Shown here: piece after piece, positions 1-64,000 of the stretch
How the letters are laid out: each line of letters begins with the position of its first letter
How positions within the stretch are numbered: the first letter of the stretch is position 1
NCBI RefSeq assembly: GCF_017641085.1
Contig: NZ_JAEPPI010000002.1
Span: forward strand, 434,001 to 498,000
From: Gracilimonas sp.
Lineage (GTDB): Bacteria > Bacteroidota > Rhodothermia > Balneolales > Balneolaceae
DNA length: 64,000 bases
Reading direction: 5' to 3'
Position numbers and translations under genes: made by a program
The notes under the pieces: generated by a model
Database searches by the model: none
What the model saw: only the letters and a program-made list of their open reading frames with translations
Told to the model about the DNA's origin: nothing

Positions 1-197
1 CAGTAATTATATTATCGAGAATATTTCCGGCGGGGTTACGCTGATTAAGTAGGGCATCGATCTTTTTAGTTTGAGGCAGAGCCTCATTTAATCTATGAGT
101 TCGACTCTAAGTTTTTTTCCAAAAAATCCCATTCCCCTTTTAGTCGCTATTCTTCTATTTTAGCTTTTGTTGTTAGCAATCAAATAAATTTCCGTTC

Positions 198-1034
198 GTG
201 ACTTTAGACCTGTTTGAACCCACTGCCATCACCCAAAAAGAGCGGGTAAACAAAGCCATGGGAGGGGAGCTTCCTCCCCATGAGCCGGGCGTTTATACCA
301 TGTACGACAAGCACGATCAGGTTCTCTATGTGGGAAAGGGAAAAGACCTGCAGCAGCGCATTACTTCGTACCGGTATTCGAAGTCCAAAAAAGTACAGCG
401 GATGATTGCCCACCTGGAGCGCATCAGCTACGAAGTGTGCAATACGGAAACGGATGCCATTCTGCTCGAAAACCTGCTTATTCGTTCGTTACGGCCGCCC
501 TTTAATCACGCCAATAAAAAACCAGAGACCTATTATTATATTTCCACGGCGCGGAGAGGTAATAAAAAGGAATTTCGGTTATCGATGCGGGTGCTGGATG
601 ATTATCCGGAAGTGTACGGCTGCTTTAAAGGTCACCTTAAAACACGTAAAGGACTCGGCGCCCTGCTAAAGCTGCTGTTTGTGCAGGAAACGAGCATCAC
701 CAGCGCTCATTATCTGCCCAGCCAGCTTTTAAACCGAATAACCCCGCAAAAATTTCAGCTTCGGCTGGATGAGAAATCCGGATTTTTAGTAGATCAGTTT
801 CTGAAAGGGTCTTCCAGCCTGCTGGCCGATCAATTGGAGGAACATATTCTGAGCCTGAACTTCAAGGACCGGTTTACTGAAAATTATTTTGATAACGAAC
901 TGGAACTGCTTCGGATGTTTTTCACCCTGGGTCCGCAACGAAACTACCGGATGAAGAACGAACTTGGGCTGCGTTCAGCGTTGATCAATCAGGATGAAAT
1001 TGATGACCTGCTGGCGCTAATGAATGAAGGGTAA
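198..1034 (+). CDS. GIY-YIG nuclease, Cho/UvrC-N-like
   Basis: Probable structure-specific DNA endonuclease related to the N-terminal nuclease half of UvrC and to the stand-alone nuclease Cho. The GIY-YIG signature is GVY at residues 31-33 and LYVGKGKD at 43-50, followed by the conserved Arg54, catalytic Glu91 and Asn103 in PPFN. About 170 further residues match no domain I recognise, and the UvrC UVR motif, RNase H-like half and HhH tail are absent, so this is not full-length UvrC. Length (278 aa) is close to E. coli Cho (about 295 aa). The start is a GTG, chosen because no ATG lies upstream of the domain in frame. uvrB and uvrA are elsewhere in the window. Family assignment is firm; the substrate is inferred. 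Confidence 0.85.
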   Translation: MTLDLFEPTAITQKERVNKAMGGELPPHEPGVYTMYDKHDQVLYVGKGKDLQQRITSYRYSKSKKVQRMIAHLERISYEVCNTETDAILLENLLIRSLRPPFNHANKKPETYYYISTARRGNKKEFRLSMRVLDDYPEVYGCFKGHLKTRKGLGALLKLLFVQETSITSAHYLPSQLLNRITPQKFQLRLDEKSGFLVDQFLKGSSSLLADQLEEHILSLNFKDRFTENYFDNELELLRMFFTLGPQRNYRMKNELGLRSALINQDEIDDLLALMNEG

Positions 1035-1239
1035 GGGGAATCATTCATTGTTGAAGTGAGGGGGTAGAGTTGCTTCTTCCAGTGTATTAGGGCTCAGTGG
1101 TATTAGTTATATGTTCCGCCGCGGAGCGATCGGAACAAGAGCGGGGGTTAGGAGTTTTTGATGAATTTAGACCATTGTTGCTTCACTCAAAATCTCGGTC
1201 TGACGTTCTGCGTAGGAGCGAATTCTGTATTTTGGCTTT

Positions 1240-1476
1240 TTAATGCAGAAAGCCTTCAATTGATAAATCTTCGTCAAGCTCTTCCCAATGGATGCCAACC
1301 CCGCCGCCTATAAAACGCCATTCATTCAGATCCTCTTTTTTCGCATCTCTTAATTTTGGATACCATTCTAAGGGCACAGCAATCTCTCTTCCATCTTCAA
1401 GAAGCGCATACAACTTGCTATCATCGAACCAAATTTCCGTTGCCCTGGTAGGTTTATTTTTTACTAAAGTATTCAT
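1240..1476 (-). CDS. DUF2442 domain protein, probable antitoxin-like partner
   Basis: A 78-residue protein of the DUF2442 family, recognised by TRATEIWFDDSKLYALLEDG and PLEWYPKL near the middle and GIHWEELDEDLSIEGFL at the end. The start is placed at the ATG ending at 1476 because GAGGAGG lies about 6 bases upstream; a longer reading from 1515 has no such signal. It overlaps the 3' end of the DUF4160 gene upstream by about 23 bp, so the two are translationally coupled. DUF4160-DUF2442 pairs are common small modules in bacteria and are often proposed to be toxin-antitoxin-like, but function is unproven. The family call is solid; the role is inferred from pairing only. Confidence 0.85.
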   Translation of the reverse strand: MNTLVKNKPTRATEIWFDDSKLYALLEDGREIAVPLEWYPKLRDAKKEDLNEWRFIGGGVGIHWEELDEDLSIEGFLH

Positions 1477-1693
1477 TCCATGCCTCCTCGAGATGTTCTC
1501 TATGTTCCTCAACAAGTTTCCTGATCTTATTTAACTCAGTAGAGTGATAACCAGTAGAATATGCAATGGAAACAGGGTTAATCCAAAACTTACAGTATCC
1601 ATCACCACTCTCAATATGAACATGAACGGGTTCATTTCCTTCGTTGCTAAAGAAAAAGAACCTGTATCCGTCTATTCTTAAAACCGTTGGCAT
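1454..1693 (-). CDS. DUF4160 domain protein, probable toxin-like partner
   Basis: A 79-residue DUF4160 family protein. The family signature is visible in MPTVLRIDGYRFFFFSNEGN, followed by EPVHVHIE, a central Trp (KFWINPV) and a charged C-terminal helix (KIRKLVEEHREHLEEAWNEY). It is first in a two-gene minus-strand unit with the overlapping DUF2442 gene. Such pairs occur scattered in genomes and are usually considered toxin-antitoxin-like or mobile accessory modules; activity is unknown. No transposase or integrase is nearby. Which partner, if either, is toxic cannot be told from sequence. Confidence 0.85.
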   Translation of the reverse strand: MPTVLRIDGYRFFFFSNEGNEPVHVHIESGDGYCKFWINPVSIAYSTGYHSTELNKIRKLVEEHREHLEEAWNEYFSKK

Positions 1694-1787
1694 ACCCTTA
1701 TATTACAAAAAAAGTTAGAAACTCACTCTGCGCTGGATCGGAAAATGATGACTTGCTGACCTTGATTAAGGAAGAGTAAAGAATATC

Positions 1788-1816
1788 GAACATTCAATAT
1801 TGAATATTCAATGTTC
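1788..1816. repeat. A+T-rich near-palindrome
   Basis: A 29-bp interrupted palindrome centred on a single G, with 14-base arms that pair except for one C-C mismatch. It ends just before the stop codon of the nitroreductase gene, in the gap behind the DUF4160 gene's promoter side. Small intergenic palindromes of this composition are frequent in Bacteroidota-like genomes. It has no T-tract, so a terminator is doubtful. Confidence 0.55.
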
Positions 1817-1822
1817 AATATT

Positions 1823-2473
1823 CTATAGCTTAACCCATTCCATGTAGTCTGTCAGGTTTCCTCTGGCGTCTGTGTTTTTGCCGGGTTTGGTTTGAACGGA
1901 ATCGGGGTATTCGTCCGGGAATAAAAAGACGGCACCCAGCAAAATTTCCTGCTTGGGAATTCCTAAAAACTCCATCACTTTAGGTTTTCGCAAGCATCCT
2001 CCAGACGACCAGTAGTTGGTAATGCCTTTTGCCGTGGCTGCCAGAAGCAGGTTTTGAATGGCCGCTCCGGTGGCTGCAATGTGTTCCATGTTTTTCACGT
2101 TAGGATGAAATTTTCTGGACAAAGATCTTGGCCGCTCGGGCAGCCAGGTAGATAAGATCAATGCATCGGCTGCGGCTAGCATTTGCTTAATGCCATCGCT
2201 GGCTTTCATGGGCTCGTCCTTCTTCAGGCTTTTCAGTAAATGACGACAACTATCCCCATCCAATACGTGAAACCGCCACGGTTCCGCGCCGGTCAGCTTC
2301 TTTTTTTGATGACTTTCCGCACTTTGATAATGAAAGGGTGCCTGCCCGGCAAGCTCAATCAGCCGCTCGATGGTTTTGTTAAAATCTGCTCCTTTAGTAA
2401 CCGGCAAAGGTTCATCCGGATTTGCCCTCAATTTCAGGGTCCGGCGTTTTTGTATGGCTTCTTCCGTATTCAT
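1823..2473 (-). CDS. nitroreductase family protein
   Basis: A 216-residue FMN-dependent nitroreductase-fold protein. It shows the N-terminal RRTLKLRAN segment (family RRSxRxF region that contacts FMN phosphate), a central EPWRFHVL block and a GITNYWSSGG loop near residues 160-170 matching the second FMN-contact region, and a C-terminal LGIPKQEILLGAVFLFP typical of the family. The N-terminus is divergent and carries an insertion rich in Lys/Glu around residues 45-65. It lies 21 bp downstream of glpD on the same strand and may be cotranscribed with it. Substrate cannot be predicted. A second, unrelated nitroreductase is at 47383-48054. Confidence 0.85.
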   Translation of the reverse strand: MNTEEAIQKRRTLKLRANPDEPLPVTKGADFNKTIERLIELAGQAPFHYQSAESHQKKKLTGAEPWRFHVLDGDSCRHLLKSLKKDEPMKASDGIKQMLAAADALILSTWLPERPRSLSRKFHPNVKNMEHIAATGAAIQNLLLAATAKGITNYWSSGGCLRKPKVMEFLGIPKQEILLGAVFLFPDEYPDSVQTKPGKNTDARGNLTDYMEWVKL

Positions 2474-2494
2474 TACTGCTTGTTCATTTTACAA

Positions 2495-4057
2495 TCATTC
2501 CAGGATATAATTTTTCGCCACCTGCTTGTATTCCTTCACTTCCTGTTCCACCCAGCTTTCATCTTTGCCGAATTCCTGCGCCAACAGCCGGCCTACTTCA
2601 GGGGCCATTTCCACACTGGCTTTGGCATCCAGCAGCAGAGCTCTTGTCCGTCGTGAAAGTACATCTTCGATGGTTTGAGCCAGCTCATTACGCACCGCCC
2701 AAATCACCTCTGCTTTTATGTAGGGGAGATCGGGGTGAAGTTGTTCACCCAGTTCTTCATTTTCGTCAATCAGTTTTTGCAGGGCTACCTTATCCGATCC
2801 ATATACAAACAGGTGATCCTTACGGTCCACATTCTTCAGCCAGCCGTGAATCCGAAGGTCTTTGGTCGGGCATTCTTTTACCTCTAAACCAGCTACCAAC
2901 GCTGCCCGGTCGATAGTGTCCTCCGCCATCTTGCGGTACGTCGTCCATTTTCCACCGGCTATGGTTACCAGCCCCGATTCAGATACCTGCAGGTGATGAC
3001 TTCTGGATATTTCAGAGGTCTTTTTAACATCCGGAGGTTTTACCAGGGGGCGTAAACCTGCAAACACACTTTTCACATCTTTACGGGATGGGTTTTTGGT
3101 GAGATACTGGGCAGCATGCCGTAATATAAATTCAATTTCCTCTTCGAGTGCCACTGGTTCCAGCGTGGGTTTTTTAATTGGGGTGTCAGTAGTACCCACA
3201 ATCACCTTATTGTGCCACGGAACGGCAAACAAAACCCGACCGTCATCGGTATGGGGAACCATAATGGCCGACTCGCCCGGCAGAAAATCTTTATCCAGCA
3301 CCAGATGAATTCCCTGGGCACACTGGATTATGTTCTCATGGTTCTGCTCATCCATTTTCACAATATGATCGGTGAAAATGCCCGTAGCATTGATCACCAC
3401 CCGGGCATTAATTTCATGATCTTCCCCGTTCAGCATATCCCGGGCTTGGAGTCCTTCTATAAAACCCTTTCCATTTTTTTTAAGCCCCGTCACTTTCATG
3501 TAGTTCAGCGGATAGCCTCCTTCATCAGCAATCGTTTGGGCGAGATTTATGGAAAGGCGGGAGTCATCAAACTGGCCGTCATAATACATTACCCCACCGC
3601 GCAGATCTTTGGGCTCCAGCGTGGGGATTTTTTCCAGGGTTTTTTCTTTGGAGAGGTTTTCAGATTTCTTGATCCCAAGCTTTCCGGCCAGCGCATCATA
3701 TACTTTCAACCCAACCCCATAAAACGGACCGTTCCACCATTCATAACTGGGCACTATAAAGGACTGATGGTTAACCAGGTGCGGGGCATTCTGAATAAGC
3801 AGTCCGCGCTCGTGCAGGGCTTCAATTACCAGCGAAACATCTCCCTGCTGCAAATACCGCACGCCGCCATGTACCAGCTTGGTACTACGACTGGATGTAC
3901 CTTTAGCAAAATCATGCATTTCAAGAAGCAGCGTTTTATAACCGCGGGAAGCGGCATCAACGGCACACCCCAAACCGGTAGCCCCGCCACCGATCACCAC
4001 TATATCCCAAAAGTCGTTGTAGTTCTTTATCTCCTTAAGAAATGCTGCTCTTTTCAT
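2495..4057 (-). CDS. glpD: glycerol-3-phosphate dehydrogenase (FAD-dependent)
   Basis: Oxidises sn-glycerol-3-phosphate to dihydroxyacetone phosphate and passes electrons to membrane quinone. The 520-residue protein starts with an FAD-binding Rossmann motif (GGGATG at residues 23-28), followed by the family block KGTSSRSTKLVHGGVRYL, and a C-terminal DUF/DAO_C region (IRAEV.WAVRNELAQTIEDVLSRRTR equivalent, here KAEVIWAVRNELAQTI and LSRRTRALLL) characteristic of aerobic GlpD. Length is normal for the family. It follows the patatin-like phospholipase gene by 12 bp on the same strand, which fits a glycerolipid turnover theme. No glpK or glpF is in the window. Confidence 0.95.
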   Translation of the reverse strand: MKRAAFLKEIKNYNDFWDIVVIGGGATGLGCAVDAASRGYKTLLLEMHDFAKGTSSRSTKLVHGGVRYLQQGDVSLVIEALHERGLLIQNAPHLVNHQSFIVPSYEWWNGPFYGVGLKVYDALAGKLGIKKSENLSKEKTLEKIPTLEPKDLRGGVMYYDGQFDDSRLSINLAQTIADEGGYPLNYMKVTGLKKNGKGFIEGLQARDMLNGEDHEINARVVINATGIFTDHIVKMDEQNHENIIQCAQGIHLVLDKDFLPGESAIMVPHTDDGRVLFAVPWHNKVIVGTTDTPIKKPTLEPVALEEEIEFILRHAAQYLTKNPSRKDVKSVFAGLRPLVKPPDVKKTSEISRSHHLQVSESGLVTIAGGKWTTYRKMAEDTIDRAALVAGLEVKECPTKDLRIHGWLKNVDRKDHLFVYGSDKVALQKLIDENEELGEQLHPDLPYIKAEVIWAVRNELAQTIEDVLSRRTRALLLDAKASVEMAPEVGRLLAQEFGKDESWVEQEVKEYKQVAKNYILE

Positions 4058-4069
4058 TTATGCTCCCCT

Positions 4070-4945
4070 TTACTCATTCATGACTTTATTATACGATTCT
4101 CTGCCGACTTCCAATATTTCTTTGGCGTGATCAAAATCGAACATGCCGCTGGCATTTCGGGGTATTTCAATCAGCTTGTCTGGTTTATGGATATCGATCA
4201 TCAGTTCGGTGAGCCGATCCTGGGTAAAACTGAAGGTGCTGTCCATGAGCTCAATGAGTGAAAAAGACTCTTCTTCCTGCTCTGTTTTTTGTTTCTTTTT
4301 CCGCTTTTCTCTTACCGCATCAGGCAACAGGTTCTCAAACCATTGTTGTACTTCCTGAATACGATCCGGGCCGGGTTTTCTGTCATATGCCGGATTGTAC
4401 CTTCCGTTCAGGTTTACCGCTACAATGATAGCATCGTCCCGTTTTTCCACAAGATTTATGGGAAGGGGATTGAGCACGCCGCCATCTACCAACACCCGGC
4501 CGTTATCAACTACAGGAACAAAAAATCCCGGAATAGAAACGGAGGCTCTCAGTGCCTTATATAAATCTCCCGACTTAAAATGGACCTCCTCGTTGTTCTT
4601 CATGTCGGTGGCAACAGCCGTAAAGGGAATTTCAAAATCCTCAATACTGAATTTTCCGGTTACCTCCAGGTGCTTGGCAAAAAGCTTTTCTCCTTTTATA
4701 AATCCCTGCTTGGTGAAGGTGAAATCCAGCAGTTCAAAAACATCCCTGCGGGAAAGACTGGTGAGCCATTTTTTGTATTCCGGTAGCTGCCCCGCTGCAT
4801 AGATACCCCCAACAACAGCACCCATTGAGCAGCCAATTACTTCGATGATTTCATATCCTTGTTTTTCCAGTTCCTCGATAACGGCAATATGAGCAATCCC
4901 GCGTGCACCGCCACTTCCTAAAACTAAATGGACTTTCTTCTTCAT
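4070..4945 (-). CDS. patatin-like phospholipase family protein (RssA-like)
   Basis: A 291-residue patatin-fold serine acyl hydrolase. The oxyanion glycine motif GSGGARG is at residues 10-16, the nucleophile elbow GCSMG at 38-42 and the catalytic dyad Asp in DGG at 154-156, so all catalytic elements are present. There is no signal peptide, suggesting a cytoplasmic or membrane-associated enzyme. It overlaps the upstream phosphatase-fold gene by 4 bp (ATGA type) and sits 12 bp before glpD, so translational coupling is likely. Acting on phospholipids or lysophospholipids is inferred from the family and from neighbouring glpD; the true substrate is unknown. Confidence 0.92.
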   Translation of the reverse strand: MKKKVHLVLGSGGARGIAHIAVIEELEKQGYEIIEVIGCSMGAVVGGIYAAGQLPEYKKWLTSLSRRDVFELLDFTFTKQGFIKGEKLFAKHLEVTGKFSIEDFEIPFTAVATDMKNNEEVHFKSGDLYKALRASVSIPGFFVPVVDNGRVLVDGGVLNPLPINLVEKRDDAIIVAVNLNGRYNPAYDRKPGPDRIQEVQQWFENLLPDAVREKRKKKQKTEQEEESFSLIELMDSTFSFTQDRLTELMIDIHKPDKLIEIPRNASGMFDFDHAKEILEVGRESYNKVMNE

Positions 4946-5829
4946 ATTGATTTCAACATTATCTCTTTAACATCAGTGAGACTTTCTACCTGATCAAAAT
5001 CTGCGCTGATTTCACCCAATATAAACAAGGGCACTTTATTTCGTGTATGTGTTTTTGTGGAGAGGTCTTCCAGGTTGCCATGATCACTGGTGATAACCAG
5101 GGTATCTGAGCTGCGCTTTTCTTTAATGATTTGCAGAAGAAACTCATCCAGCGGTTTCAGCACCCGTTCGGCATCTTCCGGGCTTTGGTTGTGGCCGGCT
5201 TTGTCGGTCAGGTAATATTCATAGAGCACCAGGTCATAATCAGGTACTACATTCAGCAGGCGATTTGCGGCCTCGTTTGGGGTGATTTTCGGGATATCAA
5301 TGCCCAGTTTCTCACGCCAGGCATTTTGCACAATTTCAGCGGTAAGAGCAGTTTCATTCAGAACATCTTCGGTGGAATTCAGCTTCAGGTCTGCACTTTT
5401 GGTCATTAACGTCGTACAGCTCCATCGGTTTCTTTTTTGAGCATGCTCAAAAAAGATGGGCGGATAAGCGTTCATGAAATATGGTTTCTTGCCCATCTCC
5501 TTCACCCCATGAAAAACACTCTCTTTCTTTAGGAAAGGCTTGATCCCTGAGTGAGGGAAAGGACCAAAATGCTTTCCAATTTCTTTGGCAGCATTTCGTC
5601 CGGTAAAAAGAGCCGTTTGCCCGGTTCCGCTTTGGGGTAATCCTTCTACTCCCAAGTTGGCATCTATCGGTTTATAAAGATGATCTTTCTGCTGTACCGG
5701 CTTTGCTTCTTTGCTGAAATGACCATCGGTAAGAATTTCAAACGACTCATACCTGTTTTCAAAAAATGGATTAGAAGAATCTTTCTCACCAAGCCCAACT
5801 CCATCTATAAATATGAATATAACCGCCAT
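4942..5829 (-). CDS. alkaline phosphatase superfamily metalloenzyme
   Basis: A 295-residue protein of the alkaline phosphatase / cofactor-independent phosphoglycerate mutase superfamily. Metal-ligand motifs are visible in order: DGVGLG at residues 9-14, a GTGQTALFTG block containing the probable nucleophile Thr (about residues 68-77), DKAGHNQSPEDAE, TSDHGNLED, and a final THTRNKVP His. The order and spacing match the superfamily. It lacks the large inserted domain of phosphoglycerate mutase and is shorter than phosphopentomutase. The gene starts one base after the stop of dtd and overlaps the patatin gene by 4 bp, so the three are a tight operon. Physiological substrate unknown. Confidence 0.88.
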   Translation of the reverse strand: MAVIFIFIDGVGLGEKDSSNPFFENRYESFEILTDGHFSKEAKPVQQKDHLYKPIDANLGVEGLPQSGTGQTALFTGRNAAKEIGKHFGPFPHSGIKPFLKKESVFHGVKEMGKKPYFMNAYPPIFFEHAQKRNRWSCTTLMTKSADLKLNSTEDVLNETALTAEIVQNAWREKLGIDIPKITPNEAANRLLNVVPDYDLVLYEYYLTDKAGHNQSPEDAERVLKPLDEFLLQIIKEKRSSDTLVITSDHGNLEDLSTKTHTRNKVPLFILGEISADFDQVESLTDVKEIMLKSI

Positions 5830-6270
5830 TTATTTCTCCAGGATGATGGTTACCGGTCCGTCATTTTCCAGCTTCACATTCATCATGGCTCCGAATTCTC
5901 CGGTTTGGATGCCCAGGTCAGTATTGGTTTTAAACCATTCTATCATATCCTCATACATCGGTTGGGCTTTTTCGGGTCGCGCTGCTTCTATAAAGCTTGG
6001 CCTTGTGCCCTTGTCAGCATTGGCATATAAAGTGAATTGAGATACCACCAGAATACCGCCACCCACATCTTGTACCGAATGATTCATTTTTCCTTCTTCA
6101 TCCTCAAAAATTCGTAGCTTGGCAATCTTGTTACACATCCACTCCAGTTGTTCATCGGTGTCGTCTTCGTGGATTCCAAGTAATACTAAAAGTCCCTGAT
6201 CAATGGCCCCTGTTATTTCATTATCGACCATAACGGATGATGATTTCACGCGCTGAATAACTGCTTTCAT
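5830..6270 (-). CDS. dtd: D-aminoacyl-tRNA deacylase
   Basis: Removes D-amino acids mischarged on tRNA (and Gly from tRNA-Ala), a proofreading function in the cytoplasm. The 146-residue protein has the two family signatures: SQFTLYA near residues 78-84 and the C-terminal NDGPVT cis-proline motif, plus the N-terminal MKAVIQRVKSSSVMV strand typical of DTD. Length is standard. It is the first gene of the minus-strand run and abuts the next gene without a gap. Its start codon flanks the oriC candidate, so its promoter must lie within the DnaA-box segment. Confidence 0.97.
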   Translation of the reverse strand: MKAVIQRVKSSSVMVDNEITGAIDQGLLVLLGIHEDDTDEQLEWMCNKIAKLRIFEDEEGKMNHSVQDVGGGILVVSQFTLYANADKGTRPSFIEAARPEKAQPMYEDMIEWFKTNTDLGIQTGEFGAMMNVKLENDGPVTIILEK

Positions 6271-6711
6271 AAACTGTGGATATGTGGATTACTATGTGGA
6301 TTACTCATTAACAAAAGTTGGATAACTAAAATGCCGCAAAGTTGTACACAAGTTTCCACAATCAAACCGGATAATCAACATTCAAAAAGAATAACTTTTG
6401 GTGTTGACGGTTGTGAACACGGTTTTATGTAAAAAATATATGCGTATGTGAACAACAATTTCATAACCGGTTTAACTTATTGATTTTTATCAGCAGGTTT
6501 CCCACAAAAATATCCACATGTTTTTAAGGTGGCCGGTAAAATTCAGGATAAAAAAGTTATCCACTTATCCACAGTCTCTACTACTACTACAAAAACTATA
6601 AATCTCATACTTATTGTATTATGCTGTGGAAAAGAAAGCCAAAAAGTTCTTAAAACACTCTCTTAAAGATTCTATATTTAGATTGTTCTTTAAGCAATAT
6701 ATTCTTCCAAA
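6271..6711. other. candidate chromosomal replication origin (oriC) with DnaA boxes and DnaA-trios
   Basis: A 441-bp gene-free segment. DnaA-box-like 9-mers (consensus TTATCCACA) seen: on the minus strand at 6275-6283, 6283-6291 and 6295-6303 (one mismatch each); on the plus strand at 6510-6518 (one mismatch), 6557-6565 (one mismatch) and 6565-6573 (perfect). Four bases after the perfect box come four tandem CTA triplets (6578-6589), the complement of the 3'-GAT-5' DnaA-trio, and then A+T-rich DNA to about 6625. This box / trio / A+T-rich order is that of the basal unwinding element of bacterial origins. Genes left of it are nearly all on the minus strand and those right of it mostly on the plus strand, as expected for leading-strand bias. 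dnaA is not in the window. Confidence 0.8.
6565..6589 (+). promoter_or_regulatory. perfect DnaA box plus DnaA-trio repeat
   Basis: Consensus DnaA box TTATCCACA at 6565-6573 shares its first base with an overlapping one-mismatch box at 6557-6565. A 4-base spacer (GTCT) is followed by CTA repeated four times at 6578-6589. In known origins DnaA bound at the box loads onto the single strand carrying the trios. Orientation predicts unwinding to the right, over the A+T-rich stretch 6590-6625. Confidence 0.8.
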
Positions 6712-7233
6712 ATGAATAACCAATTTCCCATAGGTAAACCTTCTTTTTCTGAGGACTACACTCAGGAAGATCTGGATCAATGGCTTGATGATATTGCTTT
6801 ATTGCCAGAGCGTATCCGAGAAGAAATTGATGGATGTTCGGATGATGTATTACTTACTCCGTATCGGGAGAACGGCTGGACAGTCAGGCAAGTAATCAGT
6901 CATTTGCTTGATAGTCATTTAAACACCATAGTTCGTTTAAAAACAGCCCTGACGGAAGATAACCCCACGATTCGACCTTACAAACAGGATGGATGGGCCC
7001 ATGTAGATTTTCAGTTCGAAATTCCATTGGAACTCACGCTGGATATGCTTGAAAATACCCATGAAATGATAGTTCGTATTTATCAAAGCCTGAATGAAAA
7101 CCAATGGGAGCGAACCTATACGAACCCAGAATCCGGAGAAACATTTACGCTGGCAAGATCTGCTTATCACTATGCCTGGCATTCCAATCATCATTTAGCA
7201 CATATCCGATTGGTTACCCAAAGTGAGGAATGA
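6712..7233 (+). CDS. YfiT/BstA-type DinB-fold protein
   Basis: A 173-residue four-helix DinB/YfiT family protein, a putative metal-dependent hydrolase or thiol-S-transferase. Family motifs are the GWTVRQVISHLLDSH block (His at the end of helix 2), the LTEDNPTIRPYKQDGWA segment almost identical to the YfiT family, and the C-terminal HSNHHLAHI with the two metal-ligand His residues. Members include B. subtilis YfiT and bacillithiol transferase BstA; thiol partner here is unknown. It is the first plus-strand gene after the oriC candidate. Confidence 0.9.
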   Translation: MNNQFPIGKPSFSEDYTQEDLDQWLDDIALLPERIREEIDGCSDDVLLTPYRENGWTVRQVISHLLDSHLNTIVRLKTALTEDNPTIRPYKQDGWAHVDFQFEIPLELTLDMLENTHEMIVRIYQSLNENQWERTYTNPESGETFTLARSAYHYAWHSNHHLAHIRLVTQSEE

Positions 7234-7250
7234 GTAATACTTAACCTTTA

Positions 7251-7274
7251 GTGTTTTAGAGCCTTCATGGCAAA
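7251..7274 (+). repeat. short dispersed intergenic repeat, copy 1
   Basis: The 24-mer starting GTGTTTTAGAGCCTTCATGG in the yfiT-like/purM gap matches 41052-41075 (GTGTTTTAGAGCTTTCGTGG) with only a few differences. The 41-kb copy has an imperfect inverted partner at 40959-40979. Both copies lie just upstream of a gene. It looks like a low-copy intergenic repeat family. Confidence 0.45.
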
Positions 7275-7291
7275 TTCAAATAAACGATTAC

Positions 7292-8299
7292 ATGAGTGAC
7301 AAGAAACAAATTACATACAAAGATTCCGGAGTAGATATCAAAGCCGGGGAAGAAATGGTAGAGTCCATTAAAGGCGTGGTTAAAGATACTCACGGACCGG
7401 AAGTGCTTTCTAACATTGGTGGCTTTGGAGGATTTTTTAAACCGGATTTAGGCTCTTACAAGAAACCGGTTTTTGTGAGTTCTGTTGATGGTGTAGGGAC
7501 TAAACTCATTGTGGCTTTTAAAGCCGGTAAGTATGATACCGTTGGGCAGGATTTAGTAAATCACTGCGTAAATGACATTGCTGTTTGCGGAGCCAAGCCT
7601 TTATTCTTTCTGGATTATTTTTCGACCGGAAAGCTGGAGCAGCATGTAGGTGTGGATGTGGTAAAAGGATTTGCCAAAGCCTGCAAAGAAAATGGTGTAG
7701 CTCTGATTGGAGGTGAAACAGCCGAAATGCCGGATATTTACGATTCCGGTGAATTTGACCTGGCCGGCACTATCGTAGGTATCGTGGATGAAGACAAAGT
7801 GATCAATGGATCCGACATTGAAAAAGATGACGTACTGTTGGGCTTCAAAAGCACCGGGCTGCACACCAATGGATATTCTCTTGCCCGAAAAGTGCTTTTC
7901 AGTAAGTATAAAGTAGAAAACTATGTAGAAGAGTTGGGAAGTACGGTAGGGGATGAACTGCTCAAAGTTCACAAGTCCTATCTGCCATTAATTACTGAGT
8001 TGAAAGAAATGAACGGGGTGAATGGTTTCTCCCATATCACCGGCGGCGGAATTGTAGGGAACACCAAGCGTATTCTCCCGGAAGGACTCAAACTGGATAT
8101 AAACTGGGACAGCTGGGAACGTCCTCCGGTATATAACCTGATCCAGGAAATCGGGAACGTACCGGAAGAGGATATGCAAGCTACCTTCAATTTAGGAATT
8201 GGACTGATTGCCGTGGTTTCTGAAGATCAGGTGGATGCTGTTACTAAAAGAGCGGAAAATTTGGGAGAAGAGGTTTTTAAGATTGGAACTGTGAGATAA
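7292..8299 (+). CDS. purM: phosphoribosylformylglycinamidine cyclo-ligase
   Basis: AIR synthetase: ATP-dependent closure of the imidazole ring in de novo purine synthesis (FGAM to AIR). The 335-residue protein shows the PurM/SelD fold pattern: a GGFGGFF glycine-rich segment near residue 43, VSSVDGVGTKL near 63, VNHCVNDIAVCGAKPLFFLD near 90-110, ALIGGETAEMP near 140 and HITGGGIVGN near 250. Length is normal. No other pur gene is adjacent; the gene stands 58 bp after the YfiT-like gene. Confident assignment. Confidence 0.97.
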   Translation: MSDKKQITYKDSGVDIKAGEEMVESIKGVVKDTHGPEVLSNIGGFGGFFKPDLGSYKKPVFVSSVDGVGTKLIVAFKAGKYDTVGQDLVNHCVNDIAVCGAKPLFFLDYFSTGKLEQHVGVDVVKGFAKACKENGVALIGGETAEMPDIYDSGEFDLAGTIVGIVDEDKVINGSDIEKDDVLLGFKSTGLHTNGYSLARKVLFSKYKVENYVEELGSTVGDELLKVHKSYLPLITELKEMNGVNGFSHITGGGIVGNTKRILPEGLKLDINWDSWERPPVYNLIQEIGNVPEEDMQATFNLGIGLIAVVSEDQVDAVTKRAENLGEEVFKIGTVR

Positions 8300-8351
8300 T
8301 AAATCGGTTAATGATTAGTTTAACTTAAAACGAACTATAGTTACCAACCTC

Positions 8352-8837
8352 ATGAAAAAACTACTTTTACTATTTACTGTTGTACTCATTAGCGGGTGTT
8401 CCATATTTAATGCCGATTCAGACGGTAAAAGTTTTGAAGCGAATATAGGATCTAAATCCTTTTCAGCTGAGGCTCTTGCCTATCAGAATGATGTGGGAAA
8501 TGCAGACATTGTTATCATTGGCAGAAAAGGAGAATGGGAAAATTCAGAAAACCTTGAGTTTTCTATTGTTGATTTTGATGGAAGCTTAGGTAAATACCAG
8601 GTTAGAAAACCTTCTTATTATTTTGTTACCGGTGGTGATGCTATCGGAACTTATGCCGGCCTTGATTACGATAGTGTGGTTCCCTCCGTCACGGTTACCA
8701 ATTACAATACTTCATCTAATAAAATCAGGGGAAGTTTTAATTTTAGAGTGGTTGTAGAGCGTTCTTTCAACAGTTATGAACCGGGTGATGAGATTTCGAT
8801 AAAGGGAAATTTTGAAGCAGAGGTGGCTCTGCCTTAA
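8352..8837 (+). CDS. hypothetical lipoprotein (DUF6252-like)
   Basis: A 161-residue predicted lipoprotein: a short basic N-terminus, a hydrophobic stretch and the lipobox LISGC with Cys16. The mature part is beta-rich and about 140 residues, containing a repeating pattern of surface-exposed strands and a C-terminal GDEISIKGNFEAEV. It resembles small secreted Bacteroidota proteins of the DUF6252 type, but I am not sure of the family. It lies between purM and a T9SS-tailed protein; no operon partner is obvious. Function unknown. Confidence 0.75.
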   Translation: MKKLLLLFTVVLISGCSIFNADSDGKSFEANIGSKSFSAEALAYQNDVGNADIVIIGRKGEWENSENLEFSIVDFDGSLGKYQVRKPSYYFVTGGDAIGTYAGLDYDSVVPSVTVTNYNTSSNKIRGSFNFRVVVERSFNSYEPGDEISIKGNFEAEVALP

Positions 8838-8927
8838 AAAAACCACTTATATTTCATTTCTAAGGCTGTTAAACTATTTGGCTGAATGTGCTGTTATTGA
8901 GAGAAGCCGATAAAAAATTCAGTCTGT

Positions 8928-10202
8928 ATGAAAAAATTTCTGCTTTTCTTTTTATGTCTTTTCAGTACAAGCACAGCCTTTGCTCAATGGGAAGAGGTGT
9001 ATAGAACTGATTCGTACGTTTTTGGCGGACTCTACTTTCTGGATGATGACCTGGGTTTTGCCCTTTACAACGGGTACGATCATTTCTACAAAACAAATGA
9101 TGGCTTTGAGACCAGCGAATTTCTTCAAATACCGGAAGTATATAACATTGAAGAATTCACTTTTTATGATTCTTTAAACGGACTGGCTTTAGGCCCGGAA
9201 GACAATCTCCATAGAACCAAAGATGGGGGACAATCATGGTCGGTAGATCTGCTTGGGGTGGATGAGCCACTTTACCTGGAGTCTATGTTCACCATAGGCC
9301 GGGATACCATTTATGTGGGTGGTAGAAAATTACTGAGATCGACCAATGGTGGAGAATCGTGGGAAACCATAGCTGATTATAGCACTTTGTTCGGTAACCA
9401 TGGAGAAACCATGTATGAGCGGGAAACCCTGATCGATTTCAAATTAGGGGGCGGACAGAGAAACTTGTTTATAACTAATTATTTTGTGTACAGAACTTCG
9501 GATGACGGCGAGAATTTAAATCCGCTTCCCCTTCCGGTAAAAGAGAAAAATATACTCTCCCATTATTTTGTGGATTCTTATATAGAGGGAAATTCGGTGT
9601 ATGTTCTGTCAAATTCCCGCGGATATCCAAAAAAGCTTTTTAAGTCTCATGATTTAGGAAATACCTGGCAGGTTATCGAGCTCCCTCTTAATGATTATAT
9701 ATCCATTAATGGAATCAGTGAGGATACGGTATTTGTTTCCGGGGATAAGGGTGTGTTGCTGGAAACAACAAATGGATTTAACAGCTGGACCAAAACGGTT
9801 ATCGACCCCGACACGCAAATTAATGATGTTCTTTTCACAAAAAATAAAACAGGGTACCTGGTTACCAATCAACGGATTTACAGAAACAACCGATTTAGAG
9901 TGATAACCTCTTCTGAGGATAAAGACCCAACCCAAGCTCACGGTATCAGTTTAGAACAGAACTATCCCAATCCTTTTAATCCTACCACAAATATTAGGTT
10001 TACTTTATTACAACCTTCCAGCGTTGTGATTTCTGTCTATAATATTCTGGGTAGAAAAGTGGATCAATTGTATAGCGGACTAAAATCGACAGGAAATCAT
10101 ACTATCACCTTCGATGCCTCCCAACTTTCCGGCGGTATCTACTTCTACGAGTTGAAAACATCCTCTTTTGTAGAAAGAAAAAAGATGACACTGATTAAGT
10201 AA
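8928..10202 (+). CDS. secreted Asp-box (BNR/YCF48-like) repeat protein with T9SS sorting domain
   Basis: A 424-residue secreted protein. Signal peptide at residues 1-19 (ends TAFAQ). The body carries degenerate Asp-box repeats: KDGGQSW, STNGGESWE, SDDGENLN and SHDLGNTWQ, arranged as in YCF48/sortilin-type beta-propellers. The last 80 residues form a type IX secretion A-type sorting domain: LEQNYPNPFNPTT, then VVISVYNILGRKV and a final KKMTLIK. This predicts export through the outer membrane and surface attachment or release. No T9SS machinery is in the window. Ligand or enzyme activity is not evident. Confidence 0.88.
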   Translation: MKKFLLFFLCLFSTSTAFAQWEEVYRTDSYVFGGLYFLDDDLGFALYNGYDHFYKTNDGFETSEFLQIPEVYNIEEFTFYDSLNGLALGPEDNLHRTKDGGQSWSVDLLGVDEPLYLESMFTIGRDTIYVGGRKLLRSTNGGESWETIADYSTLFGNHGETMYERETLIDFKLGGGQRNLFITNYFVYRTSDDGENLNPLPLPVKEKNILSHYFVDSYIEGNSVYVLSNSRGYPKKLFKSHDLGNTWQVIELPLNDYISINGISEDTVFVSGDKGVLLETTNGFNSWTKTVIDPDTQINDVLFTKNKTGYLVTNQRIYRNNRFRVITSSEDKDPTQAHGISLEQNYPNPFNPTTNIRFTLLQPSSVVISVYNILGRKVDQLYSGLKSTGNHTITFDASQLSGGIYFYELKTSSFVERKKMTLIK

Positions 10203-10389
10203 AAAAAATAGGGAAAGCCAACTATCTTTGAACCACAATTTACGGGATAAAAGAATGACCAGGATTGTAAAGGTCAAATCAAGGTAATCTCATAATCCTT
10301 CTAATCATGGTTCAACATATTTTCTGATAAAAACATCCTTCTGCCCTATCTTAGATGTCAATTCTAAATGAAGTATTAATGCATCTTAC

Positions 10390-11481
10390 ATGATCAACAG
10401 GTTTCGGGATTTTGTGCGTGCTAACCAGCGGTATTTACCGGTGGTCTTTTTTATGGCCGGTTTTGTGTGGGATTCGCTGACTCTTGGACGAATTGATCGC
10501 TTATACGATCGCATCATTTTATGTACATACCTTAGTTCACTTACCGTTTGTCTGTACCTATTCAATCTTGCTGATGATGGAAAATGGGAAGGTACCTTTT
10601 TTGAGAAATATCAGGATTATCTGCCGTTAGCCATTCAGTTTTTTTTGGGAGGATTATGCAGCGCATACGTGATTTACTTTTCCCGAAGCGTATCCTTTTC
10701 CAAAACGGTCATTTTCTTCATCATCCTTGTGGTGTTGTTATTTGCAAATGAGTTGCTCAAGAAACGGATCTCTAACAAGTACCTTCAGTTCAGCGCGTAC
10801 TTTTTTGTGAACTTTACCTTCTTCACCTTCTTTGTACCGATGGTAGTTGGAACCATAAATCAGTTTATTTTTATGCTGTCGGGTGCCATTAGTTTAGGGA
10901 TCACGCTTGGGCTGATTATTTATATCTACAACGTCAGCCCATCAACCCGAAAAGAAATAAGTTTTGGTAAGATGCTGGGCTTCATTTTTGGAATATACCT
11001 GCTTATCCATACGTTTTACTTCTTCAACTTAATTCCTCCGGTTCCTCTTGCACTGGATGAAGGCTTGGTTGCTCATCATGTTGAGCGCAGCGATGACACG
11101 TATGTTGTGACCTATGAGCGTGAGCCCTGGTATAAAATCTGGAAGGATAACCGACATCAGTTTGAATATGAACCGGGATCTAATGTGTATGTATTTACGT
11201 CCATTTTTGCTCCATCTGATTTCAGAAAAGATGTATTGCACCGGTGGAAATGGTATAGTCCACATACCAATAATTGGGAAGTAATAGACGAAATCGGTTT
11301 CGAAATAACAGGCGGCCGGGATGAAGGATTTCGGGGATATACCTACAAGAATAAGATGATGGAAGGAGAGTGGAAGGTGGACGTAATCACCAAAGAAGGA
11401 CTGGTACTGGGAATCATAAGTTTTGAAATAGATATTGATTCAACTGCCCAGCCTTACCGTTTATCCAGTCGAACTTTTTGA
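10390..11481 (+). CDS. DUF2914 domain membrane protein
   Basis: A 363-residue inner-membrane protein: about six to seven hydrophobic segments between residues 13 and 220, then a soluble C-terminal DUF2914 domain (about 260-352) identified by HRWKW, the GGRDEGFRGYT segment and GEWKVDVITKEGLVLG. DUF2914 domains occur alone or fused to membrane parts in many phyla; no function is established. It is followed by a strong bidirectional terminator shared with the convergent PstS-like gene. The 187-bp gap upstream shows no clear element beyond a TATCTTAG sequence that might be a -7 box. Confidence 0.85.
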   Translation: MINRFRDFVRANQRYLPVVFFMAGFVWDSLTLGRIDRLYDRIILCTYLSSLTVCLYLFNLADDGKWEGTFFEKYQDYLPLAIQFFLGGLCSAYVIYFSRSVSFSKTVIFFIILVVLLFANELLKKRISNKYLQFSAYFFVNFTFFTFFVPMVVGTINQFIFMLSGAISLGITLGLIIYIYNVSPSTRKEISFGKMLGFIFGIYLLIHTFYFFNLIPPVPLALDEGLVAHHVERSDDTYVVTYEREPWYKIWKDNRHQFEYEPGSNVYVFTSIFAPSDFRKDVLHRWKWYSPHTNNWEVIDEIGFEITGGRDEGFRGYTYKNKMMEGEWKVDVITKEGLVLGIISFEIDIDSTAQPYRLSSRTF

Positions 11482-11494
11482 GCTTTGGATATAA

Positions 11495-11526
11495 AAAAAG
11501 CCGATTAATTTTATAACCGGCTTTTT
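11495..11526. terminator. bidirectional rho-independent terminator
   Basis: Inverted arms AAAAAGCCG (11495-11503) and CGGCTTTTT (11518-11526) enclose a 14-base loop. The A-run and T-run on either side serve both the DUF2914 gene (plus) and the convergent PstS-like gene (minus). Confidence 0.8.
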
Positions 11527-11571
11527 CTTAATCGTAAAAGATAAGATCGTACTACTCTATTTTTATCAGGA

Positions 11572-12003
11572 TTATTCGATGGTTAGAACCTTAACTCCGG
11601 ATACATCCGCAGCTTCAGATACATAACCAACCGCATCCGGGTACGATTTCACAAAAGCAATTACATCAGCATCGCTTGATCTTTCCAAAGGTGCAGTTCC
11701 GGCACCTGAAAAGGCCGCTTGCTGCCAGTAACTTCGGATGGATCCGATACTCTGTCCGTGCACTTCCAAAGAAAAAGCAGCACGTGTTGTAGAACGGATA
11801 CCCTGATCAACAGGTGTAATATCAGAACCACTATTCCATTTGGTTTTCTTCTTCAGAAAAATGTCTGAGAGGTCTTTTTTGGAAATGCTTTCGGTAGCAT
11901 TCGCTTCGTTCACAATCACTTTAAAAGATTGCGCAGCCAGTTCACTCATTCCAAAAACAAGGAGGAGGACAGCTGTGATAAATATTTTTTTCATGGTGTT
12001 CAT
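11572..12003 (-). CDS. short PstS-like phosphate-binding periplasmic protein
   Basis: A 143-residue exported protein: signal peptide 1-24 ending LAAQS, then one lobe of the PBP-like phosphate-binding fold (VIVNEANATESISKKDLSDIF, KTKWNSGSDITPVD, YPDAVGYVSEA). Full PstS proteins are over 250 residues, so this is a half-size version of a known family of about 140 residues. It lies 10 bp after the porin-like gene on the same strand, a pairing that suggests a shared envelope role such as anion capture or sensing. No pst transporter genes are here. Phosphate specificity is inferred. Confidence 0.82.
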   Translation of the reverse strand: MNTMKKIFITAVLLLVFGMSELAAQSFKVIVNEANATESISKKDLSDIFLKKKTKWNSGSDITPVDQGIRSTTRAAFSLEVHGQSIGSIRSYWQQAAFSGAGTAPLERSSDADVIAFVKSYPDAVGYVSEAADVSGVKVLTIE

Positions 12004-12013
12004 TTTTACTCCT

Positions 12014-13192
12014 TTAGAATGAATAGATTAAGGCAGCAACAAGTCCATTGATATTGCCGGACTTATGTTCGTAATGCACATACTCTAATTTTACAGTACG
12101 GGTAAAGCTGGGCTTGTAGTTAATCCCTGCAGAATATCTTTTGTACTTGGCGTCAGATGTATGTTGAAACTCGTACCGGGCATAAGGAATGAATTTATCT
12201 ATGCGGTGACTTAACTGAATAAAACGTCCTTCTAATTCAACTTCACTTTCTGCCTGAAGCACGGTTGGGCTTCCTGCTCCTCCGGTAAAGTCATAAGCAA
12301 TGGCATCCAGCTGTATATCACCGGTCCAATACTCTGCATTCACTTCGGTATTTCCGTATTTAAGTTTTGCATTATAACCCCATGTAGGTCGTTTAATGCC
12401 TGTAGGTGAGGTAATATTCATAGCCGGTGAGCCTGCACCTAATGCATTTTGGGGCAAGGTTATAGCAATAGGCATGGTTTCTTTTTTAGGATTAAAGAAG
12501 CCGGCACCTACTTCAACATAGCTTTCATAAGCTACACTGACTTTACCGCCAACGCCTACATTGTAAGATCCATTATAAGATTCACCAATGGTAAACTGGG
12601 AATTGATCTGAGCTTTGTAGTAAGGAACTTCCTGCCCAAAAAAGCTAATGGCTCCGGAAGGTTTCCAGGTTGAGTTGGTATATCCGCCTCCGAAAACATC
12701 GTATTTCAATTTAAATGATTCACCAAGTGAACCATTCAGAGAAATACCATCTATGTTCAGAGGAAAGTTTTCATTATTGGTAATAATGATTGGCAGAGTT
12801 GCACTGGTATTTACCGGTGCATAGTAGTAGGTGTTCATCGGACTTAATGGAGTCAGGAAACGTCCTACTTTAATTTTTAAAGCATCTGAGGTATTGAGTT
12901 CACCAAACGCTTCGTTGAGCATAAGGTCGAAGTCATATCCCGGACGGTAAACAAATACACTTTTAATACTGAAATTTGAAGTAGGCCGGTAGGTTACTAA
13001 CATGCCTGCTTCAGATACGGCGGCACCGTAGCTTACTTCATAACCATCAAGGTCATCGAAATAATTAAACTCTGTGGAAATGTATCCTGTAATATTAGTT
13101 ACCGGCTCCCAAAAGCCTTGTGTATAAGCGTTTTCCAAACCAACCACCAACACAAGAAAAGTTGCTAAAGCCGAAATTTTCATTTTTAACAT
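12014..13192 (-). CDS. porin-like outer-membrane beta-barrel protein
   Basis: A roughly 392-residue outer-membrane barrel. The start is placed at the ATG ending at 13192, which gives a clean signal peptide (KISALATFLVLVVGLENAYTQ cleavage region); a longer reading from 13261 adds 23 polar residues before it and is unlikely. The mature part alternates short hydrophobic strands with Gly/Asn/Tyr turns and ends in Phe (LVAALIYSF), the usual terminal aromatic of barrels. Organisation resembles phosphate-selective or TonB-independent porins. It is followed directly by the PstS-like gene. Substrate is unknown. Confidence 0.82.
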   Translation of the reverse strand: MLKMKISALATFLVLVVGLENAYTQGFWEPVTNITGYISTEFNYFDDLDGYEVSYGAAVSEAGMLVTYRPTSNFSIKSVFVYRPGYDFDLMLNEAFGELNTSDALKIKVGRFLTPLSPMNTYYYAPVNTSATLPIIITNNENFPLNIDGISLNGSLGESFKLKYDVFGGGYTNSTWKPSGAISFFGQEVPYYKAQINSQFTIGESYNGSYNVGVGGKVSVAYESYVEVGAGFFNPKKETMPIAITLPQNALGAGSPAMNITSPTGIKRPTWGYNAKLKYGNTEVNAEYWTGDIQLDAIAYDFTGGAGSPTVLQAESEVELEGRFIQLSHRIDKFIPYARYEFQHTSDAKYKRYSAGINYKPSFTRTVKLEYVHYEHKSGNINGLVAALIYSF

Positions 13193-13236
13193 GATGAATA
13201 AATTTATGTTTGTTGTATTGAACTCTTCTTTCGACT

Positions 13237-13466
13237 TATCCACATCAAAATCCGGGTTCATTTGTTAAGGGGCTTTTTTACCCCGATTCGAATTGTTTAT
13301 CGACAGGAATGGATTATTCTTTATTGAACGGATGAGGGATTTCTTATCTGAGAAAGGCTTTTAGCTAAGGTGTTGTTTATTGAGGTATTGATGTATTGAT
13401 GAGAAGACATAGCTCAGGAAGACCGGGGAAGGATCAGCATCATTATGAAAATAAAAGTTATCCACA
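13237..13466 (+). promoter_or_regulatory. two perfect DnaA boxes in the porin/XRE intergenic region
   Basis: The gap between the porin start (13192) and the XRE gene (ends 13532) is about 340 bp. It holds consensus DnaA boxes TTATCCACA at 13237-13245 and 13458-13466, both on the plus strand. Between them is A+T-rich DNA with a GTATTGAT-type short direct repeat near 13385-13402. No trio or dense box cluster is seen, so this is less like an origin than 6271-6711 and could be DnaA-titration, gene control or chance. Confidence 0.5.
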
Positions 13467-13531
13467 GCTTATTGGATTGAGCGAGAAAAGCTGCGAATAA
13501 AAAAGCCTTATAATGAAAAAGTTGGTAGAAC

Positions 13532-13744
13532 TTACATTTTATATTTGAATACCTCTTCCAAAGGTTTATCAAATACGGCCGCAATTTTAAAAGCCAGCTC
13601 TAAAGAAGGAGAGTATTTAGCGGCTTCTATGGCATTGATGGTCTGGCGCGTTACCCCGACTTTTTCCGCCAGTTCAGCCTGGGTCATTTCATCATGCATA
13701 AACCGAAGCTTTCGAATCTGATTTACAATTTGTCCGTCTTCCAT
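13532..13744 (-). CDS. XRE-family helix-turn-helix regulator
   Basis: A 70-residue Cro/CI-type DNA-binding protein made almost entirely of one HTH domain: NQIRKLRF, MTQAELAEKVGVTRQTINAI (helices 2-3) and EAAKYSPSLELAFKIAAVFD. Minimal XRE proteins of this kind often accompany a small membrane protein gene, which is what lies immediately upstream (its stop is one base from this start). Autoregulation of the pair is likely but not shown. Confidence 0.9.
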   Translation of the reverse strand: MEDGQIVNQIRKLRFMHDEMTQAELAEKVGVTRQTINAIEAAKYSPSLELAFKIAAVFDKPLEEVFKYKM

Positions 13745-13745
13745 A

Positions 13746-14187
13746 TCAATAGCTCTTTCGATAGTAGTAAAGCATGGAGCTTCGCTTCACAATACTGGCT
13801 GTAAATAGAACCAGGAATAAGGCATGGAAAATCATGTTGGGCTGTCCAAGTAACAGGTAGTTGTTATCGCCCATGCCAATAAGATTGGAGAGTAACACCT
13901 GGAACAGAATAACAGCGATAGCTAAGATAAGGATAGGCTCTTTTATGGCCGATAGCTTCAATCTTTTCATCCCGTTCATCTTTGTTGACCTGGTTCTTAC
14001 TTTCCGTCAGGTCTATTATAAATTCCACAATTACTGCAACCCAGAATACATTAAAGAAGATCTTAACAAACCGGTCGGAATAATCAGGAATCGTATCAGG
14101 CCAGCCAAAAACGAACATTACATAAAAGAATACAACGGATAGAGAGAATCCTAAAGAGGTCCACGATAAAATTTCTTGTTTTGACAT
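13746..14187 (-). pseudogene. four-TM membrane protein with a single-base frameshift
   Basis: Two overlapping readings describe one broken gene. Starting at 14187 a protein with two hydrophobic segments runs to KDERDEKIEAIGHK, then the frame is lost; another frame continues with EPILILAIAVILFQVLLSNL and a fourth hydrophobic segment to the stop at 13746. Dropping one base from the A4 run (T4 at 13941-13944 on the plus strand) joins them as a 146-residue protein. The DERDEKIEAIGHK linker resembles DUF2178-type proteins coded next to XRE regulators. It may be a true mutation, a sequencing error or recoding. Confidence 0.7.
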
Positions 14188-14262
14188 AATAAATGGAGTT
14201 AGTTAGATGTCAAAAGTTCTTTACGTAGTGTAAAAAATATGTTACACACAAAATGAAATTTT

Positions 14263-14484
14263 TTATCGGTGTTGGCGGATAATAGGTTTAAGTACATCAT
14301 CGAGCCCGTTTGTTTTAATCTCAAACATGGTGGCGAGATATTGCCCAAGCTGACCGTTGGGCCAGCCCTGGCGAGAAAACCACTCCAGATAGTGAACGGG
14401 AAGCTGCGTGATATACCGATCCTTGTATTGGCCGAAGGGCATTCGGGCCTGTACAAGTTTTATAAGAAAATCTCGCTGGTACAT
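14263..14484 (-). CDS. DUF3820 family protein
   Basis: A 73-residue protein of the DUF3820 family, recognised by MPFGQYKDRYITQLPVHYL, EWFSRQGWPNGQLGQYLA and EIKTNGLDDVLKPI, the conserved core of this group. Family members are small cytoplasmic proteins; one was described as a quorum-sensing-regulated virulence factor in Pseudomonas, but a general role is unknown. The start at 14484 gives a short leader (MYQRDFLIKLVQAR) before the core. It stands alone between the XRE pair and cstA, divergent from the latter. Confidence 0.85.
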   Translation of the reverse strand: MYQRDFLIKLVQARMPFGQYKDRYITQLPVHYLEWFSRQGWPNGQLGQYLATMFEIKTNGLDDVLKPIIRQHR

Positions 14485-14572
14485 TGGTGTTTCAGGTTGG
14501 CTTGCATCACAAAATGAAAAATAGTAATTAAGTCGCAGATTGTTGGAACTTAATAATTAACCGGAATCAATT

Positions 14573-16309
14573 ATGCAGGCAAGTTGGGTCGCAGCGGCAT
14601 CGTTAGTGTTATTTTTTATCGGCTATCGGTATTACTCCAGATTCCTGGCAGAAAAAATCTATAGGCTCAACCCTGATTTTATGACGCCGGCTCATGAGTT
14701 CAGCGATGAGGTAGATTTCGTTCCCACCAATAAGTGGGTGTTGCTTGGTCATCACTTTACTTCTATAGCAGGGGCTGCGCCTATTGTGGGGCCGGCTATT
14801 GCGGTATACTGGGGCTGGCTTCCGGCTATGCTTTGGGTGGTCTTAGGGACCATTTTTGCGGCCGGAGTCCATGATTTCGGTACCATGGTTTTATCCGTTC
14901 GCCACAAAGGACAATCGGTAGGTACCCTGGCTGACAAACTAATCGGTTCACGTGCAAAACTCTTGTTTCTCTTTATCATTCTGATTCTGGTGCTGATGGT
15001 GAATGCAGTGTTTGCCTGGGTGATCTCTAATCTCTTTATAAGCTTCCCGGCAACGGTTCTATCCATTTTTATCCAAATTCCCCTGGCTATTTGGATAGGC
15101 TATCGGTCGTTCAAAAAAACAGGGGGTATGATCATCCCTACCATCCTGGTGCTTTTTGTGATGTACTTCACGGCAATCATCGCCAGCTATGTGCCGGTTC
15201 TTCAAATAGACCTGATACAATACTTTGGGGGAGCTGATAATGCCGTTTTATTCGGATTGAGCGGTATTGAAATGGCTTTTTTCGTTTGGATTGTCATTTT
15301 AATGATCTATGTGTATTTCGCTTCAACCTTACCTGTGTGGTTATTATTACAACCGCGCGATTTAATTAACGCTTATCAGCTGGTTCTGGGTTTGGGTATT
15401 TTATATTTGGGATTATTTGTGAGCAGTCCGGAAATTACTGCACCGGCAACCAATCCCGAAACTTCGGATGTGAGCTGGTTCCCACTTCTATTCATAACCA
15501 TTGCCTGCGGTGCTATTTCCGGATTTCATGGATTAGTTTCTTCAGGAACAACTGCCAAGCAGCTGGATAATGAAACCGATGCGCGCTTTGTTGGGTACAT
15601 CGGGGCTATAGGGGAAGGTTCACTGGCGCTTATCACCATTGTGGCAATTGTAACCTATTTCAACACCACCGGCGAATTTACGGATGTCTATCATTCCTTT
15701 TCGGAGGCGGGAGCCGTTGGGTTAACTATTTTTGTGGAAGGAGCCGCCCAATTAGCAACAGCACTGCTCATTCCTCTCGAAGCGGCAAAGACGATTATTG
15801 CTGTTATTGTGATCAGCTTCGCGGCAACCACGCTGGACACTTCCGTTCGGCTGATGCGCTATATCATTAACGAGTTGGGTGAAGAGTATGAAGTACAGCC
15901 CCTTACTAAACTTCACACCTCTACGCTGATTGCCGTTGGAGCCAGTGCAGCATTGGTTCTGCTCCCCGAAGGACCAAGAGGCCTGGGTTCCGGGGGGTAC
16001 TTGCTGTGGCCGTTGTTTGGAACATCAAATCAGTTGTTGGCGGGAATTAGTTTACTGTTGGTGAGCATCTGGCTGAAGAGAAATGGACGAAGTATTGTGT
16101 ACACCCTGGTACCTATGATTTTCTTGTTAATCATGACGCTTTGGGCCATGAGTAAACAGGTAATTTTTGACTGGTCGGGTTACGGTGATTCGGAAGGAAA
16201 CATGCTGCTTTTTATTTTCGGAGCTGTCATTCTTGGATTCACGATTTGGATTATACTCGAAGCCATGGTCCTTGCACGGAAAATGAGTAAGGAAGAACCG
16301 ACCGGTTAA
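14573..16309 (+). CDS. cstA: carbon starvation protein CstA family transporter
   Basis: A 578-residue polytopic membrane protein of the CstA family, peptide or pyruvate transporters induced on carbon limitation. Family blocks seen: the N-terminal FFIGYRYYSRFLAEKIY, PTNKWVLLGHHFTSIAGAAP, AAGVHDFGTMVLSVRHKGQS, GFHGLVSSGTTAKQLDNE and the C-terminal PLFGTSNQLLAG. It is shorter than E. coli CstA (about 700) and belongs to the compact form widespread outside enterobacteria. About 16 hydrophobic segments. Its stop overlaps the stop of the convergent potassium channel gene. Substrate not determined. Confidence 0.92.
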   Translation: MQASWVAAASLVLFFIGYRYYSRFLAEKIYRLNPDFMTPAHEFSDEVDFVPTNKWVLLGHHFTSIAGAAPIVGPAIAVYWGWLPAMLWVVLGTIFAAGVHDFGTMVLSVRHKGQSVGTLADKLIGSRAKLLFLFIILILVLMVNAVFAWVISNLFISFPATVLSIFIQIPLAIWIGYRSFKKTGGMIIPTILVLFVMYFTAIIASYVPVLQIDLIQYFGGADNAVLFGLSGIEMAFFVWIVILMIYVYFASTLPVWLLLQPRDLINAYQLVLGLGILYLGLFVSSPEITAPATNPETSDVSWFPLLFITIACGAISGFHGLVSSGTTAKQLDNETDARFVGYIGAIGEGSLALITIVAIVTYFNTTGEFTDVYHSFSEAGAVGLTIFVEGAAQLATALLIPLEAAKTIIAVIVISFAATTLDTSVRLMRYIINELGEEYEVQPLTKLHTSTLIAVGASAALVLLPEGPRGLGSGGYLLWPLFGTSNQLLAGISLLLVSIWLKRNGRSIVYTLVPMIFLLIMTLWAMSKQVIFDWSGYGDSEGNMLLFIFGAVILGFTIWIILEAMVLARKMSKEEPTG

Positions 16310-18003
16310 TCGTCTTGTTTTTTGTAATGGCTGATGAATCGTTGTTCATCATCCGCCTGCCCGATTAGTATAATTTCACTCTCAGAAGGAATCGGTTCTT
16401 TTGGATCCGGATTAATAACCTGCTTTCCGTCTTTTTGGTAGGCAATCACGTTACAGCCGGTTTTATTTCGGATGTCGCATTCAATAAGCGATTTACCCTG
16501 AATTTTAGAGGGAGTTTTAAGGCTGAATACGTTCAGCCCTTCAGCAATCATCACAATATCATTCTCTTCAAAAATATTAAAGATGGCATTCGCACCCATT
16601 GAGGCATAACTCATTACAAAATCAGCTCCGGCGCGGTGCAGGGTATGTACATTTCTTTCTAAAGTTGAACGGGAAATAATATGGATATTAGGGCGAAGGC
16701 TGCGGCAGTAAATGGTGAGATAAATGTTTACATCATCCAGATGAGAAGTGATGATAACGCTTGGGGCGGTTTCAATACCTGCTTTCTTCAGGGTTTCCAG
16801 GTCGGCGGCATCGCCGAGTATAAAGTTTTTAGAATTACGAATGCGTTCCGGATTCTTATCAACAATTTTAAACTTAATGTTTCTTCTCTTCAGGTGATAG
16901 GCAGCCGCCCTTCCTACACGTCCGGCACCGATAATTACAACCGGGTCATCACTGATGCTGTAAATACCGAATAGCTCGTCATACTTACGTAATTGCTGGA
17001 CCGAGCCCGCCAAAACTAATACACTGTGACTTTTTATCTCCACTTCGGGGTGGGAGCCCACAAAAGTACCGCGCTCCCATATTCCTACTACATTAATACC
17101 AATATCTTCACGTAACCGGCTTTCCCGCAGAGTTTTGCCGACAAGCGGAGTGTTATAGGTGGTGGCTTCTGCAATTACAAGCCTACCAAATCTGCCCACC
17201 GGGTGCACCCGGGCATCCTGCCCTAATGTTCGCCGGGAGAGGGCTCGCCCCAGAATATTCCCCATATGAAGCACATGATTGCTCCCCGCTAATTTCAGGA
17301 TATCAATGGAATCATATGAGTTGGCCGTAGAGATGATTTTAACATCATCGCTGAATTCCCGGATAGTATGGGCCACATTGGTATTAAACATATCGGTGCC
17401 GCCACTAACTACCAGGGCTGCATCTTTCACATTCATTTTACGGTAGGTTTCCGGGTCATCGGCATCACCAAGCATCACCCGGTATCCCTGATCATATAAA
17501 TCAAGGGCTTGCTGCAGTTCATCCACCAGAAGCACATACTCATGTCCGTATTGGTCCAGCTTTTCGATCAGTGCTTTGGTTACGGCATCAAAGCTGGTAA
17601 TGATAACATGATCTTTGGTGCCTTTGGGAAGCTCCCGGGGGGCTCGTGCACGATGTTGAGCCTCCATCCAGGGGGCGTAGAAAAATTCAATAAAGGTAAA
17701 AGGTAGCATGATGAGCAGGGAAATCACCCCGGAAATCAACACAAGAATGGAAAAGGCCCGGCCTAAATCAGAAGTGAATGTGATGTCGCCAAAACCGAGG
17801 GTGGTCATGGTGGTGAGGGTCCAGTAAAAACCGGTCATCCATGAATGCTTTTGCCCCTCCATCTCCATGATTTCATGAAAAAGTACCCCGTATAAGATAA
17901 TCATCCCCAATAAAATGAGCATAAAGCGGATAAGCCGCCGGATGTTGGTGCGGGTATTTCGGTTAGAAACGAAGTAGCTGATCTGGGAAGTGAAAAATTT
18001 CAT
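16306..18003 (-). CDS. RCK-gated potassium channel (TrkA-N type)
   Basis: A 565-residue ion channel subunit. An N-terminal two-TM module with a pore loop contains the selectivity filter TTLGFGD near residues 51-57, followed by two complete RCK halves: TrkA_N near 113-245, TrkA_C near 255-335, a second TrkA_N with VVIIGAGRVGR at about 340-470, and a second TrkA_C near 475-560. Thus one polypeptide carries two tandem gating modules, as in MthK-like and GsuK-like channels. The first RCK has a degenerate glycine motif, the second an intact one, suggesting only the second binds nucleotide. Potassium specificity is inferred from the filter. Confidence 0.9.
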   Translation of the reverse strand: MKFFTSQISYFVSNRNTRTNIRRLIRFMLILLGMIILYGVLFHEIMEMEGQKHSWMTGFYWTLTTMTTLGFGDITFTSDLGRAFSILVLISGVISLLIMLPFTFIEFFYAPWMEAQHRARAPRELPKGTKDHVIITSFDAVTKALIEKLDQYGHEYVLLVDELQQALDLYDQGYRVMLGDADDPETYRKMNVKDAALVVSGGTDMFNTNVAHTIREFSDDVKIISTANSYDSIDILKLAGSNHVLHMGNILGRALSRRTLGQDARVHPVGRFGRLVIAEATTYNTPLVGKTLRESRLREDIGINVVGIWERGTFVGSHPEVEIKSHSVLVLAGSVQQLRKYDELFGIYSISDDPVVIIGAGRVGRAAAYHLKRRNIKFKIVDKNPERIRNSKNFILGDAADLETLKKAGIETAPSVIITSHLDDVNIYLTIYCRSLRPNIHIISRSTLERNVHTLHRAGADFVMSYASMGANAIFNIFEENDIVMIAEGLNVFSLKTPSKIQGKSLIECDIRNKTGCNVIAYQKDGKQVINPDPKEPIPSESEIILIGQADDEQRFISHYKKQDD

Positions 18004-18118
18004 GCAGCAATATTAATCAAAGAGAAGTTAAAAGAAAGGATGTTGTTTATTTGAGCCGGTCGTAACTTTCTTCTGAAAATTAAGTCTTATTACGGTCACA
18101 GATAACCAGCAAAAGTTA

Positions 18119-19186
18119 ATGAAGTTTTCATCAGTATTTTTAGTTGTTCTTTTTGTTCTCAATTCGGTTGCGTTCACGCAAGTTCCCAAAACCCGACTTT
18201 CTGAGATGTCGGCAGAACAAGCGGGCTTTAATGCTGACTCTCTTAAAAAACTGGAACATTATCTGGAAAGCTCAGGCTCTTCGGCACTTTTGCTGGTGTA
18301 TGACGGGCAGGTATTTTTTGATTGGGGCAAAACGGACAGAAAGCATGTTATACATTCCATACGAAAGGCGTTGTTGAGTTCTTTATACGGAATTTTCGTG
18401 GAGAAGGGGGTGATAGATACCAGTGCTACATTAGCAGACTTGGGCATTGATGATATTGAACCCTCCTTAACCCCGATGGAAAAGCAGGCCACAGTTGCAG
18501 ACTTGTTAAAATCCAGATCGGGGGTGTACCATAATGCTGCTGCTGTTTCCCGTGGTATGTTGGCTGGAAAACCGGAGCGGGGATCGTTCAAACCGAATGA
18601 GCATTTTTACTATAACAATTGGGATTTCAACACTCTTGGCTACATTCTCGAAATGAAAACAGGAGAATCCATATTCGATCTTTTTTATGAAGAAATTGCC
18701 CTTCCATTGGGAATGCTCCACTACCAGGGGAAGTTTGCAGAACTGGATGGAGAAGATGAAAAGGCTAAGCTTCCGGATACAGATGGTGTGTATCAGTACG
18801 AAAAAAGTAAATCAAAATATCCGGCGTATCACTTCAGAATGTCGGCTCATGATTTGGCAAAATATGGTGTCTTATATATGAATGAAGGGCGGTGGAATGG
18901 AAAGCAGATTGTGCCCGAAAGTTGGGTTGAGGCCAGCACCACTTCTTACTCGCTTACCAACAGGTATGTAAATATTGGATATGGTATGTTGTGGAGTGTT
19001 TTGATTCCCAATGAGCAACGCAAAACGAAATCGTTCTATCATACCGGAGCAGGGGCTCACATGTTGGGGGTTTATCCTGGTTCAAAGCTGGTAATGGTTC
19101 ATCGGGTGGATACCGAAGGTGAAAATGAGTTCAAACAAGAGCGTTTGTATGAAATTATTTCTTTGATTTTTGCATCTCAAAATTAA
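18119..19186 (+). CDS. serine hydrolase (beta-lactamase family)
   Basis: A 355-residue exported penicillin-binding-fold hydrolase. A signal peptide spans residues 1-21. The catalytic SxxK is SIRK at 80-83, the second motif YNN is in EHFYYNNWDFN near 163 and the third motif HTG is in YHTGAGAHM near 316. The family (class C beta-lactamase-like, Pfam Beta-lactamase) includes esterases, D-aminopeptidases and PBPs; true beta-lactamase activity should not be assumed. The gene stands alone, divergent from the potassium channel. Confidence 0.9.
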   Translation: MKFSSVFLVVLFVLNSVAFTQVPKTRLSEMSAEQAGFNADSLKKLEHYLESSGSSALLLVYDGQVFFDWGKTDRKHVIHSIRKALLSSLYGIFVEKGVIDTSATLADLGIDDIEPSLTPMEKQATVADLLKSRSGVYHNAAAVSRGMLAGKPERGSFKPNEHFYYNNWDFNTLGYILEMKTGESIFDLFYEEIALPLGMLHYQGKFAELDGEDEKAKLPDTDGVYQYEKSKSKYPAYHFRMSAHDLAKYGVLYMNEGRWNGKQIVPESWVEASTTSYSLTNRYVNIGYGMLWSVLIPNEQRKTKSFYHTGAGAHMLGVYPGSKLVMVHRVDTEGENEFKQERLYEIISLIFASQN

Positions 19187-19284
19187 ATAATACACTCGTT
19201 GATTCTGCCTATTCTTTTATTCTGAAATTAAGGGTAATTTCATTATCTGAAGAGAGAACAAGCTTATCTAATTTATTGAATAGT

Positions 19285-19911
19285 ATGACTTTTACAGATG
19301 AAACATGGGTTAGCTGGATGGATCAGCTGGCAGAACAAGATTATGTTATTGTGGATGATTTCATCTCTGATGAGTTCTACGATAGGATAATGGCTTTTTT
19401 CACTGAAGCGGAGGAAAGTGACAAACTGAAGAAAGCCGGAATCGGGGCTAAGAATGATTTCCAGTTAAAAGCAGAAGTCCGTGGAGATTTCATTTACTGG
19501 CTGGATGAAGAAAGAGATCAGGAGCTCTCCTTTTTCTTTGATTTAAAAGATGAGCTGGTTCAAAGCCTGAGACGATATTGCTACCTGAGTTTATCGGGGT
19601 CGGAATTTCATATAGCCAAGTACCCGGCCGGCACTCATTATCACCGGCACCTGGATCAGTTTAATGAACGTACCAACCGGCAGATAACCGTTCTTATATA
19701 TCTCAACAAAGACTGGAAAAAGGGAGATGGCGGGGAACTTATTATTTACAAAGATGGAGAGGAGATTACAGTTGAGCCCCATTCCAAACGGCTGTTACTT
19801 TTTAAAAGTGATACCATTGAGCATGAGGTGTTAACCACAAATGTGCCCCGGTACAGTTTAACGGGATGGTTGCTGCATCAACCGGCGAATGTCGGTTATT
19901 TACTGCGATAA
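19285..19911 (+). CDS. 2-oxoglutarate/Fe(II) oxygenase, prolyl 4-hydroxylase-like
   Basis: A 208-residue double-stranded beta-helix oxygenase. The iron triad is visible: H122-x-D124 in HLDQF and distal H180 in TIEHEV, with R189 in PRYSLTGWL as the 2-oxoglutarate anchor nine residues later. The arrangement is that of the prolyl 4-hydroxylase alpha-like group. Start at ATG 19285 is preferred to the in-frame TTG nine bases earlier. Hydroxylation target unknown; candidates in other bacteria include EF-Tu or ribosomal proteins. Stands alone between the serine hydrolase and the two-component operon. Confidence 0.9.
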   Translation: MTFTDETWVSWMDQLAEQDYVIVDDFISDEFYDRIMAFFTEAEESDKLKKAGIGAKNDFQLKAEVRGDFIYWLDEERDQELSFFFDLKDELVQSLRRYCYLSLSGSEFHIAKYPAGTHYHRHLDQFNERTNRQITVLIYLNKDWKKGDGGELIIYKDGEEITVEPHSKRLLLFKSDTIEHEVLTTNVPRYSLTGWLLHQPANVGYLLR

Positions 19912-19997
19912 GCAAAGAAAGAGAAAAACGCTAAAAACTGCTTATTTTAAAGGGAATCGGGTAACAATTTCTTAATCCTCATTCATTTTCTATTAAC

Positions 19998-20015
19998 ATG
20001 GTACATTAGTACCAT
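19998..20015. promoter_or_regulatory. perfect inverted repeat upstream of the phoB-like gene
   Basis: ATGGTAC (19998-20004), a 4-base spacer and GTACCAT (20009-20015) form a short dyad 35 bp before the response regulator start. It may be an operator for the regulator or another factor; it has no T-tract. Upstream, CTTAATCC and TATTAAC elements 22 bp apart could be direct-repeat response-regulator contacts, but this is weak. Confidence 0.4.
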
Positions 20016-20050
20016 TGTTTATCTGAAAATCTTCACAAAAACCTGACGCC

Positions 20051-20728
20051 GTGGCTAAACAAACCATACTTGTAGTAGATGATGAAAAGGATCTGCTCGA
20101 CCTGATCGAATATAATCTCAAAAAAGAAGGCTTTGCCGTTTTGAAGGCTGAAAATGGTGAAGAGGGTATCAAAATTGCCAAAGAGCATAAGCCGGATTTG
20201 GTTTTGATGGATATCATGATGCCGAAAATGGATGGGATGGAAGCCGTGGAGACCATGCGCGCCGATGAAGACCTGAAATCAATCCCTATTATTTTCCTGA
20301 CCGCCCGCAGTGATGAAAAAACAGAAGTGGAAGGTCTCGATAAAGGTGGTGATGATTATATAACCAAGCCCATCAGTACCACAAAATTGATTTCCCGCAT
20401 CAAAGCCGTGATGCGCAGGTTTGATGAAACCACGGAAGATGTTGACCGGCTCGATGTTCATGATCTTTCCATTGACAAAGATCGATACATTGTAACGCGC
20501 GGCGACGAAGAATTTCAGCTTCCCCGCAAAGAGTTTGAACTTTTATACTACCTGGCCAGCCGCAAGGGAAAAGTCAGAGATCGCCAAACCCTGCTCAACA
20601 AAGTATGGGGCGATAATATTTATGTGGTAGATCGTACCGTTGATGTACACGTGAGAAAAATCAGGGAGAAATTGGGAGATCATTACATCGAAACAGTAAA
20701 AGGAGTGGGCTACAGATTTAAAGAATGA
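20051..20728 (+). CDS. OmpR/PhoB-family response regulator
   Basis: A 225-residue two-component regulator. The receiver domain (1-120) has the acidic pocket DDEKD near 10, phosphoacceptor Asp in LVLMDIMMP near 55, Thr in FLTAR and Lys in YITKPIS. The C-terminal winged helix (about 130-225) has the OmpR pattern LPRKEFELLYYLA, RQTLLNKVWG and VDVHVRKIREKLG, ending ETVKGVGYRF. Start codon is GTG. It overlaps the kinase gene by 4 bp. PhoB-like on similarity, but no Pst genes are adjacent, so the signal is uncertain. Confidence 0.93.
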   Translation: MAKQTILVVDDEKDLLDLIEYNLKKEGFAVLKAENGEEGIKIAKEHKPDLVLMDIMMPKMDGMEAVETMRADEDLKSIPIIFLTARSDEKTEVEGLDKGGDDYITKPISTTKLISRIKAVMRRFDETTEDVDRLDVHDLSIDKDRYIVTRGDEEFQLPRKEFELLYYLASRKGKVRDRQTLLNKVWGDNIYVVDRTVDVHVRKIREKLGDHYIETVKGVGYRFKE

Positions 20729-21807
20729 GTAAATCTAAAAAGAAGAAGCGAGGCGTTTTTCGCTTTGGCCTTCGTGCAGCCATCTACATTTCACTGATTT
20801 CAGCAGCGCTTATCTTTCTGCTGATGTGGTTGGGGTATAATTTCACCCCAAAAGACGCCGGGTCTGTTTCTGCTCTTGTGGGTGGTCTAATATTCCTGAC
20901 ATCCTATGCCGTCATTTACTTTGTTTCTCACCAGAGAATTGATACTATCGAGCGCTTGTTTAAGAACATGGCGCGCAAACGGTTCATGGAGTACGAAAAT
21001 GTAACATCAACCCACAATGATGAAGTTGACTACCTGGTGAAGCAGGGGATCAAATCGAGCCGAACCATTGAGCGCGAAATTCAACGACTGAACCGTATAG
21101 AGAACTATCGCAAAGAATTTATCGGCGACATTTCTCACGAGTTGAAAACTCCCATTTTTGCCATCCAGGGGTTTATAGAAACGTTATTGAACGGGGCATT
21201 AGAGGATGAAGAGGTAAACCGGGATTTCCTGAAAAAAGCGATGCGGAATGTAAACCGGCTTATTTATCTCACCAAAGATTTGATGGAAATCTCCAAGCTT
21301 GAAACCGGTGAGCTAAAATCGGAGATCGAGGAAATTTACCTTTATGAAGTACTGCACGACATTATCGAAAGCCTGAATTACAAAGCAGAGAAAGAGAATA
21401 TAAAGCTGATTGTGCACGACTTTGACAAAAACATTAAGGTGAAGGCGGATAAAAATCAGGTGAAGCAGGTTTTGATTAACCTGGTGGAAAATGGCATTAA
21501 ATACAATGTGCCAAATGGAAAAGTAGAGGTGAATGTGTTTACGAAGCCCAAACAACCGGAGCGTGTTTTTGTTTCGGTTAAAGATACGGGCATTGGTATC
21601 GATGAAAAAGATATCCCAAGGGTAACGGAGCGATTTTTCCGGGTTGATAAATCCCGATCCAGAGAGCGGGGCGGAACAGGGCTCGGCCTGGCTATTGTCA
21701 AGCATATTATGGAAGCGCACGGAGAAAAGTTCAGCATTGAAAGTGAACCTAACAAAGGCTCAACCTTCACCATCAGTCTTCGGCGCCTGGATCCGGTTCA
21801 GGTTTGA
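20725..21807 (+). CDS. sensor histidine kinase (PhoR-like)
   Basis: A 360-residue membrane kinase. Two N-terminal TM segments (about residues 16-36 and 48-68) with almost no periplasmic loop, a short linker, the HisKA dimerisation domain with FIGDISHELKTPIFAIQG, and HATPase_c with NLVENGIKYN (N box), DTGIGI (G1) and RERGGTGLGLAIVKH (F/G2). Partner of the response regulator with ATGA overlap, so coupled translation. The small external loop suggests sensing inside the membrane or through another protein, as for PhoR/PhoU. Direct ligand unknown. Confidence 0.93.
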   Translation: MSKSKKKKRGVFRFGLRAAIYISLISAALIFLLMWLGYNFTPKDAGSVSALVGGLIFLTSYAVIYFVSHQRIDTIERLFKNMARKRFMEYENVTSTHNDEVDYLVKQGIKSSRTIEREIQRLNRIENYRKEFIGDISHELKTPIFAIQGFIETLLNGALEDEEVNRDFLKKAMRNVNRLIYLTKDLMEISKLETGELKSEIEEIYLYEVLHDIIESLNYKAEKENIKLIVHDFDKNIKVKADKNQVKQVLINLVENGIKYNVPNGKVEVNVFTKPKQPERVFVSVKDTGIGIDEKDIPRVTERFFRVDKSRSRERGGTGLGLAIVKHIMEAHGEKFSIESEPNKGSTFTISLRRLDPVQV

Positions 21808-21861
21808 TTATATAAATCGTACTTTCCTTCCTAAACCAACAGTGACACAAGTATAAAATTT

Positions 21862-22947
21862 ATGGTATATGCAGTAATAATGGCCGGCGGGTCGGGTACA
21901 CGGTTCTGGCCAAAAAGCACAAAAAAGCTTCCTAAACAATTTCTTTCTCTTTTTGGGGAAGGAACTATGATCCAGAATACGGCCAAACGTATAGAGGGGC
22001 TTATTCCTCAGGAGCATGTGATGGTGGTTACTAACGACAGCTATGTGGACATCGTTAAAGAGCAACTGCCCAAAGTTCCGGCTGAGAATATTGTTGGTGA
22101 ACCGGTTGCTAAGAATACGGCTCCTTGTGTGGCCATTGCTGCAGAAATGCTTTATAAAAAAGACCCGGAAGCCGTTATGGTGGTTCTGCCGGCCGATCAT
22201 CACATCACAAATCCGGAAGCATTCAATAAATACTTAAAGGCGGCCATAGAAAAGGCGAAACAAGGATCGAACCTGGTTACTATAGGAATTCATCCGGACC
22301 GGTCGGAAACAGGGTATGGGTACATCCACGGTGATGATGAATCAGAAGAAGTTTTTGCGCATAAAACGGTTCATCCGGTTAAGGCCTTCAAAGAGAAGCC
22401 GGATATAGAAACAGCCAGGGAGTTTTTAGATTCAGGAGATTATTATTGGAACAGCGGAATGTTCATTTGGTCGGCCAAAACTATTCTGGAAGAATTTGAT
22501 AAGCATTTACCTGACATGTACGAGCAGGTTAAGCAAGCCGGCAAGGAAGTTTATGGAGTTGATCACGAGGAATCTATCAATACGTTTTACCGTGCATGTG
22601 AATCTGTTTCCATAGATTACGGAATTATGGAACATGCGCAGCAGGTTTTTGTAGTACCCGGTGAGTTTGGGTGGAATGATGTGGGTAGCTGGACAGCCGC
22701 CTATGATTTGGGGGATAAGGACAGCAATGGAAATGTTATTAATGCCAAGCAGGCAACGTTCAGTGAATCATCAAAAAATTACATTTCTACAGAAAGCGGA
22801 AAAATGATTTCGGTTGTTGGACTGGAAGGTGTGGCTGTAGTTGAAACGGAGGATGCTATTCTGGTGTGCAAGCTGGATAAAGCTCAAAATGTGAAGGAGA
22901 TCGTTCAGCAGTTAAAAGAGAACGAAGATTATCGGAAGTTTCTTTAA
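21862..22947 (+). CDS. manC: mannose-1-phosphate guanylyltransferase
   Basis: A 361-residue nucleotidyltransferase that makes GDP-mannose from mannose-1-phosphate and GTP. The N-terminal motif AVIMAGGSGTRFWP and the following KSTKKLPKQF Lys-rich loop are the GMP signature; VLPADHHI near 115, GYGYIHGDD and FKEKPD near 150-170 and NSGMFIW near 195 complete it. The isomerase half found in larger ManC proteins is absent, so it is the monofunctional form. It feeds polysaccharide or glycoprotein synthesis. It ends 4 bp inside the convergent MBL gene. Confidence 0.93.
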   Translation: MVYAVIMAGGSGTRFWPKSTKKLPKQFLSLFGEGTMIQNTAKRIEGLIPQEHVMVVTNDSYVDIVKEQLPKVPAENIVGEPVAKNTAPCVAIAAEMLYKKDPEAVMVVLPADHHITNPEAFNKYLKAAIEKAKQGSNLVTIGIHPDRSETGYGYIHGDDESEEVFAHKTVHPVKAFKEKPDIETAREFLDSGDYYWNSGMFIWSAKTILEEFDKHLPDMYEQVKQAGKEVYGVDHEESINTFYRACESVSIDYGIMEHAQQVFVVPGEFGWNDVGSWTAAYDLGDKDSNGNVINAKQATFSESSKNYISTESGKMISVVGLEGVAVVETEDAILVCKLDKAQNVKEIVQQLKENEDYRKFL

Positions 22948-23711
22948 TCCGGCACCTGAATCGAAAGCTGGTCGTATGCCAACTTGATATGATCCGGCAG
23001 CTTTTTATTGGTAGGCTCGTGGTCCACATAACTGTTCATATGAATGAGGTAAGCTTCGGGGATATTCAGACTCTCCAACACCTCAACAGCCTCAGGAATG
23101 GTTAAGTGAGTGGGGTGTTCCGGTTCCCATCGCAGCGCACTCAGCGCAATCACTTTGGAGCCTTTTATGAGCTCAAGTGTCTCGTCAGGGATATGTTTTA
23201 CATCCGTCAGGTACGAGAAGTCATTTACCCGAAATCCCAGAATATCCAAATCGCCGTGTTGTACCGGTAAAGGAGTAACCTCGATTTCTTCATCTAATTT
23301 AAAAGAAGAGGTTACTTCGTTCAGGTCAAGAGAAGTAGATCCGGGATACTTGTTCTCCCCAAACATATAATCAAAGCGCTTGTGGATAGACTCGATGCAT
23401 TGCCCGGAAGTGTATGCGGGAATGGGGGCTTTATTTATATAGGAGTAAACTCTGAGATCATCGATCCCGGAAACATGATCCATGTGTTCGTGGGTAATGA
23501 GAAAATGATCAATCTTTTTGATGCGCGAGCGAATGCTTTGTACTCTGAATTCGGGCCCGGCATCAATCAGGATCGATTTTCCGTGAACCTGAATCCATAC
23601 GGAACAGCGAGTGCGTTCATTTCTTGGATCATGTGAAAGTTCTTCGCGCCTAAAGCCTCCCGCAACAGGAACTCCCATAGACGTACCCGTACCCAGAAAA
23701 GTAATTTTCAT
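22944..23711 (-). CDS. MBL-fold metallo-hydrolase (PhnP-like)
   Basis: A 255-residue metallo-beta-lactamase-fold enzyme. The metal motif HxHxDH is in THEHMDHVSGIDD near residues 75-87. N-terminal FLGTGTSMGVPV resembles PhnP/ElaC-like phosphodiesterases. A C-terminal His-rich segment (IHMNSYVDHEPTN) supplies further ligands. Probably a phosphodiesterase acting on cyclic or activated phosphates; the phn operon is absent here. The start overlaps the next gene's stop by 4 bp, so it is coupled to the 99-residue protein upstream (23708-24007). Confidence 0.88.
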   Translation of the reverse strand: MKITFLGTGTSMGVPVAGGFRREELSHDPRNERTRCSVWIQVHGKSILIDAGPEFRVQSIRSRIKKIDHFLITHEHMDHVSGIDDLRVYSYINKAPIPAYTSGQCIESIHKRFDYMFGENKYPGSTSLDLNEVTSSFKLDEEIEVTPLPVQHGDLDILGFRVNDFSYLTDVKHIPDETLELIKGSKVIALSALRWEPEHPTHLTIPEAVEVLESLNIPEAYLIHMNSYVDHEPTNKKLPDHIKLAYDQLSIQVPD

Positions 23712-24007
23712 TCTAACTCAAAATCCTCAGAAGTTTCTTCAGGGGTTACCGCCAACTGATCCCAAAGTTCTTCCAGTTTTTTACGGACGGCCGGTTTAAT
23801 GTACACACCCGTCAAATCAATTTGGCCAAGCACCCGCCCCATAGTTCCAAGCTGCGAAGCTACCGGCTTGTTCTTATTAACCATCACCAGCTTCTGTCCT
23901 TCAATTATACACTCATCCCCGCGAAACGAACCCCGCTCTTTGCGGAGGGTGTAGCCCGCCTGTTCAAGGATTTGTTCGAGTTCGAGAAGAAATTTTTCTG
24001 GCTTCAA
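23708..24007 (-). CDS. conserved hypothetical protein (99 aa)
   Basis: A small cytoplasmic protein with no recognised domain. It has an amphipathic N-terminal helix (EKFLLELEQILEQAGY), a basic central segment (RGDECIIEGQKLVMVNKNKP), and a C-terminal helix (RKKLEELWDQL). Such short proteins sit next to MBL-fold genes in Bacteroidota genomes I have seen, but I cannot name the family. It overlaps both neighbours: 4 bp into the MBL gene downstream and 4 bp with the barrel gene upstream, so all three are translated as one minus-strand unit. Confidence 0.75.
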   Translation of the reverse strand: MKPEKFLLELEQILEQAGYTLRKERGSFRGDECIIEGQKLVMVNKNKPVASQLGTMGRVLGQIDLTGVYIKPAVRKKLEELWDQLAVTPEETSEDFELE

Positions 24008-24732
24008 AGGGAAATTCCGAGTGTTAGTATATGTCCTGAAAAATCGTAATCAAATTCGTCACCGTCAATATCGTAGGAGTCGAATATGTAATCATAGCCC
24101 AAACTTATGTTTCTTCCAAAAATCAGGTTGTAGAAATTCACCCTTGCTTTCCCTCTCATTGAAAAAACATTACCTCCAATTAACCCCCCACTCGCAGTAC
24201 TGAAACCAAAGCTGGGTATAAATTGAGCCGTTACACCAAGCTTATCAGGAAAGTAGAGTTGTGCTATTCCTCCTGCTCCGGCATGCAGGTTGGTTTGAGA
24301 AAACTCTTCACTTATATCATCACTCCGAACGCTGGTTATCTTTGAACCTAATTGAATGGGTACCCCTAGACCAAAGTTAGGTCTTCTCACAAAATAGAAA
24401 GGATTTGTAAAGTTGATGTTCAGGTCAAAGTAGTTTCTGTCGTCCAGGCCGGTCATGTCGTTACCCAGGCTTGCACCAATATTAAATCCACCCGATTCAA
24501 AAGAGATGTGAGCAGCCGTCCCGGTAAATGCCAATGATTGATGTGAGTTGAGGGCGGCCGGGTTTCCGGTATAACTAAAGTCGATAGGCTGTATGCCAAC
24601 CCGGATGTATGGGGCAAAAGGATTAGACCTCTGTTCCACTTCATCACCTACGGAAAACATTTGTGCATAACAGAAGGCAGGGGAGGCAATAAGAACCAAC
24701 AACAGAAACCGCTTAAAAAGAGATTGTATCAT
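24004..24732 (-). CDS. hypothetical exported beta-barrel-like protein
   Basis: About 242 residues. The start ATG at 24732 is chosen because the longer reading to 24795 would run into the divergent gpx start, and from 24732 a signal peptide is evident (FKRFLLLVLIASPAFCYAQ). The mature protein is Gly/Asn/Phe-rich with regular strand spacing (GIGASLGNDMT, GNAFNLGVPIQ-like) and ends LTLGISL, compatible with a small outer-membrane barrel or a conserved exported protein. Weak resemblance to PorP/SprF or autotransporter-like sequences is not convincing. Family not identified. Confidence 0.7.
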   Translation of the reverse strand: MIQSLFKRFLLLVLIASPAFCYAQMFSVGDEVEQRSNPFAPYIRVGIQPIDFSYTGNPAALNSHQSLAFTGTAAHISFESGGFNIGASLGNDMTGLDDRNYFDLNINFTNPFYFVRRPNFGLGVPIQLGSKITSVRSDDISEEFSQTNLHAGAGGIAQLYFPDKLGVTAQFIPSFGFSTASGGLIGGNVFSMRGKARVNFYNLIFGRNISLGYDYIFDSYDIDGDEFDYDFSGHILTLGISL

Positions 24733-24794
24733 GGGGAATGATTTTATTAAGTGAATCAGTTTAAAGACTAACGACCGAAGAAAAAAATATTTCA

Positions 24795-25343
24795 ATGAAA
24801 ATTTTATTTACAGCTCTGCTTCTATCACTCACAGCCACTATGGGAACATCAGACCAAACATCATTATACGATTTTACCGTTCAGGATATTGACGGAGAGG
24901 AGATTTCGCTGGAACAATATAAAGGACAAGTTGTTTTAGTGGTCAACGTGGCCTCAAAATGCGGATACACCCCTCAATACGAAGGACTTCAAAAGATATA
25001 CGAAACCTATAAAGATGATGGGTTTGTGATATTGGGGTTTCCCGCTAATAACTTTAATGGGCAGGAGCCGGGAACAGATCAGGAAATAAAACAATTTTGT
25101 ACGCTTGAGTACGGAGTGGAATTTCCGATGTTCTCGAAGGTATCCGTTAAAGGTGAAGATCAGGCTGACTTGTTTTCATATTTGACCTCAGTACCGAATG
25201 ATGACTTTGACGGAGAGATTAAATGGAATTTTGAGAAATTTTTGATCGATAAAAATGGTTTACTAAAGAGGAGATTCAGAAGCAGCGTAGAGCCACAGAG
25301 CGAAACTCTTGTTGCAGCCATTGAAAAGGAATTGAATCGTTAA
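24795..25343 (+). CDS. glutathione peroxidase-like thiol peroxidase (Cys type)
   Basis: A 182-residue exported peroxidase: signal peptide 1-19, then the GPx fold with catalytic Cys in NVASKCGYTPQY near residue 55, the ILGFPANNF segment near 91 with the conserved Asn and Gln (GQEPGTD), and Trp in IKWNFEKFLI. It uses Cys rather than selenocysteine; no TGA-encoded Sec is present. Bacterial enzymes of this kind usually use thioredoxin. It may protect the envelope from peroxides. Followed by a strong terminator and tRNA-Asp. Confidence 0.9.
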   Translation: MKILFTALLLSLTATMGTSDQTSLYDFTVQDIDGEEISLEQYKGQVVLVVNVASKCGYTPQYEGLQKIYETYKDDGFVILGFPANNFNGQEPGTDQEIKQFCTLEYGVEFPMFSKVSVKGEDQADLFSYLTSVPNDDFDGEIKWNFEKFLIDKNGLLKRRFRSSVEPQSETLVAAIEKELNR

Positions 25344-25371
25344 GAACTTTATCCCATCACCATCCCGATAA

Positions 25372-25407
25372 GAGGATCACGATTGAGTTCGTGATCCTCA
25401 TTTTTTT
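25372..25407. terminator. strong rho-independent terminator
   Basis: A perfect 11-bp stem (GAGGATCACGA at 25372-25382 with TCGTGATCCTC at 25389-25399) closes a 6-base loop and is followed by seven Ts. It follows the gpx gene and precedes the tRNA-Asp promoter. Confidence 0.9.
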
Positions 25408-25431
25408 AATTAATCTTTTTCGGAAAAAGGC

Positions 25432-25463
25432 TTGACTTCCAATCGATATGGTCTGTATATTTG
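25432..25463 (+). promoter_or_regulatory. tRNA-Asp promoter
   Basis: TTG at 25432-25434 is followed after 21 bases by TATATTTG (25456-25463), the Bacteroidota sigma-A TAnnTTTG -7 pattern. The tRNA begins 13 bases later. As TTGACT...TATATT it also reads as a sigma70-type -35/-10 pair with 18-base spacing. Confidence 0.6.
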
Positions 25464-25476
25464 ATGCTCTCAAAAA

Positions 25477-25550
25477 GGTCCGGTAGTTCAGTTGGTTAGA
25501 ACGCCTGCCTGTCACGCAGGAGGTCGAGGGTTCGAGTCCCTTCCGGATCG
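25477..25550 (+). tRNA. tRNA-Asp (GTC)
   Basis: A complete 74-base cloverleaf. Acceptor GGTCCGG pairs with CCGGATC (one G-T pair) plus discriminator G at 25550. The anticodon arm CCTGC-CTGTCAC-GCAGG carries anticodon GTC; the T arm has GGTTCGAGTCC. No CCA is encoded (the next bases are CAA). It follows a TAnnTTTG promoter and is followed by a terminator. Confidence 0.95.
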
Positions 25551-25554
25551 CAAT

Positions 25555-25587
25555 AAAGCTTCCACATAGTTGGAAGCTTTTTTTGTT
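25555..25587. terminator. tRNA-Asp rho-independent terminator
   Basis: A 10-bp stem AAAGCTTCCA (25555-25564) / TGGAAGCTTT (25571-25580), loop of 6, followed by Ts. Located 5 bases past the tRNA. Confidence 0.85.
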
Positions 25588-25737
25588 TGTAGCCACTATG
25601 TAAATGTGATTTCCCGTATTCGCGAATCTTCGGCAAATCAACCCAATGCAGGTTATAGTTCAGCGGGCTACAATTTCTTATCTTTATTATAGCTAAGGAT
25701 TAATTAGTTTTTATAAATACTTAAAAAACAGAGAGTA

Positions 25738-27624
25738 ATGTCCGTTTTAGATCCTACATATGATGTAATCGTGGTTGGTGGAGGCCATGCCGGTAGCGAG
25801 GCGGCCGGAGCCGCAGCTCAAATGGGAGCAAAAACCCTGCTGATTACCATGAACCTGGAAGCTATCGCTAAGATGTCTTGTAATCCGGCCATGGGTGGGG
25901 TAGCAAAAGGCCAGTTGGTAAGAGAGATTGATGCCCTGGGCGGGCTGTCCGGAATAGTCAGCGATGAGTCCGGCGTTCAATTCAGGATGCTCAATATGAG
26001 CAAAGGCCCCGCTATGTGGAGCCCGCGTTGCCAAAGTGATCGTATGTTATATGCTCAGAAAATGAGGGAGAAGCTCGAGGATAAAGAGCACTTGTTTTTC
26101 CGTCAGGATAATGTAGTCGATTTAATATCAGAAAATGATAATGAGATTAAGGGGGTAGTTACCCAAACAGGACAAAAGTTTTTTGCTAAGTCTGTCATTT
26201 TAACGACCGGTACTTTTGGAAACGGACTGATTCATATCGGGGAAAGTAATTATGGAGGGGGCAGGTCTGGAGAACGAGCTTCCATCGGTATCTCCGCTGC
26301 TCTTGAAAAACTTGACTTTGAAGTTGGCAGGTTAAAGACCGGAACACCTCCCCGGGTAGATGGAAGAACCGTGGACTATTCTCAACTGGAGGAGCAGTTT
26401 GGGGATGAGAACCCAACAGCCTTTTCTTTTCTGACAGAGAAGCTGCCTTCTTTGGAAGAGCAGATGTCTTGCTGGATTGGTTATACCAATGAAGAGGTAC
26501 ACGAAGTTTTAAAGGAAGGCTTCGATCGAAGCCCGATGTTCAATGGACGTATTAAATCCATTGGCCCCCGGTACTGCCCAAGCATTGAGGATAAAATTAA
26601 TCGCTTTGCAGATAAGGACAGACATCAATTATTCCTTGAGCCTGAAGGATGGAATACCTATGAGATGTATTTGAATGGATTTTCAACCTCCCTTCCGGAA
26701 GATGTTCAGTACAAAGCGTTACGAACTATTCCCGGTTTTGAAGATGTAATTATGATTCGCCCGGGTTATGCCATCGAATACGATTATTTCCCGCCGCATC
26801 AGATAAGGCGTTCGTTAGAAACTAAGTCAGTAAAAGGGTTATTCTTTGCCGGGCAGATTAACGGGACTACCGGTTACGAAGAGGCTGCTTGCCAGGGACT
26901 GATGGCCGGCATCAATGCGGCTCTTAACGTGCAGGATAAAGAACCATTAATTCTTCAAAGGTCTGAGGCTTACATCGGCGTTTTGATCGATGACCTTATT
27001 AATAAAGGCACAGAAGAGCCTTACCGAATGTTTACATCGCGAGCAGAACACAGAATTTTGCTCCGCCAGGACAATGCAGACCTTCGCCTGACTGAGATCG
27101 GAAATCGTATAGGCCTGGCTTCGGATGAACGAATGCAACGAGTTGAGAAAAAGAAAGAAGCTATAAATAAGCTCGACGATCTAATTAAAGACTATACAGT
27201 TTACCCTGAGAAGATGGACCCAATGCTCGAGAGTAAGGAAAGCTCGACCATGAGTCAGCCAATGAAAGCCGAGAGAATCCTACTTCGCCCGGAGGTTTCT
27301 TTGCAGGACATGATGGACTATGATGAAGAGTTTGCCCATCAGGTAAAAGATATCAGCGACAACAAGGAGGTGTTGGAGCAGATAGAGATTCAAATAAAAT
27401 ACGCGGGCTACATCGAGAAAGAGTTCGAGATGGTGAAGGAGATGGAGAAGCAGGAAAATATGTCAATCCCGGAGCAGGTAGAGTATTCAAGCATCAAAAG
27501 CCTTTCTACAGAGGGAGCGCAAAAACTTTCAAAAATACGTCCGGAAACGATTGGTCAGGCAAGTAGAATAAGTGGGGTTTCAGCCAGCGACCTCTCTGTG
27601 CTCATGGTTTATCTGAAAAATTAG
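25738..27624 (+). CDS. mnmG: tRNA uridine-5-carboxymethylaminomethyl modification enzyme
   Basis: GidA/MnmG, which with MnmE makes cmnm5-U34 in tRNAs. The 628-residue protein starts with the FAD motif VVVGGGHAGSEAA near 11-23 and has the MnmG blocks SCNPAMGGVAKGQLVREID near 48-66, QFRMLN with MSKGPAMWSPR, LKTGTPPRVDGRT near 200 and the C-terminal ISGVSASDLSVLM helical region. Length is normal. It is 11 bp upstream of rsmG, the usual gidA-gidB pair, often near an origin. A TATCTTTA-type -7 box may lie near 25679. Confidence 0.97.
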   Translation: MSVLDPTYDVIVVGGGHAGSEAAGAAAQMGAKTLLITMNLEAIAKMSCNPAMGGVAKGQLVREIDALGGLSGIVSDESGVQFRMLNMSKGPAMWSPRCQSDRMLYAQKMREKLEDKEHLFFRQDNVVDLISENDNEIKGVVTQTGQKFFAKSVILTTGTFGNGLIHIGESNYGGGRSGERASIGISAALEKLDFEVGRLKTGTPPRVDGRTVDYSQLEEQFGDENPTAFSFLTEKLPSLEEQMSCWIGYTNEEVHEVLKEGFDRSPMFNGRIKSIGPRYCPSIEDKINRFADKDRHQLFLEPEGWNTYEMYLNGFSTSLPEDVQYKALRTIPGFEDVIMIRPGYAIEYDYFPPHQIRRSLETKSVKGLFFAGQINGTTGYEEAACQGLMAGINAALNVQDKEPLILQRSEAYIGVLIDDLINKGTEEPYRMFTSRAEHRILLRQDNADLRLTEIGNRIGLASDERMQRVEKKKEAINKLDDLIKDYTVYPEKMDPMLESKESSTMSQPMKAERILLRPEVSLQDMMDYDEEFAHQVKDISDNKEVLEQIEIQIKYAGYIEKEFEMVKEMEKQENMSIPEQVEYSSIKSLSTEGAQKLSKIRPETIGQASRISGVSASDLSVLMVYLKN

Positions 27625-27627
27625 GAC

Positions 27628-27643
27628 TGTTTCACGTGGAACA
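27628..27643. promoter_or_regulatory. parS-like site over the rsmG start codon
   Basis: 16-base palindrome TGTTTCACGTGGAACA, one base different from the parS consensus TGTTTCACGTGAAACA. It contains the GTG start codon of rsmG at 27636-27638. A second site is 154 bp downstream. ParB binding is the inferred function. Confidence 0.8.
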
Positions 27644-28286
27644 TCAGATTCTATATACTCCATTAGCCCACGAAAAGACTGAGAATATTCGGGTTTTAGT
27701 TGATCGTCACGAAAAAGAATTAGAAGAATATATAAGCCGCCTGCTTTGGTGGAACAAGAAAATTAATCTTGTGAGCCGAGATGTTTCACGTGAAACTATA
27801 AAAAACCACGTAGAGCACTCATTAGTTCTAACTCAGTCTGAACTGTTTGAAAAGGCTGAGAAAGTTATAGACTCGGGCACCGGCGGTGGTTTGCCGGGAA
27901 TACCACTTGCGATATGTTATAGAGAGAAGCAGATACATCTGAATGATGTGGTAACAAAAAAGATAATGGCCTGTAAGAACATTGCCTCCGTTCTTAACCT
28001 TGAAAACATATCATCAAGTTCCTGTTCTATAGAAAAGGTTGGCTTTGCTGGGGATGAGCTCTTGGTTTCAAAGCATGCTTTTAAGATAGGAGATTTGCTG
28101 CGAATGCTTGAATCAAAGCCGTGGGGAAAAATTATATTGCTAAAAGGGAGGGATGAGGTTGAGTCCGAACTTGAAAGAGTAAAAGAGCTCCTCAAGGTTA
28201 ACATCATTGATCTGATGCAAGGATTTGAAGAAGAGTTTTATAAAGGAAAGGCTATGGTAGAAATCTCAAGAATAAGCCAGTCATGA
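27636..28286 (+). CDS. rsmG: 16S rRNA (guanine527-N7)-methyltransferase
   Basis: GidB/RsmG methylates G527 of 16S rRNA. The 216-residue protein shows the family motif SRDVSRETIKNHVEHSL near residues 47-64, the SAM-binding IDSGTGGGLPGIPLAI near 79-94 and the downstream KPWGKIILLKGRD. The C-terminus ends about normally. Start is GTG at 27636, 11 bp after mnmG, the only reasonable in-frame start. Part of its coding sequence is a parS-like palindrome (27782-27797, encoding VSRET). It overlaps the WYL regulator gene by 4 bp. Confidence 0.95.
   Translation: MEHQILYTPLAHEKTENIRVLVDRHEKELEEYISRLLWWNKKINLVSRDVSRETIKNHVEHSLVLTQSELFEKAEKVIDSGTGGGLPGIPLAICYREKQIHLNDVVTKKIMACKNIASVLNLENISSSSCSIEKVGFAGDELLVSKHAFKIGDLLRMLESKPWGKIILLKGRDEVESELERVKELLKVNIIDLMQGFEEEFYKGKAMVEISRISQS
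27782..27797. promoter_or_regulatory. parS-like site inside rsmG
   Basis: TGTTTCACGTGAAACT, differing from the parS consensus only in the last base. It encodes part of the conserved VSRET segment of RsmG. Two such 16-mers 154 bp apart exceed chance expectation greatly and indicate a centromere-like ParB loading zone. Confidence 0.85.
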
Positions 28287-29221
28287 ATAGTTCAGAAAGA
28301 AGGCTGAAGCTGATGCTTTTGCTTCAGCAGCCGGGTAAACGCTTAACGGTAGATGAATTGGCGGAACGGTTTGATGTAAGCCGAAGAACGATTTTCCGAG
28401 ATTTTAATGCGCTTCAGGAAATTAACGTGCCGGTAACCTGGGATCGTTATTCAGGCTATGGATTAATCGAGGGTTATAAGGTGCCGCCGCTCATGTTCAC
28501 TTCCAAAGAGCTAGCAACCATCATGGTTGGGCTGAATTTTGTGAAGTCTCAGGTTGACCAGGGGCTGGTGGAAGATGCTAAAGGGGTGGAGGTAAAAATC
28601 AAAAATGTTCTTCCGGATGAATTAAAAGAATTCATGACTTCATTAGAGGGAAGAACAATCGTCGATCCTTATTTGAGATTTGGAGGAGAAAAAAAGAAAG
28701 GGGGGAGTTGGTATCTCATTAGTAGTGCCATCGCTCAGCAAAAAAGATTGCAATTTGAGTACACCACAAAATCAGGGGAAACGGGAATTCGAAAAATCGA
28801 TCCCTACATTTTGGTTTTTTACCAGGATCATTGGAACGTAATTGGAAAATCTCATCTTCGGGGTGAAATCAGGAATTTTATTCTTGAAAAGGTAGAAGAA
28901 GTGAAAATCTTAGACGAAAACTACCACCTTAACAGCGATTTGGACATAGAGGCCCTTATCTTCCGATCTGAGGAGAGTTCTCAATCAATAATACTACAGG
29001 TCAAAAAAGAAGAGATAACGCGTCTGGAGACAAATTTACCGGCTAAAATAATTAAGAAAACCAGCTTAAATTCTAAAATTTTTAAGGTGAGTTTTGATTT
29101 CGATAATTTGGACTTTATAAACGAATGGCTTCTTCAGTTTGGAAAAAAAGTTAAAATTGAACAGCCCAAAGAGCTTATCGAAAAAAGAGAGAAGTTACTC
29201 CGGGAAATGCTGGACAACTAA
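28283..29221 (+). CDS. WYL-domain transcriptional regulator (YafY-like)
   Basis: A 312-residue regulator with an N-terminal DeoR-type HTH (RLKLMLLLQQPGKRLTVDEL, FDVSRRTIFRDFNALQEINV near residues 28-48), a linker, and a WYL domain (about 140-215) with TKSGETGIRKIDPYILVFYQ and WNVIGKSHLRGEIRNFIL. The C-terminal WCX-like extension follows. WYL domains bind nucleotides or ssDNA and commonly control defence or DNA-repair genes, but this one is attached to the mnmG-rsmG operon by ATGA overlap, so a growth-linked role is possible. Target unknown. Confidence 0.88.
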   Translation: MNSSERRLKLMLLLQQPGKRLTVDELAERFDVSRRTIFRDFNALQEINVPVTWDRYSGYGLIEGYKVPPLMFTSKELATIMVGLNFVKSQVDQGLVEDAKGVEVKIKNVLPDELKEFMTSLEGRTIVDPYLRFGGEKKKGGSWYLISSAIAQQKRLQFEYTTKSGETGIRKIDPYILVFYQDHWNVIGKSHLRGEIRNFILEKVEEVKILDENYHLNSDLDIEALIFRSEESSQSIILQVKKEEITRLETNLPAKIIKKTSLNSKIFKVSFDFDNLDFINEWLLQFGKKVKIEQPKELIEKREKLLREMLDN

Positions 29222-29246
29222 CTGGCCAAGAAAATTCAGATAATAA

Positions 29247-29276
29247 AAAAGGGCTTCAATTTTGAAGCCCTTTTCT
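29247..29276. terminator. bidirectional rho-independent terminator
   Basis: AAAAGGGCTTCA pairs with TGAAGCCCTTTT around a 4-base loop. It lies between the WYL regulator and the convergent gyrA, with A and T runs on both sides serving both genes. Confidence 0.85.
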
Positions 29277-29304
29277 TTTAATTATTTTGAGAAAGGATTA
29301 AGAA

Positions 29305-31770
29305 TTAATCTTCATCCTCTTCGTCTCCTTCCTCTTCATTAACCACTCGCGTTACAGCTGCAATGGCGCCATCAGAATCGAGACGCATGATGCGAACTCC
29401 CTGAGTATTTCTACCCATGGTTCGAATGCCTCCGCAATTCATTCGGATAACTTTACCTCGCTCCGTGATAATCATAAGATCATCCTGATCGGTTACTTCT
29501 TTAAGCGCAATCAGGTCTCCTGTCTTCGGAGTTATCTTGAGTGTAATCACGCCTTTACCACCTCTGGATTGTTCCCTGTAATCATCAACAAGAGAACGTT
29601 TGCCATATCCATTCTCAGACATTGCGAGCACGGTGGCTTCGTGAGCGTTTCGGATCACAACCATATCAACGATCTCACCATTTTTGCCGAGGCTCATTCC
29701 TTTCACACCGGAAGTGTTTCGGCCCATATCCCGGACGTCCTCTTCGTGGAACCTGATGGCTCGGCCGTTTTTGTTGGCAAGAATAATTTGGCTGTCGCCA
29801 TCGGTAAGTTCGGCGGCAAGTAAACTGTCACCTTCTTTTATGTTGATGGCAATAATACCATCACGTCGAGGGCGGCTATAAGCCTCGAGGGTTGTTTTCT
29901 TAACAAGCCCGTCCTTGGTCGCCATGATGATGGAGTGGTTGTTAATGTAGTCTTCTTCATCAAGGGTTTTAACCGGAACAAAAGCTTTGATGGAGTCGTC
30001 TTTGTCAAGCTCAATGAGATTCACAATAGCGCGGCCCCTTGCGAGTCGGCCACCCTCCGGAATTTCATAGACCTTCAACCAGTAACACATTCCTTTTTCT
30101 GTGAAAAACAGAATGTAATTATGGGTTGTGGCTACAAATAAATGTTCTACATATTCCTCATCTCGCGTGGTTGTTCCTTTCATTCCTTTACCGCCACGGC
30201 GCTGTCTGCGATAGCCGCTTACCGGCATCCGTTTGATAAAGCCTTTATTGGAAATGGTTACAACCACATCTTCATCAGCAATCATGTCTTCGATGCTGAA
30301 GTCGTCGGCAGAGTGAACAACTTGTGTTCTTCGCTCATCACCATAGCGTTTCTTCAGGTCTGCAAGCTCTTCTTTAATGATGGCTGTTTGCTTATCGCGG
30401 TTAGTTAGAATTTCGCGGTAATCAGAAATCTTGTCGATAATCTCTCTGTACTCACCATCAATCTTTTCTCGCTCCAATCCTGTAAGCTTCTGAAGACGCA
30501 TGTCCAGAATGGCTTTGGCCTGAATGTCGGTGAGAGCAAATTTCTTGCGTAACTCAATATTCGCTTCTTGAGGACTGTTAGAAGCCCGGATGGTCTTGAT
30601 TACTTCATCCAGGTTATCAAGAGCAATCTTAAGCCCTTCCAGAATATGAGCTCTGGCTTCCGCCTGATCGAGATCATACATGGTACGACGAATAATGATA
30701 TCAACGCGATGCTCAACAAAGTGATGAATAAGCTCTTTAAGGTCCATCACTTTAGGGCGGCCCTTAACAAGAGCCAGGTTAATCACACCAAAGGTGGTCT
30801 GCATTTGCGTGTACTTGTATAACTGATTGAGTACAACGCCGGCGTTAGCAGAACGTTTTAAAATGATAACAATGCGAATACCCTCACGGTCAGATTCATC
30901 TCTAACTTCAGATATTTCAGTAATTTTCTCATCATTAACAAGCGATGCAATCTTTTGAATTAGCGTGCTCTTGTTAACCTGATATGGGATCTCTGTAATT
31001 ACAATCTGCTCACGGTTGCCACGGAGCTCTTCAGTATTAGCACGGGCACGGAGGGTGATTTTTCCCCGTCCGGTTTCGTAAGCTTCTTTAACCCCCTCAT
31101 ATCCATAGATGATACCGGCTGTTGGAAAGTCAGGAGCCTTGATGTGTTGCATCAACTCCTTAATCTCAATATCAGGGTTATCAATATATTCGGTGACCCC
31201 ATCAATAACTTCCGTCATATTATGAGGTGCCATGTTGGTAGCCATACCTACGGCAATACCGGAAGCACCATTCAATAAAAGGTTGGGAAGCATACTTGGA
31301 AGAACCGTGGGTTCTTCAAGCGTGTCATCAAAGTTGGGGGAGTAGTCAACGGTTTCCTTATTAATGTCGGCAAGGAGTTCTTCCGAAAGCCGATCCATGC
31401 GAACCTCCGTATAACGCATGGCCGCTGCACTGTCTCCGTCAATGGAACCAAAGTTTCCCTGCCCATCTACGAGCGGATACCTGAGTGAAAAATCCTGCAC
31501 CATTCGAACGATAGAATCATAAACGGCAGAGTCACCATGAGGGTGATACTTACCAAGAACCTCACCGACAATACGGGCGCTCTTCTTATAATTGCGGTTG
31601 TGAAGCATTCCGAGATCATTCATCCCGTAAAGAACTCTTCTGTGAACGGGTTTCAATCCATCCCGAACATCAGGAAGCGCCCTGGACACAATCACCGACA
31701 TCGAATAATCGATGTAGGACGATTGCATTTCGTCTTCTATAGTAATAGGTATAATTTTTTCTCTGGCCAT
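29305..31770 (-). CDS. gyrA: DNA gyrase subunit A
   Basis: The 821-residue breakage-reunion subunit. The active-site Tyr is in AMRYTEVR near residue 121, the quinolone-resistance segment reads [14 protein letters not shown] (Ser present, wild-type-like) and the GyrA box is [10 protein letters not shown] near 530, showing it is gyrase rather than topoisomerase IV. The C-terminal beta-pinwheel is complete and is followed by a strongly acidic tail ([10 protein letters not shown]), as in some other GyrA tails. It lies 45 bp after gyrB on the same strand, so the two are likely cotranscribed. Confidence 0.97.
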
Positions 31771-31815
31771 AAATCAGGTAATAAAAAAGGTTAGTCTGTA
31801 TTCAGATTAGTTAGA

Positions 31816-33807
<1,992 letters not shown>

Positions 33808-33904
33808 TTACACAAGCAAAATCAAAAAAAGGAAGGGTTTTTGTTGAAAATATTAGAGCTGTCGTTTCTGGGGTTAAATTCCCGCTAAGAAAAGCAGGTG
33901 TAAA

Positions 33905-33913
33905 TGTGGATAA
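33905..33913 (-). promoter_or_regulatory. perfect DnaA box upstream of gyrB
   Basis: TGTGGATAA, the reverse complement of the consensus, is single and lies between divergent gyrB and rpmB. It might let DnaA tune gyrB or rpmB, or be chance. Confidence 0.45.
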
Positions 33914-33956
33914 TTCGGGAAAATGTTAATAATTAGAATTTTCATCGCTAAAACCG

Positions 33957-33987
33957 TTGAACTTTGATGATTATACTTCTATCTTTG
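33957..33987 (+). promoter_or_regulatory. rpmB promoter (Bacteroidota type)
   Basis: TTG at 33957-33959 and TATCTTTG at 33980-33987 with a 20-base gap fit the Bacteroidota -33 TTG / -7 TAnnTTTG consensus. It is oriented to transcribe rpmB, which starts 37 bases later. Confidence 0.65.
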
Positions 33988-34023
33988 GTGTCTATTTTCA
34001 TTACGAATTAACGGATTACAACG

Positions 34024-34269
34024 ATGTCGCGAAAAGACGATATTACAGGTAAAGGAGCTTTGAACGGGTACCGTTCTTCCAAGTCAAATAATAAGACAAA
34101 ACATCGCTTTCAATTGAACTTGCAAAAGCGACGTTTTTACGTTCCGGAAGAGGATAAGTGGGTAACCCTTAAAGTTTCTGCGAAAACTGTCAGAACAATT
34201 AACAAGAAAGGAATTTCTGCGGTATTGAAAGAAGCGCGGAAAAAAGGAACTCTTATAAAAGAAGTGTAG
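34024..34269 (+). CDS. rpmB: 50S ribosomal protein L28
   Basis: An 81-residue L28: [40 protein letters not shown] and [17 protein letters not shown] match the family along the whole length. First gene of rpmB-rpmG-DUF4295. The TTG/TAnnTTTG promoter is 37 bp upstream. There is no zinc CxxC motif, so this is the C-minus form. Confidence 0.96.
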
Positions 34270-34273
34270 AAAA

Positions 34274-34438
34274 ATGGCAAAAGGAAACAGAGTTCAGGTG
34301 ATTTTAGAGTGTACCGAAAAACCCGGTTCATCTCGTTATGTTACGACTAAAAACCGAAGAACAACCACGGATCGACTTGAACTAAAAAAATACAACCCGG
34401 TTCTTCGTAAACACACCGTTCACAAAGAAATTAAATAA
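34274..34438 (+). CDS. rpmG: 50S ribosomal protein L33
   Basis: A 54-residue protein: [15 protein letters not shown], the RYVTTKNRR segment, and [18 protein letters not shown], which is the L33 pattern. Only one Cys is present, so the zinc-ribbon pairs are lost (C-minus type). It starts 4 bases after the rpmB stop and ends 8 bases before the DUF4295 gene. Confidence 0.97.
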
Positions 34439-34446
34439 CCAGAGTT

Positions 34447-34617
34447 ATGGCTAAGAAGCAATCATTTGGACAAGAAGCATTACAAGCGAAAGCGGCTCAC
34501 CGCAAAATGGCAAAGGTTATCATTTCTACCAAGAACGATAAAGGCAAATTTGCCTACAAGGAAGTGATGATCGACCAGGAAAATGTGAAAGAATTTATTC
34601 AGCAAAATAAAGCCTGA
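34447..34617 (+). CDS. DUF4295 domain protein
   Basis: A 56-residue protein, very basic at the start (MAKKQSFGQEALQAKAAHRKMAKV region) and ending FAYKEVMIDQENVKEFIQ. This is the DUF4295 family that almost always follows rpmB-rpmG in Bacteroidota and is thought to be a ribosome-associated small protein, though its role is unproven. Position and basic composition support a ribosomal link. It is followed by a strong terminator. Confidence 0.9.
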   Translation: MAKKQSFGQEALQAKAAHRKMAKVIISTKNDKGKFAYKEVMIDQENVKEFIQQNKA

Positions 34618-34644
34618 TAGATACTACATTCATAATGAATATAT

Positions 34645-34682
34645 AAGGTTACGCAATTATGATTGTGTAACCTTTTTTTTTG
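34645..34682. terminator. rho-independent terminator after rpmB-rpmG-DUF4295
   Basis: AAGGTTACGCAAT pairs with ATTGTGTAACCTT (one G-T pair) around a 4-base loop, followed by a run of nine or more Ts. Confidence 0.88.
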
Positions 34683-34710
34683 GTTATTTTCAGCCTCGGA
34701 GGAATTTACT

Positions 34711-35169
34711 ATGACAATTAAAGAACAGATTATTTCAGACATCAAGGATGCGATGAAAGCCAAACAGCAGGATAAGCTGCGGGTTTTACGCTCTTTAAAA
34801 GCCAAGCTGATGGAGAAAGAAATCAGCGAGCGAAAAGACGGGGAAGCAAACCTAACCGATGAGCAGGCCGTTGAAGTACTGATGAAAGCTGCCAAGCAAC
34901 GGAAAGAATCCATTGAGCAGTTTGAAGACGGTGACAGAGAAGACCTGGCCGAGAATGAGAAAAAAGAGCTGAAAATTATTGAGGCTTACCTCCCGGAAAT
35001 GATGGACGAAGATGAAGTCCGCAGCATAGTAAAGGAGAAGATAGAAGCCCTTGGAGCTTCCGGCATGCAAGACATGGGCAAAGTGATGGGCCCGCTTATG
35101 GGTCAACTAAAAGGTAAAGCCGATGGATCAATGGTTAGCCGCATCGTGAAAGAAGAACTCGGAGGATAG
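34711..35169 (+). CDS. GatB/YqeY domain protein
   Basis: A 152-residue YqeY-type protein: KEQIISDIKDAMKAKQQDKL, a variable acidic loop and EAYLPEMMDEDEVRSIVKEK, DMGKVMGPLMGQLKGKADGS. The YqeY domain is the C-terminal helical domain of GatB; the free form has no settled role, possibly binding tRNA. Start at 34711 is set by a GGAGG sequence 8 bases upstream; a longer reading from 34663 crosses the terminator stem and is rejected. It lies 3 bp before the cvpA-like gene, so they form an operon. Confidence 0.9.
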   Translation: MTIKEQIISDIKDAMKAKQQDKLRVLRSLKAKLMEKEISERKDGEANLTDEQAVEVLMKAAKQRKESIEQFEDGDREDLAENEKKELKIIEAYLPEMMDEDEVRSIVKEKIEALGASGMQDMGKVMGPLMGQLKGKADGSMVSRIVKEELGG

Positions 35170-35172
35170 TGA

Positions 35173-35742
35173 ATGCTGATCCTTGACCTGATTATCGCCA
35201 CACCCATACTTTACTTTGGCTACAAAGGGGCTGTAAATGGATTGGTAAAAGAAGTGCTTAATATTGTAGCGATTATACTCGCTGTTTTCCTGACTTTTAA
35301 CTACCTGGATGCCTTTACCGGAATCATTGCGCCGCTGTTTGATGAAGGGGCTTCGTATGTGCCTTTCGTGTCGGGCGCTATTCTGTTTATAGGCACCATC
35401 GGTATTGTTGCTTTAATCGCGTATGGTACAAAAGAGCTTTTGAAAGCAGTTAAACTAAGCATGGTAAATCGTATTTTGGGAGCAACCTTTGGAGCTCTGA
35501 AAAGCGGACTTGTGGTAAGTGCCGTCCTACTGCTTTTAGCCGGTTTTAATGTACCGGGCGAACAAGCCAGAAATGAATCCTATTTATACCCTTATGTAAT
35601 TTACCTGGCCCCCTTAACCTACAATGGTGTAGCCCTGGTTTATCCGGGTGCCGAAAATTACACCGAAACGCTGAAGGCTAATATCAGCGACCACAATCCC
35701 TTAGAAAACATTCCATTTTTAAACGATAATACAGATAACTAA
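35173..35742 (+). CDS. CvpA family membrane protein
   Basis: A 189-residue protein with four TM segments (about 1-20, 28-48, 65-90, 105-125). The CvpA hallmark is an N-terminal LDLIIATPILYFGYKGAVNGLVKE with the LI...GYKGA pattern. CvpA proteins are linked to colicin V production and envelope stress, not necessarily toxin. It is 3 bp after YqeY and exactly adjacent to tyrS (next base), so coupled translation is likely. Confidence 0.88.
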   Translation: MLILDLIIATPILYFGYKGAVNGLVKEVLNIVAIILAVFLTFNYLDAFTGIIAPLFDEGASYVPFVSGAILFIGTIGIVALIAYGTKELLKAVKLSMVNRILGATFGALKSGLVVSAVLLLLAGFNVPGEQARNESYLYPYVIYLAPLTYNGVALVYPGAENYTETLKANISDHNPLENIPFLNDNTDN

Positions 35743-36957
35743 ATGTCATTTTTACCTGTTGAGGAACAACTTGAAATCATCCGCCGCGGAACGGTAGAAA
35801 TTGTTCCTGAAGAAGAACTCATTGAAAAGCTTAAAAAATCCAAAAAGGAAAAAAGGCCCCTGAAAATAAAGCTGGGGGTAGATCCAACCCGGCCCGACTT
35901 ACACTTAGGTCATTCTGTTATCCTCAGAAAGATGAGGCAGTTCCAGGATTTAGGGCATGAAGTTATACTGATTATTGGTGGCTTTACCGCCATGATCGGC
36001 GACCCAACCGGGCAGAATAAAACCCGGCCGCCTCTTACGATGAAAGAGGTTAAAGAAAATGCCCAAACCTACATCGAGCAGGCTAACAGCATTTTAGACG
36101 AAAGCAAACTCACCCTTACCAACAATTACGACTGGCTGGGTGAGATGGATTTTATGGATGTCATCAAGCTATCGTCAAAACTGACCGTTGCCCGCATGAT
36201 TGAGCGGGATGATTTCTCAAAACGGTTTGAAAAGAACGAGCCGATTTCATTGCATGAATTCCTGTATCCATTGGCTCAGGGGCAGGATTCGGTGCATCTG
36301 AAATCTGATGTTGAGTTAGGCGGAACAGATCAGAAATTTAATCTGCTTGTGGGCCGTCAGCTTCAAAAAGAAGATGGACAGGAGCCACAAGTTTGTCTGA
36401 TGATGCCATTGCTTGTGGGTACCGACGGTTCAGCAAAAATGTCCAAATCCTACGATAACTACATCGGCATAAATGAAAAGCCGAATGATATGTACGGTAA
36501 AGCGCTGTCTATTCCGGACGATCTGATTTACACCTACTATGAGTTAGTTACCGATGTGGAAACAGCGCAGCTTCCGGCGATCAAAGAAAAAATTGAGAAG
36601 GATCCGCGGAATGCGAAGCACGACCTGGCGTTCACCATTGTACGCATGTACCACGGAGAGGAAGCGGCAAAAGGTGCAAAAACACATTTTGAGCAAACGG
36701 TGATTAACAAGGAAGTTCCGGACGATGCTCCAGAATTTTTCTTTGAAACCGGGCAGGAAATCCGCCTTCTGGATATTGTAGCAGAAACAGGGTTCTCCCC
36801 AAGTAATGGCGAAACCAAACGCATGATTAAGCAGGGTGGTATCAGCATCGATGACAAAAAAGTCACCGACAAAAACCATTCCATCACGTTCTCAGAAGGG
36901 GATGAGTTTGCCCTGAAAGTTGGAAAAAGAAATTTCGGAATCTTAAAGGCGAAATAA
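35743..36957 (+). CDS. tyrS: tyrosine-tRNA ligase
   Basis: A class I aminoacyl-tRNA synthetase of 404 residues. HIGH-like motif is DLHLGHSVI near 53-60 and the KMSKS loop is AKMSKSYD near 231. The tyrosine pocket is VDPTRPDLH and the C-terminal S4-like domain (about 340-400) is present: [19 protein letters not shown]. It starts on the base after the cvpA stop. TyrZ-type length. Charges tRNA-Tyr. Confidence 0.96.
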
Positions 36958-36963
36958 ATCGGT

Positions 36964-37731
36964 TTGACAAAAATCAGTTCATACAATGTAAACGGAATCA
37001 GGGCCGCTCACCGAAAAGGTTTTGTTGATTGGGTAGGAGAAAGTGACCCGGATATCATTTGTATACAGGAACTTCGTGCCCTGGAAAATCAGGTTCCCGA
37101 AGAAATAAAAGAGCTGGGATATCACGAATATTATCATGTAGCTGAGAAAAAGGGGTATTCGGGTGTAGCTATTTATTCCAAGGAAAAGCCGAAGAAAATT
37201 GAAGAAGGAATCGGGGTTGACTGGATTGACAGTGAAGGCCGTGTGATTATGGCGGAGTATGATGACTTCAGAGTATTCAGCATTTATGCGCCCAGCGGAA
37301 CCACGGGTGATATCCGGCAGGATATGAAAATGGATTTTCTGGATAACTTCATTCGTTTTGGAAAGAAGTTTGCGGAAGACGACAAGCCCTCCGTTTTTTG
37401 TGGGGATTTCAATATTTGCCACACCGAAATAGATATTCATAATCCGGATAAACAACACAAAACGTCCGGGTTTTTGCCCGAAGAACGGGCTTGGGTAACC
37501 GACTTCCTGGAGGTTGGTTACAATGATGTATTCAGGGAAATTCACCCCGGAAAAACAGACCTGTATAGCTGGTGGAGTTATCGCGCCGCTTCCAAAGAAA
37601 GGAATAAAGGCTGGAGAATTGATTATCATCTGGCGACCAATGAATTAGCAGAAAAAGCAACGGTGGCTGAAATAGAAAAAAAGTGGGATATTTCGGATCA
37701 TGCTCCTGTCAGTGTTGTATATGATGTATGA
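36964..37731 (+). CDS. xth: exodeoxyribonuclease III
   Basis: Class II AP endonuclease / 3'-5' exonuclease of 255 residues, acting in base excision repair. Motifs: SYNVNGIRAAHRKGF with the metal Asn, IICIQELRA (Glu), GYSGVAIYSKEK, GDFNICHTEIDIHNP near 145-160 and the final ISDHAPVSVVY (Asp/His). It starts with TTG only 6 bp after tyrS; no ATG is in frame near by. Operon with tyrS likely. Confidence 0.95.
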   Translation: MTKISSYNVNGIRAAHRKGFVDWVGESDPDIICIQELRALENQVPEEIKELGYHEYYHVAEKKGYSGVAIYSKEKPKKIEEGIGVDWIDSEGRVIMAEYDDFRVFSIYAPSGTTGDIRQDMKMDFLDNFIRFGKKFAEDDKPSVFCGDFNICHTEIDIHNPDKQHKTSGFLPEERAWVTDFLEVGYNDVFREIHPGKTDLYSWWSYRAASKERNKGWRIDYHLATNELAEKATVAEIEKKWDISDHAPVSVVYDV

Positions 37732-37785
37732 GCGAACGATGCCAACCTGCATAAAGTTTTGACTTCACGAAACAGGTGAGACACT

Positions 37786-38235
37786 ATGGGAACACATTAC
37801 GACGGTACGGACGAAGAAAAGTCGACGCTTAACGCGTTTATCAAATTGATGCGAGCTTCAGAAAGCTTGAATGGCCGTCTTTCCCGTCACTTATCAGATG
37901 GCAATCTAACCGTCAGTCAGTTCGGAACCCTCGAAGCCCTGCTACACCTTGGCCCGTTAAACCAGAGAGAACTTGGCCAAAAGTTGTTAAAAAGCGGGGG
38001 CAACATTACGCTGGTAATAGATAACCTCCAAAAGAATGGCCTGGTTGAAAAGAAAACAGATCCCAATGATCGCCGGGCGGTGATCATCAACTTAACTAAA
38101 AAAGGGCGTTCTTTTATTGAAGAATTCTTTCCTCAGCATCTGGATAAAATCAAAGAAGAGTTTAGCTGCCTAAGCATTAAAGAAAAAGAACAGCTGGCCG
38201 GCATCTGTAAAAAGCTGGGCCAAAAACCGGAATAG
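37786..38235 (+). CDS. MarR-family transcriptional regulator
   Basis: A 149-residue winged helix-turn-helix regulator. The DNA-reading part is LTVSQFGTLEALLHLGPL, ELGQKLLKSGGNITLVIDNL and the wing RDRRAVIINLTKKG (here PNDRRAVIINLTKKG). Such proteins respond to phenolics or oxidants. It follows xth by 54 bp on the same strand with no obvious hairpin, so it may be cotranscribed. Its target is unknown; nearby candidates are xth and the divergent pmtA-like gene. Confidence 0.92.
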   Translation: MGTHYDGTDEEKSTLNAFIKLMRASESLNGRLSRHLSDGNLTVSQFGTLEALLHLGPLNQRELGQKLLKSGGNITLVIDNLQKNGLVEKKTDPNDRRAVIINLTKKGRSFIEEFFPQHLDKIKEEFSCLSIKEKEQLAGICKKLGQKPE

Positions 38236-38282
38236 GGGTTTTTATCTTAGCAACCGTTTATTGTGATCTGTAATCCAGCAGG

Positions 38283-38837
38283 TTAGTCCTTAACTGACTC
38301 ATAAATGAAATAAGGCGGTATGTTCTTCCAGCAGAAATCGGTGGTATAATTATCGAAGACTTCGGTTAGGGGTTTTTTCAGATGACCCGAGGTTTGGTAA
38401 GCCAGAAAAGAGCCTTCATTTCTCAAAACTTGTTGAGTTTTCCCGAGGATGTCGATTTTCATCTCCCAATCAAAAAAGGAAAAGGGTATACCGGAAACCA
38501 CATGGTCAACAGCACCGACTACTTCTTCCGGAAGCAGGTTCATGATCTCTTCCACGCTTTCATGAAAAACGGTGATACGTTCATCCTGAATTTCACTCAG
38601 CTTCTTGTAGAAGTTATCATTGGTTTCGAATACAAAAAGGCGAGCATCGGGGCTCATTTTTTTGAGGAAATGCTTGGTAAAAACACCGGTACCGCCACCA
38701 TATTCTACGATGGTTTTTGTAGTGGTGAAGTTGATATGCTCACAGAGTTTTCGCACACAGTATTTGGAAGAAGGAGTTATAGAAGCAACGTCTTTATCTG
38801 TTGCAAATGATTTCAAAAACGTAAGCGTGTTCTTCAT
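38283..38837 (-). CDS. class I methyltransferase, PmtA-like
   Basis: A 184-residue SAM-dependent methyltransferase. The N-terminal DVASITPSSKYCVRKL resembles the phospholipid N-methyltransferase amphipathic motif, followed by the SAM motif VEYGGGTGVFTKHFL, and DHVVSGIPFSFF in place of the NPPY/IPF loop. This combination matches the PmtA-type family that makes phosphatidylcholine or methylated phosphatidylethanolamine, but some members act on rRNA or other substrates. It is 6 bp after uvrB on the same strand. Confidence 0.85.
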   Translation of the reverse strand: MKNTLTFLKSFATDKDVASITPSSKYCVRKLCEHINFTTTKTIVEYGGGTGVFTKHFLKKMSPDARLFVFETNDNFYKKLSEIQDERITVFHESVEEIMNLLPEEVVGAVDHVVSGIPFSFFDWEMKIDILGKTQQVLRNEGSFLAYQTSGHLKKPLTEVFDNYTTDFCWKNIPPYFIYESVKD

Positions 38838-38843
38838 TGGTAA

Positions 38844-40895
38844 CTATAATTCTTGTTCTAATTGTGCTATTTGGTCCCGAATACGAGCCGCTTCCTCGAA
38901 CTCCATGTTCTTGGCTGCATGAACCATGGTTTCGCGAAGATGTTCAATAAGCTTGTCCTTACTTTCGAAAGTTACTTCCTTCATTGCCGGGCTGGCTTTA
39001 TACTGAATGCCATCCTCAGCAACTTTCACCACCTCGAGTGCGTCTTTATCCGCTTCCTCGTCCTTGCCGGCAAAGTCAAAACTTTGATTTGAAATCAACG
39101 CCGGATCAACCAATGGTTTCAGTTCTTTCTTAATGGTTTCGGGAGTAATTCCATGCTTCTCATTGTACTCTTCCTGCAGTTTGCGCCGCCGTCTGGTTTC
39201 ATCCACTACTTTCTGAATGCTGTTTGTGATTTTATCTGCATACAGAATAGCTTTGCCACCTACATTACGTGCTGCGCGGCCAACTATCTGGAACAACGAA
39301 GTTTCTGATCTCAGGAATCCTTCCTTATCCGCATCCATGATGGCTACCAGACTCAGTTCAGGAATATCAATTCCCTCCCGAAGCAGGTTAATGCCCACAA
39401 GAACATCAAAATCTCCGCGGCGGAATTTATATAAAACTTCGATTCTTTCAAGAGCATTTAACTCACTGTGCATATAAGCCGCACTGATGCCCAGGTTTTT
39501 AAGGTATTCACTGAGCTCTTCACTTAATCGTTTAGTAAGCGTGATTACAAGTACACGCTCTTTTTTCTCAACCTTCTCCTGAATTTCAGCCAGCAGATCA
39601 TCCACCTGATTACCGAGTGGCCGGATTTCGATTTCAGGTTCCATAAGTCCGGTTGGACGAATGATTTGTTCGGTGTAAACCCCTCCGGATTTCTCCAGCT
39701 CATAATCGCTGGGGGTAGCACTTACAAATATGGCTTGATTGATCAACCCTTCCCACTCATCAAAAGTAAGGGGGCGGTTATCAAGAGCAGAAGGAAGTCG
39801 GAATCCATGTTCAACCAATTCTACTTTACGGGATCGGTCACCCCCATACATAGCGGAAATTTGAGGGATGGTCTGGTGGCTTTCATCCACAACTACAAGA
39901 AAATCGTCTGGGAAATAATCGAGCAGGCAATATGGGCGCTCGCCGGGTTTTCGGGCACTCAAATAACGGGAGTAGTTCTCGATACCTGAGCAATAGCCAA
40001 TCTCCTGAATCATTTCAATATCAAACAAGGTGCGCTGTTCGATGCGCTTGGCTTCCAAAAATTTTTCTTCATCAATTAAAACCTGCCGGCGCCATTCAAG
40101 TTCTTCCCTGATCTGTTCTATAGACTGCTCAAGACGGGACTTGGACGTTACATAATGGGAAGCCGGGTAAACCCGGAATTCATCAACCGAATCATGGACC
40201 GTGCCGTCATTTACATCAAAAAGCTGGAGGGATTCAATTTCATCTCCCCATTGAGTGATGCGCAATCCTTCATCCGAATAAGCCGGGTACACATCAATGA
40301 CATCACCCCGCACCCGAAAAGTACCCCTTTTAAAATCCAGGTCATTTCGGTTGTAATGCAGATCTACTAAATCATACAGGATGGTATTACGCGGGATTTC
40401 CTGTCCTTTTTTTAGAGTAAGAATCAGCTTTTCATATTCTGAAGGAGAACCGATACCAAAAATACAACTTACAGAGGAAACAATGATCACGTCCCGCCGC
40501 CCGGAAAGCAAGGAACTGGTTGCCCGCAGCCTCAGTCGCTGAATCTCCTCATTGATGGACAAATCTTTTTCGATGTATTTATCCTGCGTTGAGATATAAG
40601 CTTCCGGCTGGTAGTAATCGTAATAGGATATAAAAAACTCAACACGGTTTTCGGGAAAGAAGTCACTGAGCTCCCGGTAAAGCTGTGCAGCCAACGTTTT
40701 GTTGTGGCTCATCACCAGGGTTGGCTTCTCCACATTTTCAATCACATTGGCAACGGTTCGTGTTTTTCCGGAACCGGTAATCCCAAGTAAGGTCTGGAAC
40801 TTGTCGCCCGCATTGATGCCTTCCGTAAGTTCGGCAATGGCAGTGGGCTGGTCGCCTGCGGGTTTGTAAGGTGAGTGAAGTTTAAATTGAGCCAT
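38844..40895 (-). CDS. uvrB: excinuclease ABC subunit B
   Basis: The 683-residue damage-verification helicase of nucleotide excision repair. The Walker A is GITGSGKT near residue 39-46, the beta-hairpin YYDYYQPEAY near 92-101, DEXX motif VVDESH near 336-341, SAT-like SATPSD and the C-terminal UVR motif (LIEHLRETMVHAAKNMEFEEAARIRD pattern, about 630-665). Length is normal. It is 6 bp upstream of the PmtA-like gene. uvrA is 17 kb away. Confidence 0.97.
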   Translation of the reverse strand: MAQFKLHSPYKPAGDQPTAIAELTEGINAGDKFQTLLGITGSGKTRTVANVIENVEKPTLVMSHNKTLAAQLYRELSDFFPENRVEFFISYYDYYQPEAYISTQDKYIEKDLSINEEIQRLRLRATSSLLSGRRDVIIVSSVSCIFGIGSPSEYEKLILTLKKGQEIPRNTILYDLVDLHYNRNDLDFKRGTFRVRGDVIDVYPAYSDEGLRITQWGDEIESLQLFDVNDGTVHDSVDEFRVYPASHYVTSKSRLEQSIEQIREELEWRRQVLIDEEKFLEAKRIEQRTLFDIEMIQEIGYCSGIENYSRYLSARKPGERPYCLLDYFPDDFLVVVDESHQTIPQISAMYGGDRSRKVELVEHGFRLPSALDNRPLTFDEWEGLINQAIFVSATPSDYELEKSGGVYTEQIIRPTGLMEPEIEIRPLGNQVDDLLAEIQEKVEKKERVLVITLTKRLSEELSEYLKNLGISAAYMHSELNALERIEVLYKFRRGDFDVLVGINLLREGIDIPELSLVAIMDADKEGFLRSETSLFQIVGRAARNVGGKAILYADKITNSIQKVVDETRRRRKLQEEYNEKHGITPETIKKELKPLVDPALISNQSFDFAGKDEEADKDALEVVKVAEDGIQYKASPAMKEVTFESKDKLIEHLRETMVHAAKNMEFEEAARIRDQIAQLEQEL

Positions 40896-40958
40896 AATTA
40901 GCTTTTAAAGGTACAAACTGTAACGTAACTTAGGAAACAAGAACTGTGAAAAATTAAT

Positions 40959-41075
40959 GCCACCAAATCACTAAAGCACGAATCGGGTTTTAAAATTCCA
41001 TTGGGTAAACGAGCCCGATAAAGCAAAATCTGCAAATCAAAAACAATTTTTGTGTTTTAGAGCTTTCGTGGCCAA
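40959..41075. repeat. imperfect inverted repeat, dispersed-repeat copy 2
   Basis: GCCACCAAATCACTAAAGCAC (40959-40979) pairs imperfectly with GTGTTTTAGAGCTTTCGTGG (41052-41071) across a 72-base gap. The right arm resembles 7251-7274. It lies in the uvrB-tyrA gap and ends just before tyrA. It may mark a folded RNA leader or a small palindromic repeat family. Confidence 0.45.
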
Positions 41076-41088
41076 CAAAACGACGCAA

Positions 41089-42222
41089 ATGTCCCACCGA
41101 CATAAAGATTTAGAATCGCCCCGAAAGCGAATAGATGAAATTGACGAACAAATTCTGGACTTACTCTCCGAGCGGGGTGAAATTGTTCGGGATGTCATTA
41201 AACGAAAAGTAGAGAACCAGCTGCCTGTTTTTGTGCCGGCCAGGGAAGAGGAAAAGTCGAAAGCTTTCAAAGAGCTTGCCCAAAACAAAGGGATTGACCC
41301 GGAATGGGCGGAAGACTTTCTGCGGATGATCATGACGGCCTCGCGGGCAACGCAATCGCAGGAAACCTTTCCCATTGCTACCGAAGAGCCGAAGCATATT
41401 CTGTTTATAGGTGGCGAAGGTGGAATGGGTAAGCTGTATAAGAGAATGGCTGATCAAACAGGGCACATAACCTATTCTATAGACAAAAAGAACTGGCATG
41501 AGCTGGAAGAAATGTCGCCAAAGCTGGATATGGTAATCGTTACGGTACCAATCAACGTAACGGAAAGCGTTATTGAGAGATTGGGTGGACGTCTGAAAAA
41601 AGACACCATTCTTGCCGACTTCACCAGTAATAAATCAAACCCTATTCAGGCTATGCTACAGGCGCATGAGGGACCGGTAGTTGGATTACACCCCATGCAC
41701 GGCCCGGATGTTCAGAACTTGTCCAAGCAGCTGATGGTTTTTTGCGATGCCCGCGATGGAGAGCAGGCAAAGTGGTTCCAGGACCAATGTGAGCTTTGGG
41801 GAATGCGGGTTATACATGCAGATCCCGAAAAACACGATCATGTGATGCACCTGGTTCAGGGGCTGCGACACTTTGTGGCGCTCCTGCACGGTTCGTTTAT
41901 GGAAGAGTATGATTTGAAACCGGCTGATATGCTCGATTACTCCTCCCCCATTTATCGCGCAGAATTGATGATGACGGGCCGGATTTTTGCCCAGGATGCC
42001 GAGCTGTATGCCGATATTGTATTTGCCAATAAAGAGCGCCGGGAGTTATTGCTAAAGTTCTTTGATCATCACAAAAAACTGGTGCAAATGGTAGAAAAAA
42101 ATGACCGGGAAGGATTCATCAAAGAGTTTGAGGGGGTAACCGATTTCTTTGGAAAGTTTGCGACCCAAGCACTTAACGAGAGCGGATATTTAATAAATCG
42201 CCTGGCAGACCGTTTTGCCTAA
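41089..42222 (+). CDS. tyrA: bifunctional chorismate mutase / prephenate dehydrogenase (T-protein)
   Basis: A 377-residue fusion enzyme. Residues about 5-90 form an AroQ-type chorismate mutase (LESPRKRIDEIDEQILDLLS, IVRDVIKRKVE, REEEKS). From about 100 the prephenate dehydrogenase part begins with ILFIGGEGGMGKLYKRMA, the NAD-binding motif, followed by VGLHPMHGPDV and HFVALLHG with catalytic His residues. The arrangement is colinear with E. coli TyrA. Start at ATG 41089 rather than 41050, which has only a leader of poor quality. Converts chorismate to 4-hydroxyphenylpyruvate for tyrosine. Confidence 0.94.
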   Translation: MSHRHKDLESPRKRIDEIDEQILDLLSERGEIVRDVIKRKVENQLPVFVPAREEEKSKAFKELAQNKGIDPEWAEDFLRMIMTASRATQSQETFPIATEEPKHILFIGGEGGMGKLYKRMADQTGHITYSIDKKNWHELEEMSPKLDMVIVTVPINVTESVIERLGGRLKKDTILADFTSNKSNPIQAMLQAHEGPVVGLHPMHGPDVQNLSKQLMVFCDARDGEQAKWFQDQCELWGMRVIHADPEKHDHVMHLVQGLRHFVALLHGSFMEEYDLKPADMLDYSSPIYRAELMMTGRIFAQDAELYADIVFANKERRELLLKFFDHHKKLVQMVEKNDREGFIKEFEGVTDFFGKFATQALNESGYLINRLADRFA

Positions 42223-42289
42223 AATCGGTTTTATTCATATAGATTTGTGATATTTACAGAAGAAACAGATAACTATTAGTAAAGTAGAG

Positions 42290-44998
42290 ATGAAAAATTT
42301 ATTACCACTTACCGTATTAAGCCTGTTATTATTTTCGGGGATTGCAATAGCTCAAGATCAGCCTGTTCTGAAAATAAATAGTATTGAAAGCGCTTCCGCA
42401 CAGAAAGCTTCGGGCGATGATGCAGACAAAACGTACTTCAGTTTAAGTGAAGATGTTCTTGAAAACGATCAGTTTCAGGAAGGTGTTCTTTTTGAGCTGG
42501 AAACAGGGAACGATCAGGCTGATGTTTTGAGACTGGTGAAGAAAAGATCATACCGTCCGGGAATAACTTCTTATATGGCAGCGGATATAGAAAATCCGGA
42601 GAATAAATTTTCATTCTCTTACGGTGATGGCCGACTTGTCGGAATGTACCACGAAGCTCATAATAGCACCGTCATGTTCGCCGTGGATAACGAAATTGGA
42701 AAGCCTTTCTTAACCCGAAACAAATCGATTTTAGGGGAGGCAAAAGCCTGTGCTGTTCATGAAGGCGAGAATTTAGATGACATCCCGTATTACAAGACTC
42801 GTTTCAATCGAGATAAAATGAGTCGCGCCAAACAAAAGAATGCGGTTAGTTATGGGGCGCCTGCTTACGCTTCGGTTGAGGACAGTATCACGATTGATTT
42901 AATGCTGGTATATACGGACAGTGCAGAATCATGGGCCAACAACTCCGGTTTTGGAAACATCGAGTTTGTGTTGGCTCAGTCTATGAATTTATCTCAAACG
43001 GCCTTGGATAACAGTGAAACAGGTATTGAGCTTCGCTTGGCTCATGTTCACAAAACCATATACCGCGGCGACAATAATGAAGATATAGATGCCGTAACCC
43101 ATTTAAGGCGATTTACACAGAATGAAGACAATCCTTCCTTTGGGCAAAGTAATGATGAATACAATGGATATATGGAAGAGGTTCATGACCTTAGAGATGA
43201 GTACGGAGCAGACCTTGTAGCACTTATTATGAGCGAGCCGAATACCGGTGGCATTGCCTGGGTGCTGAATAGTGTAGAAGGATCTCCGATCAGAGGGTTT
43301 TCAGTGAACAGGGTTCAGCAGGTAGCTTCAAATTATACACTTGTTCATGAGATAGGCCATAACATGGGTAATTCTCATTCCAGAACACAATCCCAGGCAG
43401 CCGCCTCAGAAAGCGGAGCACTTTTTCATTACTCTGTAGGATTCCAAAATATACCTGCTAGTTACGTAACGGTAATGGCATATAATGAGCCGGGACAACA
43501 GCTGCAGGAGGCTCCTATATTTGCCAGTCCAAATTTAACGTTTAATGGATCCCGGGCAGGCTCTGAAGACAGAAACACGCCGGCAAACAGTGCGCTGACC
43601 CTAAAACAGATTAAAAGGTCCATTGCCGGATACCGTGCTACCATGGTTGATTCTCCTGTTGTTTCCGTTTCCACAAATGAAATCGAAGTTACACTGAACC
43701 GTGAAGACGAGATCACGATTCCATTCAGTATTATAAACGATGGAAACAGCGGGCTGGTTTGGGATATAGATTTCGACTTTCCAGGACAAACCGTCAGCAA
43801 AGTTAATACAGCCTCAAACCCGGTAAGTAATCTTGAACCGGAGTTTATTAAGGATCCGGTAAGAGTCCCGGCAAATTATTCTGTTTATGAAAGGTCTATG
43901 CAAAAATCAGCCCTGAATGAAGAAGTGCTTTATAGTACCTCTTTCGAAAACTTCCCATCCGGGGAATTTGGAGGATATAGAGAATGGAGGTCGTTAACTA
44001 ATACGGACTTTATTATTGAGCAGGGCAATGCCAGCGATGGAAGCCGGAACCTTCGGTTAAGCCATGATCCAACTTCTGACAACACACAATATGTGTCAGC
44101 CCCGTTTTTTGGATATCTGCCATTTGGGAACTACGAACTTAGCCTCGACTTCAAAATTTCAGGCGCAACGGCTCGGTCAGAAACCTTCGACTTCTACATT
44201 TTTGATGGAAAAAACGGACAGTTTTCAAGTGGTGTGATTATCTCCGACAGTACACTGTATGCTGCAGGACTAAATGAAAATGACCAGCTGGTATTTTTTG
44301 GCACGAATGTAGTCATGACTACAGACACGTATTCCAACCTTAGGATTGTGTACAATACGGAAGACGAGGTGATACAATATTATTACAAAGGAAATATGGT
44401 TTTAGAAACCGGTTTCCTATTCGGAAGAACACCAAGTGAGCTACAGGTACTTCACAGAAATGAAGTTTCCGATACGCACTTTGATGTGGATAATATTGAA
44501 CTGAAGCAGTTGAGTAGTCCATACAACTGGCTTGCTGTTAATAACATGAGCGGGGTAGCTTTTGAGGACAGCAGCAGTGATGCGGAATTGGTCTTTAATA
44601 CCCGGGGTATCTCTGCCGGTACGTATGAAACCGTTCTTCAGGTGAGCACTAATGATCCTGTTAACAGAATCATTGAGGTTCCGGTTACTTTGAATGTGAA
44701 CCAGGAAGTTTCCAATGAAACAGAGGAAGTGCCGAATCAGGTGGCATTGCAGCAGAACTATCCAAACCCATTTAATCCAACTACCAGCATTCAGTTTAAC
44801 CTGAACGAAGCAAGCAAGGTGAAGCTGGAAGTATTTAATATTCAGGGACAGAAAGTAGCTTCGCTCCTAAACGAAAACCGAAGAGCGGGGGAACACCGAA
44901 TTACTTTTAATGCACAAAACCTGTCCAGCGGCATCTATATTTACAGGTTACAAGCCGGCGCTCAAACGTTAACCCGAAAAATGGTTTTAATTAAATAA
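42290..44998 (+). CDS. secreted zinc metalloprotease with propeptide and T9SS sorting domain
   Basis: A 902-residue exported protease. Signal peptide 1-21 (IAIAQ). The propeptide (about 22-190) has EGVLFEL at 64-70, PGITS at 90-94 and a lone Cys in KACAVHE (Cys154) resembling a cysteine switch. The catalytic domain of reprolysin-like metzincin type carries HEIGHNMGNSH with the three zinc His at 353, 357 and 363. A jelly-roll-like domain (about 545-750) follows, and the tail has NYPNPFNPTTSIQFN and a final KMVLIK, a T9SS sorting domain. The next gene begins after 1 base. Its own propeptide-like relative is that lipoprotein. Confidence 0.92.
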   Translation: MKNLLPLTVLSLLLFSGIAIAQDQPVLKINSIESASAQKASGDDADKTYFSLSEDVLENDQFQEGVLFELETGNDQADVLRLVKKRSYRPGITSYMAADIENPENKFSFSYGDGRLVGMYHEAHNSTVMFAVDNEIGKPFLTRNKSILGEAKACAVHEGENLDDIPYYKTRFNRDKMSRAKQKNAVSYGAPAYASVEDSITIDLMLVYTDSAESWANNSGFGNIEFVLAQSMNLSQTALDNSETGIELRLAHVHKTIYRGDNNEDIDAVTHLRRFTQNEDNPSFGQSNDEYNGYMEEVHDLRDEYGADLVALIMSEPNTGGIAWVLNSVEGSPIRGFSVNRVQQVASNYTLVHEIGHNMGNSHSRTQSQAAASESGALFHYSVGFQNIPASYVTVMAYNEPGQQLQEAPIFASPNLTFNGSRAGSEDRNTPANSALTLKQIKRSIAGYRATMVDSPVVSVSTNEIEVTLNREDEITIPFSIINDGNSGLVWDIDFDFPGQTVSKVNTASNPVSNLEPEFIKDPVRVPANYSVYERSMQKSALNEEVLYSTSFENFPSGEFGGYREWRSLTNTDFIIEQGNASDGSRNLRLSHDPTSDNTQYVSAPFFGYLPFGNYELSLDFKISGATARSETFDFYIFDGKNGQFSSGVIISDSTLYAAGLNENDQLVFFGTNVVMTTDTYSNLRIVYNTEDEVIQYYYKGNMVLETGFLFGRTPSELQVLHRNEVSDTHFDVDNIELKQLSSPYNWLAVNNMSGVAFEDSSSDAELVFNTRGISAGTYETVLQVSTNDPVNRIIEVPVTLNVNQEVSNETEEVPNQVALQQNYPNPFNPTTSIQFNLNEASKVKLEVFNIQGQKVASLLNENRRAGEHRITFNAQNLSSGIYIYRLQAGAQTLTRKMVLIK

Positions 44999-44999
44999 T

Positions 45000-45518
45000 A
45001 TGAATACTCAAAAAAAGAGCGCTATCAAGATCTTTGTAATTGGGTTTTCTTGTTTGTTGGCTATTTCCTGTGGAAAAACAGAGCAAAAGAAAGGTCAGGA
45101 TGCAGAACCTAACGGCCAAGCCCAAGTATTGAATGAAGAAACCACCCAGCCGGAGAAGTTGTATGTGGAAATGGATGTGGAAGCTATCCCCTCATTAAAA
45201 AAAGGGGATACTTTACAGATTAAGATGGCTGATGGTGAAGGGGATGACATGAACCTTAAAATCCGGCGCATTCAGGAAACGATTCCCGGAATTACGTCCG
45301 TTTCTGCATTTGTAGAAAATAGTGAAAAGGGACAGGCCACACTCACGGTGAAGGGGCAAAAAGTATCCGGCATTATTGACCTGTTTGATCAAAAGAAGAA
45401 ATATACTTTTGGTTACGATAGCACTATGAATTCTTACTACCTCAGCCTGATGAATCCTGAAGATATGGACGTACTCCCGGGCAGCGCTCCTGTCACGCCC
45501 AATGAAAAAGGGAATTAA
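45000..45518 (+). CDS. lipoprotein resembling the metalloprotease propeptide (possible inhibitor)
   Basis: A 172-residue lipoprotein with a possible lipobox at Cys24 (LAISC). Residues 67-140 align to residues 64-133 of the upstream protease: KGDTLQIKM with EGVLFELET, then IPGITSVSAFVEN with RPGITSYMAADIEN, KVSGI with RLVGM and YTFGYD with VMFAVD. No catalytic motif is present. One base separates it from the protease stop, so it is coupled. I infer a membrane-anchored protein that binds the protease as a propeptide mimic, shielding the producer or helping fold it. The family is not named in anything I know. Confidence 0.7.
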   Translation: MNTQKKSAIKIFVIGFSCLLAISCGKTEQKKGQDAEPNGQAQVLNEETTQPEKLYVEMDVEAIPSLKKGDTLQIKMADGEGDDMNLKIRRIQETIPGITSVSAFVENSEKGQATLTVKGQKVSGIIDLFDQKKKYTFGYDSTMNSYYLSLMNPEDMDVLPGSAPVTPNEKGN

Positions 45519-45529
45519 ACAGCGGTTGA

Positions 45530-46591
45530 TTAATCCTTCATTCGGCTAAACCGAAGGGCTGAGATCATCCAGTTGGGAAGATTCTTTTTGGGGTCCCGCT
45601 TGGTCATATCAATGTACCACCCAATCTTTTTGATGATCGGGACTTTATGCGTTTCCACAAACTCGATGAGGGTTCCGTCGGGACCTTCCACATAGGTAAA
45701 ACGTCCTGCGGCTTCGCCCATATCAAAGCTGTTGGCAGAATCTACGGTGAACGGAAACCCATTGGATTCCAGCTCTTCTTTCAGGGCATCCATTCCCTGT
45801 ACATCAAAACAGAGATGGATAAAACCCAGGTCTCCCCAATATCGGTCTTTAAAAAGTTTACGAGGTTCGCGCTCCTGAACTTCGATGAGTTCTATTTCAG
45901 TAGGACCAAACATTTGGCTGAACCCACCCTGCCGTGGCTGGGAATGACGCAGTAAAACACGCCGGTACCGGTCTTCTCCACCGGGCAATCCTTTGAAGTC
46001 ATCAAATGCAGCGGTTTTATCATACACGACTTCATCATAACCCAAAACATCGGAATAAAGCTTACGGGCTTTTTCAATATCCGTGGAGCCGATGATGGCC
46101 CCAACAACTCCGCCGGTAGAAGTCGGTGTTTTGGTTTTAAAGAAATCTAGCCCTTTAACTACTTGCCAGATGTTGCCGTACAAATCCTTTACAAAGAAGT
46201 TATAATCACCTGCGGGGTTTTTCTTAAGAGGAGTGAGGATGTCCAAACCTGCAGCTTCCATCTCATCATAGGTTCCGGGCACGTTAATGGACTTGATCTT
46301 GCCGACGTTGATTCCCAAATCACCCATCATTAAGTCAAAGTCAGCGGGTTGAGGAGTGCGGCTGGTGTATTGCCAGATTTCAAATCCACCCCCGCCTTTC
46401 ATATTCAGAGCCAGCACGGCCGTTCGGTCATGCGCTTCGCCGCCGGTGTATGGAGTCATCAGTTCAGCTGTGGCAGAGTCTTCAAACACTTTGATGTCCA
46501 TCCCAAAATGACGGCGATACCAATCAGTGGCTTTGTGGACATCCGGAATACCGATTCCAATTTGCTGAATACCTGAAATTACTTTTTCCAT
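45530..46591 (-). CDS. VOC-family protein with two glyoxalase-fold modules
   Basis: A 353-residue protein. The start at 46591 is chosen (MEKVISGIQQIGIGIPDVH) since the longer reading adds a polar 22-residue lead. Two VOC modules are visible: residues about 5-130 (IGIGIPDVHKATDWYRRHFG) and about 145-310 (GAIIGSTDIEKARKLYSDVLGY, FIHLCFDVQGMDALKEEL, GPDGTLIEFVE). These are metal-binding glyoxalase/dioxygenase folds; hydroxyphenylpyruvate dioxygenase-like or epimerase-like activity is possible. Coded 78 bp after the tlpA-like gene on the same strand. Substrate unknown. Confidence 0.87.
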   Translation of the reverse strand: MEKVISGIQQIGIGIPDVHKATDWYRRHFGMDIKVFEDSATAELMTPYTGGEAHDRTAVLALNMKGGGGFEIWQYTSRTPQPADFDLMMGDLGINVGKIKSINVPGTYDEMEAAGLDILTPLKKNPAGDYNFFVKDLYGNIWQVVKGLDFFKTKTPTSTGGVVGAIIGSTDIEKARKLYSDVLGYDEVVYDKTAAFDDFKGLPGGEDRYRRVLLRHSQPRQGGFSQMFGPTEIELIEVQEREPRKLFKDRYWGDLGFIHLCFDVQGMDALKEELESNGFPFTVDSANSFDMGEAAGRFTYVEGPDGTLIEFVETHKVPIIKKIGWYIDMTKRDPKKNLPNWMISALRFSRMKD

Positions 46592-46669
46592 AAAATTAGT
46601 GTGAAATGGATGAAGGTTAGAGGGCGCCAAGGTACGTTTTTTTGATTTCGATGTCACAAAAAAAGCAGA

Positions 46670-47326
46670 TCAGCGACTATCGGAAGAATCAGTATCTGCC
46701 GCATTCCATTCAGCAGGCTGCAGGGAAGAGACGGCACTCAAGAAATCCTTAAAGCGGTCCGTGTTATAGTTGGCCATGCCCTGATGCTTTAGCACAATTT
46801 CACCGGTAGGGGAGATAACATAGGTAGTTGGAACAATGGATGCGTCATAAACGCGGGGCTTGCTACGTACAGAATACACCGGAAAGCTAAACTCCTTCCG
46901 TTCTATAAAATCCCGGGCTTTCTGGGGATCCCGATCCAATGAGGCCATCACAAAAACGATATCCTCACTCTGAATGTCATCATGCAACCGCTGGATGTTC
47001 GGCATCTCAGCAATGCAAGGCGGACACCAAGTCGCCCAAAAATTCAGGAAGATGGTTTTGCCCTTGAAGTCCGAAAAAGAAACAGGGGTACCATCAAGGG
47101 TAAGCAGGTGCATGTTGTAATCCGCGTTATTTCCATGTACAACAGACTCCTCAACATCGGGCTGAAAGAGGCCGGTGTATAAAATCACGCTTTGAAGCTT
47201 TCCGATTACTTCTGTGTGATACCCGGTTCCGTATAAAACAGCCCCGATCAGAAATATAGCTCCCCATTGCAGGAGTTCTTTTTTAAAGGAGGATGTCTTT
47301 TTTGCCTTGTGCTCTTTTTCATTCAT
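46670..47326 (-). CDS. TlpA-family thiol-disulfide reductase
   Basis: A 218-residue membrane-anchored thioredoxin-fold protein. One N-terminal TM segment (about 17-34), then an AhpC/TSA-Redoxin type domain with active site WATWCPPCIAE near residues 92-102, and VPTTYVISPTGEIV. This group reduces periplasmic disulfides for cytochrome c maturation or envelope repair. Its neighbours on the same strand are VOC (downstream) and nitroreductase (upstream), not cytochrome genes, so role is not clear. Confidence 0.9.
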   Translation of the reverse strand: MNEKEHKAKKTSSFKKELLQWGAIFLIGAVLYGTGYHTEVIGKLQSVILYTGLFQPDVEESVVHGNNADYNMHLLTLDGTPVSFSDFKGKTIFLNFWATWCPPCIAEMPNIQRLHDDIQSEDIVFVMASLDRDPQKARDFIERKEFSFPVYSVRSKPRVYDASIVPTTYVISPTGEIVLKHQGMANYNTDRFKDFLSAVSSLQPAEWNAADTDSSDSR

Positions 47327-47382
47327 GTCACAAGATCAGAAGGATTTAAGAATTAAAAGAGCTTGTAGTAACAACAAGGTGG

Positions 47383-48054
47383 TCAGATGAAGGTTGAAAT
47401 TTCATCCAGCGACTTTTTGGTGATGTCCGGAACCGTCACCCCTTCTGCAGGATATCCAACCACTAACAAAAGAAATGGTTTTTCGTGTGAAGGCCGACCC
47501 ATAATCTCATTTAAAAAACCCATGGGGCTTGGGGTGTGAGTTAGTGTGGCTAAACCCGCATTATGTAAAGCCGTAATCAAAATTCCGGTGGCAATGCCGA
47601 CGGACTCTTTTACGTAATAATGTTTTTCTTTCTCACCCTCCTTATCCAGGTTATAGCTTTGGGCAAAAATACCGATCAGGTAAGGGGCCTCTTCCAGAAA
47701 GGGTTTGTTCTCATCGGTTCCAAGAGGGCGAAGGTCTTCAAGCCAGTCTTCCGGAGCCCGGCGGTTATAAAACTCATGCTCCTCTTTTTCTGCCTCAACC
47801 CGAATCTTTTTCTTCACGTCCGGATCGCTGACGGCCACAAAATGCCAGGGTTGTTTGTTCGCTCCATTCGGGGCGGTGCCTGCGGCTAATAAACAGTTCT
47901 CGATAACCTCTTTGGGCACTGCTCTGGAACTGAATTCACGAACCGTGCGCCGGCGTTTCACCAGTTCGTAGAACTCCGAGGCCTTTTGTTTCATTTCAAT
48001 CTTTGGGAGTTCCTTATAAGATTCGAGGGGTACGAAGATGGCTTCACGCATCAT
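47383..48054 (-). CDS. nitroreductase family protein
   Basis: A 223-residue FMN-dependent nitroreductase. N-terminal [20 protein letters not shown] is the FMN phosphate contact; [15 protein letters not shown] is the Asn/Gln contact segment; YPAEGVT closes the fold near 205. The sequence resembles the BluB/iodotyrosine-deiodinase-like branch in length and motifs but is not firmly assigned. Start 48054 gives MMREAIF; ATG at the second codon is equally possible. It is 57 bp upstream of the tlpA-like gene. Distinct from the 1823-2473 protein. Confidence 0.9.
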
Positions 48055-48085
48055 AGTCTGTTGTTTTTTGGATTATACCGGAAGT

Positions 48086-48114
48086 TACTTCACTCCCGAA
48101 CCTTTTGCCAGCCA
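48086..48114. repeat. 29-bp direct repeat, left copy (fossil of a yciI-like 3' end)
   Basis: 27 of 29 bases match 49247-49275. On the minus strand both read WLAKGSGVK-stop, the C-terminus of the YciI protein, but here no gene stands upstream. With the right copy it brackets the PD40 lipoprotein gene. Confidence 0.75.
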
Positions 48115-48217
48115 TTAAGAGTCGCACTATGAAAACAAAGATCTATGCCATTCAGGACAGAAACCGTGGAAGGTTGAATTAATTTGTAACATTTAAAGTC
48201 TTTGTGTATCTGATACT

Positions 48218-49240
48218 TTGCTAATAAATAAAGAAAAAAAGTTAAGAGATATAGTGAGATTTATAACATTTATTTTTGCTGCTATAAGCATAGTTCTTCT
48301 TGCAGGTTGTGATTTGATTGGAGGAAAAGAGTCTAAACCAACTGTTCCCGGTAAAATTGTTTTTTCTAAAAGTGATAAATCCGGTGATTATTTAAAAATT
48401 TTTAAAATGAATACGGATGGCTCAGGAGTGAAGAAACTTGTTGATTTTAACGGGCTCAGTTCTTTTCAACCGTCCTGGGGTCCTGATGGCCAGCAAATTG
48501 TTTTTACATCAGCAAAAATGGGTATCCACGGTGAACCGGCTATTTTTTTAATGAATGCAGATGGTTCGAACAAAAGGCCGATGAAAGTGTACCCGGAGTA
48601 TCCGGCAATTGCCATTGGTGGAGACTCTCCTGTTTTAAGTCCAGACGGTTCCAGGATAGCTTACGAAGTATGTTCTAATTGCGGAGGTGCCGGCGGGCGA
48701 AATTTTGAGATCATGGTGTATGACTTTGAGACCGACTCGATCACTAGAGTCACCAATAATCACTGGCCCGATCGACATCCTTCCTGGAGCCCAGATGGCA
48801 CTAAGTTGGCTTTTTCAACAGAGCTTCCTTATGCAGACACGAATATCCGTGGTTTTAAACAAGATATCTACACTATTTCACTCGAAGACGGAACGCTTAC
48901 CAGAATAACTAACACAGGAAACGCTTCTGCTGCAAACTGGAGTCCTGATGGAAGATTTATTGCATATCAAACTTCTGTTGGGGGTGAACAATCTTACATC
49001 TATGATTTAGAAAATAACAGTACTACCCAACTATTGCCCGGTTTTAGAACTTCTTTCGGTATACAGTGGAGTCGAAAAGGCTCGATGATTGCTGTTAAAG
49101 CATCCAAAAATTCAGATTTAGCAAATGAAGTCAGATATTACAACATAGAAGAAAATAATATCGAGTTTGTCCATCTAGAACAATATACCCCTCAAGTTAT
49201 AGGAACTCGATTTAAATGGTACTACAATGAAAATGAATAA
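48218..49240 (+). CDS. PD40/TolB-like beta-propeller lipoprotein
   Basis: A 340-residue lipoprotein. Signal with lipobox LLAGC (Cys30 in this reading). The mature part is a WD40-like propeller: PSWGPDGQQIVFTS, SPDGSRIAYE, PSWSPDGTKLAFST, ANWSPDGRFIAYQ and IQWSRKGSMIAVK are five PD40 blades. The start is uncertain: TTG at 48218 (used here) or GTG at 48254, which gives a shorter and more typical signal peptide. It stands between 29-bp direct repeats and has more A+T-rich codons than its neighbours, suggesting late arrival. Binding partner unknown. Confidence 0.82.
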   Translation: MLINKEKKLRDIVRFITFIFAAISIVLLAGCDLIGGKESKPTVPGKIVFSKSDKSGDYLKIFKMNTDGSGVKKLVDFNGLSSFQPSWGPDGQQIVFTSAKMGIHGEPAIFLMNADGSNKRPMKVYPEYPAIAIGGDSPVLSPDGSRIAYEVCSNCGGAGGRNFEIMVYDFETDSITRVTNNHWPDRHPSWSPDGTKLAFSTELPYADTNIRGFKQDIYTISLEDGTLTRITNTGNASAANWSPDGRFIAYQTSVGGEQSYIYDLENNSTTQLLPGFRTSFGIQWSRKGSMIAVKASKNSDLANEVRYYNIEENNIEFVHLEQYTPQVIGTRFKWYYNENE

Positions 49241-49245
49241 ATAAT

Positions 49246-49668
49246 CTACTTCACTCCCGAGCCTTTTGCCAACCACCAGGGGTGAACTTCCACAGCCAGC
49301 CGGCCGGCTTTTACCATCGGGTCATTTTCCGCATACTTCCGGGCCTGTTCGATGGTAGCTACATTGTAAACCGAAAAACCGCGGATATCTCCTGTTCCAT
49401 CTGTGGGTCCGTTCAGATTAATGATGCCTTCTTCATACAGTCCGCCCAGGTAAGCCAGGTGTTCGCGCTGAAGTTTCATTGCCTCTTCTTCAGACTGGCT
49501 CCGCTCCGGGCCCGATTTCAGAAAAACGATAAAATATTTCTGCATGGTCATTTTTTCTCCCGCCCATTCATACTCAAAGGTTTCGGGTTGAGCCGTAGAA
49601 TCAGCTTCCTGGGCTAAAAGAGGAAGAGAAAGCAGTGCAAAAAGGAGGGTAAGGGCAACATTCTTCAT
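49246..49668 (-). CDS. YciI-family protein with signal peptide
   Basis: A 140-residue YciI-like (dimeric alpha-beta barrel) protein. Start ATG at 49668 gives a signal peptide (MKNVALTLLFALLSLPLLAQ). The core has FIVFLKSGPERS, HLAYLGGLYEEGIINLNGP, FSVYNVATIEQARKYAEND and VEVHPWWLAK. The family has no settled enzyme; some are dehydrochlorinase-like. Exported members are unusual. Its 3' end is repeated at 48086-48114. It follows the M23 gene by 44 bp. Confidence 0.85.
   Translation of the reverse strand: MKNVALTLLFALLSLPLLAQEADSTAQPETFEYEWAGEKMTMQKYFIVFLKSGPERSQSEEEAMKLQREHLAYLGGLYEEGIINLNGPTDGTGDIRGFSVYNVATIEQARKYAENDPMVKAGRLAVEVHPWWLAKGSGVK
49247..49275. repeat. 29-bp direct repeat, right copy (3' end of yciI)
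   Basis: The 3' coding end of the YciI gene; the left copy is at 48086-48114 with two mismatches. The 1.13-kb block between them holds the PD40 gene. Confidence 0.75.
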
Positions 49669-49712
49669 AGCATATATTTTTTGTGAATTGTTGGATAGCA
49701 AGAACTCTGAAA

Positions 49713-50807
49713 TCAAAAACGAATATAGGATTGAGGATTAACAGGCTTACCGTCTTTGATGATTTCAAAATGCAGGTGCACTCCGCTGGAAGTCCCCGTA
49801 TTTCCCGCTTTGCCAACAACCTGCCCTTTTTTAACGCGGTCACCTTCCTTCACTTTAATTTTGCTCATGTGAGCATATACGGTTTCAAATCCGCCCGGAT
49901 GTTTTATGCGGACCATTTTTCCATATCCCCGGCCATTTCCTGCTTTCACAACAACACCTTGCTCTGCTGCATAGATGTTGTCTCTCAGGTTTGCATCCAG
50001 ATCCACACCTTCATGAGTGCTTCGCCAGCGGGGCCCGAATTTAGAAGTGACGAACGTATCGTCCATGGGCTTGTCAAAGTTGACGGCCGTGACCCGCATG
50101 AGCGGAGGTAATTTGGTTTTATCTCCTTCCGGGCGTTCTCTCTCATTCCAGGGAATACTGATGGAGACCCCAACTGAAAAGGTAACAGGACTGAAATCGA
50201 ATGACCGAAAAGCCGGGCTTTCGGTGAAGCTGCTTTCAGGCACTATGTTTTGGGGAAGATTATGGGTTTTGGTGATCTCGGCCTGCAGTCGTACGAAATT
50301 CAACAAATAATATTTTACACCTCCGGTTATTGAAGTAGTAAAACGGTCGGCATTTTCGGTGGGCTTCACCCAGAATTGATTTCCATTGGGGTCTGTTGCT
50401 TTGATGTTAAAATTCCACACGCCACCGGCTTTTACTCCGCCATAGACTCCAAGCTTGGGCCATTGCAAACCGGCTGTAGCCCCAAAATTGATCTGGTTAA
50501 AATTAACCGGACCGCCAATCAAAAAATCTTCCTGGTTTTGGACTAAAAGCTCACCTTTTCCGGCTACATACAACCGGTATAATAAATACCGTTCAAGCTC
50601 AACTTCCAGCATTCCCTTTACGGCTTTATTGATTTCCCCTGAATAGGTACGATTAGGCACGTAGTTAAAGCCTACACTTTGCATGTTATAGGTTGCGGAA
50701 AGTCGCCAGTCTTGAGAAACAGCTGATTGAGGGATGGTTATCAGCATGGTAAGGCATGTAAAAAAAACAGCTGCAGTAAGTATCGATTTACTATAGTAAC
50801 CCATCAA
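49713..50807 (-). CDS. outer-membrane barrel fused to an M23 endopeptidase domain
   Basis: A 364-residue exported protein. Signal peptide 1-31 (SAVSQ). Residues about 33-235 are strand-rich and Tyr/Gly-rich (GVYGGVKAGGVWNFN, FSVGVSISIP), like a small barrel. Residues about 250-364 form a LytM/M23 domain: THEGVDLD with H265 and D269, the AHMS His313, and HLHFE with H344 and H346, so the zinc triad is complete. It probably cleaves peptidoglycan cross-links near the outer membrane. Fused barrel-M23 architecture is not one I know as standard. On the same strand as the 711-residue gluzincin gene upstream. Confidence 0.82.
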   Translation of the reverse strand: MMGYYSKSILTAAVFFTCLTMLITIPQSAVSQDWRLSATYNMQSVGFNYVPNRTYSGEINKAVKGMLEVELERYLLYRLYVAGKGELLVQNQEDFLIGGPVNFNQINFGATAGLQWPKLGVYGGVKAGGVWNFNIKATDPNGNQFWVKPTENADRFTTSITGGVKYYLLNFVRLQAEITKTHNLPQNIVPESSFTESPAFRSFDFSPVTFSVGVSISIPWNERERPEGDKTKLPPLMRVTAVNFDKPMDDTFVTSKFGPRWRSTHEGVDLDANLRDNIYAAEQGVVVKAGNGRGYGKMVRIKHPGGFETVYAHMSKIKVKEGDRVKKGQVVGKAGNTGTSSGVHLHFEIIKDGKPVNPQSYIRF

Positions 50808-50852
50808 CCCAAAGTATTTCTGTGAATATGATCAAACATGATTATAAAACGG

Positions 50853-52988
50853 TTAATCTGCAACTGTTGATTCAGCCTTTAAAAACCGAAGCCACTTTCG
50901 CTGTTCCTCAAGCCGTTCTTTGTATCGCAGGCGAAGGCTCTCTTTACCAACCAAATCTATCCATTGCTCGGCTGCATCAAAGGCTCCCCAGAAAGCAAGC
51001 TGATCGATCGTGGTTTCATAAATATTAAACCAATGGGAGTCAGGATTATGATCAAGCAAAAGTGTGGCGTAAAGCCGGGCTAGTGATTCCCTGTTTTCCA
51101 TGAGGGCCTTATTCAGGTTTAGCATCCGGTTGGGGAGGTTCAGCTCAACAAAAGCAGAACTATCGGGAAAAATGTTTTGGTATCGGCGCTGAACATGATG
51201 TTTCCACTGCACAGAATCTGCCCGAAGCTGAAGGGTAAACCGGAAGTTTCGGGCTTCCGACTGTTGAATCTTTGGGGAGATGTGATCCAATACTGAATCA
51301 GCTTTTTGGATTTGCCCGGCAAGAAACAGCGCATCCGCTTTGAGTACCTGTAAAGCAAGCAGGGAGTCTTTTGGGGTGATGGCGTCTGAAGCCTGCTCAT
51401 AGTTACCCTGCATCAGCTGAGCCCGAACCCAGGCATCTTTTACCAAATCGTTTTGAGGGAAAAGGCGGTACAGATCACCCAGCTTTTGATAAGCGGAGGA
51501 GGTGTCCTGGTCAGCTAATAAAAACCGGTATTCATCCCAAATCTTCATTTCTTTTGAAATGGAATGCGGGCAATTCTTCTCAAATAAAGACCGCTGTGCA
51601 AAAATAAACTCTGATACTTGCTGATCAACAGAATCGAGAGCAGTGCTGCCTAACGTCTGATGCCAACTACTTACCAATGCAGAAAAGGAGGTATCATAGG
51701 CAGACGACAGGTCGGCGGAAGCATAGCCTTTCTTGAAGGTATCCGCACTGTAATTTGAAAGCAGATATTCGACAAAAGACCCGGCGGTGGTATAACTGAT
51801 AGCTCCGGCGCTGCTGTAGAACCCGGAAAATGAAAGCGCAGATTGCATGTCTTCCGCTGATGGGTAGGGTTTCTCCGCGGCCACAATTTGATGCAGAGTG
51901 GATTGGGAGGAGGCATCTTTGGCAATTCCTTCAGCAAGACCTTCAATCAATCCAATACTTCTGCTTCCGTTAAACAGGTCGTTTCCAAACTGCTTGGAAA
52001 GCACGTGTACCATCTCGTGCTTCAAAACGCCTTCCAGCTGTTGTTTGGCGATGTGAAGCTGGTCCTGCTCCAGCCAAATGGGCACGTAGCTGGTAAACTT
52101 GGCGCCGGTGATTTTCTTCTTTTGCCAGGCATGGGCATACAGAAAGCTTTCGATTTTACGGTCATTCGGCCACTCAATGTTGAAGAGGTCATTAATTTCT
52201 CGGAAGTAGAATTCATGCTTTGCTGCCCAATACTGAATCTCTTCCGGTGAATAGAAATCCTCATCAAAATAAAAATCAAAGTGTTTGGTTTGGTGGTAAG
52301 CTCCCAGCTGCGCTTTAATGGATTCTCTTGGGCTGATGATACCGGCCTCGTCAAGATTGAGGTAGCTGAACAGTAAGCTAATGAGGGTAAATCCTGTGAT
52401 GAGTTTGGTTTGCAGGTTCTGGCTCCAGTTGGGAAGCACCCAGAGCAGGACAATCCATAGAAAAGTAATCCAGCGAAAGTAGAGGAAAGAACCGGAGAGC
52501 TGAACAGCCTCATCATAAATAGGTCCTGGCCAAATTCCCCATATATGATTATAGAAATACACCTGGGGAAAGCTGAAAAACTCAATCACCCAGACACCAA
52601 CCCCGCAGAAAAGTAGAACGCCAGCGGTGAATAATCCCGGAAATGGAAACTTGTAAGTACGCATAATTCGCCCAATCGCTGTTCCCAGAAAAACAGAAGG
52701 AAGAGGAATGAATATCCAGAACCCAAACCCGTCAAAAGTCAGGCAACCCGTAACAAGTGATGTGATGAAAAGCGGAAGCCCGCCGAGATATAAAAAGCCC
52801 AGTACGTTCAAAGAGTAGAAAAAATCCCGATCAGAAGCTGCTTTAGCGGCTCTGAGACCCGCCCAAAAACAACCAATTACAGCGGCAAGGGCTGCTGATT
52901 CAAAATGGAAATCACGGAGCAACGGGACAGGCAGTAGTGCTATCCCAAGTAAAACAGGAATCAGATATGGAAGTGCCTTTTTAAGCAA
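50853..52988 (-). CDS. membrane protein with gluzincin-type HEMVH protease domain
   Basis: A 711-residue protein. About seven to eight TM segments in residues 1-205 (GFGFWIFIPLPSVFLG, TFLWIVLLWVLP), then a soluble half. The zinc motif HEMVH is at residues 324-328, followed about 20 residues later by GLIEGLAEG (third ligand Glu), a gluzincin arrangement as in peptidase MA-like proteins. The C-terminal part (about 470-711) is helical with TPR-like spacing. No family name is clear. It lies 45 bp before the M23 gene and may be cotranscribed. Confidence 0.75.
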   Translation of the reverse strand: MLKKALPYLIPVLLGIALLPVPLLRDFHFESAALAAVIGCFWAGLRAAKAASDRDFFYSLNVLGFLYLGGLPLFITSLVTGCLTFDGFGFWIFIPLPSVFLGTAIGRIMRTYKFPFPGLFTAGVLLFCGVGVWVIEFFSFPQVYFYNHIWGIWPGPIYDEAVQLSGSFLYFRWITFLWIVLLWVLPNWSQNLQTKLITGFTLISLLFSYLNLDEAGIISPRESIKAQLGAYHQTKHFDFYFDEDFYSPEEIQYWAAKHEFYFREINDLFNIEWPNDRKIESFLYAHAWQKKKITGAKFTSYVPIWLEQDQLHIAKQQLEGVLKHEMVHVLSKQFGNDLFNGSRSIGLIEGLAEGIAKDASSQSTLHQIVAAEKPYPSAEDMQSALSFSGFYSSAGAISYTTAGSFVEYLLSNYSADTFKKGYASADLSSAYDTSFSALVSSWHQTLGSTALDSVDQQVSEFIFAQRSLFEKNCPHSISKEMKIWDEYRFLLADQDTSSAYQKLGDLYRLFPQNDLVKDAWVRAQLMQGNYEQASDAITPKDSLLALQVLKADALFLAGQIQKADSVLDHISPKIQQSEARNFRFTLQLRADSVQWKHHVQRRYQNIFPDSSAFVELNLPNRMLNLNKALMENRESLARLYATLLLDHNPDSHWFNIYETTIDQLAFWGAFDAAEQWIDLVGKESLRLRYKERLEEQRKWLRFLKAESTVAD

Positions 52989-53057
52989 GTTCGGTTAGGT
53001 GATGTAGTGGTATAGTGAAGAAGTAAGTTATCAAAAACTTTGTCACTTAATCACTAA

Positions 53058-53435
53058 TCAATTTACCCCTGCCCAATATACCCACCATATTAGCACGAAT
53101 TGTAAAGGCAGCCGGGCAATCAGCGCCCAGGTATAAAGGGTGAGGCCATGGTTTTTATATCCGCTCCAGGCCATGTCAATATTAGCCGGAAAAACGACGA
53201 GGAGTAATACAATTAATCCCCAGGCTGCAAAAGTGCGAAATTCAGGTACCATGATTCCAATTCCTCCCAATATTTCAGCCACCCCGCTGATGAGAACCAT
53301 CGCTTTGTGAAAAGGAATATAGTCAGGCATGATGCTCATATACATACCGGGTTTCAGGAAGTGAAGCAGACCGGCAAGAATAAACAAAACGCCAATAAGG
53401 TATCGGTGGAAAGAAGGCTCGAAAAGAAAGGACAT
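53058..53435 (-). CDS. DoxX family membrane protein
   Basis: A 125-residue protein with four TM helices (about 11-30, 45-65, 70-90, 100-122). The DoxX pattern is LIGVLFILAGLLHFLKPGMY and LISGVAEILGGIGIMVPE, with the AGLLHF and GVAEILGG segments typical of the family. Members associate with thiosulfate-quinone oxidoreductase or redox stress. It stands between two dyad-rich gaps. No sulfur genes are near. Confidence 0.85.
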   Translation of the reverse strand: MSFLFEPSFHRYLIGVLFILAGLLHFLKPGMYMSIMPDYIPFHKAMVLISGVAEILGGIGIMVPEFRTFAAWGLIVLLLVVFPANIDMAWSGYKNHGLTLYTWALIARLPLQFVLIWWVYWAGVN

Positions 53436-53445
53436 TTAGTGGAGG

Positions 53446-53507
53446 GTGATGAGGTGATAAAGTGATTCAGAAAATACTTATCACTTATCACTTTATCACC
53501 TCATCAC
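53446..53507. repeat. perfect 21-bp inverted repeat, possible terminator or palindromic element
   Basis: Arm GTGATGAGGTGATAAAGTGA(T) at 53446-53466 pairs perfectly with 53487-53507 across a 20-base loop, filling nearly the whole doxX/proline dehydrogenase gap. A degenerate relative is at about 52995-53060 (GTGATGTAGTGG and CACTTAATCACT). No long T-run follows the stem, so it is probably a repeat-family member or a transcript-stabilising hairpin. Confidence 0.7.
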
Positions 53508-53508
53508 G

Positions 53509-54360
53509 TTACTTCTTAAACATGGTGCTTAGCACAAACCAAACGTTTTCTTTACGCTCCATCAATCGGCGCTTGAAGTAGGGAAACCAGTCGGTGCCAA
53601 ACGGAACATAAACGCGGGCAGAATAGCCTTCATCACTAAGCTGAACCATGGTTTCTTCCCGAAGCCCGTACAGCATCTGAAACTCAAAACGATCTTTGGA
53701 AATTTCATTTTCGGCGGCGTAGCTCTTAAGCCAGTCAATTAGTTCGTCATCGTGAGTACCAAAACGGGGAAAAGGTGTTTTTTCTAATAGCACTTTCGCC
53801 TGTTCTTTGAAAGCCTCCCGAATGGCAGGCATGTTTTGGAGTGCAATCTTGGAAGGTTCGCTGTAAGCGCCTTTCACCAGACGAATATCGGCTCCCATTT
53901 CAGCCAGCTCGTGGATATCATTATGGCTTCGATGCAGCATGGCCTGAATCACAGTACCCACATGCTTGCCGTACCTTTCGAAGGCTTCTTTGAAGATATC
54001 CAGTGTGATTTGGGTATGATCAGAACCCTCCATATCAATCCGCACAAACTGATCTTGAGCCTTAGCTACATCCAGCAAGCGAAACAGGTTTTCCCGGGTG
54101 AAATCATGATCGATATCCAGCCCCATCATGGTGAGCTTAATGGAAATACTGCTGATTAAATCCTGCTCTTTGATGCCTTCAAGCAGGCGAATGTAAGCAT
54201 CAACGGTATCCGTTGCGGTTTGGCGATCGTCAATATTTTCACCCAAAAGATCCAAGGTAAGCTTGAGATCTTTTTTGTTTAATTCTTTTGCTTTCGGAAT
54301 TGATTCGGTAAAAGACTCTCCGGCTACAAAGCGTTTTGCTAAAATGAAAGGTAACTTCAT
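53509..54360 (-). CDS. proline dehydrogenase
   Basis: A 283-residue FAD enzyme oxidising proline to pyrroline-5-carboxylate. Start ATG at 54360 (MKLPFILAKRFVAG) rather than 54387. Barrel motifs: SISIKLTMMGLDID, VRIDMEGSD, GTVIQAMLHRSHND, RLVKGAYSEP and FEFQMLYGLRE, VRVYVPFG-like VYVPFGTDWFPYFKRRLMER with the substrate Arg pair. It is the monofunctional form; the partner pyrroline-5-carboxylate dehydrogenase is not in the window. Stands alone on the minus strand. Confidence 0.93.
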   Translation of the reverse strand: MKLPFILAKRFVAGESFTESIPKAKELNKKDLKLTLDLLGENIDDRQTATDTVDAYIRLLEGIKEQDLISSISIKLTMMGLDIDHDFTRENLFRLLDVAKAQDQFVRIDMEGSDHTQITLDIFKEAFERYGKHVGTVIQAMLHRSHNDIHELAEMGADIRLVKGAYSEPSKIALQNMPAIREAFKEQAKVLLEKTPFPRFGTHDDELIDWLKSYAAENEISKDRFEFQMLYGLREETMVQLSDEGYSARVYVPFGTDWFPYFKRRLMERKENVWFVLSTMFKK

Positions 54361-54483
54361 GAAACTCCAAATTTTGATGGCGGGCAAATTTAATCAATAG
54401 TTCACATCAGTGCCCACATAAAAATGTAACTACTGCAAAAATCATTCGTGTAAAGAGAGTGAGTGAAAACCAATGGAGAAAAT

Positions 54484-55431
54484 ATGAGTTCAACAGGAAA
54501 ATATTTGAAGAAATTGATGCTATCCGGCGCGTTAGTGGCCGGACTTTTTTTGTCAGCGGCTCAACCCGCGTTAGCCCAATCAAGTGATGATGTATATCGG
54601 GTTGAAGAGTTCCGCGTATCAGGACAGGTGAGCCTGGAGGTAAGAACATCAGGGGGAAGTATTTCGGTAGTAGGATCTAATGAGGACGAAGTAATTGTGG
54701 AAATGTATGTGCGAAAAAGGGGCGACTACGTGGAGCCCGGTGATGCTGACCTTGACGATTATGAAATAGAAATTGCGCAAGATGGCAATAACGTCAGGGC
54801 AATTGTGGAAAGAAGGTCAGGCAGCTGGAACTGGAATAACGACGGGTACTCTATCTCTTTTGTGGTGTATGCACCGGAAGAAACACGAAGCCGGCTGAAG
54901 ACCTCCGGCGGCAGCCTGACCGTCCGTAACCTAAGTGGTTCCCAGGAGCTGAAAACGTCAGGTGGAAGCATAACAGCGGAAGGAATTCGGGGGAAAATGA
55001 TTTTAAAAACTTCCGGCGGCAGCATCAATATGACGGAAGTGCAGGGTGATGTGGAAGCGAATACCAGTGGCGGTACCATCCGTGCAGAAACCATCGTTGG
55101 GAACCTGGATGCCAAAACCAGCGGAGGCAGTATTCGTCTGTCCGGTATTGAAGGTAATGTGGACGCTAAAACAAGCGGAGGCTCAATCAATGCCGAAATC
55201 CTTGCTCCATCTGATTATATAGAACTGAAAACCTCCGGTGGAAGTATCACCATTAGAGTGCCCCAGGAAAATGGATATAACTTAGACCTGGATGGAAACC
55301 GCGTTTATGTTGACCTGAACAATTTCAGCGGACAAGCTGAGAAAGATGAAATCAACGGCACCATGAACGGAGGCGGAACCCTTATCGAAGCCAAAACCAG
55401 CGGCGGGTCGATTCGCTTAGAATATTTATAA
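54484..55431 (+). CDS. DUF4097 repeat protein with TSGGSI repeats (exported)
   Basis: A 315-residue exported protein. Start ATG at 54484 has GGAGA about 5 bases upstream; an in-frame GTG at 54463 is less likely. Signal peptide to about residue 32 (PALAQS). The body carries nine copies of a TSGG(S/T)(I/L) motif, mostly KTSGGSI, at intervals of about 16-22 residues, a right-handed beta-helix pattern of the DUF4097 family. The last copy is KTSGGSIRLEYL at the very end. Repeats are also visible in DNA. No enzymatic motif; adhesin or structural role inferred. Confidence 0.85.
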   Translation: MSSTGKYLKKLMLSGALVAGLFLSAAQPALAQSSDDVYRVEEFRVSGQVSLEVRTSGGSISVVGSNEDEVIVEMYVRKRGDYVEPGDADLDDYEIEIAQDGNNVRAIVERRSGSWNWNNDGYSISFVVYAPEETRSRLKTSGGSLTVRNLSGSQELKTSGGSITAEGIRGKMILKTSGGSINMTEVQGDVEANTSGGTIRAETIVGNLDAKTSGGSIRLSGIEGNVDAKTSGGSINAEILAPSDYIELKTSGGSITIRVPQENGYNLDLDGNRVYVDLNNFSGQAEKDEINGTMNGGGTLIEAKTSGGSIRLEYL

Positions 55432-55464
55432 TAGGGCGATTACGATATACACTAATAAAATCAG

Positions 55465-55497
55465 AAAGCGAGGGATAGAATCTCTCGCTTTTTTTGT
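55465..55497. terminator. rho-independent terminator after the TSGGSI gene
   Basis: AAAGCGAG (55465-55472) pairs with CTCGCTTT (55484-55491), extended inside by GAT/ATC, followed by seven Ts. Confidence 0.8.
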
Positions 55498-55571
55498 TTG
55501 CTGATGTTGTCGGTTCACTCCCAACAAATGTTTATATTCAGGGTTCGACTAAATCAGGATTCAACAAATCT

Positions 55572-58382
55572 ATGTCCACAATTCAAACGGCAAGCAAAGA
55601 AGCAAAAGAGAAAGAAGAAGAGCGTCCGATAATTATCAAGGGGGCGAGGACACACAACCTCAAGGACATTGACGTAGAAATTCCCCGCAATAAGCTGACT
55701 GTAGTAACCGGGGTTTCGGGTTCAGGGAAATCGAGTCTCGCTTTTGACACCATCTATGCGGAAGGTCAGCGCCGGTATGTGGAAAGTCTCTCCAGCTATG
55801 CACGCCAGTTTTTGGAGCGAATGGATAAGCCGGATGTGGATTTTATGCAGGGAATATCGCCAGCCATGGCCATTCAGCAAAAAACAACCACTTCCAATCC
55901 TCGCTCAACTGTAGGTACAACGACCGAAATCTATGATTACGTTAGGCTGTTGTTTGCCCGTATAGGGAAGACGATTTCACCGGTTTCCGGAGAAGTGGTA
56001 AAAAAAGATACGCCTCGCACCGCCATTGAGAAGCTGTTTGAAAGTCAGGATGAAGGCGAACGGTTCTATGTGCTTCATCCAATTCCACAACACGAAAAAA
56101 AGAAGCTGGATGAAGAGCTTAAAGTGCTTAAAGAAAAAGGGCTGACTCGTCTTTTAAACATCGAAGACGAGAGTATGGTGGATTTAACAACGGATGAAGT
56201 CAACCTGAAAAAATTCAAAGCAGACAAGCATCGGGTGTTGATTGACCGCCTGGTTTTAAAGGATGATAAGGACACCCGCACCCGAATTGCCGATTCACTG
56301 GAAACGGCTTTTCAGGAAGGCAGCGGAAGATGCTCAATTAAGATGAGAGGCGGGGAAGAACTCCGGTTCAGCGAACGCTTTGAAAAAGACGGCATCGAGT
56401 TTACCGAGCCGACTCCCCAGATGTTTTCGTTCAACAATCCATTTGGAGCCTGTGATAACTGCGAAGGTTTTGGGAAAGTATCCGGGATCGACGAAGACCT
56501 GGTTATTCCAGATCACCAAAAAACGATTAGGAACGGAGCTATCGCCCCTTTTGATTCCCAGAAATTCAGTATGCACCTGCGGGATTTAATAAAAGTTGCA
56601 GCCCGTGAAAAATATCCTATCGACACGCCATACGCGGAGCTTTCCAAAGAATTCAAAGATGTAATCTGGAAAGGGAAAGATGAGTATATCGGAATCTGGA
56701 AGTTCTTTGATGAGATCAAGAACCAGTCCTATAAAGTGCACATGCGCGTGTTGTATTCCCGCTATCGTGGATACAGCCGCTGCCAGGAATGTGAGGGTTA
56801 CCGTGTCCGGAAGGATGCACTGTATGTGAAAGTTGGGGATTTACATGTGGGCGAAGTATCTGAGCTGACGATTGGCCATGCCCGCGATTATTTTGAAGAT
56901 CTGGAGCTTACAGAGTTTGAGGAAGGCGTAGCAGGGCAAATTCTATACGAAATCCGAAAGCGCCTTAAGTATCTGGATGAAGTGGGGCTGGATTACCTGA
57001 CTTTGGATCGGCTGGCAAATACCCTGAGTGGCGGGGAGTCGCAGCGAATCAGCCTGGCTAATGCACTTGGCAGCTCTTTGATAGGAAGTTTGTATGTACT
57101 GGACGAGCCGACGATCGGACTTCACCCCAGAGATAACGACCGGTTGATAAAAATTCTGGAGTCGCTTAGGGATATCGGAAATACCGTATTGGTGGTAGAG
57201 CACGATCCCGAAATGATAAAAGCGGCGGATAATGTAATTGATATTGGTCCTTTTGCCGGCACCCATGGAGGAGAAGTGGTATTTCAGGGTTCTGTAGATA
57301 AACTCGTTAATGCCGACACACTAACCGGGAAGTTTTTAAGCGGCCGGAAGGAAATCCCGGTTCCTCAAAAACGAAGAAAAGGAAATGGGAAAACGATTGA
57401 ATTGCGGGGAGCTTCAGAGCATAACCTAAAGAATGTAGATGTGGATTTTCCACTTGGGATGATGACGGTAGTGACCGGTGTTTCCGGTTCCGGTAAGTCA
57501 ACGCTGGTTCACGATACGCTATACGCGGGCATTCAGAAACATATTGGGTCGTATAATGATAAAGTAGGACGTTTCTCGGACCTGTCCGGAATGGCAGCAG
57601 TTCACGGCGTGGAGATGGTAGATCAAAGTCCCATTGGCCGGTCTTCCCGTTCAAATCCGGCTACATATACCAAGGCCTTCGATGGTATTCGAGACCTGTT
57701 TGCCAATACCAAGCAATCCAAAATCATGGGGTACGAACCGGGTCACTTCTCTTTTAACGTGCCCGGCGGTCGCTGCGAAAACTGCCAGGGAGAAGGTGTT
57801 CAGCGGATTGAAATGCAGTTTATGGCCGACATTGAGCTGACCTGTGAAGTATGTAACGGAACCCGCTTTCGTAAGGACGTACTCAGCGTGAAATATCGAG
57901 GCAAGAATATTCATGACGTATTGGAGATGCCGGTTTCGGAAGCCATTGAGTTTTTTGTTGACGAAACCACCATCATTAACAAACTGCAGCCGCTGGAAGA
58001 TGTAGGGCTTGGATACTTGAAATTAGGCCAAAGTGCGACCACCCTTTCCGGAGGGGAAGCCCAACGGGTGAAACTGGCAAAATTCCTTGCCAAAACCTCC
58101 ACCGACCACACCCTCTATTTCTTTGACGAACCGACAACCGGCCTGCACTTTGAAGATGTGGCCAAACTGCTTGATTCGTTTAATGAATTGGTTGAGCAGG
58201 GGCATTCGGTAATTATCATCGAGCATAACCTGGATATTATAAAGTGCGCTGACTGGATTATTGACATCGGACCGGAAGGTGGATTTGGCGGAGGACAGAT
58301 TGTAGCTGAAGGAACGCCGGAAGACATTATGAAACAAGAAGAAAGTTATACGGGGAAATTTTTAAAAGAATATTTGGGGTAA
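55572..58382 (+). CDS. uvrA: excinuclease ABC subunit A
   Basis: The 936-residue damage-recognition ATPase of nucleotide excision repair. Two ABC halves: Walker A GVSGSGKSSL near residue 45 and GVSGSGKSTL near 645, signatures LSGGESQR near 495 and LSGGEAQR near 835, and zinc CxxC pairs (CDNCEGFG, CQECEGYR, CENCQGEG, CEVCNGTR). Start is set at ATG 55572, giving normal length; the reading from 55494 adds 26 residues that overlap the terminator. Same repair pathway as uvrB at 38844-40895. Confidence 0.97.
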   Translation: MSTIQTASKEAKEKEEERPIIIKGARTHNLKDIDVEIPRNKLTVVTGVSGSGKSSLAFDTIYAEGQRRYVESLSSYARQFLERMDKPDVDFMQGISPAMAIQQKTTTSNPRSTVGTTTEIYDYVRLLFARIGKTISPVSGEVVKKDTPRTAIEKLFESQDEGERFYVLHPIPQHEKKKLDEELKVLKEKGLTRLLNIEDESMVDLTTDEVNLKKFKADKHRVLIDRLVLKDDKDTRTRIADSLETAFQEGSGRCSIKMRGGEELRFSERFEKDGIEFTEPTPQMFSFNNPFGACDNCEGFGKVSGIDEDLVIPDHQKTIRNGAIAPFDSQKFSMHLRDLIKVAAREKYPIDTPYAELSKEFKDVIWKGKDEYIGIWKFFDEIKNQSYKVHMRVLYSRYRGYSRCQECEGYRVRKDALYVKVGDLHVGEVSELTIGHARDYFEDLELTEFEEGVAGQILYEIRKRLKYLDEVGLDYLTLDRLANTLSGGESQRISLANALGSSLIGSLYVLDEPTIGLHPRDNDRLIKILESLRDIGNTVLVVEHDPEMIKAADNVIDIGPFAGTHGGEVVFQGSVDKLVNADTLTGKFLSGRKEIPVPQKRRKGNGKTIELRGASEHNLKNVDVDFPLGMMTVVTGVSGSGKSTLVHDTLYAGIQKHIGSYNDKVGRFSDLSGMAAVHGVEMVDQSPIGRSSRSNPATYTKAFDGIRDLFANTKQSKIMGYEPGHFSFNVPGGRCENCQGEGVQRIEMQFMADIELTCEVCNGTRFRKDVLSVKYRGKNIHDVLEMPVSEAIEFFVDETTIINKLQPLEDVGLGYLKLGQSATTLSGGEAQRVKLAKFLAKTSTDHTLYFFDEPTTGLHFEDVAKLLDSFNELVEQGHSVIIIEHNLDIIKCADWIIDIGPEGGFGGGQIVAEGTPEDIMKQEESYTGKFLKEYLG

Positions 58383-58482
58383 AAGAACATCACTTCAAGG
58401 AAGGTTTAAAACTTTCAAATAGTAAAATCACGTTGATACTGTTATAATAGCATCCTGTTATTCATCAACTAATTAACCGCCC

Positions 58483-60033
58483 TTGTTCTACAGGCTGCTT
58501 ACATTGAACTGGAGAATATTTATCTCCAACCTGAACCGCTTTCAGCTGCTGCTGACCATCGGGTATATTCTGTTTCTGGGGATTATGTTGGTGAACCTCG
58601 CCGGAACGGCTATTGTGGTAGTACTGATGGACAGCGACCCCTGGATGCAGGTGCAGCTTCCGTGGCTAACACCGGATATATATTCCTTTATCCTGCTGGT
58701 GTTTGCAAATGCCTACTGGGTGATGCACTTTTCCTTCACTAACATGCGGCTGATGAATATTGAGGAAAACCGAAAGCTGTTGGGTTTCGGCTTCCCGCTA
58801 AAAAGGCTGGCTAAGTATCTGACTATCATCGGATTTTGTCACCCAGTAAATATAATCTACAATTTAACCTGGCTGGTTTTTTTGTTGATACAGGTACATG
58901 CAGCCTACCAGGTGCCGGTTGCCATAGCAGCCGTAGCGTTGAACTACGTTCTCATTTATTCAGTGAAACACCGGTTTATCCGTGTGGTTGAAAAACGATT
59001 TATAGCCGTAGTGGTAGGGTTTTTGTTCCTGGTGTTTGGGCTGTTTCAGTTGGTGTCGCTTTTTGCGTCTAACTCGACACGAATTTTTGCGGAACTACTG
59101 CCACAGGTGGAAACAGTGAATGCGTTTTTATCTTGGTTGCCGGGCGGGATGCTGATCCAAACAGTGACGGAAGACTACGGGTGGATGAATGCTCTAACCA
59201 TCCTCTTCTTCTCCATTGTGCTGATTGGCCTGACGGTGATAGATCACTTCAATAAAACCAAAGAAGGTTTGTTGAATCCCGGCCTGAAGAAAGCCGAAGA
59301 GGAAAGCAGCAAGCTCTGGAAGGTGCTTCGGAAAGTGTTGGGGCGCAATGCCGGCAAATATTATTTCTACGTGATGAAGCACCCTTACAACCGGCTGCAG
59401 GTTTTAACGCTTACCATCATCCCGATTGTGTATGTACCGCTGTTGCTGAATGTAGATTACGAAGTGGCCCAAACCATTTTGATTCCCACCATCCTTGCCG
59501 GTATTCCGGTGGCTCTGCTGGCGATGGGAATGGCCAATATGTATGGCTATGAAAACCGGGAGTTTCTGCTTCACCTTCAGTTTCCCATCAATTTAGAAAA
59601 GCAGCTGAAAGAACGATTTTTGGGAGTGATTTTGCTCCCTTTACTGGTGTTTTATCTGATCACGGTTTTTGAGCTGCTGGTGATTCCCGAAATCGGTTCA
59701 CCCCTGCAAATATTTGTAGCCAACACGTTTTTCTTTCTCATGTTCATGTTGTTGTTTGTGTGGAGTTCCTACTTTCAGTACCAGAAGGCCACCTATTCTT
59801 CTTTTAGTTATAAGCACCCTATCATCCCGCAAAAAGTAACCTTTGCCATATCCTTCCTGATCTTTTCGATGGGATACATGGTTTTTGTGCCTTTAAACGG
59901 ATTGGAATGGTACCGGCTGACGATCATGGGGACAGTAATTGTAATTATGGCCATTTACCTGTGGCGGCACATGGATGTATTGGTTAACCTGTTTAAAAAC
60001 CGAGTATTGATGAGATTATGGAGCGAGCTGTAG
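58483..60033 (+). CDS. ABC-transporter permease-like membrane protein
   Basis: A 516-residue polytopic protein with about 12 TM segments, starting from TTG (LFYRLLTLNWRIFISNLNRF). It has the long soluble stretch around residues 265-295 (HFNKTKEGLLNPGLKKAEEE) typical of ABC-2 type exporters with two fused halves. No signature motif is clear; the assignment rests on TM layout and the adjacent ATPase gene, which it overlaps by 16 bp. Probably an exporter of unknown substrate. Confidence 0.82.
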   Translation: MFYRLLTLNWRIFISNLNRFQLLLTIGYILFLGIMLVNLAGTAIVVVLMDSDPWMQVQLPWLTPDIYSFILLVFANAYWVMHFSFTNMRLMNIEENRKLLGFGFPLKRLAKYLTIIGFCHPVNIIYNLTWLVFLLIQVHAAYQVPVAIAAVALNYVLIYSVKHRFIRVVEKRFIAVVVGFLFLVFGLFQLVSLFASNSTRIFAELLPQVETVNAFLSWLPGGMLIQTVTEDYGWMNALTILFFSIVLIGLTVIDHFNKTKEGLLNPGLKKAEEESSKLWKVLRKVLGRNAGKYYFYVMKHPYNRLQVLTLTIIPIVYVPLLLNVDYEVAQTILIPTILAGIPVALLAMGMANMYGYENREFLLHLQFPINLEKQLKERFLGVILLPLLVFYLITVFELLVIPEIGSPLQIFVANTFFFLMFMLLFVWSSYFQYQKATYSSFSYKHPIIPQKVTFAISFLIFSMGYMVFVPLNGLEWYRLTIMGTVIVIMAIYLWRHMDVLVNLFKNRVLMRLWSEL

Positions 60034-60776
60034 AGTTAAAAAATCTGGATAAGAGCTACGAGGATACACCGGTGCTCAAGAACCTGAACCTGGAGATTCC
60101 GAAAGGAACGGTTTTTGGGTTGATTGGCCCGAATGGTGCCGGGAAGAGCACGTTGATTGGCGTGTTGACGGGCTTGCTGAGCTTCGAAGGCGGGGATGTG
60201 ATTATTCACGGGATGAAACTAAACGCCAGGAACGAGCTGGAAATTAAAAAGCTGACTGCCTCTGTGTTGCAGCCGCCGCTCTTGTTTGAGCAGTTCAGCA
60301 GCCTGGAGTTTATCGAGTATGTGTGTGAAATCTACGAAGTAAACAAAGAAGGGCTGATCGAGAAGGCCTACTCGCTGATGGATTATTTCGACATCAAGGA
60401 TTTTGCCAAAATTAAAGTGAACAAGCTTTCTTCCGGGAGTCGCAAAAAGCTGGCGTTTGTAACTTCCGTTTTGGTTGAGCCCAAGCTGCTTCTGCTGGAC
60501 GAGCCCTTTGAAGCCGTTGATGTAATTTCTATCGAGCGGATGAAAAACATCATCCGGCGCCTGAAGCAAAAAGGGGTGACCATCATCGTAACCAGCCATA
60601 TTCTGGAGGTGGTAGAAAACCTCTGTGACGATATCGCCATTTTGCATCACGGCCACATTAAAGCCTACCTGGATTCTGTGAGCCGCAAAGAACTACAAAA
60701 AGATTCCAGCCTCCACGAAATATTTGAAAAGTACGTGGAAGTAGAGCAGAAAGAAGAAATCGTGGACTGGTTGTAA
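60018..60776 (+). CDS. ABC transporter ATP-binding protein
   Basis: A 252-residue ABC ATPase. Walker A is GPNGAGKST near residues 36-44, signature LSSGSRKKLAF near 138, Walker B LLLLDEPFEA near 158 and the His switch TSHILE near 194. The signature has SSGSRKK in place of LSGGQ, as in exporters of the ABC-2 type. Coupled to the upstream permease gene by 16-bp overlap. Function: drives an unknown export. Confidence 0.93.
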   Translation: MERAVELKNLDKSYEDTPVLKNLNLEIPKGTVFGLIGPNGAGKSTLIGVLTGLLSFEGGDVIIHGMKLNARNELEIKKLTASVLQPPLLFEQFSSLEFIEYVCEIYEVNKEGLIEKAYSLMDYFDIKDFAKIKVNKLSSGSRKKLAFVTSVLVEPKLLLLDEPFEAVDVISIERMKNIIRRLKQKGVTIIVTSHILEVVENLCDDIAILHHGHIKAYLDSVSRKELQKDSSLHEIFEKYVEVEQKEEIVDWL

Positions 60777-60791
60777 TTTCCGGATAGGTTT

Positions 60792-61502
60792 TTACAACTC
60801 CTGCTGAGCCATTTCAGCAACCTTAGTTCCGGTTTTCATTTCATAGGCTTGCACTGCTATTTCAGCCATCTCTGATAAAGAAAAAGTGCCTGAGTTAAGA
60901 ATCAGGTCATAATCGCTTGCATTTCCAGAATCCTGATTGAAGTTATACTTACTGAAATGTTGACGATCTGCGTCCTTCTTCAAAATAAATTCGGAGGCTT
61001 CTTTCTTTGTGATTTGATAGGCGCGAGCATAGTTCTGGATACGCTTATTAAGAGGACAGACCACACGGATATGAAAAGAGTCCGGTATTTTGCAGATGTA
61101 ATTTGCACCTCTTCCTACAATAATATTACTGCCAAACTTCTCCAGAGCCCGAACAGCTTTAATCAGAAAAAGAAGATAGCTGAGGTTTGTTTCGCGATGA
61201 TGTATAAACCCGAAAATGGTATCTTCCAATAATCCCCGGCGACTCTCATCTAAGGACTTTATAAACTCTTTGTTGCTGCCAATATTCTTACTTATTAACT
61301 CCAGTAAGTCCTTATCCCAAACCTTGAATTCTAACCGCCGTCCTAATTCTTCTGCCAGGGCAGCGCCTTTAGCTCCGAATTCCCGCGATATCGTGATTAT
61401 AGGACGCTTAGAATTAGAGACGGGAACGCCTTTTTGGGCGGCCTCTTTACGCATCCAAAACTGAACTTGTTGTTCGATGATCTGAGCTGCTTTCTTAGCC
61501 AT
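60792..61502 (-). CDS. cytidylate kinase-like family protein
   Basis: A 236-residue P-loop kinase-like protein. Start ATG at 61502 has a G-run (GGGGG) about 5 bases upstream; the TTG at 61514 is less likely. The family pattern is ITISREFGAKGAALAEELG near 38-56 in place of the canonical GPxGxGKS, IVGRGANYICKIPDSFHIRV, and a C-terminal DYDLILNSGTFSLSEMAEI. True cytidylate kinase (Cmk) has a different P-loop; this group of uncharacterised kinases is often called cytidylate kinase-like. Convergent with the ABC operon. Confidence 0.85.
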   Translation of the reverse strand: MAKKAAQIIEQQVQFWMRKEAAQKGVPVSNSKRPIITISREFGAKGAALAEELGRRLEFKVWDKDLLELISKNIGSNKEFIKSLDESRRGLLEDTIFGFIHHRETNLSYLLFLIKAVRALEKFGSNIIVGRGANYICKIPDSFHIRVVCPLNKRIQNYARAYQITKKEASEFILKKDADRQHFSKYNFNQDSGNASDYDLILNSGTFSLSEMAEIAVQAYEMKTGTKVAEMAQQEL

Positions 61503-61688
61503 AACAACCCCCAATTACAAAGTTAAAGATCAAACCTTTTTGATAGTGGAACCATCTGAATATGTTGCAAAGCGCTATTGATACATATAGAATCTTTATG
61601 AAGAAATGATGAATAAGAAGGTAGCTTTATCAATCCACTAATTTTATTAGCTTAAAAGAAATTCGGGAAATCAAGAACAGACAGTATT

Positions 61689-64000
61689 ATGGAAAAGTCG
61701 GAGTTTGAAAAGCTGGAAAAAATCATTGATGACGTGTTGCTCCATCCAAAAGAAGAGCAAAAAGACCGCATCAAAGAACTTTGCGGGGGAGACAGCAAGC
61801 TGCAGGAACAAGCCGAAGAACTGCTGGAATCTATTCATGATAGTGAGACCTTTCTGGATGATCAAAAGAAGAACCTGAAGTCTTTTCTCGACGATTTTTC
61901 CGATACCGAAGCCCCACCCGAAACGGAAGAAGGTGACTTTACCCCGGAGACCTTTGGGTTTTATACAACCACCGGCAAGATTGACCAGGGAGGAATGGGA
62001 ATTGTTTATAAGGGCAAGCGCTCGGACGGAGAGTTTGAACGAGAAGTCGCCATCAAGGTTTTAAACAGGCGACTGGTCAGTGAAAACTGGGAAAAGAGGT
62101 TCAAGCAGGAGAAGGTGATTCTCGCCAGTTTGGAACATCCCAATATTGCCAAGCTGTATGATGCCGGGATTTCCGAAAGAAACCGTCCGTACCTGGTTAT
62201 GGAATACGTGCGGGGAATGTCGCTGAAAGAGTACATTCAAAAAGAGGAACCGGAACTGAAAGAATGCCTTTCCAAATTTAAAGAGATCTGTGAAGCGATT
62301 GAATATGCCCATCGTAATCTGATTGTGCACCGGGATATCAAACCGCAAAACCTGTTGATTAATGAGCAGGGGCACGTCAAGGTGCTGGATTTTGGTATTG
62401 CCAAAATTATTTCCGAAGAGCTTTCTGAAGAAGAAGTGATACAGACCATGGAATCGGGCCGGCTGCTGAGCTTAAGCTATGCAGCGCCGGAACAGGTTAA
62501 TATGGGAAAGATAACGGTAGCCACGGATGTGTATGCGCTTGGTTTGGTACTGTATGAGATGCTCGCCCGGGAGAAACCATTCGATCTTTCAGGGAAGACC
62601 CTGCAACAAGCCGAGAAAATAATCCTCAACAGAGAGACTGAGAATATAAGCGCAAAGGCGAAGGTAAAGCTCAAAAAAATTGATGCTAAAGATTTAGATG
62701 CCATTGTAAACAAATGTCTTAGAAAAGAACCCGAATACCGGTATTCATCGGTACGGGAGCTTTTGAATGATCTGGAAAACCTTCAGAATAAAAAGCCGGT
62801 TGCGGCGCGAAGAAACACCCGCCGGTATAAGACCGGGAAATTTCTGAAAAGGAATAAGTATCAGCTCTCGGTGGCAGCTGTATTTTTTGTGGCCATCGTC
62901 ACATTTGGGGTTATTTACAGCATCAACATCACCAAAGAAAAAAACCGGGCACTGGAAGCGTTAAGCAGAGCCAAAATGGTTAGTGATGTAATGGTGAATG
63001 TATTTGAAGAGGTAGATTATACTAAGACGGAAGATCCCCGCCTGGCAACCAGCCGGTTCCTTGATGAAACCCTGAATGCAGTGGACAATATGTTTGCTAA
63101 TGTGCCCGGAGAAAGAGCTCGTTTGCTGATGAATTTCGGCTCCATAAAATTTAACCTGGGGGAGCTTAAAACAGCTGATTCATTACTGACGGAAGCTACT
63201 GCCATTCTTCATGCATTAGATACTGAAAATGAATACAGATACTGGCTGGCTGATGTGTTTAATGTAAAGGCCGATCTGGCTCGAGCCAGAGGGCAGGATA
63301 GCTTAGCATTGGCTTATGCAGATTCCCTGCAGCATTTTTTAGATAAAAATGAACAGGAAATAAGGAATCTGGAAATCGTGCCTCTCGACTGGGATGCGTA
63401 TTATTTGGCTGCTAAATCATATAAGGCAGAAGTGTATAGCTTTTTCGGGGAATTTGAGAAAGCGGACAGCATGTATACTGAGCTTTTTGAGGGGTACGCT
63501 GCACGAAATGACACTACTTCGGATGTATATTGGGTGGGACGCCACGACTATGGCTGGCTATTACTGGAAAAAGGAGAATATCACAGGGCTATTTCAACCT
63601 TTGATAAAGTGTTGGAAGCCCGCACAAAAGGTTATGAGATAGGCTATGCTCATTATACTCCTACCAAAATTGCCGGGGCTTATGCCAGCCTGGGCTGGGC
63701 TCATCATATGCTGGGACAGAGTAACAAAGCAGAAGAATATTCCAGAAAAGCTTTATCCATGTATACTGACATATTTGGTGAAAATCCAAGTATAGAAAGA
63801 GCCCGTGCAATGAATGATTTAGGGATTATCATTCAGAGAAAGGGTGAGTATGAAGAGGCCAGAGAGTTAATTGAAAAGGCTTATTACATGCGGAAGGATT
63901 TGTTGGGGGATACGCATCCCCTGACCCTGACCAGTGAAGGAAACATGGGGCTGGTATATTTCTACAATGACCAAAAGGAGAAAGCGCTGGAGTGGTTTAT
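61689..64000 (+). CDS. serine/threonine protein kinase with TM and TPR repeats (partial, cut by window end)
   Basis: Open reading frame from ATG 61689 to the window edge without a stop; at least 770 residues. Residues about 1-85 are a helical acidic leader. The kinase domain (about 93-365) has GGMGIVYKGK (Gly loop), EVAIKVLN (Lys), HRDIKPQN near 214, DFGIAK near 234 and YAAPEQ. A single TM segment follows at about 394-414. The rest is TPR-like (AEEYSRKALSMYTDIFGENP, YEEARELIEKAYYMRKDLLG), as in bacterial WD/TPR Hanks kinases. The remaining C-terminus is beyond the window. Signal unknown. Confidence 0.9.
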   Translation, partial: MEKSEFEKLEKIIDDVLLHPKEEQKDRIKELCGGDSKLQEQAEELLESIHDSETFLDDQKKNLKSFLDDFSDTEAPPETEEGDFTPETFGFYTTTGKIDQGGMGIVYKGKRSDGEFEREVAIKVLNRRLVSENWEKRFKQEKVILASLEHPNIAKLYDAGISERNRPYLVMEYVRGMSLKEYIQKEEPELKECLSKFKEICEAIEYAHRNLIVHRDIKPQNLLINEQGHVKVLDFGIAKIISEELSEEEVIQTMESGRLLSLSYAAPEQVNMGKITVATDVYALGLVLYEMLAREKPFDLSGKTLQQAEKIILNRETENISAKAKVKLKKIDAKDLDAIVNKCLRKEPEYRYSSVRELLNDLENLQNKKPVAARRNTRRYKTGKFLKRNKYQLSVAAVFFVAIVTFGVIYSINITKEKNRALEALSRAKMVSDVMVNVFEEVDYTKTEDPRLATSRFLDETLNAVDNMFANVPGERARLLMNFGSIKFNLGELKTADSLLTEATAILHALDTENEYRYWLADVFNVKADLARARGQDSLALAYADSLQHFLDKNEQEIRNLEIVPLDWDAYYLAAKSYKAEVYSFFGEFEKADSMYTELFEGYAARNDTTSDVYWVGRHDYGWLLLEKGEYHRAISTFDKVLEARTKGYEIGYAHYTPTKIAGAYASLGWAHHMLGQSNKAEEYSRKALSMYTDIFGENPSIERARAMNDLGIIIQRKGEYEEARELIEKAYYMRKDLLGDTHPLTLTSEGNMGLVYFYNDQKEKALEWF

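What the first reader, a model, noticed from the sequence alone, without database searches (positions are those of the whole stretch)
42290..45518. Secreted metalloprotease next to a lipoprotein that resembles its propeptide
Residues 67-140 of the lipoprotein (45000-45518) line up with residues 64-133 of the protease propeptide, with shared PGITS-type core, EN segment and spacing. The genes are one base apart. The protease also has a lone Cys in KACAVHE, a possible cysteine switch, which the lipoprotein lacks. A dedicated membrane-anchored propeptide mimic for a T9SS-exported protease would be a new self-protection or chaperone arrangement.
Basis: partly seen in the sequence, partly recalled or inferred. 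Interest (0 to 1): 0.7.

Follow-up and report, generated by a model that had tools for sequence, protein, structure and literature searches.

The report
Membrane-tethered twin of a protease prodomain
Next to a secreted protease, a bacterium of the Balneola group keeps a lipid-anchored protein built like the protease's own safety cap, probably to hold or silence the enzyme; similar partners are known in other secretion systems, but here the protease has both a built-in cap and a separate, membrane-tethered one.

Summary
BLASTP between the two proteins sees nothing, but profiles of 24 stand-alone relatives and 21 protease propeptides match at 99% probability, E 3.7e-18; 60 shuffled controls stay far below. 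Of 28 stand-alone genes found in the family, 25 sit beside a metzincin gene. The protease's lone Cys154 is invariant in 31 of 31 aligned proteases. By predicted fold the lipoprotein is closest to the small chain of PDB 6o38, taken to be CpaB, chaperone of the secreted metzincin CpaA (Z 11.4). Best reading: a lipid-anchored trans-prodomain serving a T9SS protease that keeps its own cis prodomain, probably holding or inhibiting it. Partners of cis-bearing proteases in the family have a lipobox and lack the switch Cys (22 of 22); where the cis prodomain is missing the partner is upstream without lipobox (3 of 3), and two keep a tail Cys. Three genomes keep the lipoprotein with no intact metzincin found, which favours protection. 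Lipoprotein inhibitors (potempins) and CpaB-type chaperones are known, so this is a new variant. Function is inferred.

The parts
42290..44998 (+). T9SS-type secreted M12B-like metzincin (902 aa)
   Evidence: Pfam Reprolysin_3 6.6e-13, Por_Secre_tail 1.9e-14; nearest NCBIfam Mep72, 100 bits, below its cut-off of 645; fold of residues 1-467 closest to 6o38_A, Z 23.7, then profragilysin and ADAM17 zymogens, Z 17.9-20.6
42290..42355 (+). Sec signal peptide (by eye), residues 1-22
   Evidence: sequence; Q22 nearly invariant
42422..42769 (+). cis prodomain, residues 45-160, homologous to the lipoprotein
   Evidence: profile hit 2e-30, with a profile that includes it; hhalign
42749..42751 (+). Cys154, the only Cys of the protease, presumed cysteine switch
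   Evidence: invariant in 31 of 31 aligned proteases; sole Cys
42875..43645 (+). metzincin catalytic domain, about residues 196-452
   Evidence: Pfam; fold match
43346..43378 (+). zinc motif HEIGHNMGNSH, residues 353-363
   Evidence: sequence; H353, E354, H357, G360, H363 invariant
44759..44986 (+). T9SS type A sorting domain, residues 824-899
   Evidence: Pfam PF18962 and TIGR04183
45000..45518 (+). lipoprotein with prodomain fold (stand-alone or trans prodomain), 172 aa
   Evidence: no Pfam or NCBIfam family over its cut-off
45069..45071 (+). lipobox Cys24 (LAIS-C-GKTEQ)
   Evidence: nearly invariant column; Cys at a lipobox-like place, read by eye, in 22 of 22 cis-paired and 3 of 3 orphan forms of the family; small residue before it in 24 of these 25, L037 has C-C
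45153..45464 (+). prodomain-like beta core, residues 52-155
   Evidence: block mean pLDDT 83-97; VIA match 52-164 to 6o38_M
45465..45515 (+). conserved C-terminal tail (DVLPGSAPVTP...), lying opposite the switch Cys but without Cys; presumed active-site plug
   Evidence: G161 nearly invariant; G161 stands opposite C154 in the last aligned column; [LI]xGxx[PA] in 17 of 22

Best explanation
The lipoprotein is a stand-alone, lipid-anchored copy of the prodomain fold: a trans-prodomain that works like CpaB. It is encoded with a T9SS-exported metzincin that also keeps its own cis prodomain. Shown by computation: homology to the cis prodomain, conserved gene pairing, lipid anchor signal, invariant switch Cys in the cis copy and its absence from the trans copy, CpaB-like fold. 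Inferred: in the periplasm or at the outer membrane it docks on the prodomain site of the catalytic domain and lays its conserved C-terminal tail across the active-site cleft without the zinc-thiolate bond. It thereby holds, or reversibly inhibits, protease that has folded, lost its cis prodomain or strayed before or during export, and so protects the envelope. A foldase role is possible, but less needed here than for CpaA because a cis prodomain is present.
For: Homology. Fold: 6o38_M, Z 11.4 over 107 residues (17% identity, rmsd 5.1); next ADAM17 prodomains Z 7.2-7.7, the other rows 6.7 or less. Pairing: 25 of 28 stand-alone genes found in the family lie next to a metzincin, 12 of them 1-3 bases away. 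Switch Cys 31 of 31 in cis but absent from the tail in 22 of 22 cis-paired lipoproteins of the family. Tail conservation, with a PPLxPP-like tail also in trans-prodomains of Thiorhodococcus and a Desulfocapsaceae MAG. Orphans: L037 (protease gene reduced to remnants, lipoprotein intact), L049, L050; dN/dS (Nei-Gojobori) about 0.18 for L036-L037 and L049-L050, with no metzincin match at E<=1e-10 in those genomes. Literature (passages): CpaB tail blocks the CpaA site (PMC7542363); BamI binds Mep72 and relieves its toxicity in E. coli (PMC4334185).
Against: No assay and no predicted complex. In the family's fetched loci 34 of 60 metzincin ORFs have no stand-alone partner within 1.5 kb (some lie at contig ends), including both other metzincins of the window's own genome, so the partner is not a general need. 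CpaB is not found by sequence profiles; that link is fold only, with a high rmsd, and Foldseek itself gave no match at E<=0.001 (best 6.4e-3). ADAM17 prodomain matches to the lipoprotein lie under Z 8, where the tool warns of mere common arrangements. For CpaA-CpaB the documented need is for stability and secretion, and PMC7542363 assumes that substrate displaces the CpaB tail, which speaks for a chaperone rather than a tight inhibitor. The dN/dS values cannot date selection after the loss of the protease, and dS is near saturation for L049-L050.
Confidence: 0.55

Rival explanations
1. Export chaperone (holdase or foldase) of the CpaB type: the lipoprotein mainly helps the protease fold or stay competent for the T9SS, with inhibition as a side effect.
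For: Best fold match is the small chain of 6o38, taken to be CpaB; CpaB is needed for CpaA secretion and its gene lies just downstream, as here (PMC4713064, passages). Conserved order and tight spacing of the genes: downstream in 18 of 22 cis-paired systems of the family.
Against: The protease already has a cis prodomain; 34 of 60 family metzincin ORFs have no partner nearby; three genomes keep the lipoprotein with no intact metzincin found.
Confidence: 0.27
2. Surface tether: the lipoprotein holds the secreted protease on the cell surface through the prodomain site, rather than blocking it.
For: Lipobox-like Cys in 25 of 25 cis-paired and orphan forms of the family; charged residues after the lipid Cys resemble surface-export signals of Bacteroidota lipoproteins (recalled, not tested).
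Against: T9SS type A cargo is normally anchored through its own sorting domain (recalled); the tail opposite the switch Cys is conserved, which a pure tether would not need.
Confidence: 0.1
3. Chance resemblance: an unrelated small lipoprotein.
For: BLASTP between the two proteins is not significant; Pfam and NCBIfam know no family.
Against: Profile comparison with shuffled and natural controls; profile search over the fetched loci without unrelated hits; same order of structural elements.
Confidence: 0.02

Closest known systems
CpaB, membrane-anchored chaperone of the metzincin CpaA (Acinetobacter, type II secretion; PDB 6o38)
   Same: Gene directly downstream of a secreted metzincin; membrane-anchored; best fold match (Z 11.4); tail reported in the catalytic site, like a zymogen (PMC7542363, passages)
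   Different: CpaB has an N-terminal transmembrane helix and serves T2SS; the present protein is a lipoprotein beside a T9SS cargo that also has a cis prodomain; no sequence match to CpaB found. PMC4713064 assigned CpaB to the SRPBCC superfamily by DELTA-BLAST, not to prodomains
BamI, partner of Mep72 (Pseudomonas aeruginosa)
   Same: Adjacent co-transcribed gene; binds the metzincin and relieves its toxicity in E. coli (PMC4334185, abstract and passages); Mep72 is the nearest NCBIfam model of the protease
   Different: bamI precedes mep72, and the domain scheme given for Mep72 is signal sequence, metzincin domain and two carbohydrate-binding domains (passages); BamI sequence was not obtained here, so relation untested
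Potempins of Tannerella forsythia (beside KLIKK proteases)
   Same: Small lipoproteins encoded beside T9SS proteases, mentioned as specific inhibitors from then unpublished data (PMC7296668, passages)
   Different: Their genes precede the protease; the protease here does not end in KLIKK; fold and sequence relation not tested
Prodomains of ADAM17 and profragilysin
   Same: Predicted fold of cis prodomain plus catalytic domain matches these zymogens (Z 17.9-20.6); the lipoprotein matches the ADAM17 prodomain weakly (Z 7.2-7.7)
   Different: There the prodomain is part of the same chain as the enzyme; here a second copy is a separate, anchored protein
RhpC, partner of the M4 protease RhpP (Pseudomonas savastanoi)
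   Same: Adjacent gene; protein both inhibits the protease and helps its translocation (PMC6490944, abstract and passages)
   Different: Different protease family; 99-aa cytoplasmic protein; relation not tested

Membership tests
CpaB-type membrane-associated chaperone | Encoded beside its cognate secreted metzincin | tested here: met
   One base downstream; conserved
CpaB-type membrane-associated chaperone | CpaB fold | tested here: met
   6o38_M Z 11.4, 107 aligned, rmsd 5.1; Foldseek best E 6.4e-3, prob 1.00, 6o38_H; that the small chains are CpaB is inferred from length and title
CpaB-type membrane-associated chaperone | Sequence similarity to CpaB | tested here: inconclusive
   No CpaB hit with profiles A1, A5, A6 at E<=10
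CpaB-type membrane-associated chaperone | N-terminal transmembrane anchor | tested here: not met
   Lipobox Cys instead
CpaB-type membrane-associated chaperone | Client of type II secretion | tested here: not met
   Client has a T9SS type A sorting domain; SprA in the genome
CpaB-type membrane-associated chaperone | Needed for secretion; tail in the active site | not testable with these tools
   No complex prediction or assay available
BamI | Client metzincin without its own propeptide | tested here: not met
   Window protease has a cis prodomain; the split forms L060, L179, L182, L096, L118 do fit this
Potempin | Lipoprotein encoded beside a T9SS protease | tested here: met
   but downstream, not upstream
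Potempin | Partner of a KLIKK protease | tested here: not met
   C-terminus is KMVLIK
Potempin | Inhibits the co-expressed protease | not testable with these tools
   needs an assay
M12B-like metzincin zymogen with cysteine switch | HExxHxxGxxH and Met-turn | tested here: met
   Invariant H353, E354, H357, G360, H363, M396 in 31 proteases; that M396 is the Met-turn is recalled
M12B-like metzincin zymogen with cysteine switch | Unpaired prodomain Cys | tested here: met
   C154 invariant in 31 of 31, sole Cys of the window protease
M12B-like metzincin zymogen with cysteine switch | That Cys binds the catalytic zinc | not tested
T9SS type A cargo | Por_Secre_tail sorting domain and a T9SS in the genome | tested here: met
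   PF18962 1.9e-14, TIGR04183 8e-14, SprA 1547 bits

The most novel reading that the evidence does not exclude
The prodomain fold has been put to a division of labour. The cis copy gives one-shot latency through its cysteine switch. The lipid-anchored, Cys-free trans copy is an immunity protein that reversibly silences the mature enzyme of self and kin. Cells that have lost the protease keep it, so these T9SS metzincins and their lipoproteins would behave like an effector and immunity pair. The same fold would underlie CpaB, BamI and ADAM or fragilysin prodomains.
Probability: 0.22. Interest if true: 0.8.

Novelty: new variant of a known kind. Interest (0 to 1): 0.6.

Why it matters
It links three things that the papers seen here describe apart: cis prodomains of ADAM- and fragilysin-like metzincins, the CpaB type of secretion chaperone, and lipoprotein partners of T9SS proteases. 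One fold appears in cis, in split form and in trans. The natural series (cis only; cis plus lipoprotein; split; lipoprotein only), with the Cys and the lipid anchor changing largely in step, makes it directly testable which features give latency and which give protection. No Pfam or NCBIfam model covered the stand-alone forms tried, so such partners may be overlooked beside metzincin genes of other phyla.

Tried and rejected
Pairwise BLASTP of the two proteins: no signal, so the case rests on profiles. Pfam for the lipoprotein and eight stand-alone relatives, NCBIfam for the lipoprotein and seven: no family over its cut-off; weak hits such as DUF5065 (14.4 bits, cut-off 26.8) rejected. PDB sequence searches with stand-alone queries: only weak hits to proteins of other kinds, several through the signal region, no CpaB. 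Phylum-wide search with A1: 65 of 394 genomes at E<=0.001, but many hits outside the family cover only the N-terminal part of the model (the lipoprotein signal) and were not counted as relatives. Plasmid collection: no match. Recent-duplication idea (lipoprotein copied from its neighbour's propeptide): not supported; stand-alone and cis rows separate with 3 label changes against 23.6 in shuffles, though columns are few and many forks open. A simple rule 'the stand-alone partner keeps the Cys whenever the cis prodomain is missing' was rejected: 3 of 6 split systems have it (L060, L179, L137 yes; L182, L096, L118 no). My first lipobox pattern was too strict and missed several; replaced by reading all Cys contexts. 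I first took the L037 protease deletion to span residues 107-604 from overlapping hits; one search shows it starts near residue 64. Potempin structures were not seen among the fold matches; this excludes nothing. Literature: the CpaA-CpaB structure paper and the 2017 CpaB paper are not held; they are known here only through passages of other papers. Searches for earlier reports of a propeptide-like lipoprotein partner of T9SS proteases; none seen in the listings, which show the top rows only, and most subscription papers are not held.
Full report
What is there. At 42290-44998 lies a 902-residue protease with signal peptide, N-terminal prodomain, M12B-like metzincin domain with HEIGHNMGNSH, a long C-terminal part and a T9SS type A sorting domain. 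One base after its stop codon begins a 172-residue lipoprotein (45000-45518). The genome carries the T9SS translocon protein SprA (1547 bits, cut-off 200).

Is the resemblance real? BLASTP between the two is not significant. The lipoprotein searched through 92 genomes of the family hits 31 at E<=0.01, and the hits fall into two classes: short ORFs, and N-terminal parts of long ORFs that turned out to be metzincins. Profile against profile: Prob 99.5, E 3.2e-23 (25 stand-alone vs 31 cis rows). Some of those cis rows had been fetched because the lipoprotein hit them, so I repeated it with 24 stand-alone and 21 cis rows from loci fetched through a stand-alone hit, aligned separately: Prob 99.0, E 3.7e-18, score 123.3; 60 column shuffles reached at most 18.0, and five other segments of the same proteases at most 16.9. 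A profile from 24 stand-alone proteins picked 121 of 5161 ORFs at E<=1e-3: 24 used in it, 79 metzincin ORFs (73 distinct, since some loci were fetched twice) and 18 others, all of which are stand-alone relatives or cut-off proteases (the column register of this profile came from a joint alignment with the cis rows). AlphaFold models have the same order of elements (lipoprotein E53-57 H60-65 E71-76 E84-95 E98-105 E111-118 E121-128 E133-140 E145-150; protease E48-52 H54-57 E67-73 E76-89 E92-99 E106-112 E115-123 E126-133 E138-142).

The switch. C154 is the only cysteine of the protease and is invariant in all 31 proteases aligned. In the profile alignment the lipoprotein's conserved tail (DVL[PEQ]G in many) ends opposite this position but has no Cys.

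Census. In the family I found 28 stand-alone genes in 26 of 92 genomes (more may exist, as only hits and neighbours of metzincins were looked at): 22 beside a metzincin with a cis prodomain, 3 beside a metzincin without one (split: L060, L179, L182), 3 with no metzincin (orphans: L037, L049, L050). All 25 cis-paired and orphan forms have a Cys at a lipobox-like place; none of the three split forms does (read by eye). A Cys in the tail: 0 of 22 cis-paired, 2 of 3 split (Fisher 0.01, not corrected for kinship). With loci outside the family (2 other Balneolia, 8 Nitrospira, L096, L118, L137) it is 0 of 32 against 3 of 6 (Fisher 0.002). Three of these outside partners (L102, L105, L137) score only E 0.013-0.024 and were taken in by position as well; in four of the eight Nitrospira loci (L102, L106, L114, L117) the cis prodomain is inferred from length alone, without a profile hit. 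In all six split systems the stand-alone gene is upstream of the protease; in 18 of 22 cis-paired systems of the family it is downstream. Against a general need: 34 of 60 metzincin ORFs in the family's fetched loci have no partner within 1.5 kb (some lie at contig ends, one shares a partner with its tandem neighbour), including the two other metzincins of this genome (L067, L070).

Orphans. In L037 the protease gene has lost about residues 64-604 relative to its relative in L036, including the catalytic domain, and is frameshifted near residue 682, while the lipoprotein is intact (L036-L037 dN 0.162, dS 0.88). L049 and L050 lie at the same place after the prephenate dehydrogenase gene with no protease (dN 0.41, dS 2.3, near saturation). 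One search finds no metzincin at E<=1e-10 in these three genomes (96%, 71% and 94% complete); a distant one could be missed. A pure chaperone has no reason to outlive its client; an inhibitor might, if kin or neighbours make the protease. This is suggestive, not proof.

Depth and spread. The tree separates stand-alone and cis rows with 3 label changes (23.6 in shuffles), so the lipoprotein does not look like a recent copy of its neighbour's prodomain, though few columns leave many forks open. Similar partners beside metzincins occur in Nitrospira (downstream, weak scores), and, upstream of proteases without prodomain, in Thiorhodococcus drewsii and a Desulfocapsaceae MAG. The last two (two sequences only) align with the lipoproteins (Prob 93.0, E 3.3e-7) and with the cis prodomains (Prob 93.6, E 2e-7), with a shared PPLxPP-like tail in the former.

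Known relatives by fold. The lipoprotein model's best PDB match is the small chain of 6o38 (VIA Z 11.4, 107 residues, rmsd 5.1, 17% identity; Foldseek best E 6.4e-3, none at E<=0.001), then ADAM17 prodomains (Z 7.2-7.7, a range in which the tool warns of common arrangements); the other rows are at 6.7 or less. 6o38 is the CpaA structure (PMC7542363, passages); that the small chain is CpaB is my inference from its length and the entry title. The protease model matches 6o38_A (Z 23.7) and zymogens of fragilysin and ADAM17 (Z 17.9-20.6). Sequence profiles do not find CpaB. Papers (passages only, abstract too for PMC4334185): CpaB is membrane-bound, encoded beside CpaA, needed for its stability and secretion, with its tail in the catalytic site like a zymogen, though those authors assume that substrate displaces it (PMC4713064, PMC7542363); BamI binds Mep72 and relieves its toxicity in E. 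coli (PMC4334185); PMC4713064's table lists the Mep72 neighbour among putative T2SS chaperones; potempins are lipoproteins before T9SS KLIKK proteases, mentioned as specific inhibitors (PMC7296668).

How it most likely works. Shown here: homology, pairing, anchor signal, fold. Inferred: the anchored prodomain docks where the cis prodomain sat and its tail covers the cleft, without a zinc-thiolate bond, so that inhibition is reversible. It guards the envelope while the enzyme is matured and exported. I put protective holding or inhibition at 0.55, chaperone first at 0.27, tether at 0.1.

Verdict. The arrangement has known cousins, so it is a new variant: lipid-anchored, T9SS-linked, and coexisting with a homologous cis prodomain.

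Noticed in passing
L055 (G037) 2543-8097 and L058 (G072) 5944-11707: Two tandem metzincins with cis prodomains lie with a single stand-alone prodomain gene.
   Followed up: partly
L182 (G029) 3491-5365: A second, split metzincin system in a genome of the same genus that also has the cis-plus-lipoprotein pair: stand-alone prodomain without lipobox upstream of a protease without prodomain.
   Followed up: partly
L179 (G055) 1948-6034 and L060 (G066) 1500-3426: Split prodomain genes that keep a Cys (LKCGG, VLCGG) at about the place of the switch: a possible cysteine switch acting in trans.
   Followed up: partly
L067 (G000 C1) 3298-6951 minus strand; L070 (G000 C2) 5467-8319: Two further metzincins of the same genome (1217 and 950 aa) with no stand-alone partner found nearby.
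   Followed up: yes
L183 (G007) 3797-5302 and L185 (G032) 516-2006: Proteases whose start looks like the end of a prodomain, with no partner found; possibly broken or misread prodomains.
   Followed up: no
window 41050-42222 and 45530-47326: The pair sits between a chorismate mutase-prephenate dehydrogenase fusion and, on the other strand, a two-domain glyoxalase-like gene and a thioredoxin-like gene; the same neighbours flank the site in L037.
   Followed up: partly
L155 (G095) 4467-5072: Stand-alone prodomain with a tail Cys outside the family, near the end of a contig; the next gene is cut off.
   Followed up: no
G195 C1:22924-23409: Weak hit (37.8 bits, model positions 7-165 of 173) inside a 3312-aa open frame of another family; not examined.
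   Followed up: no
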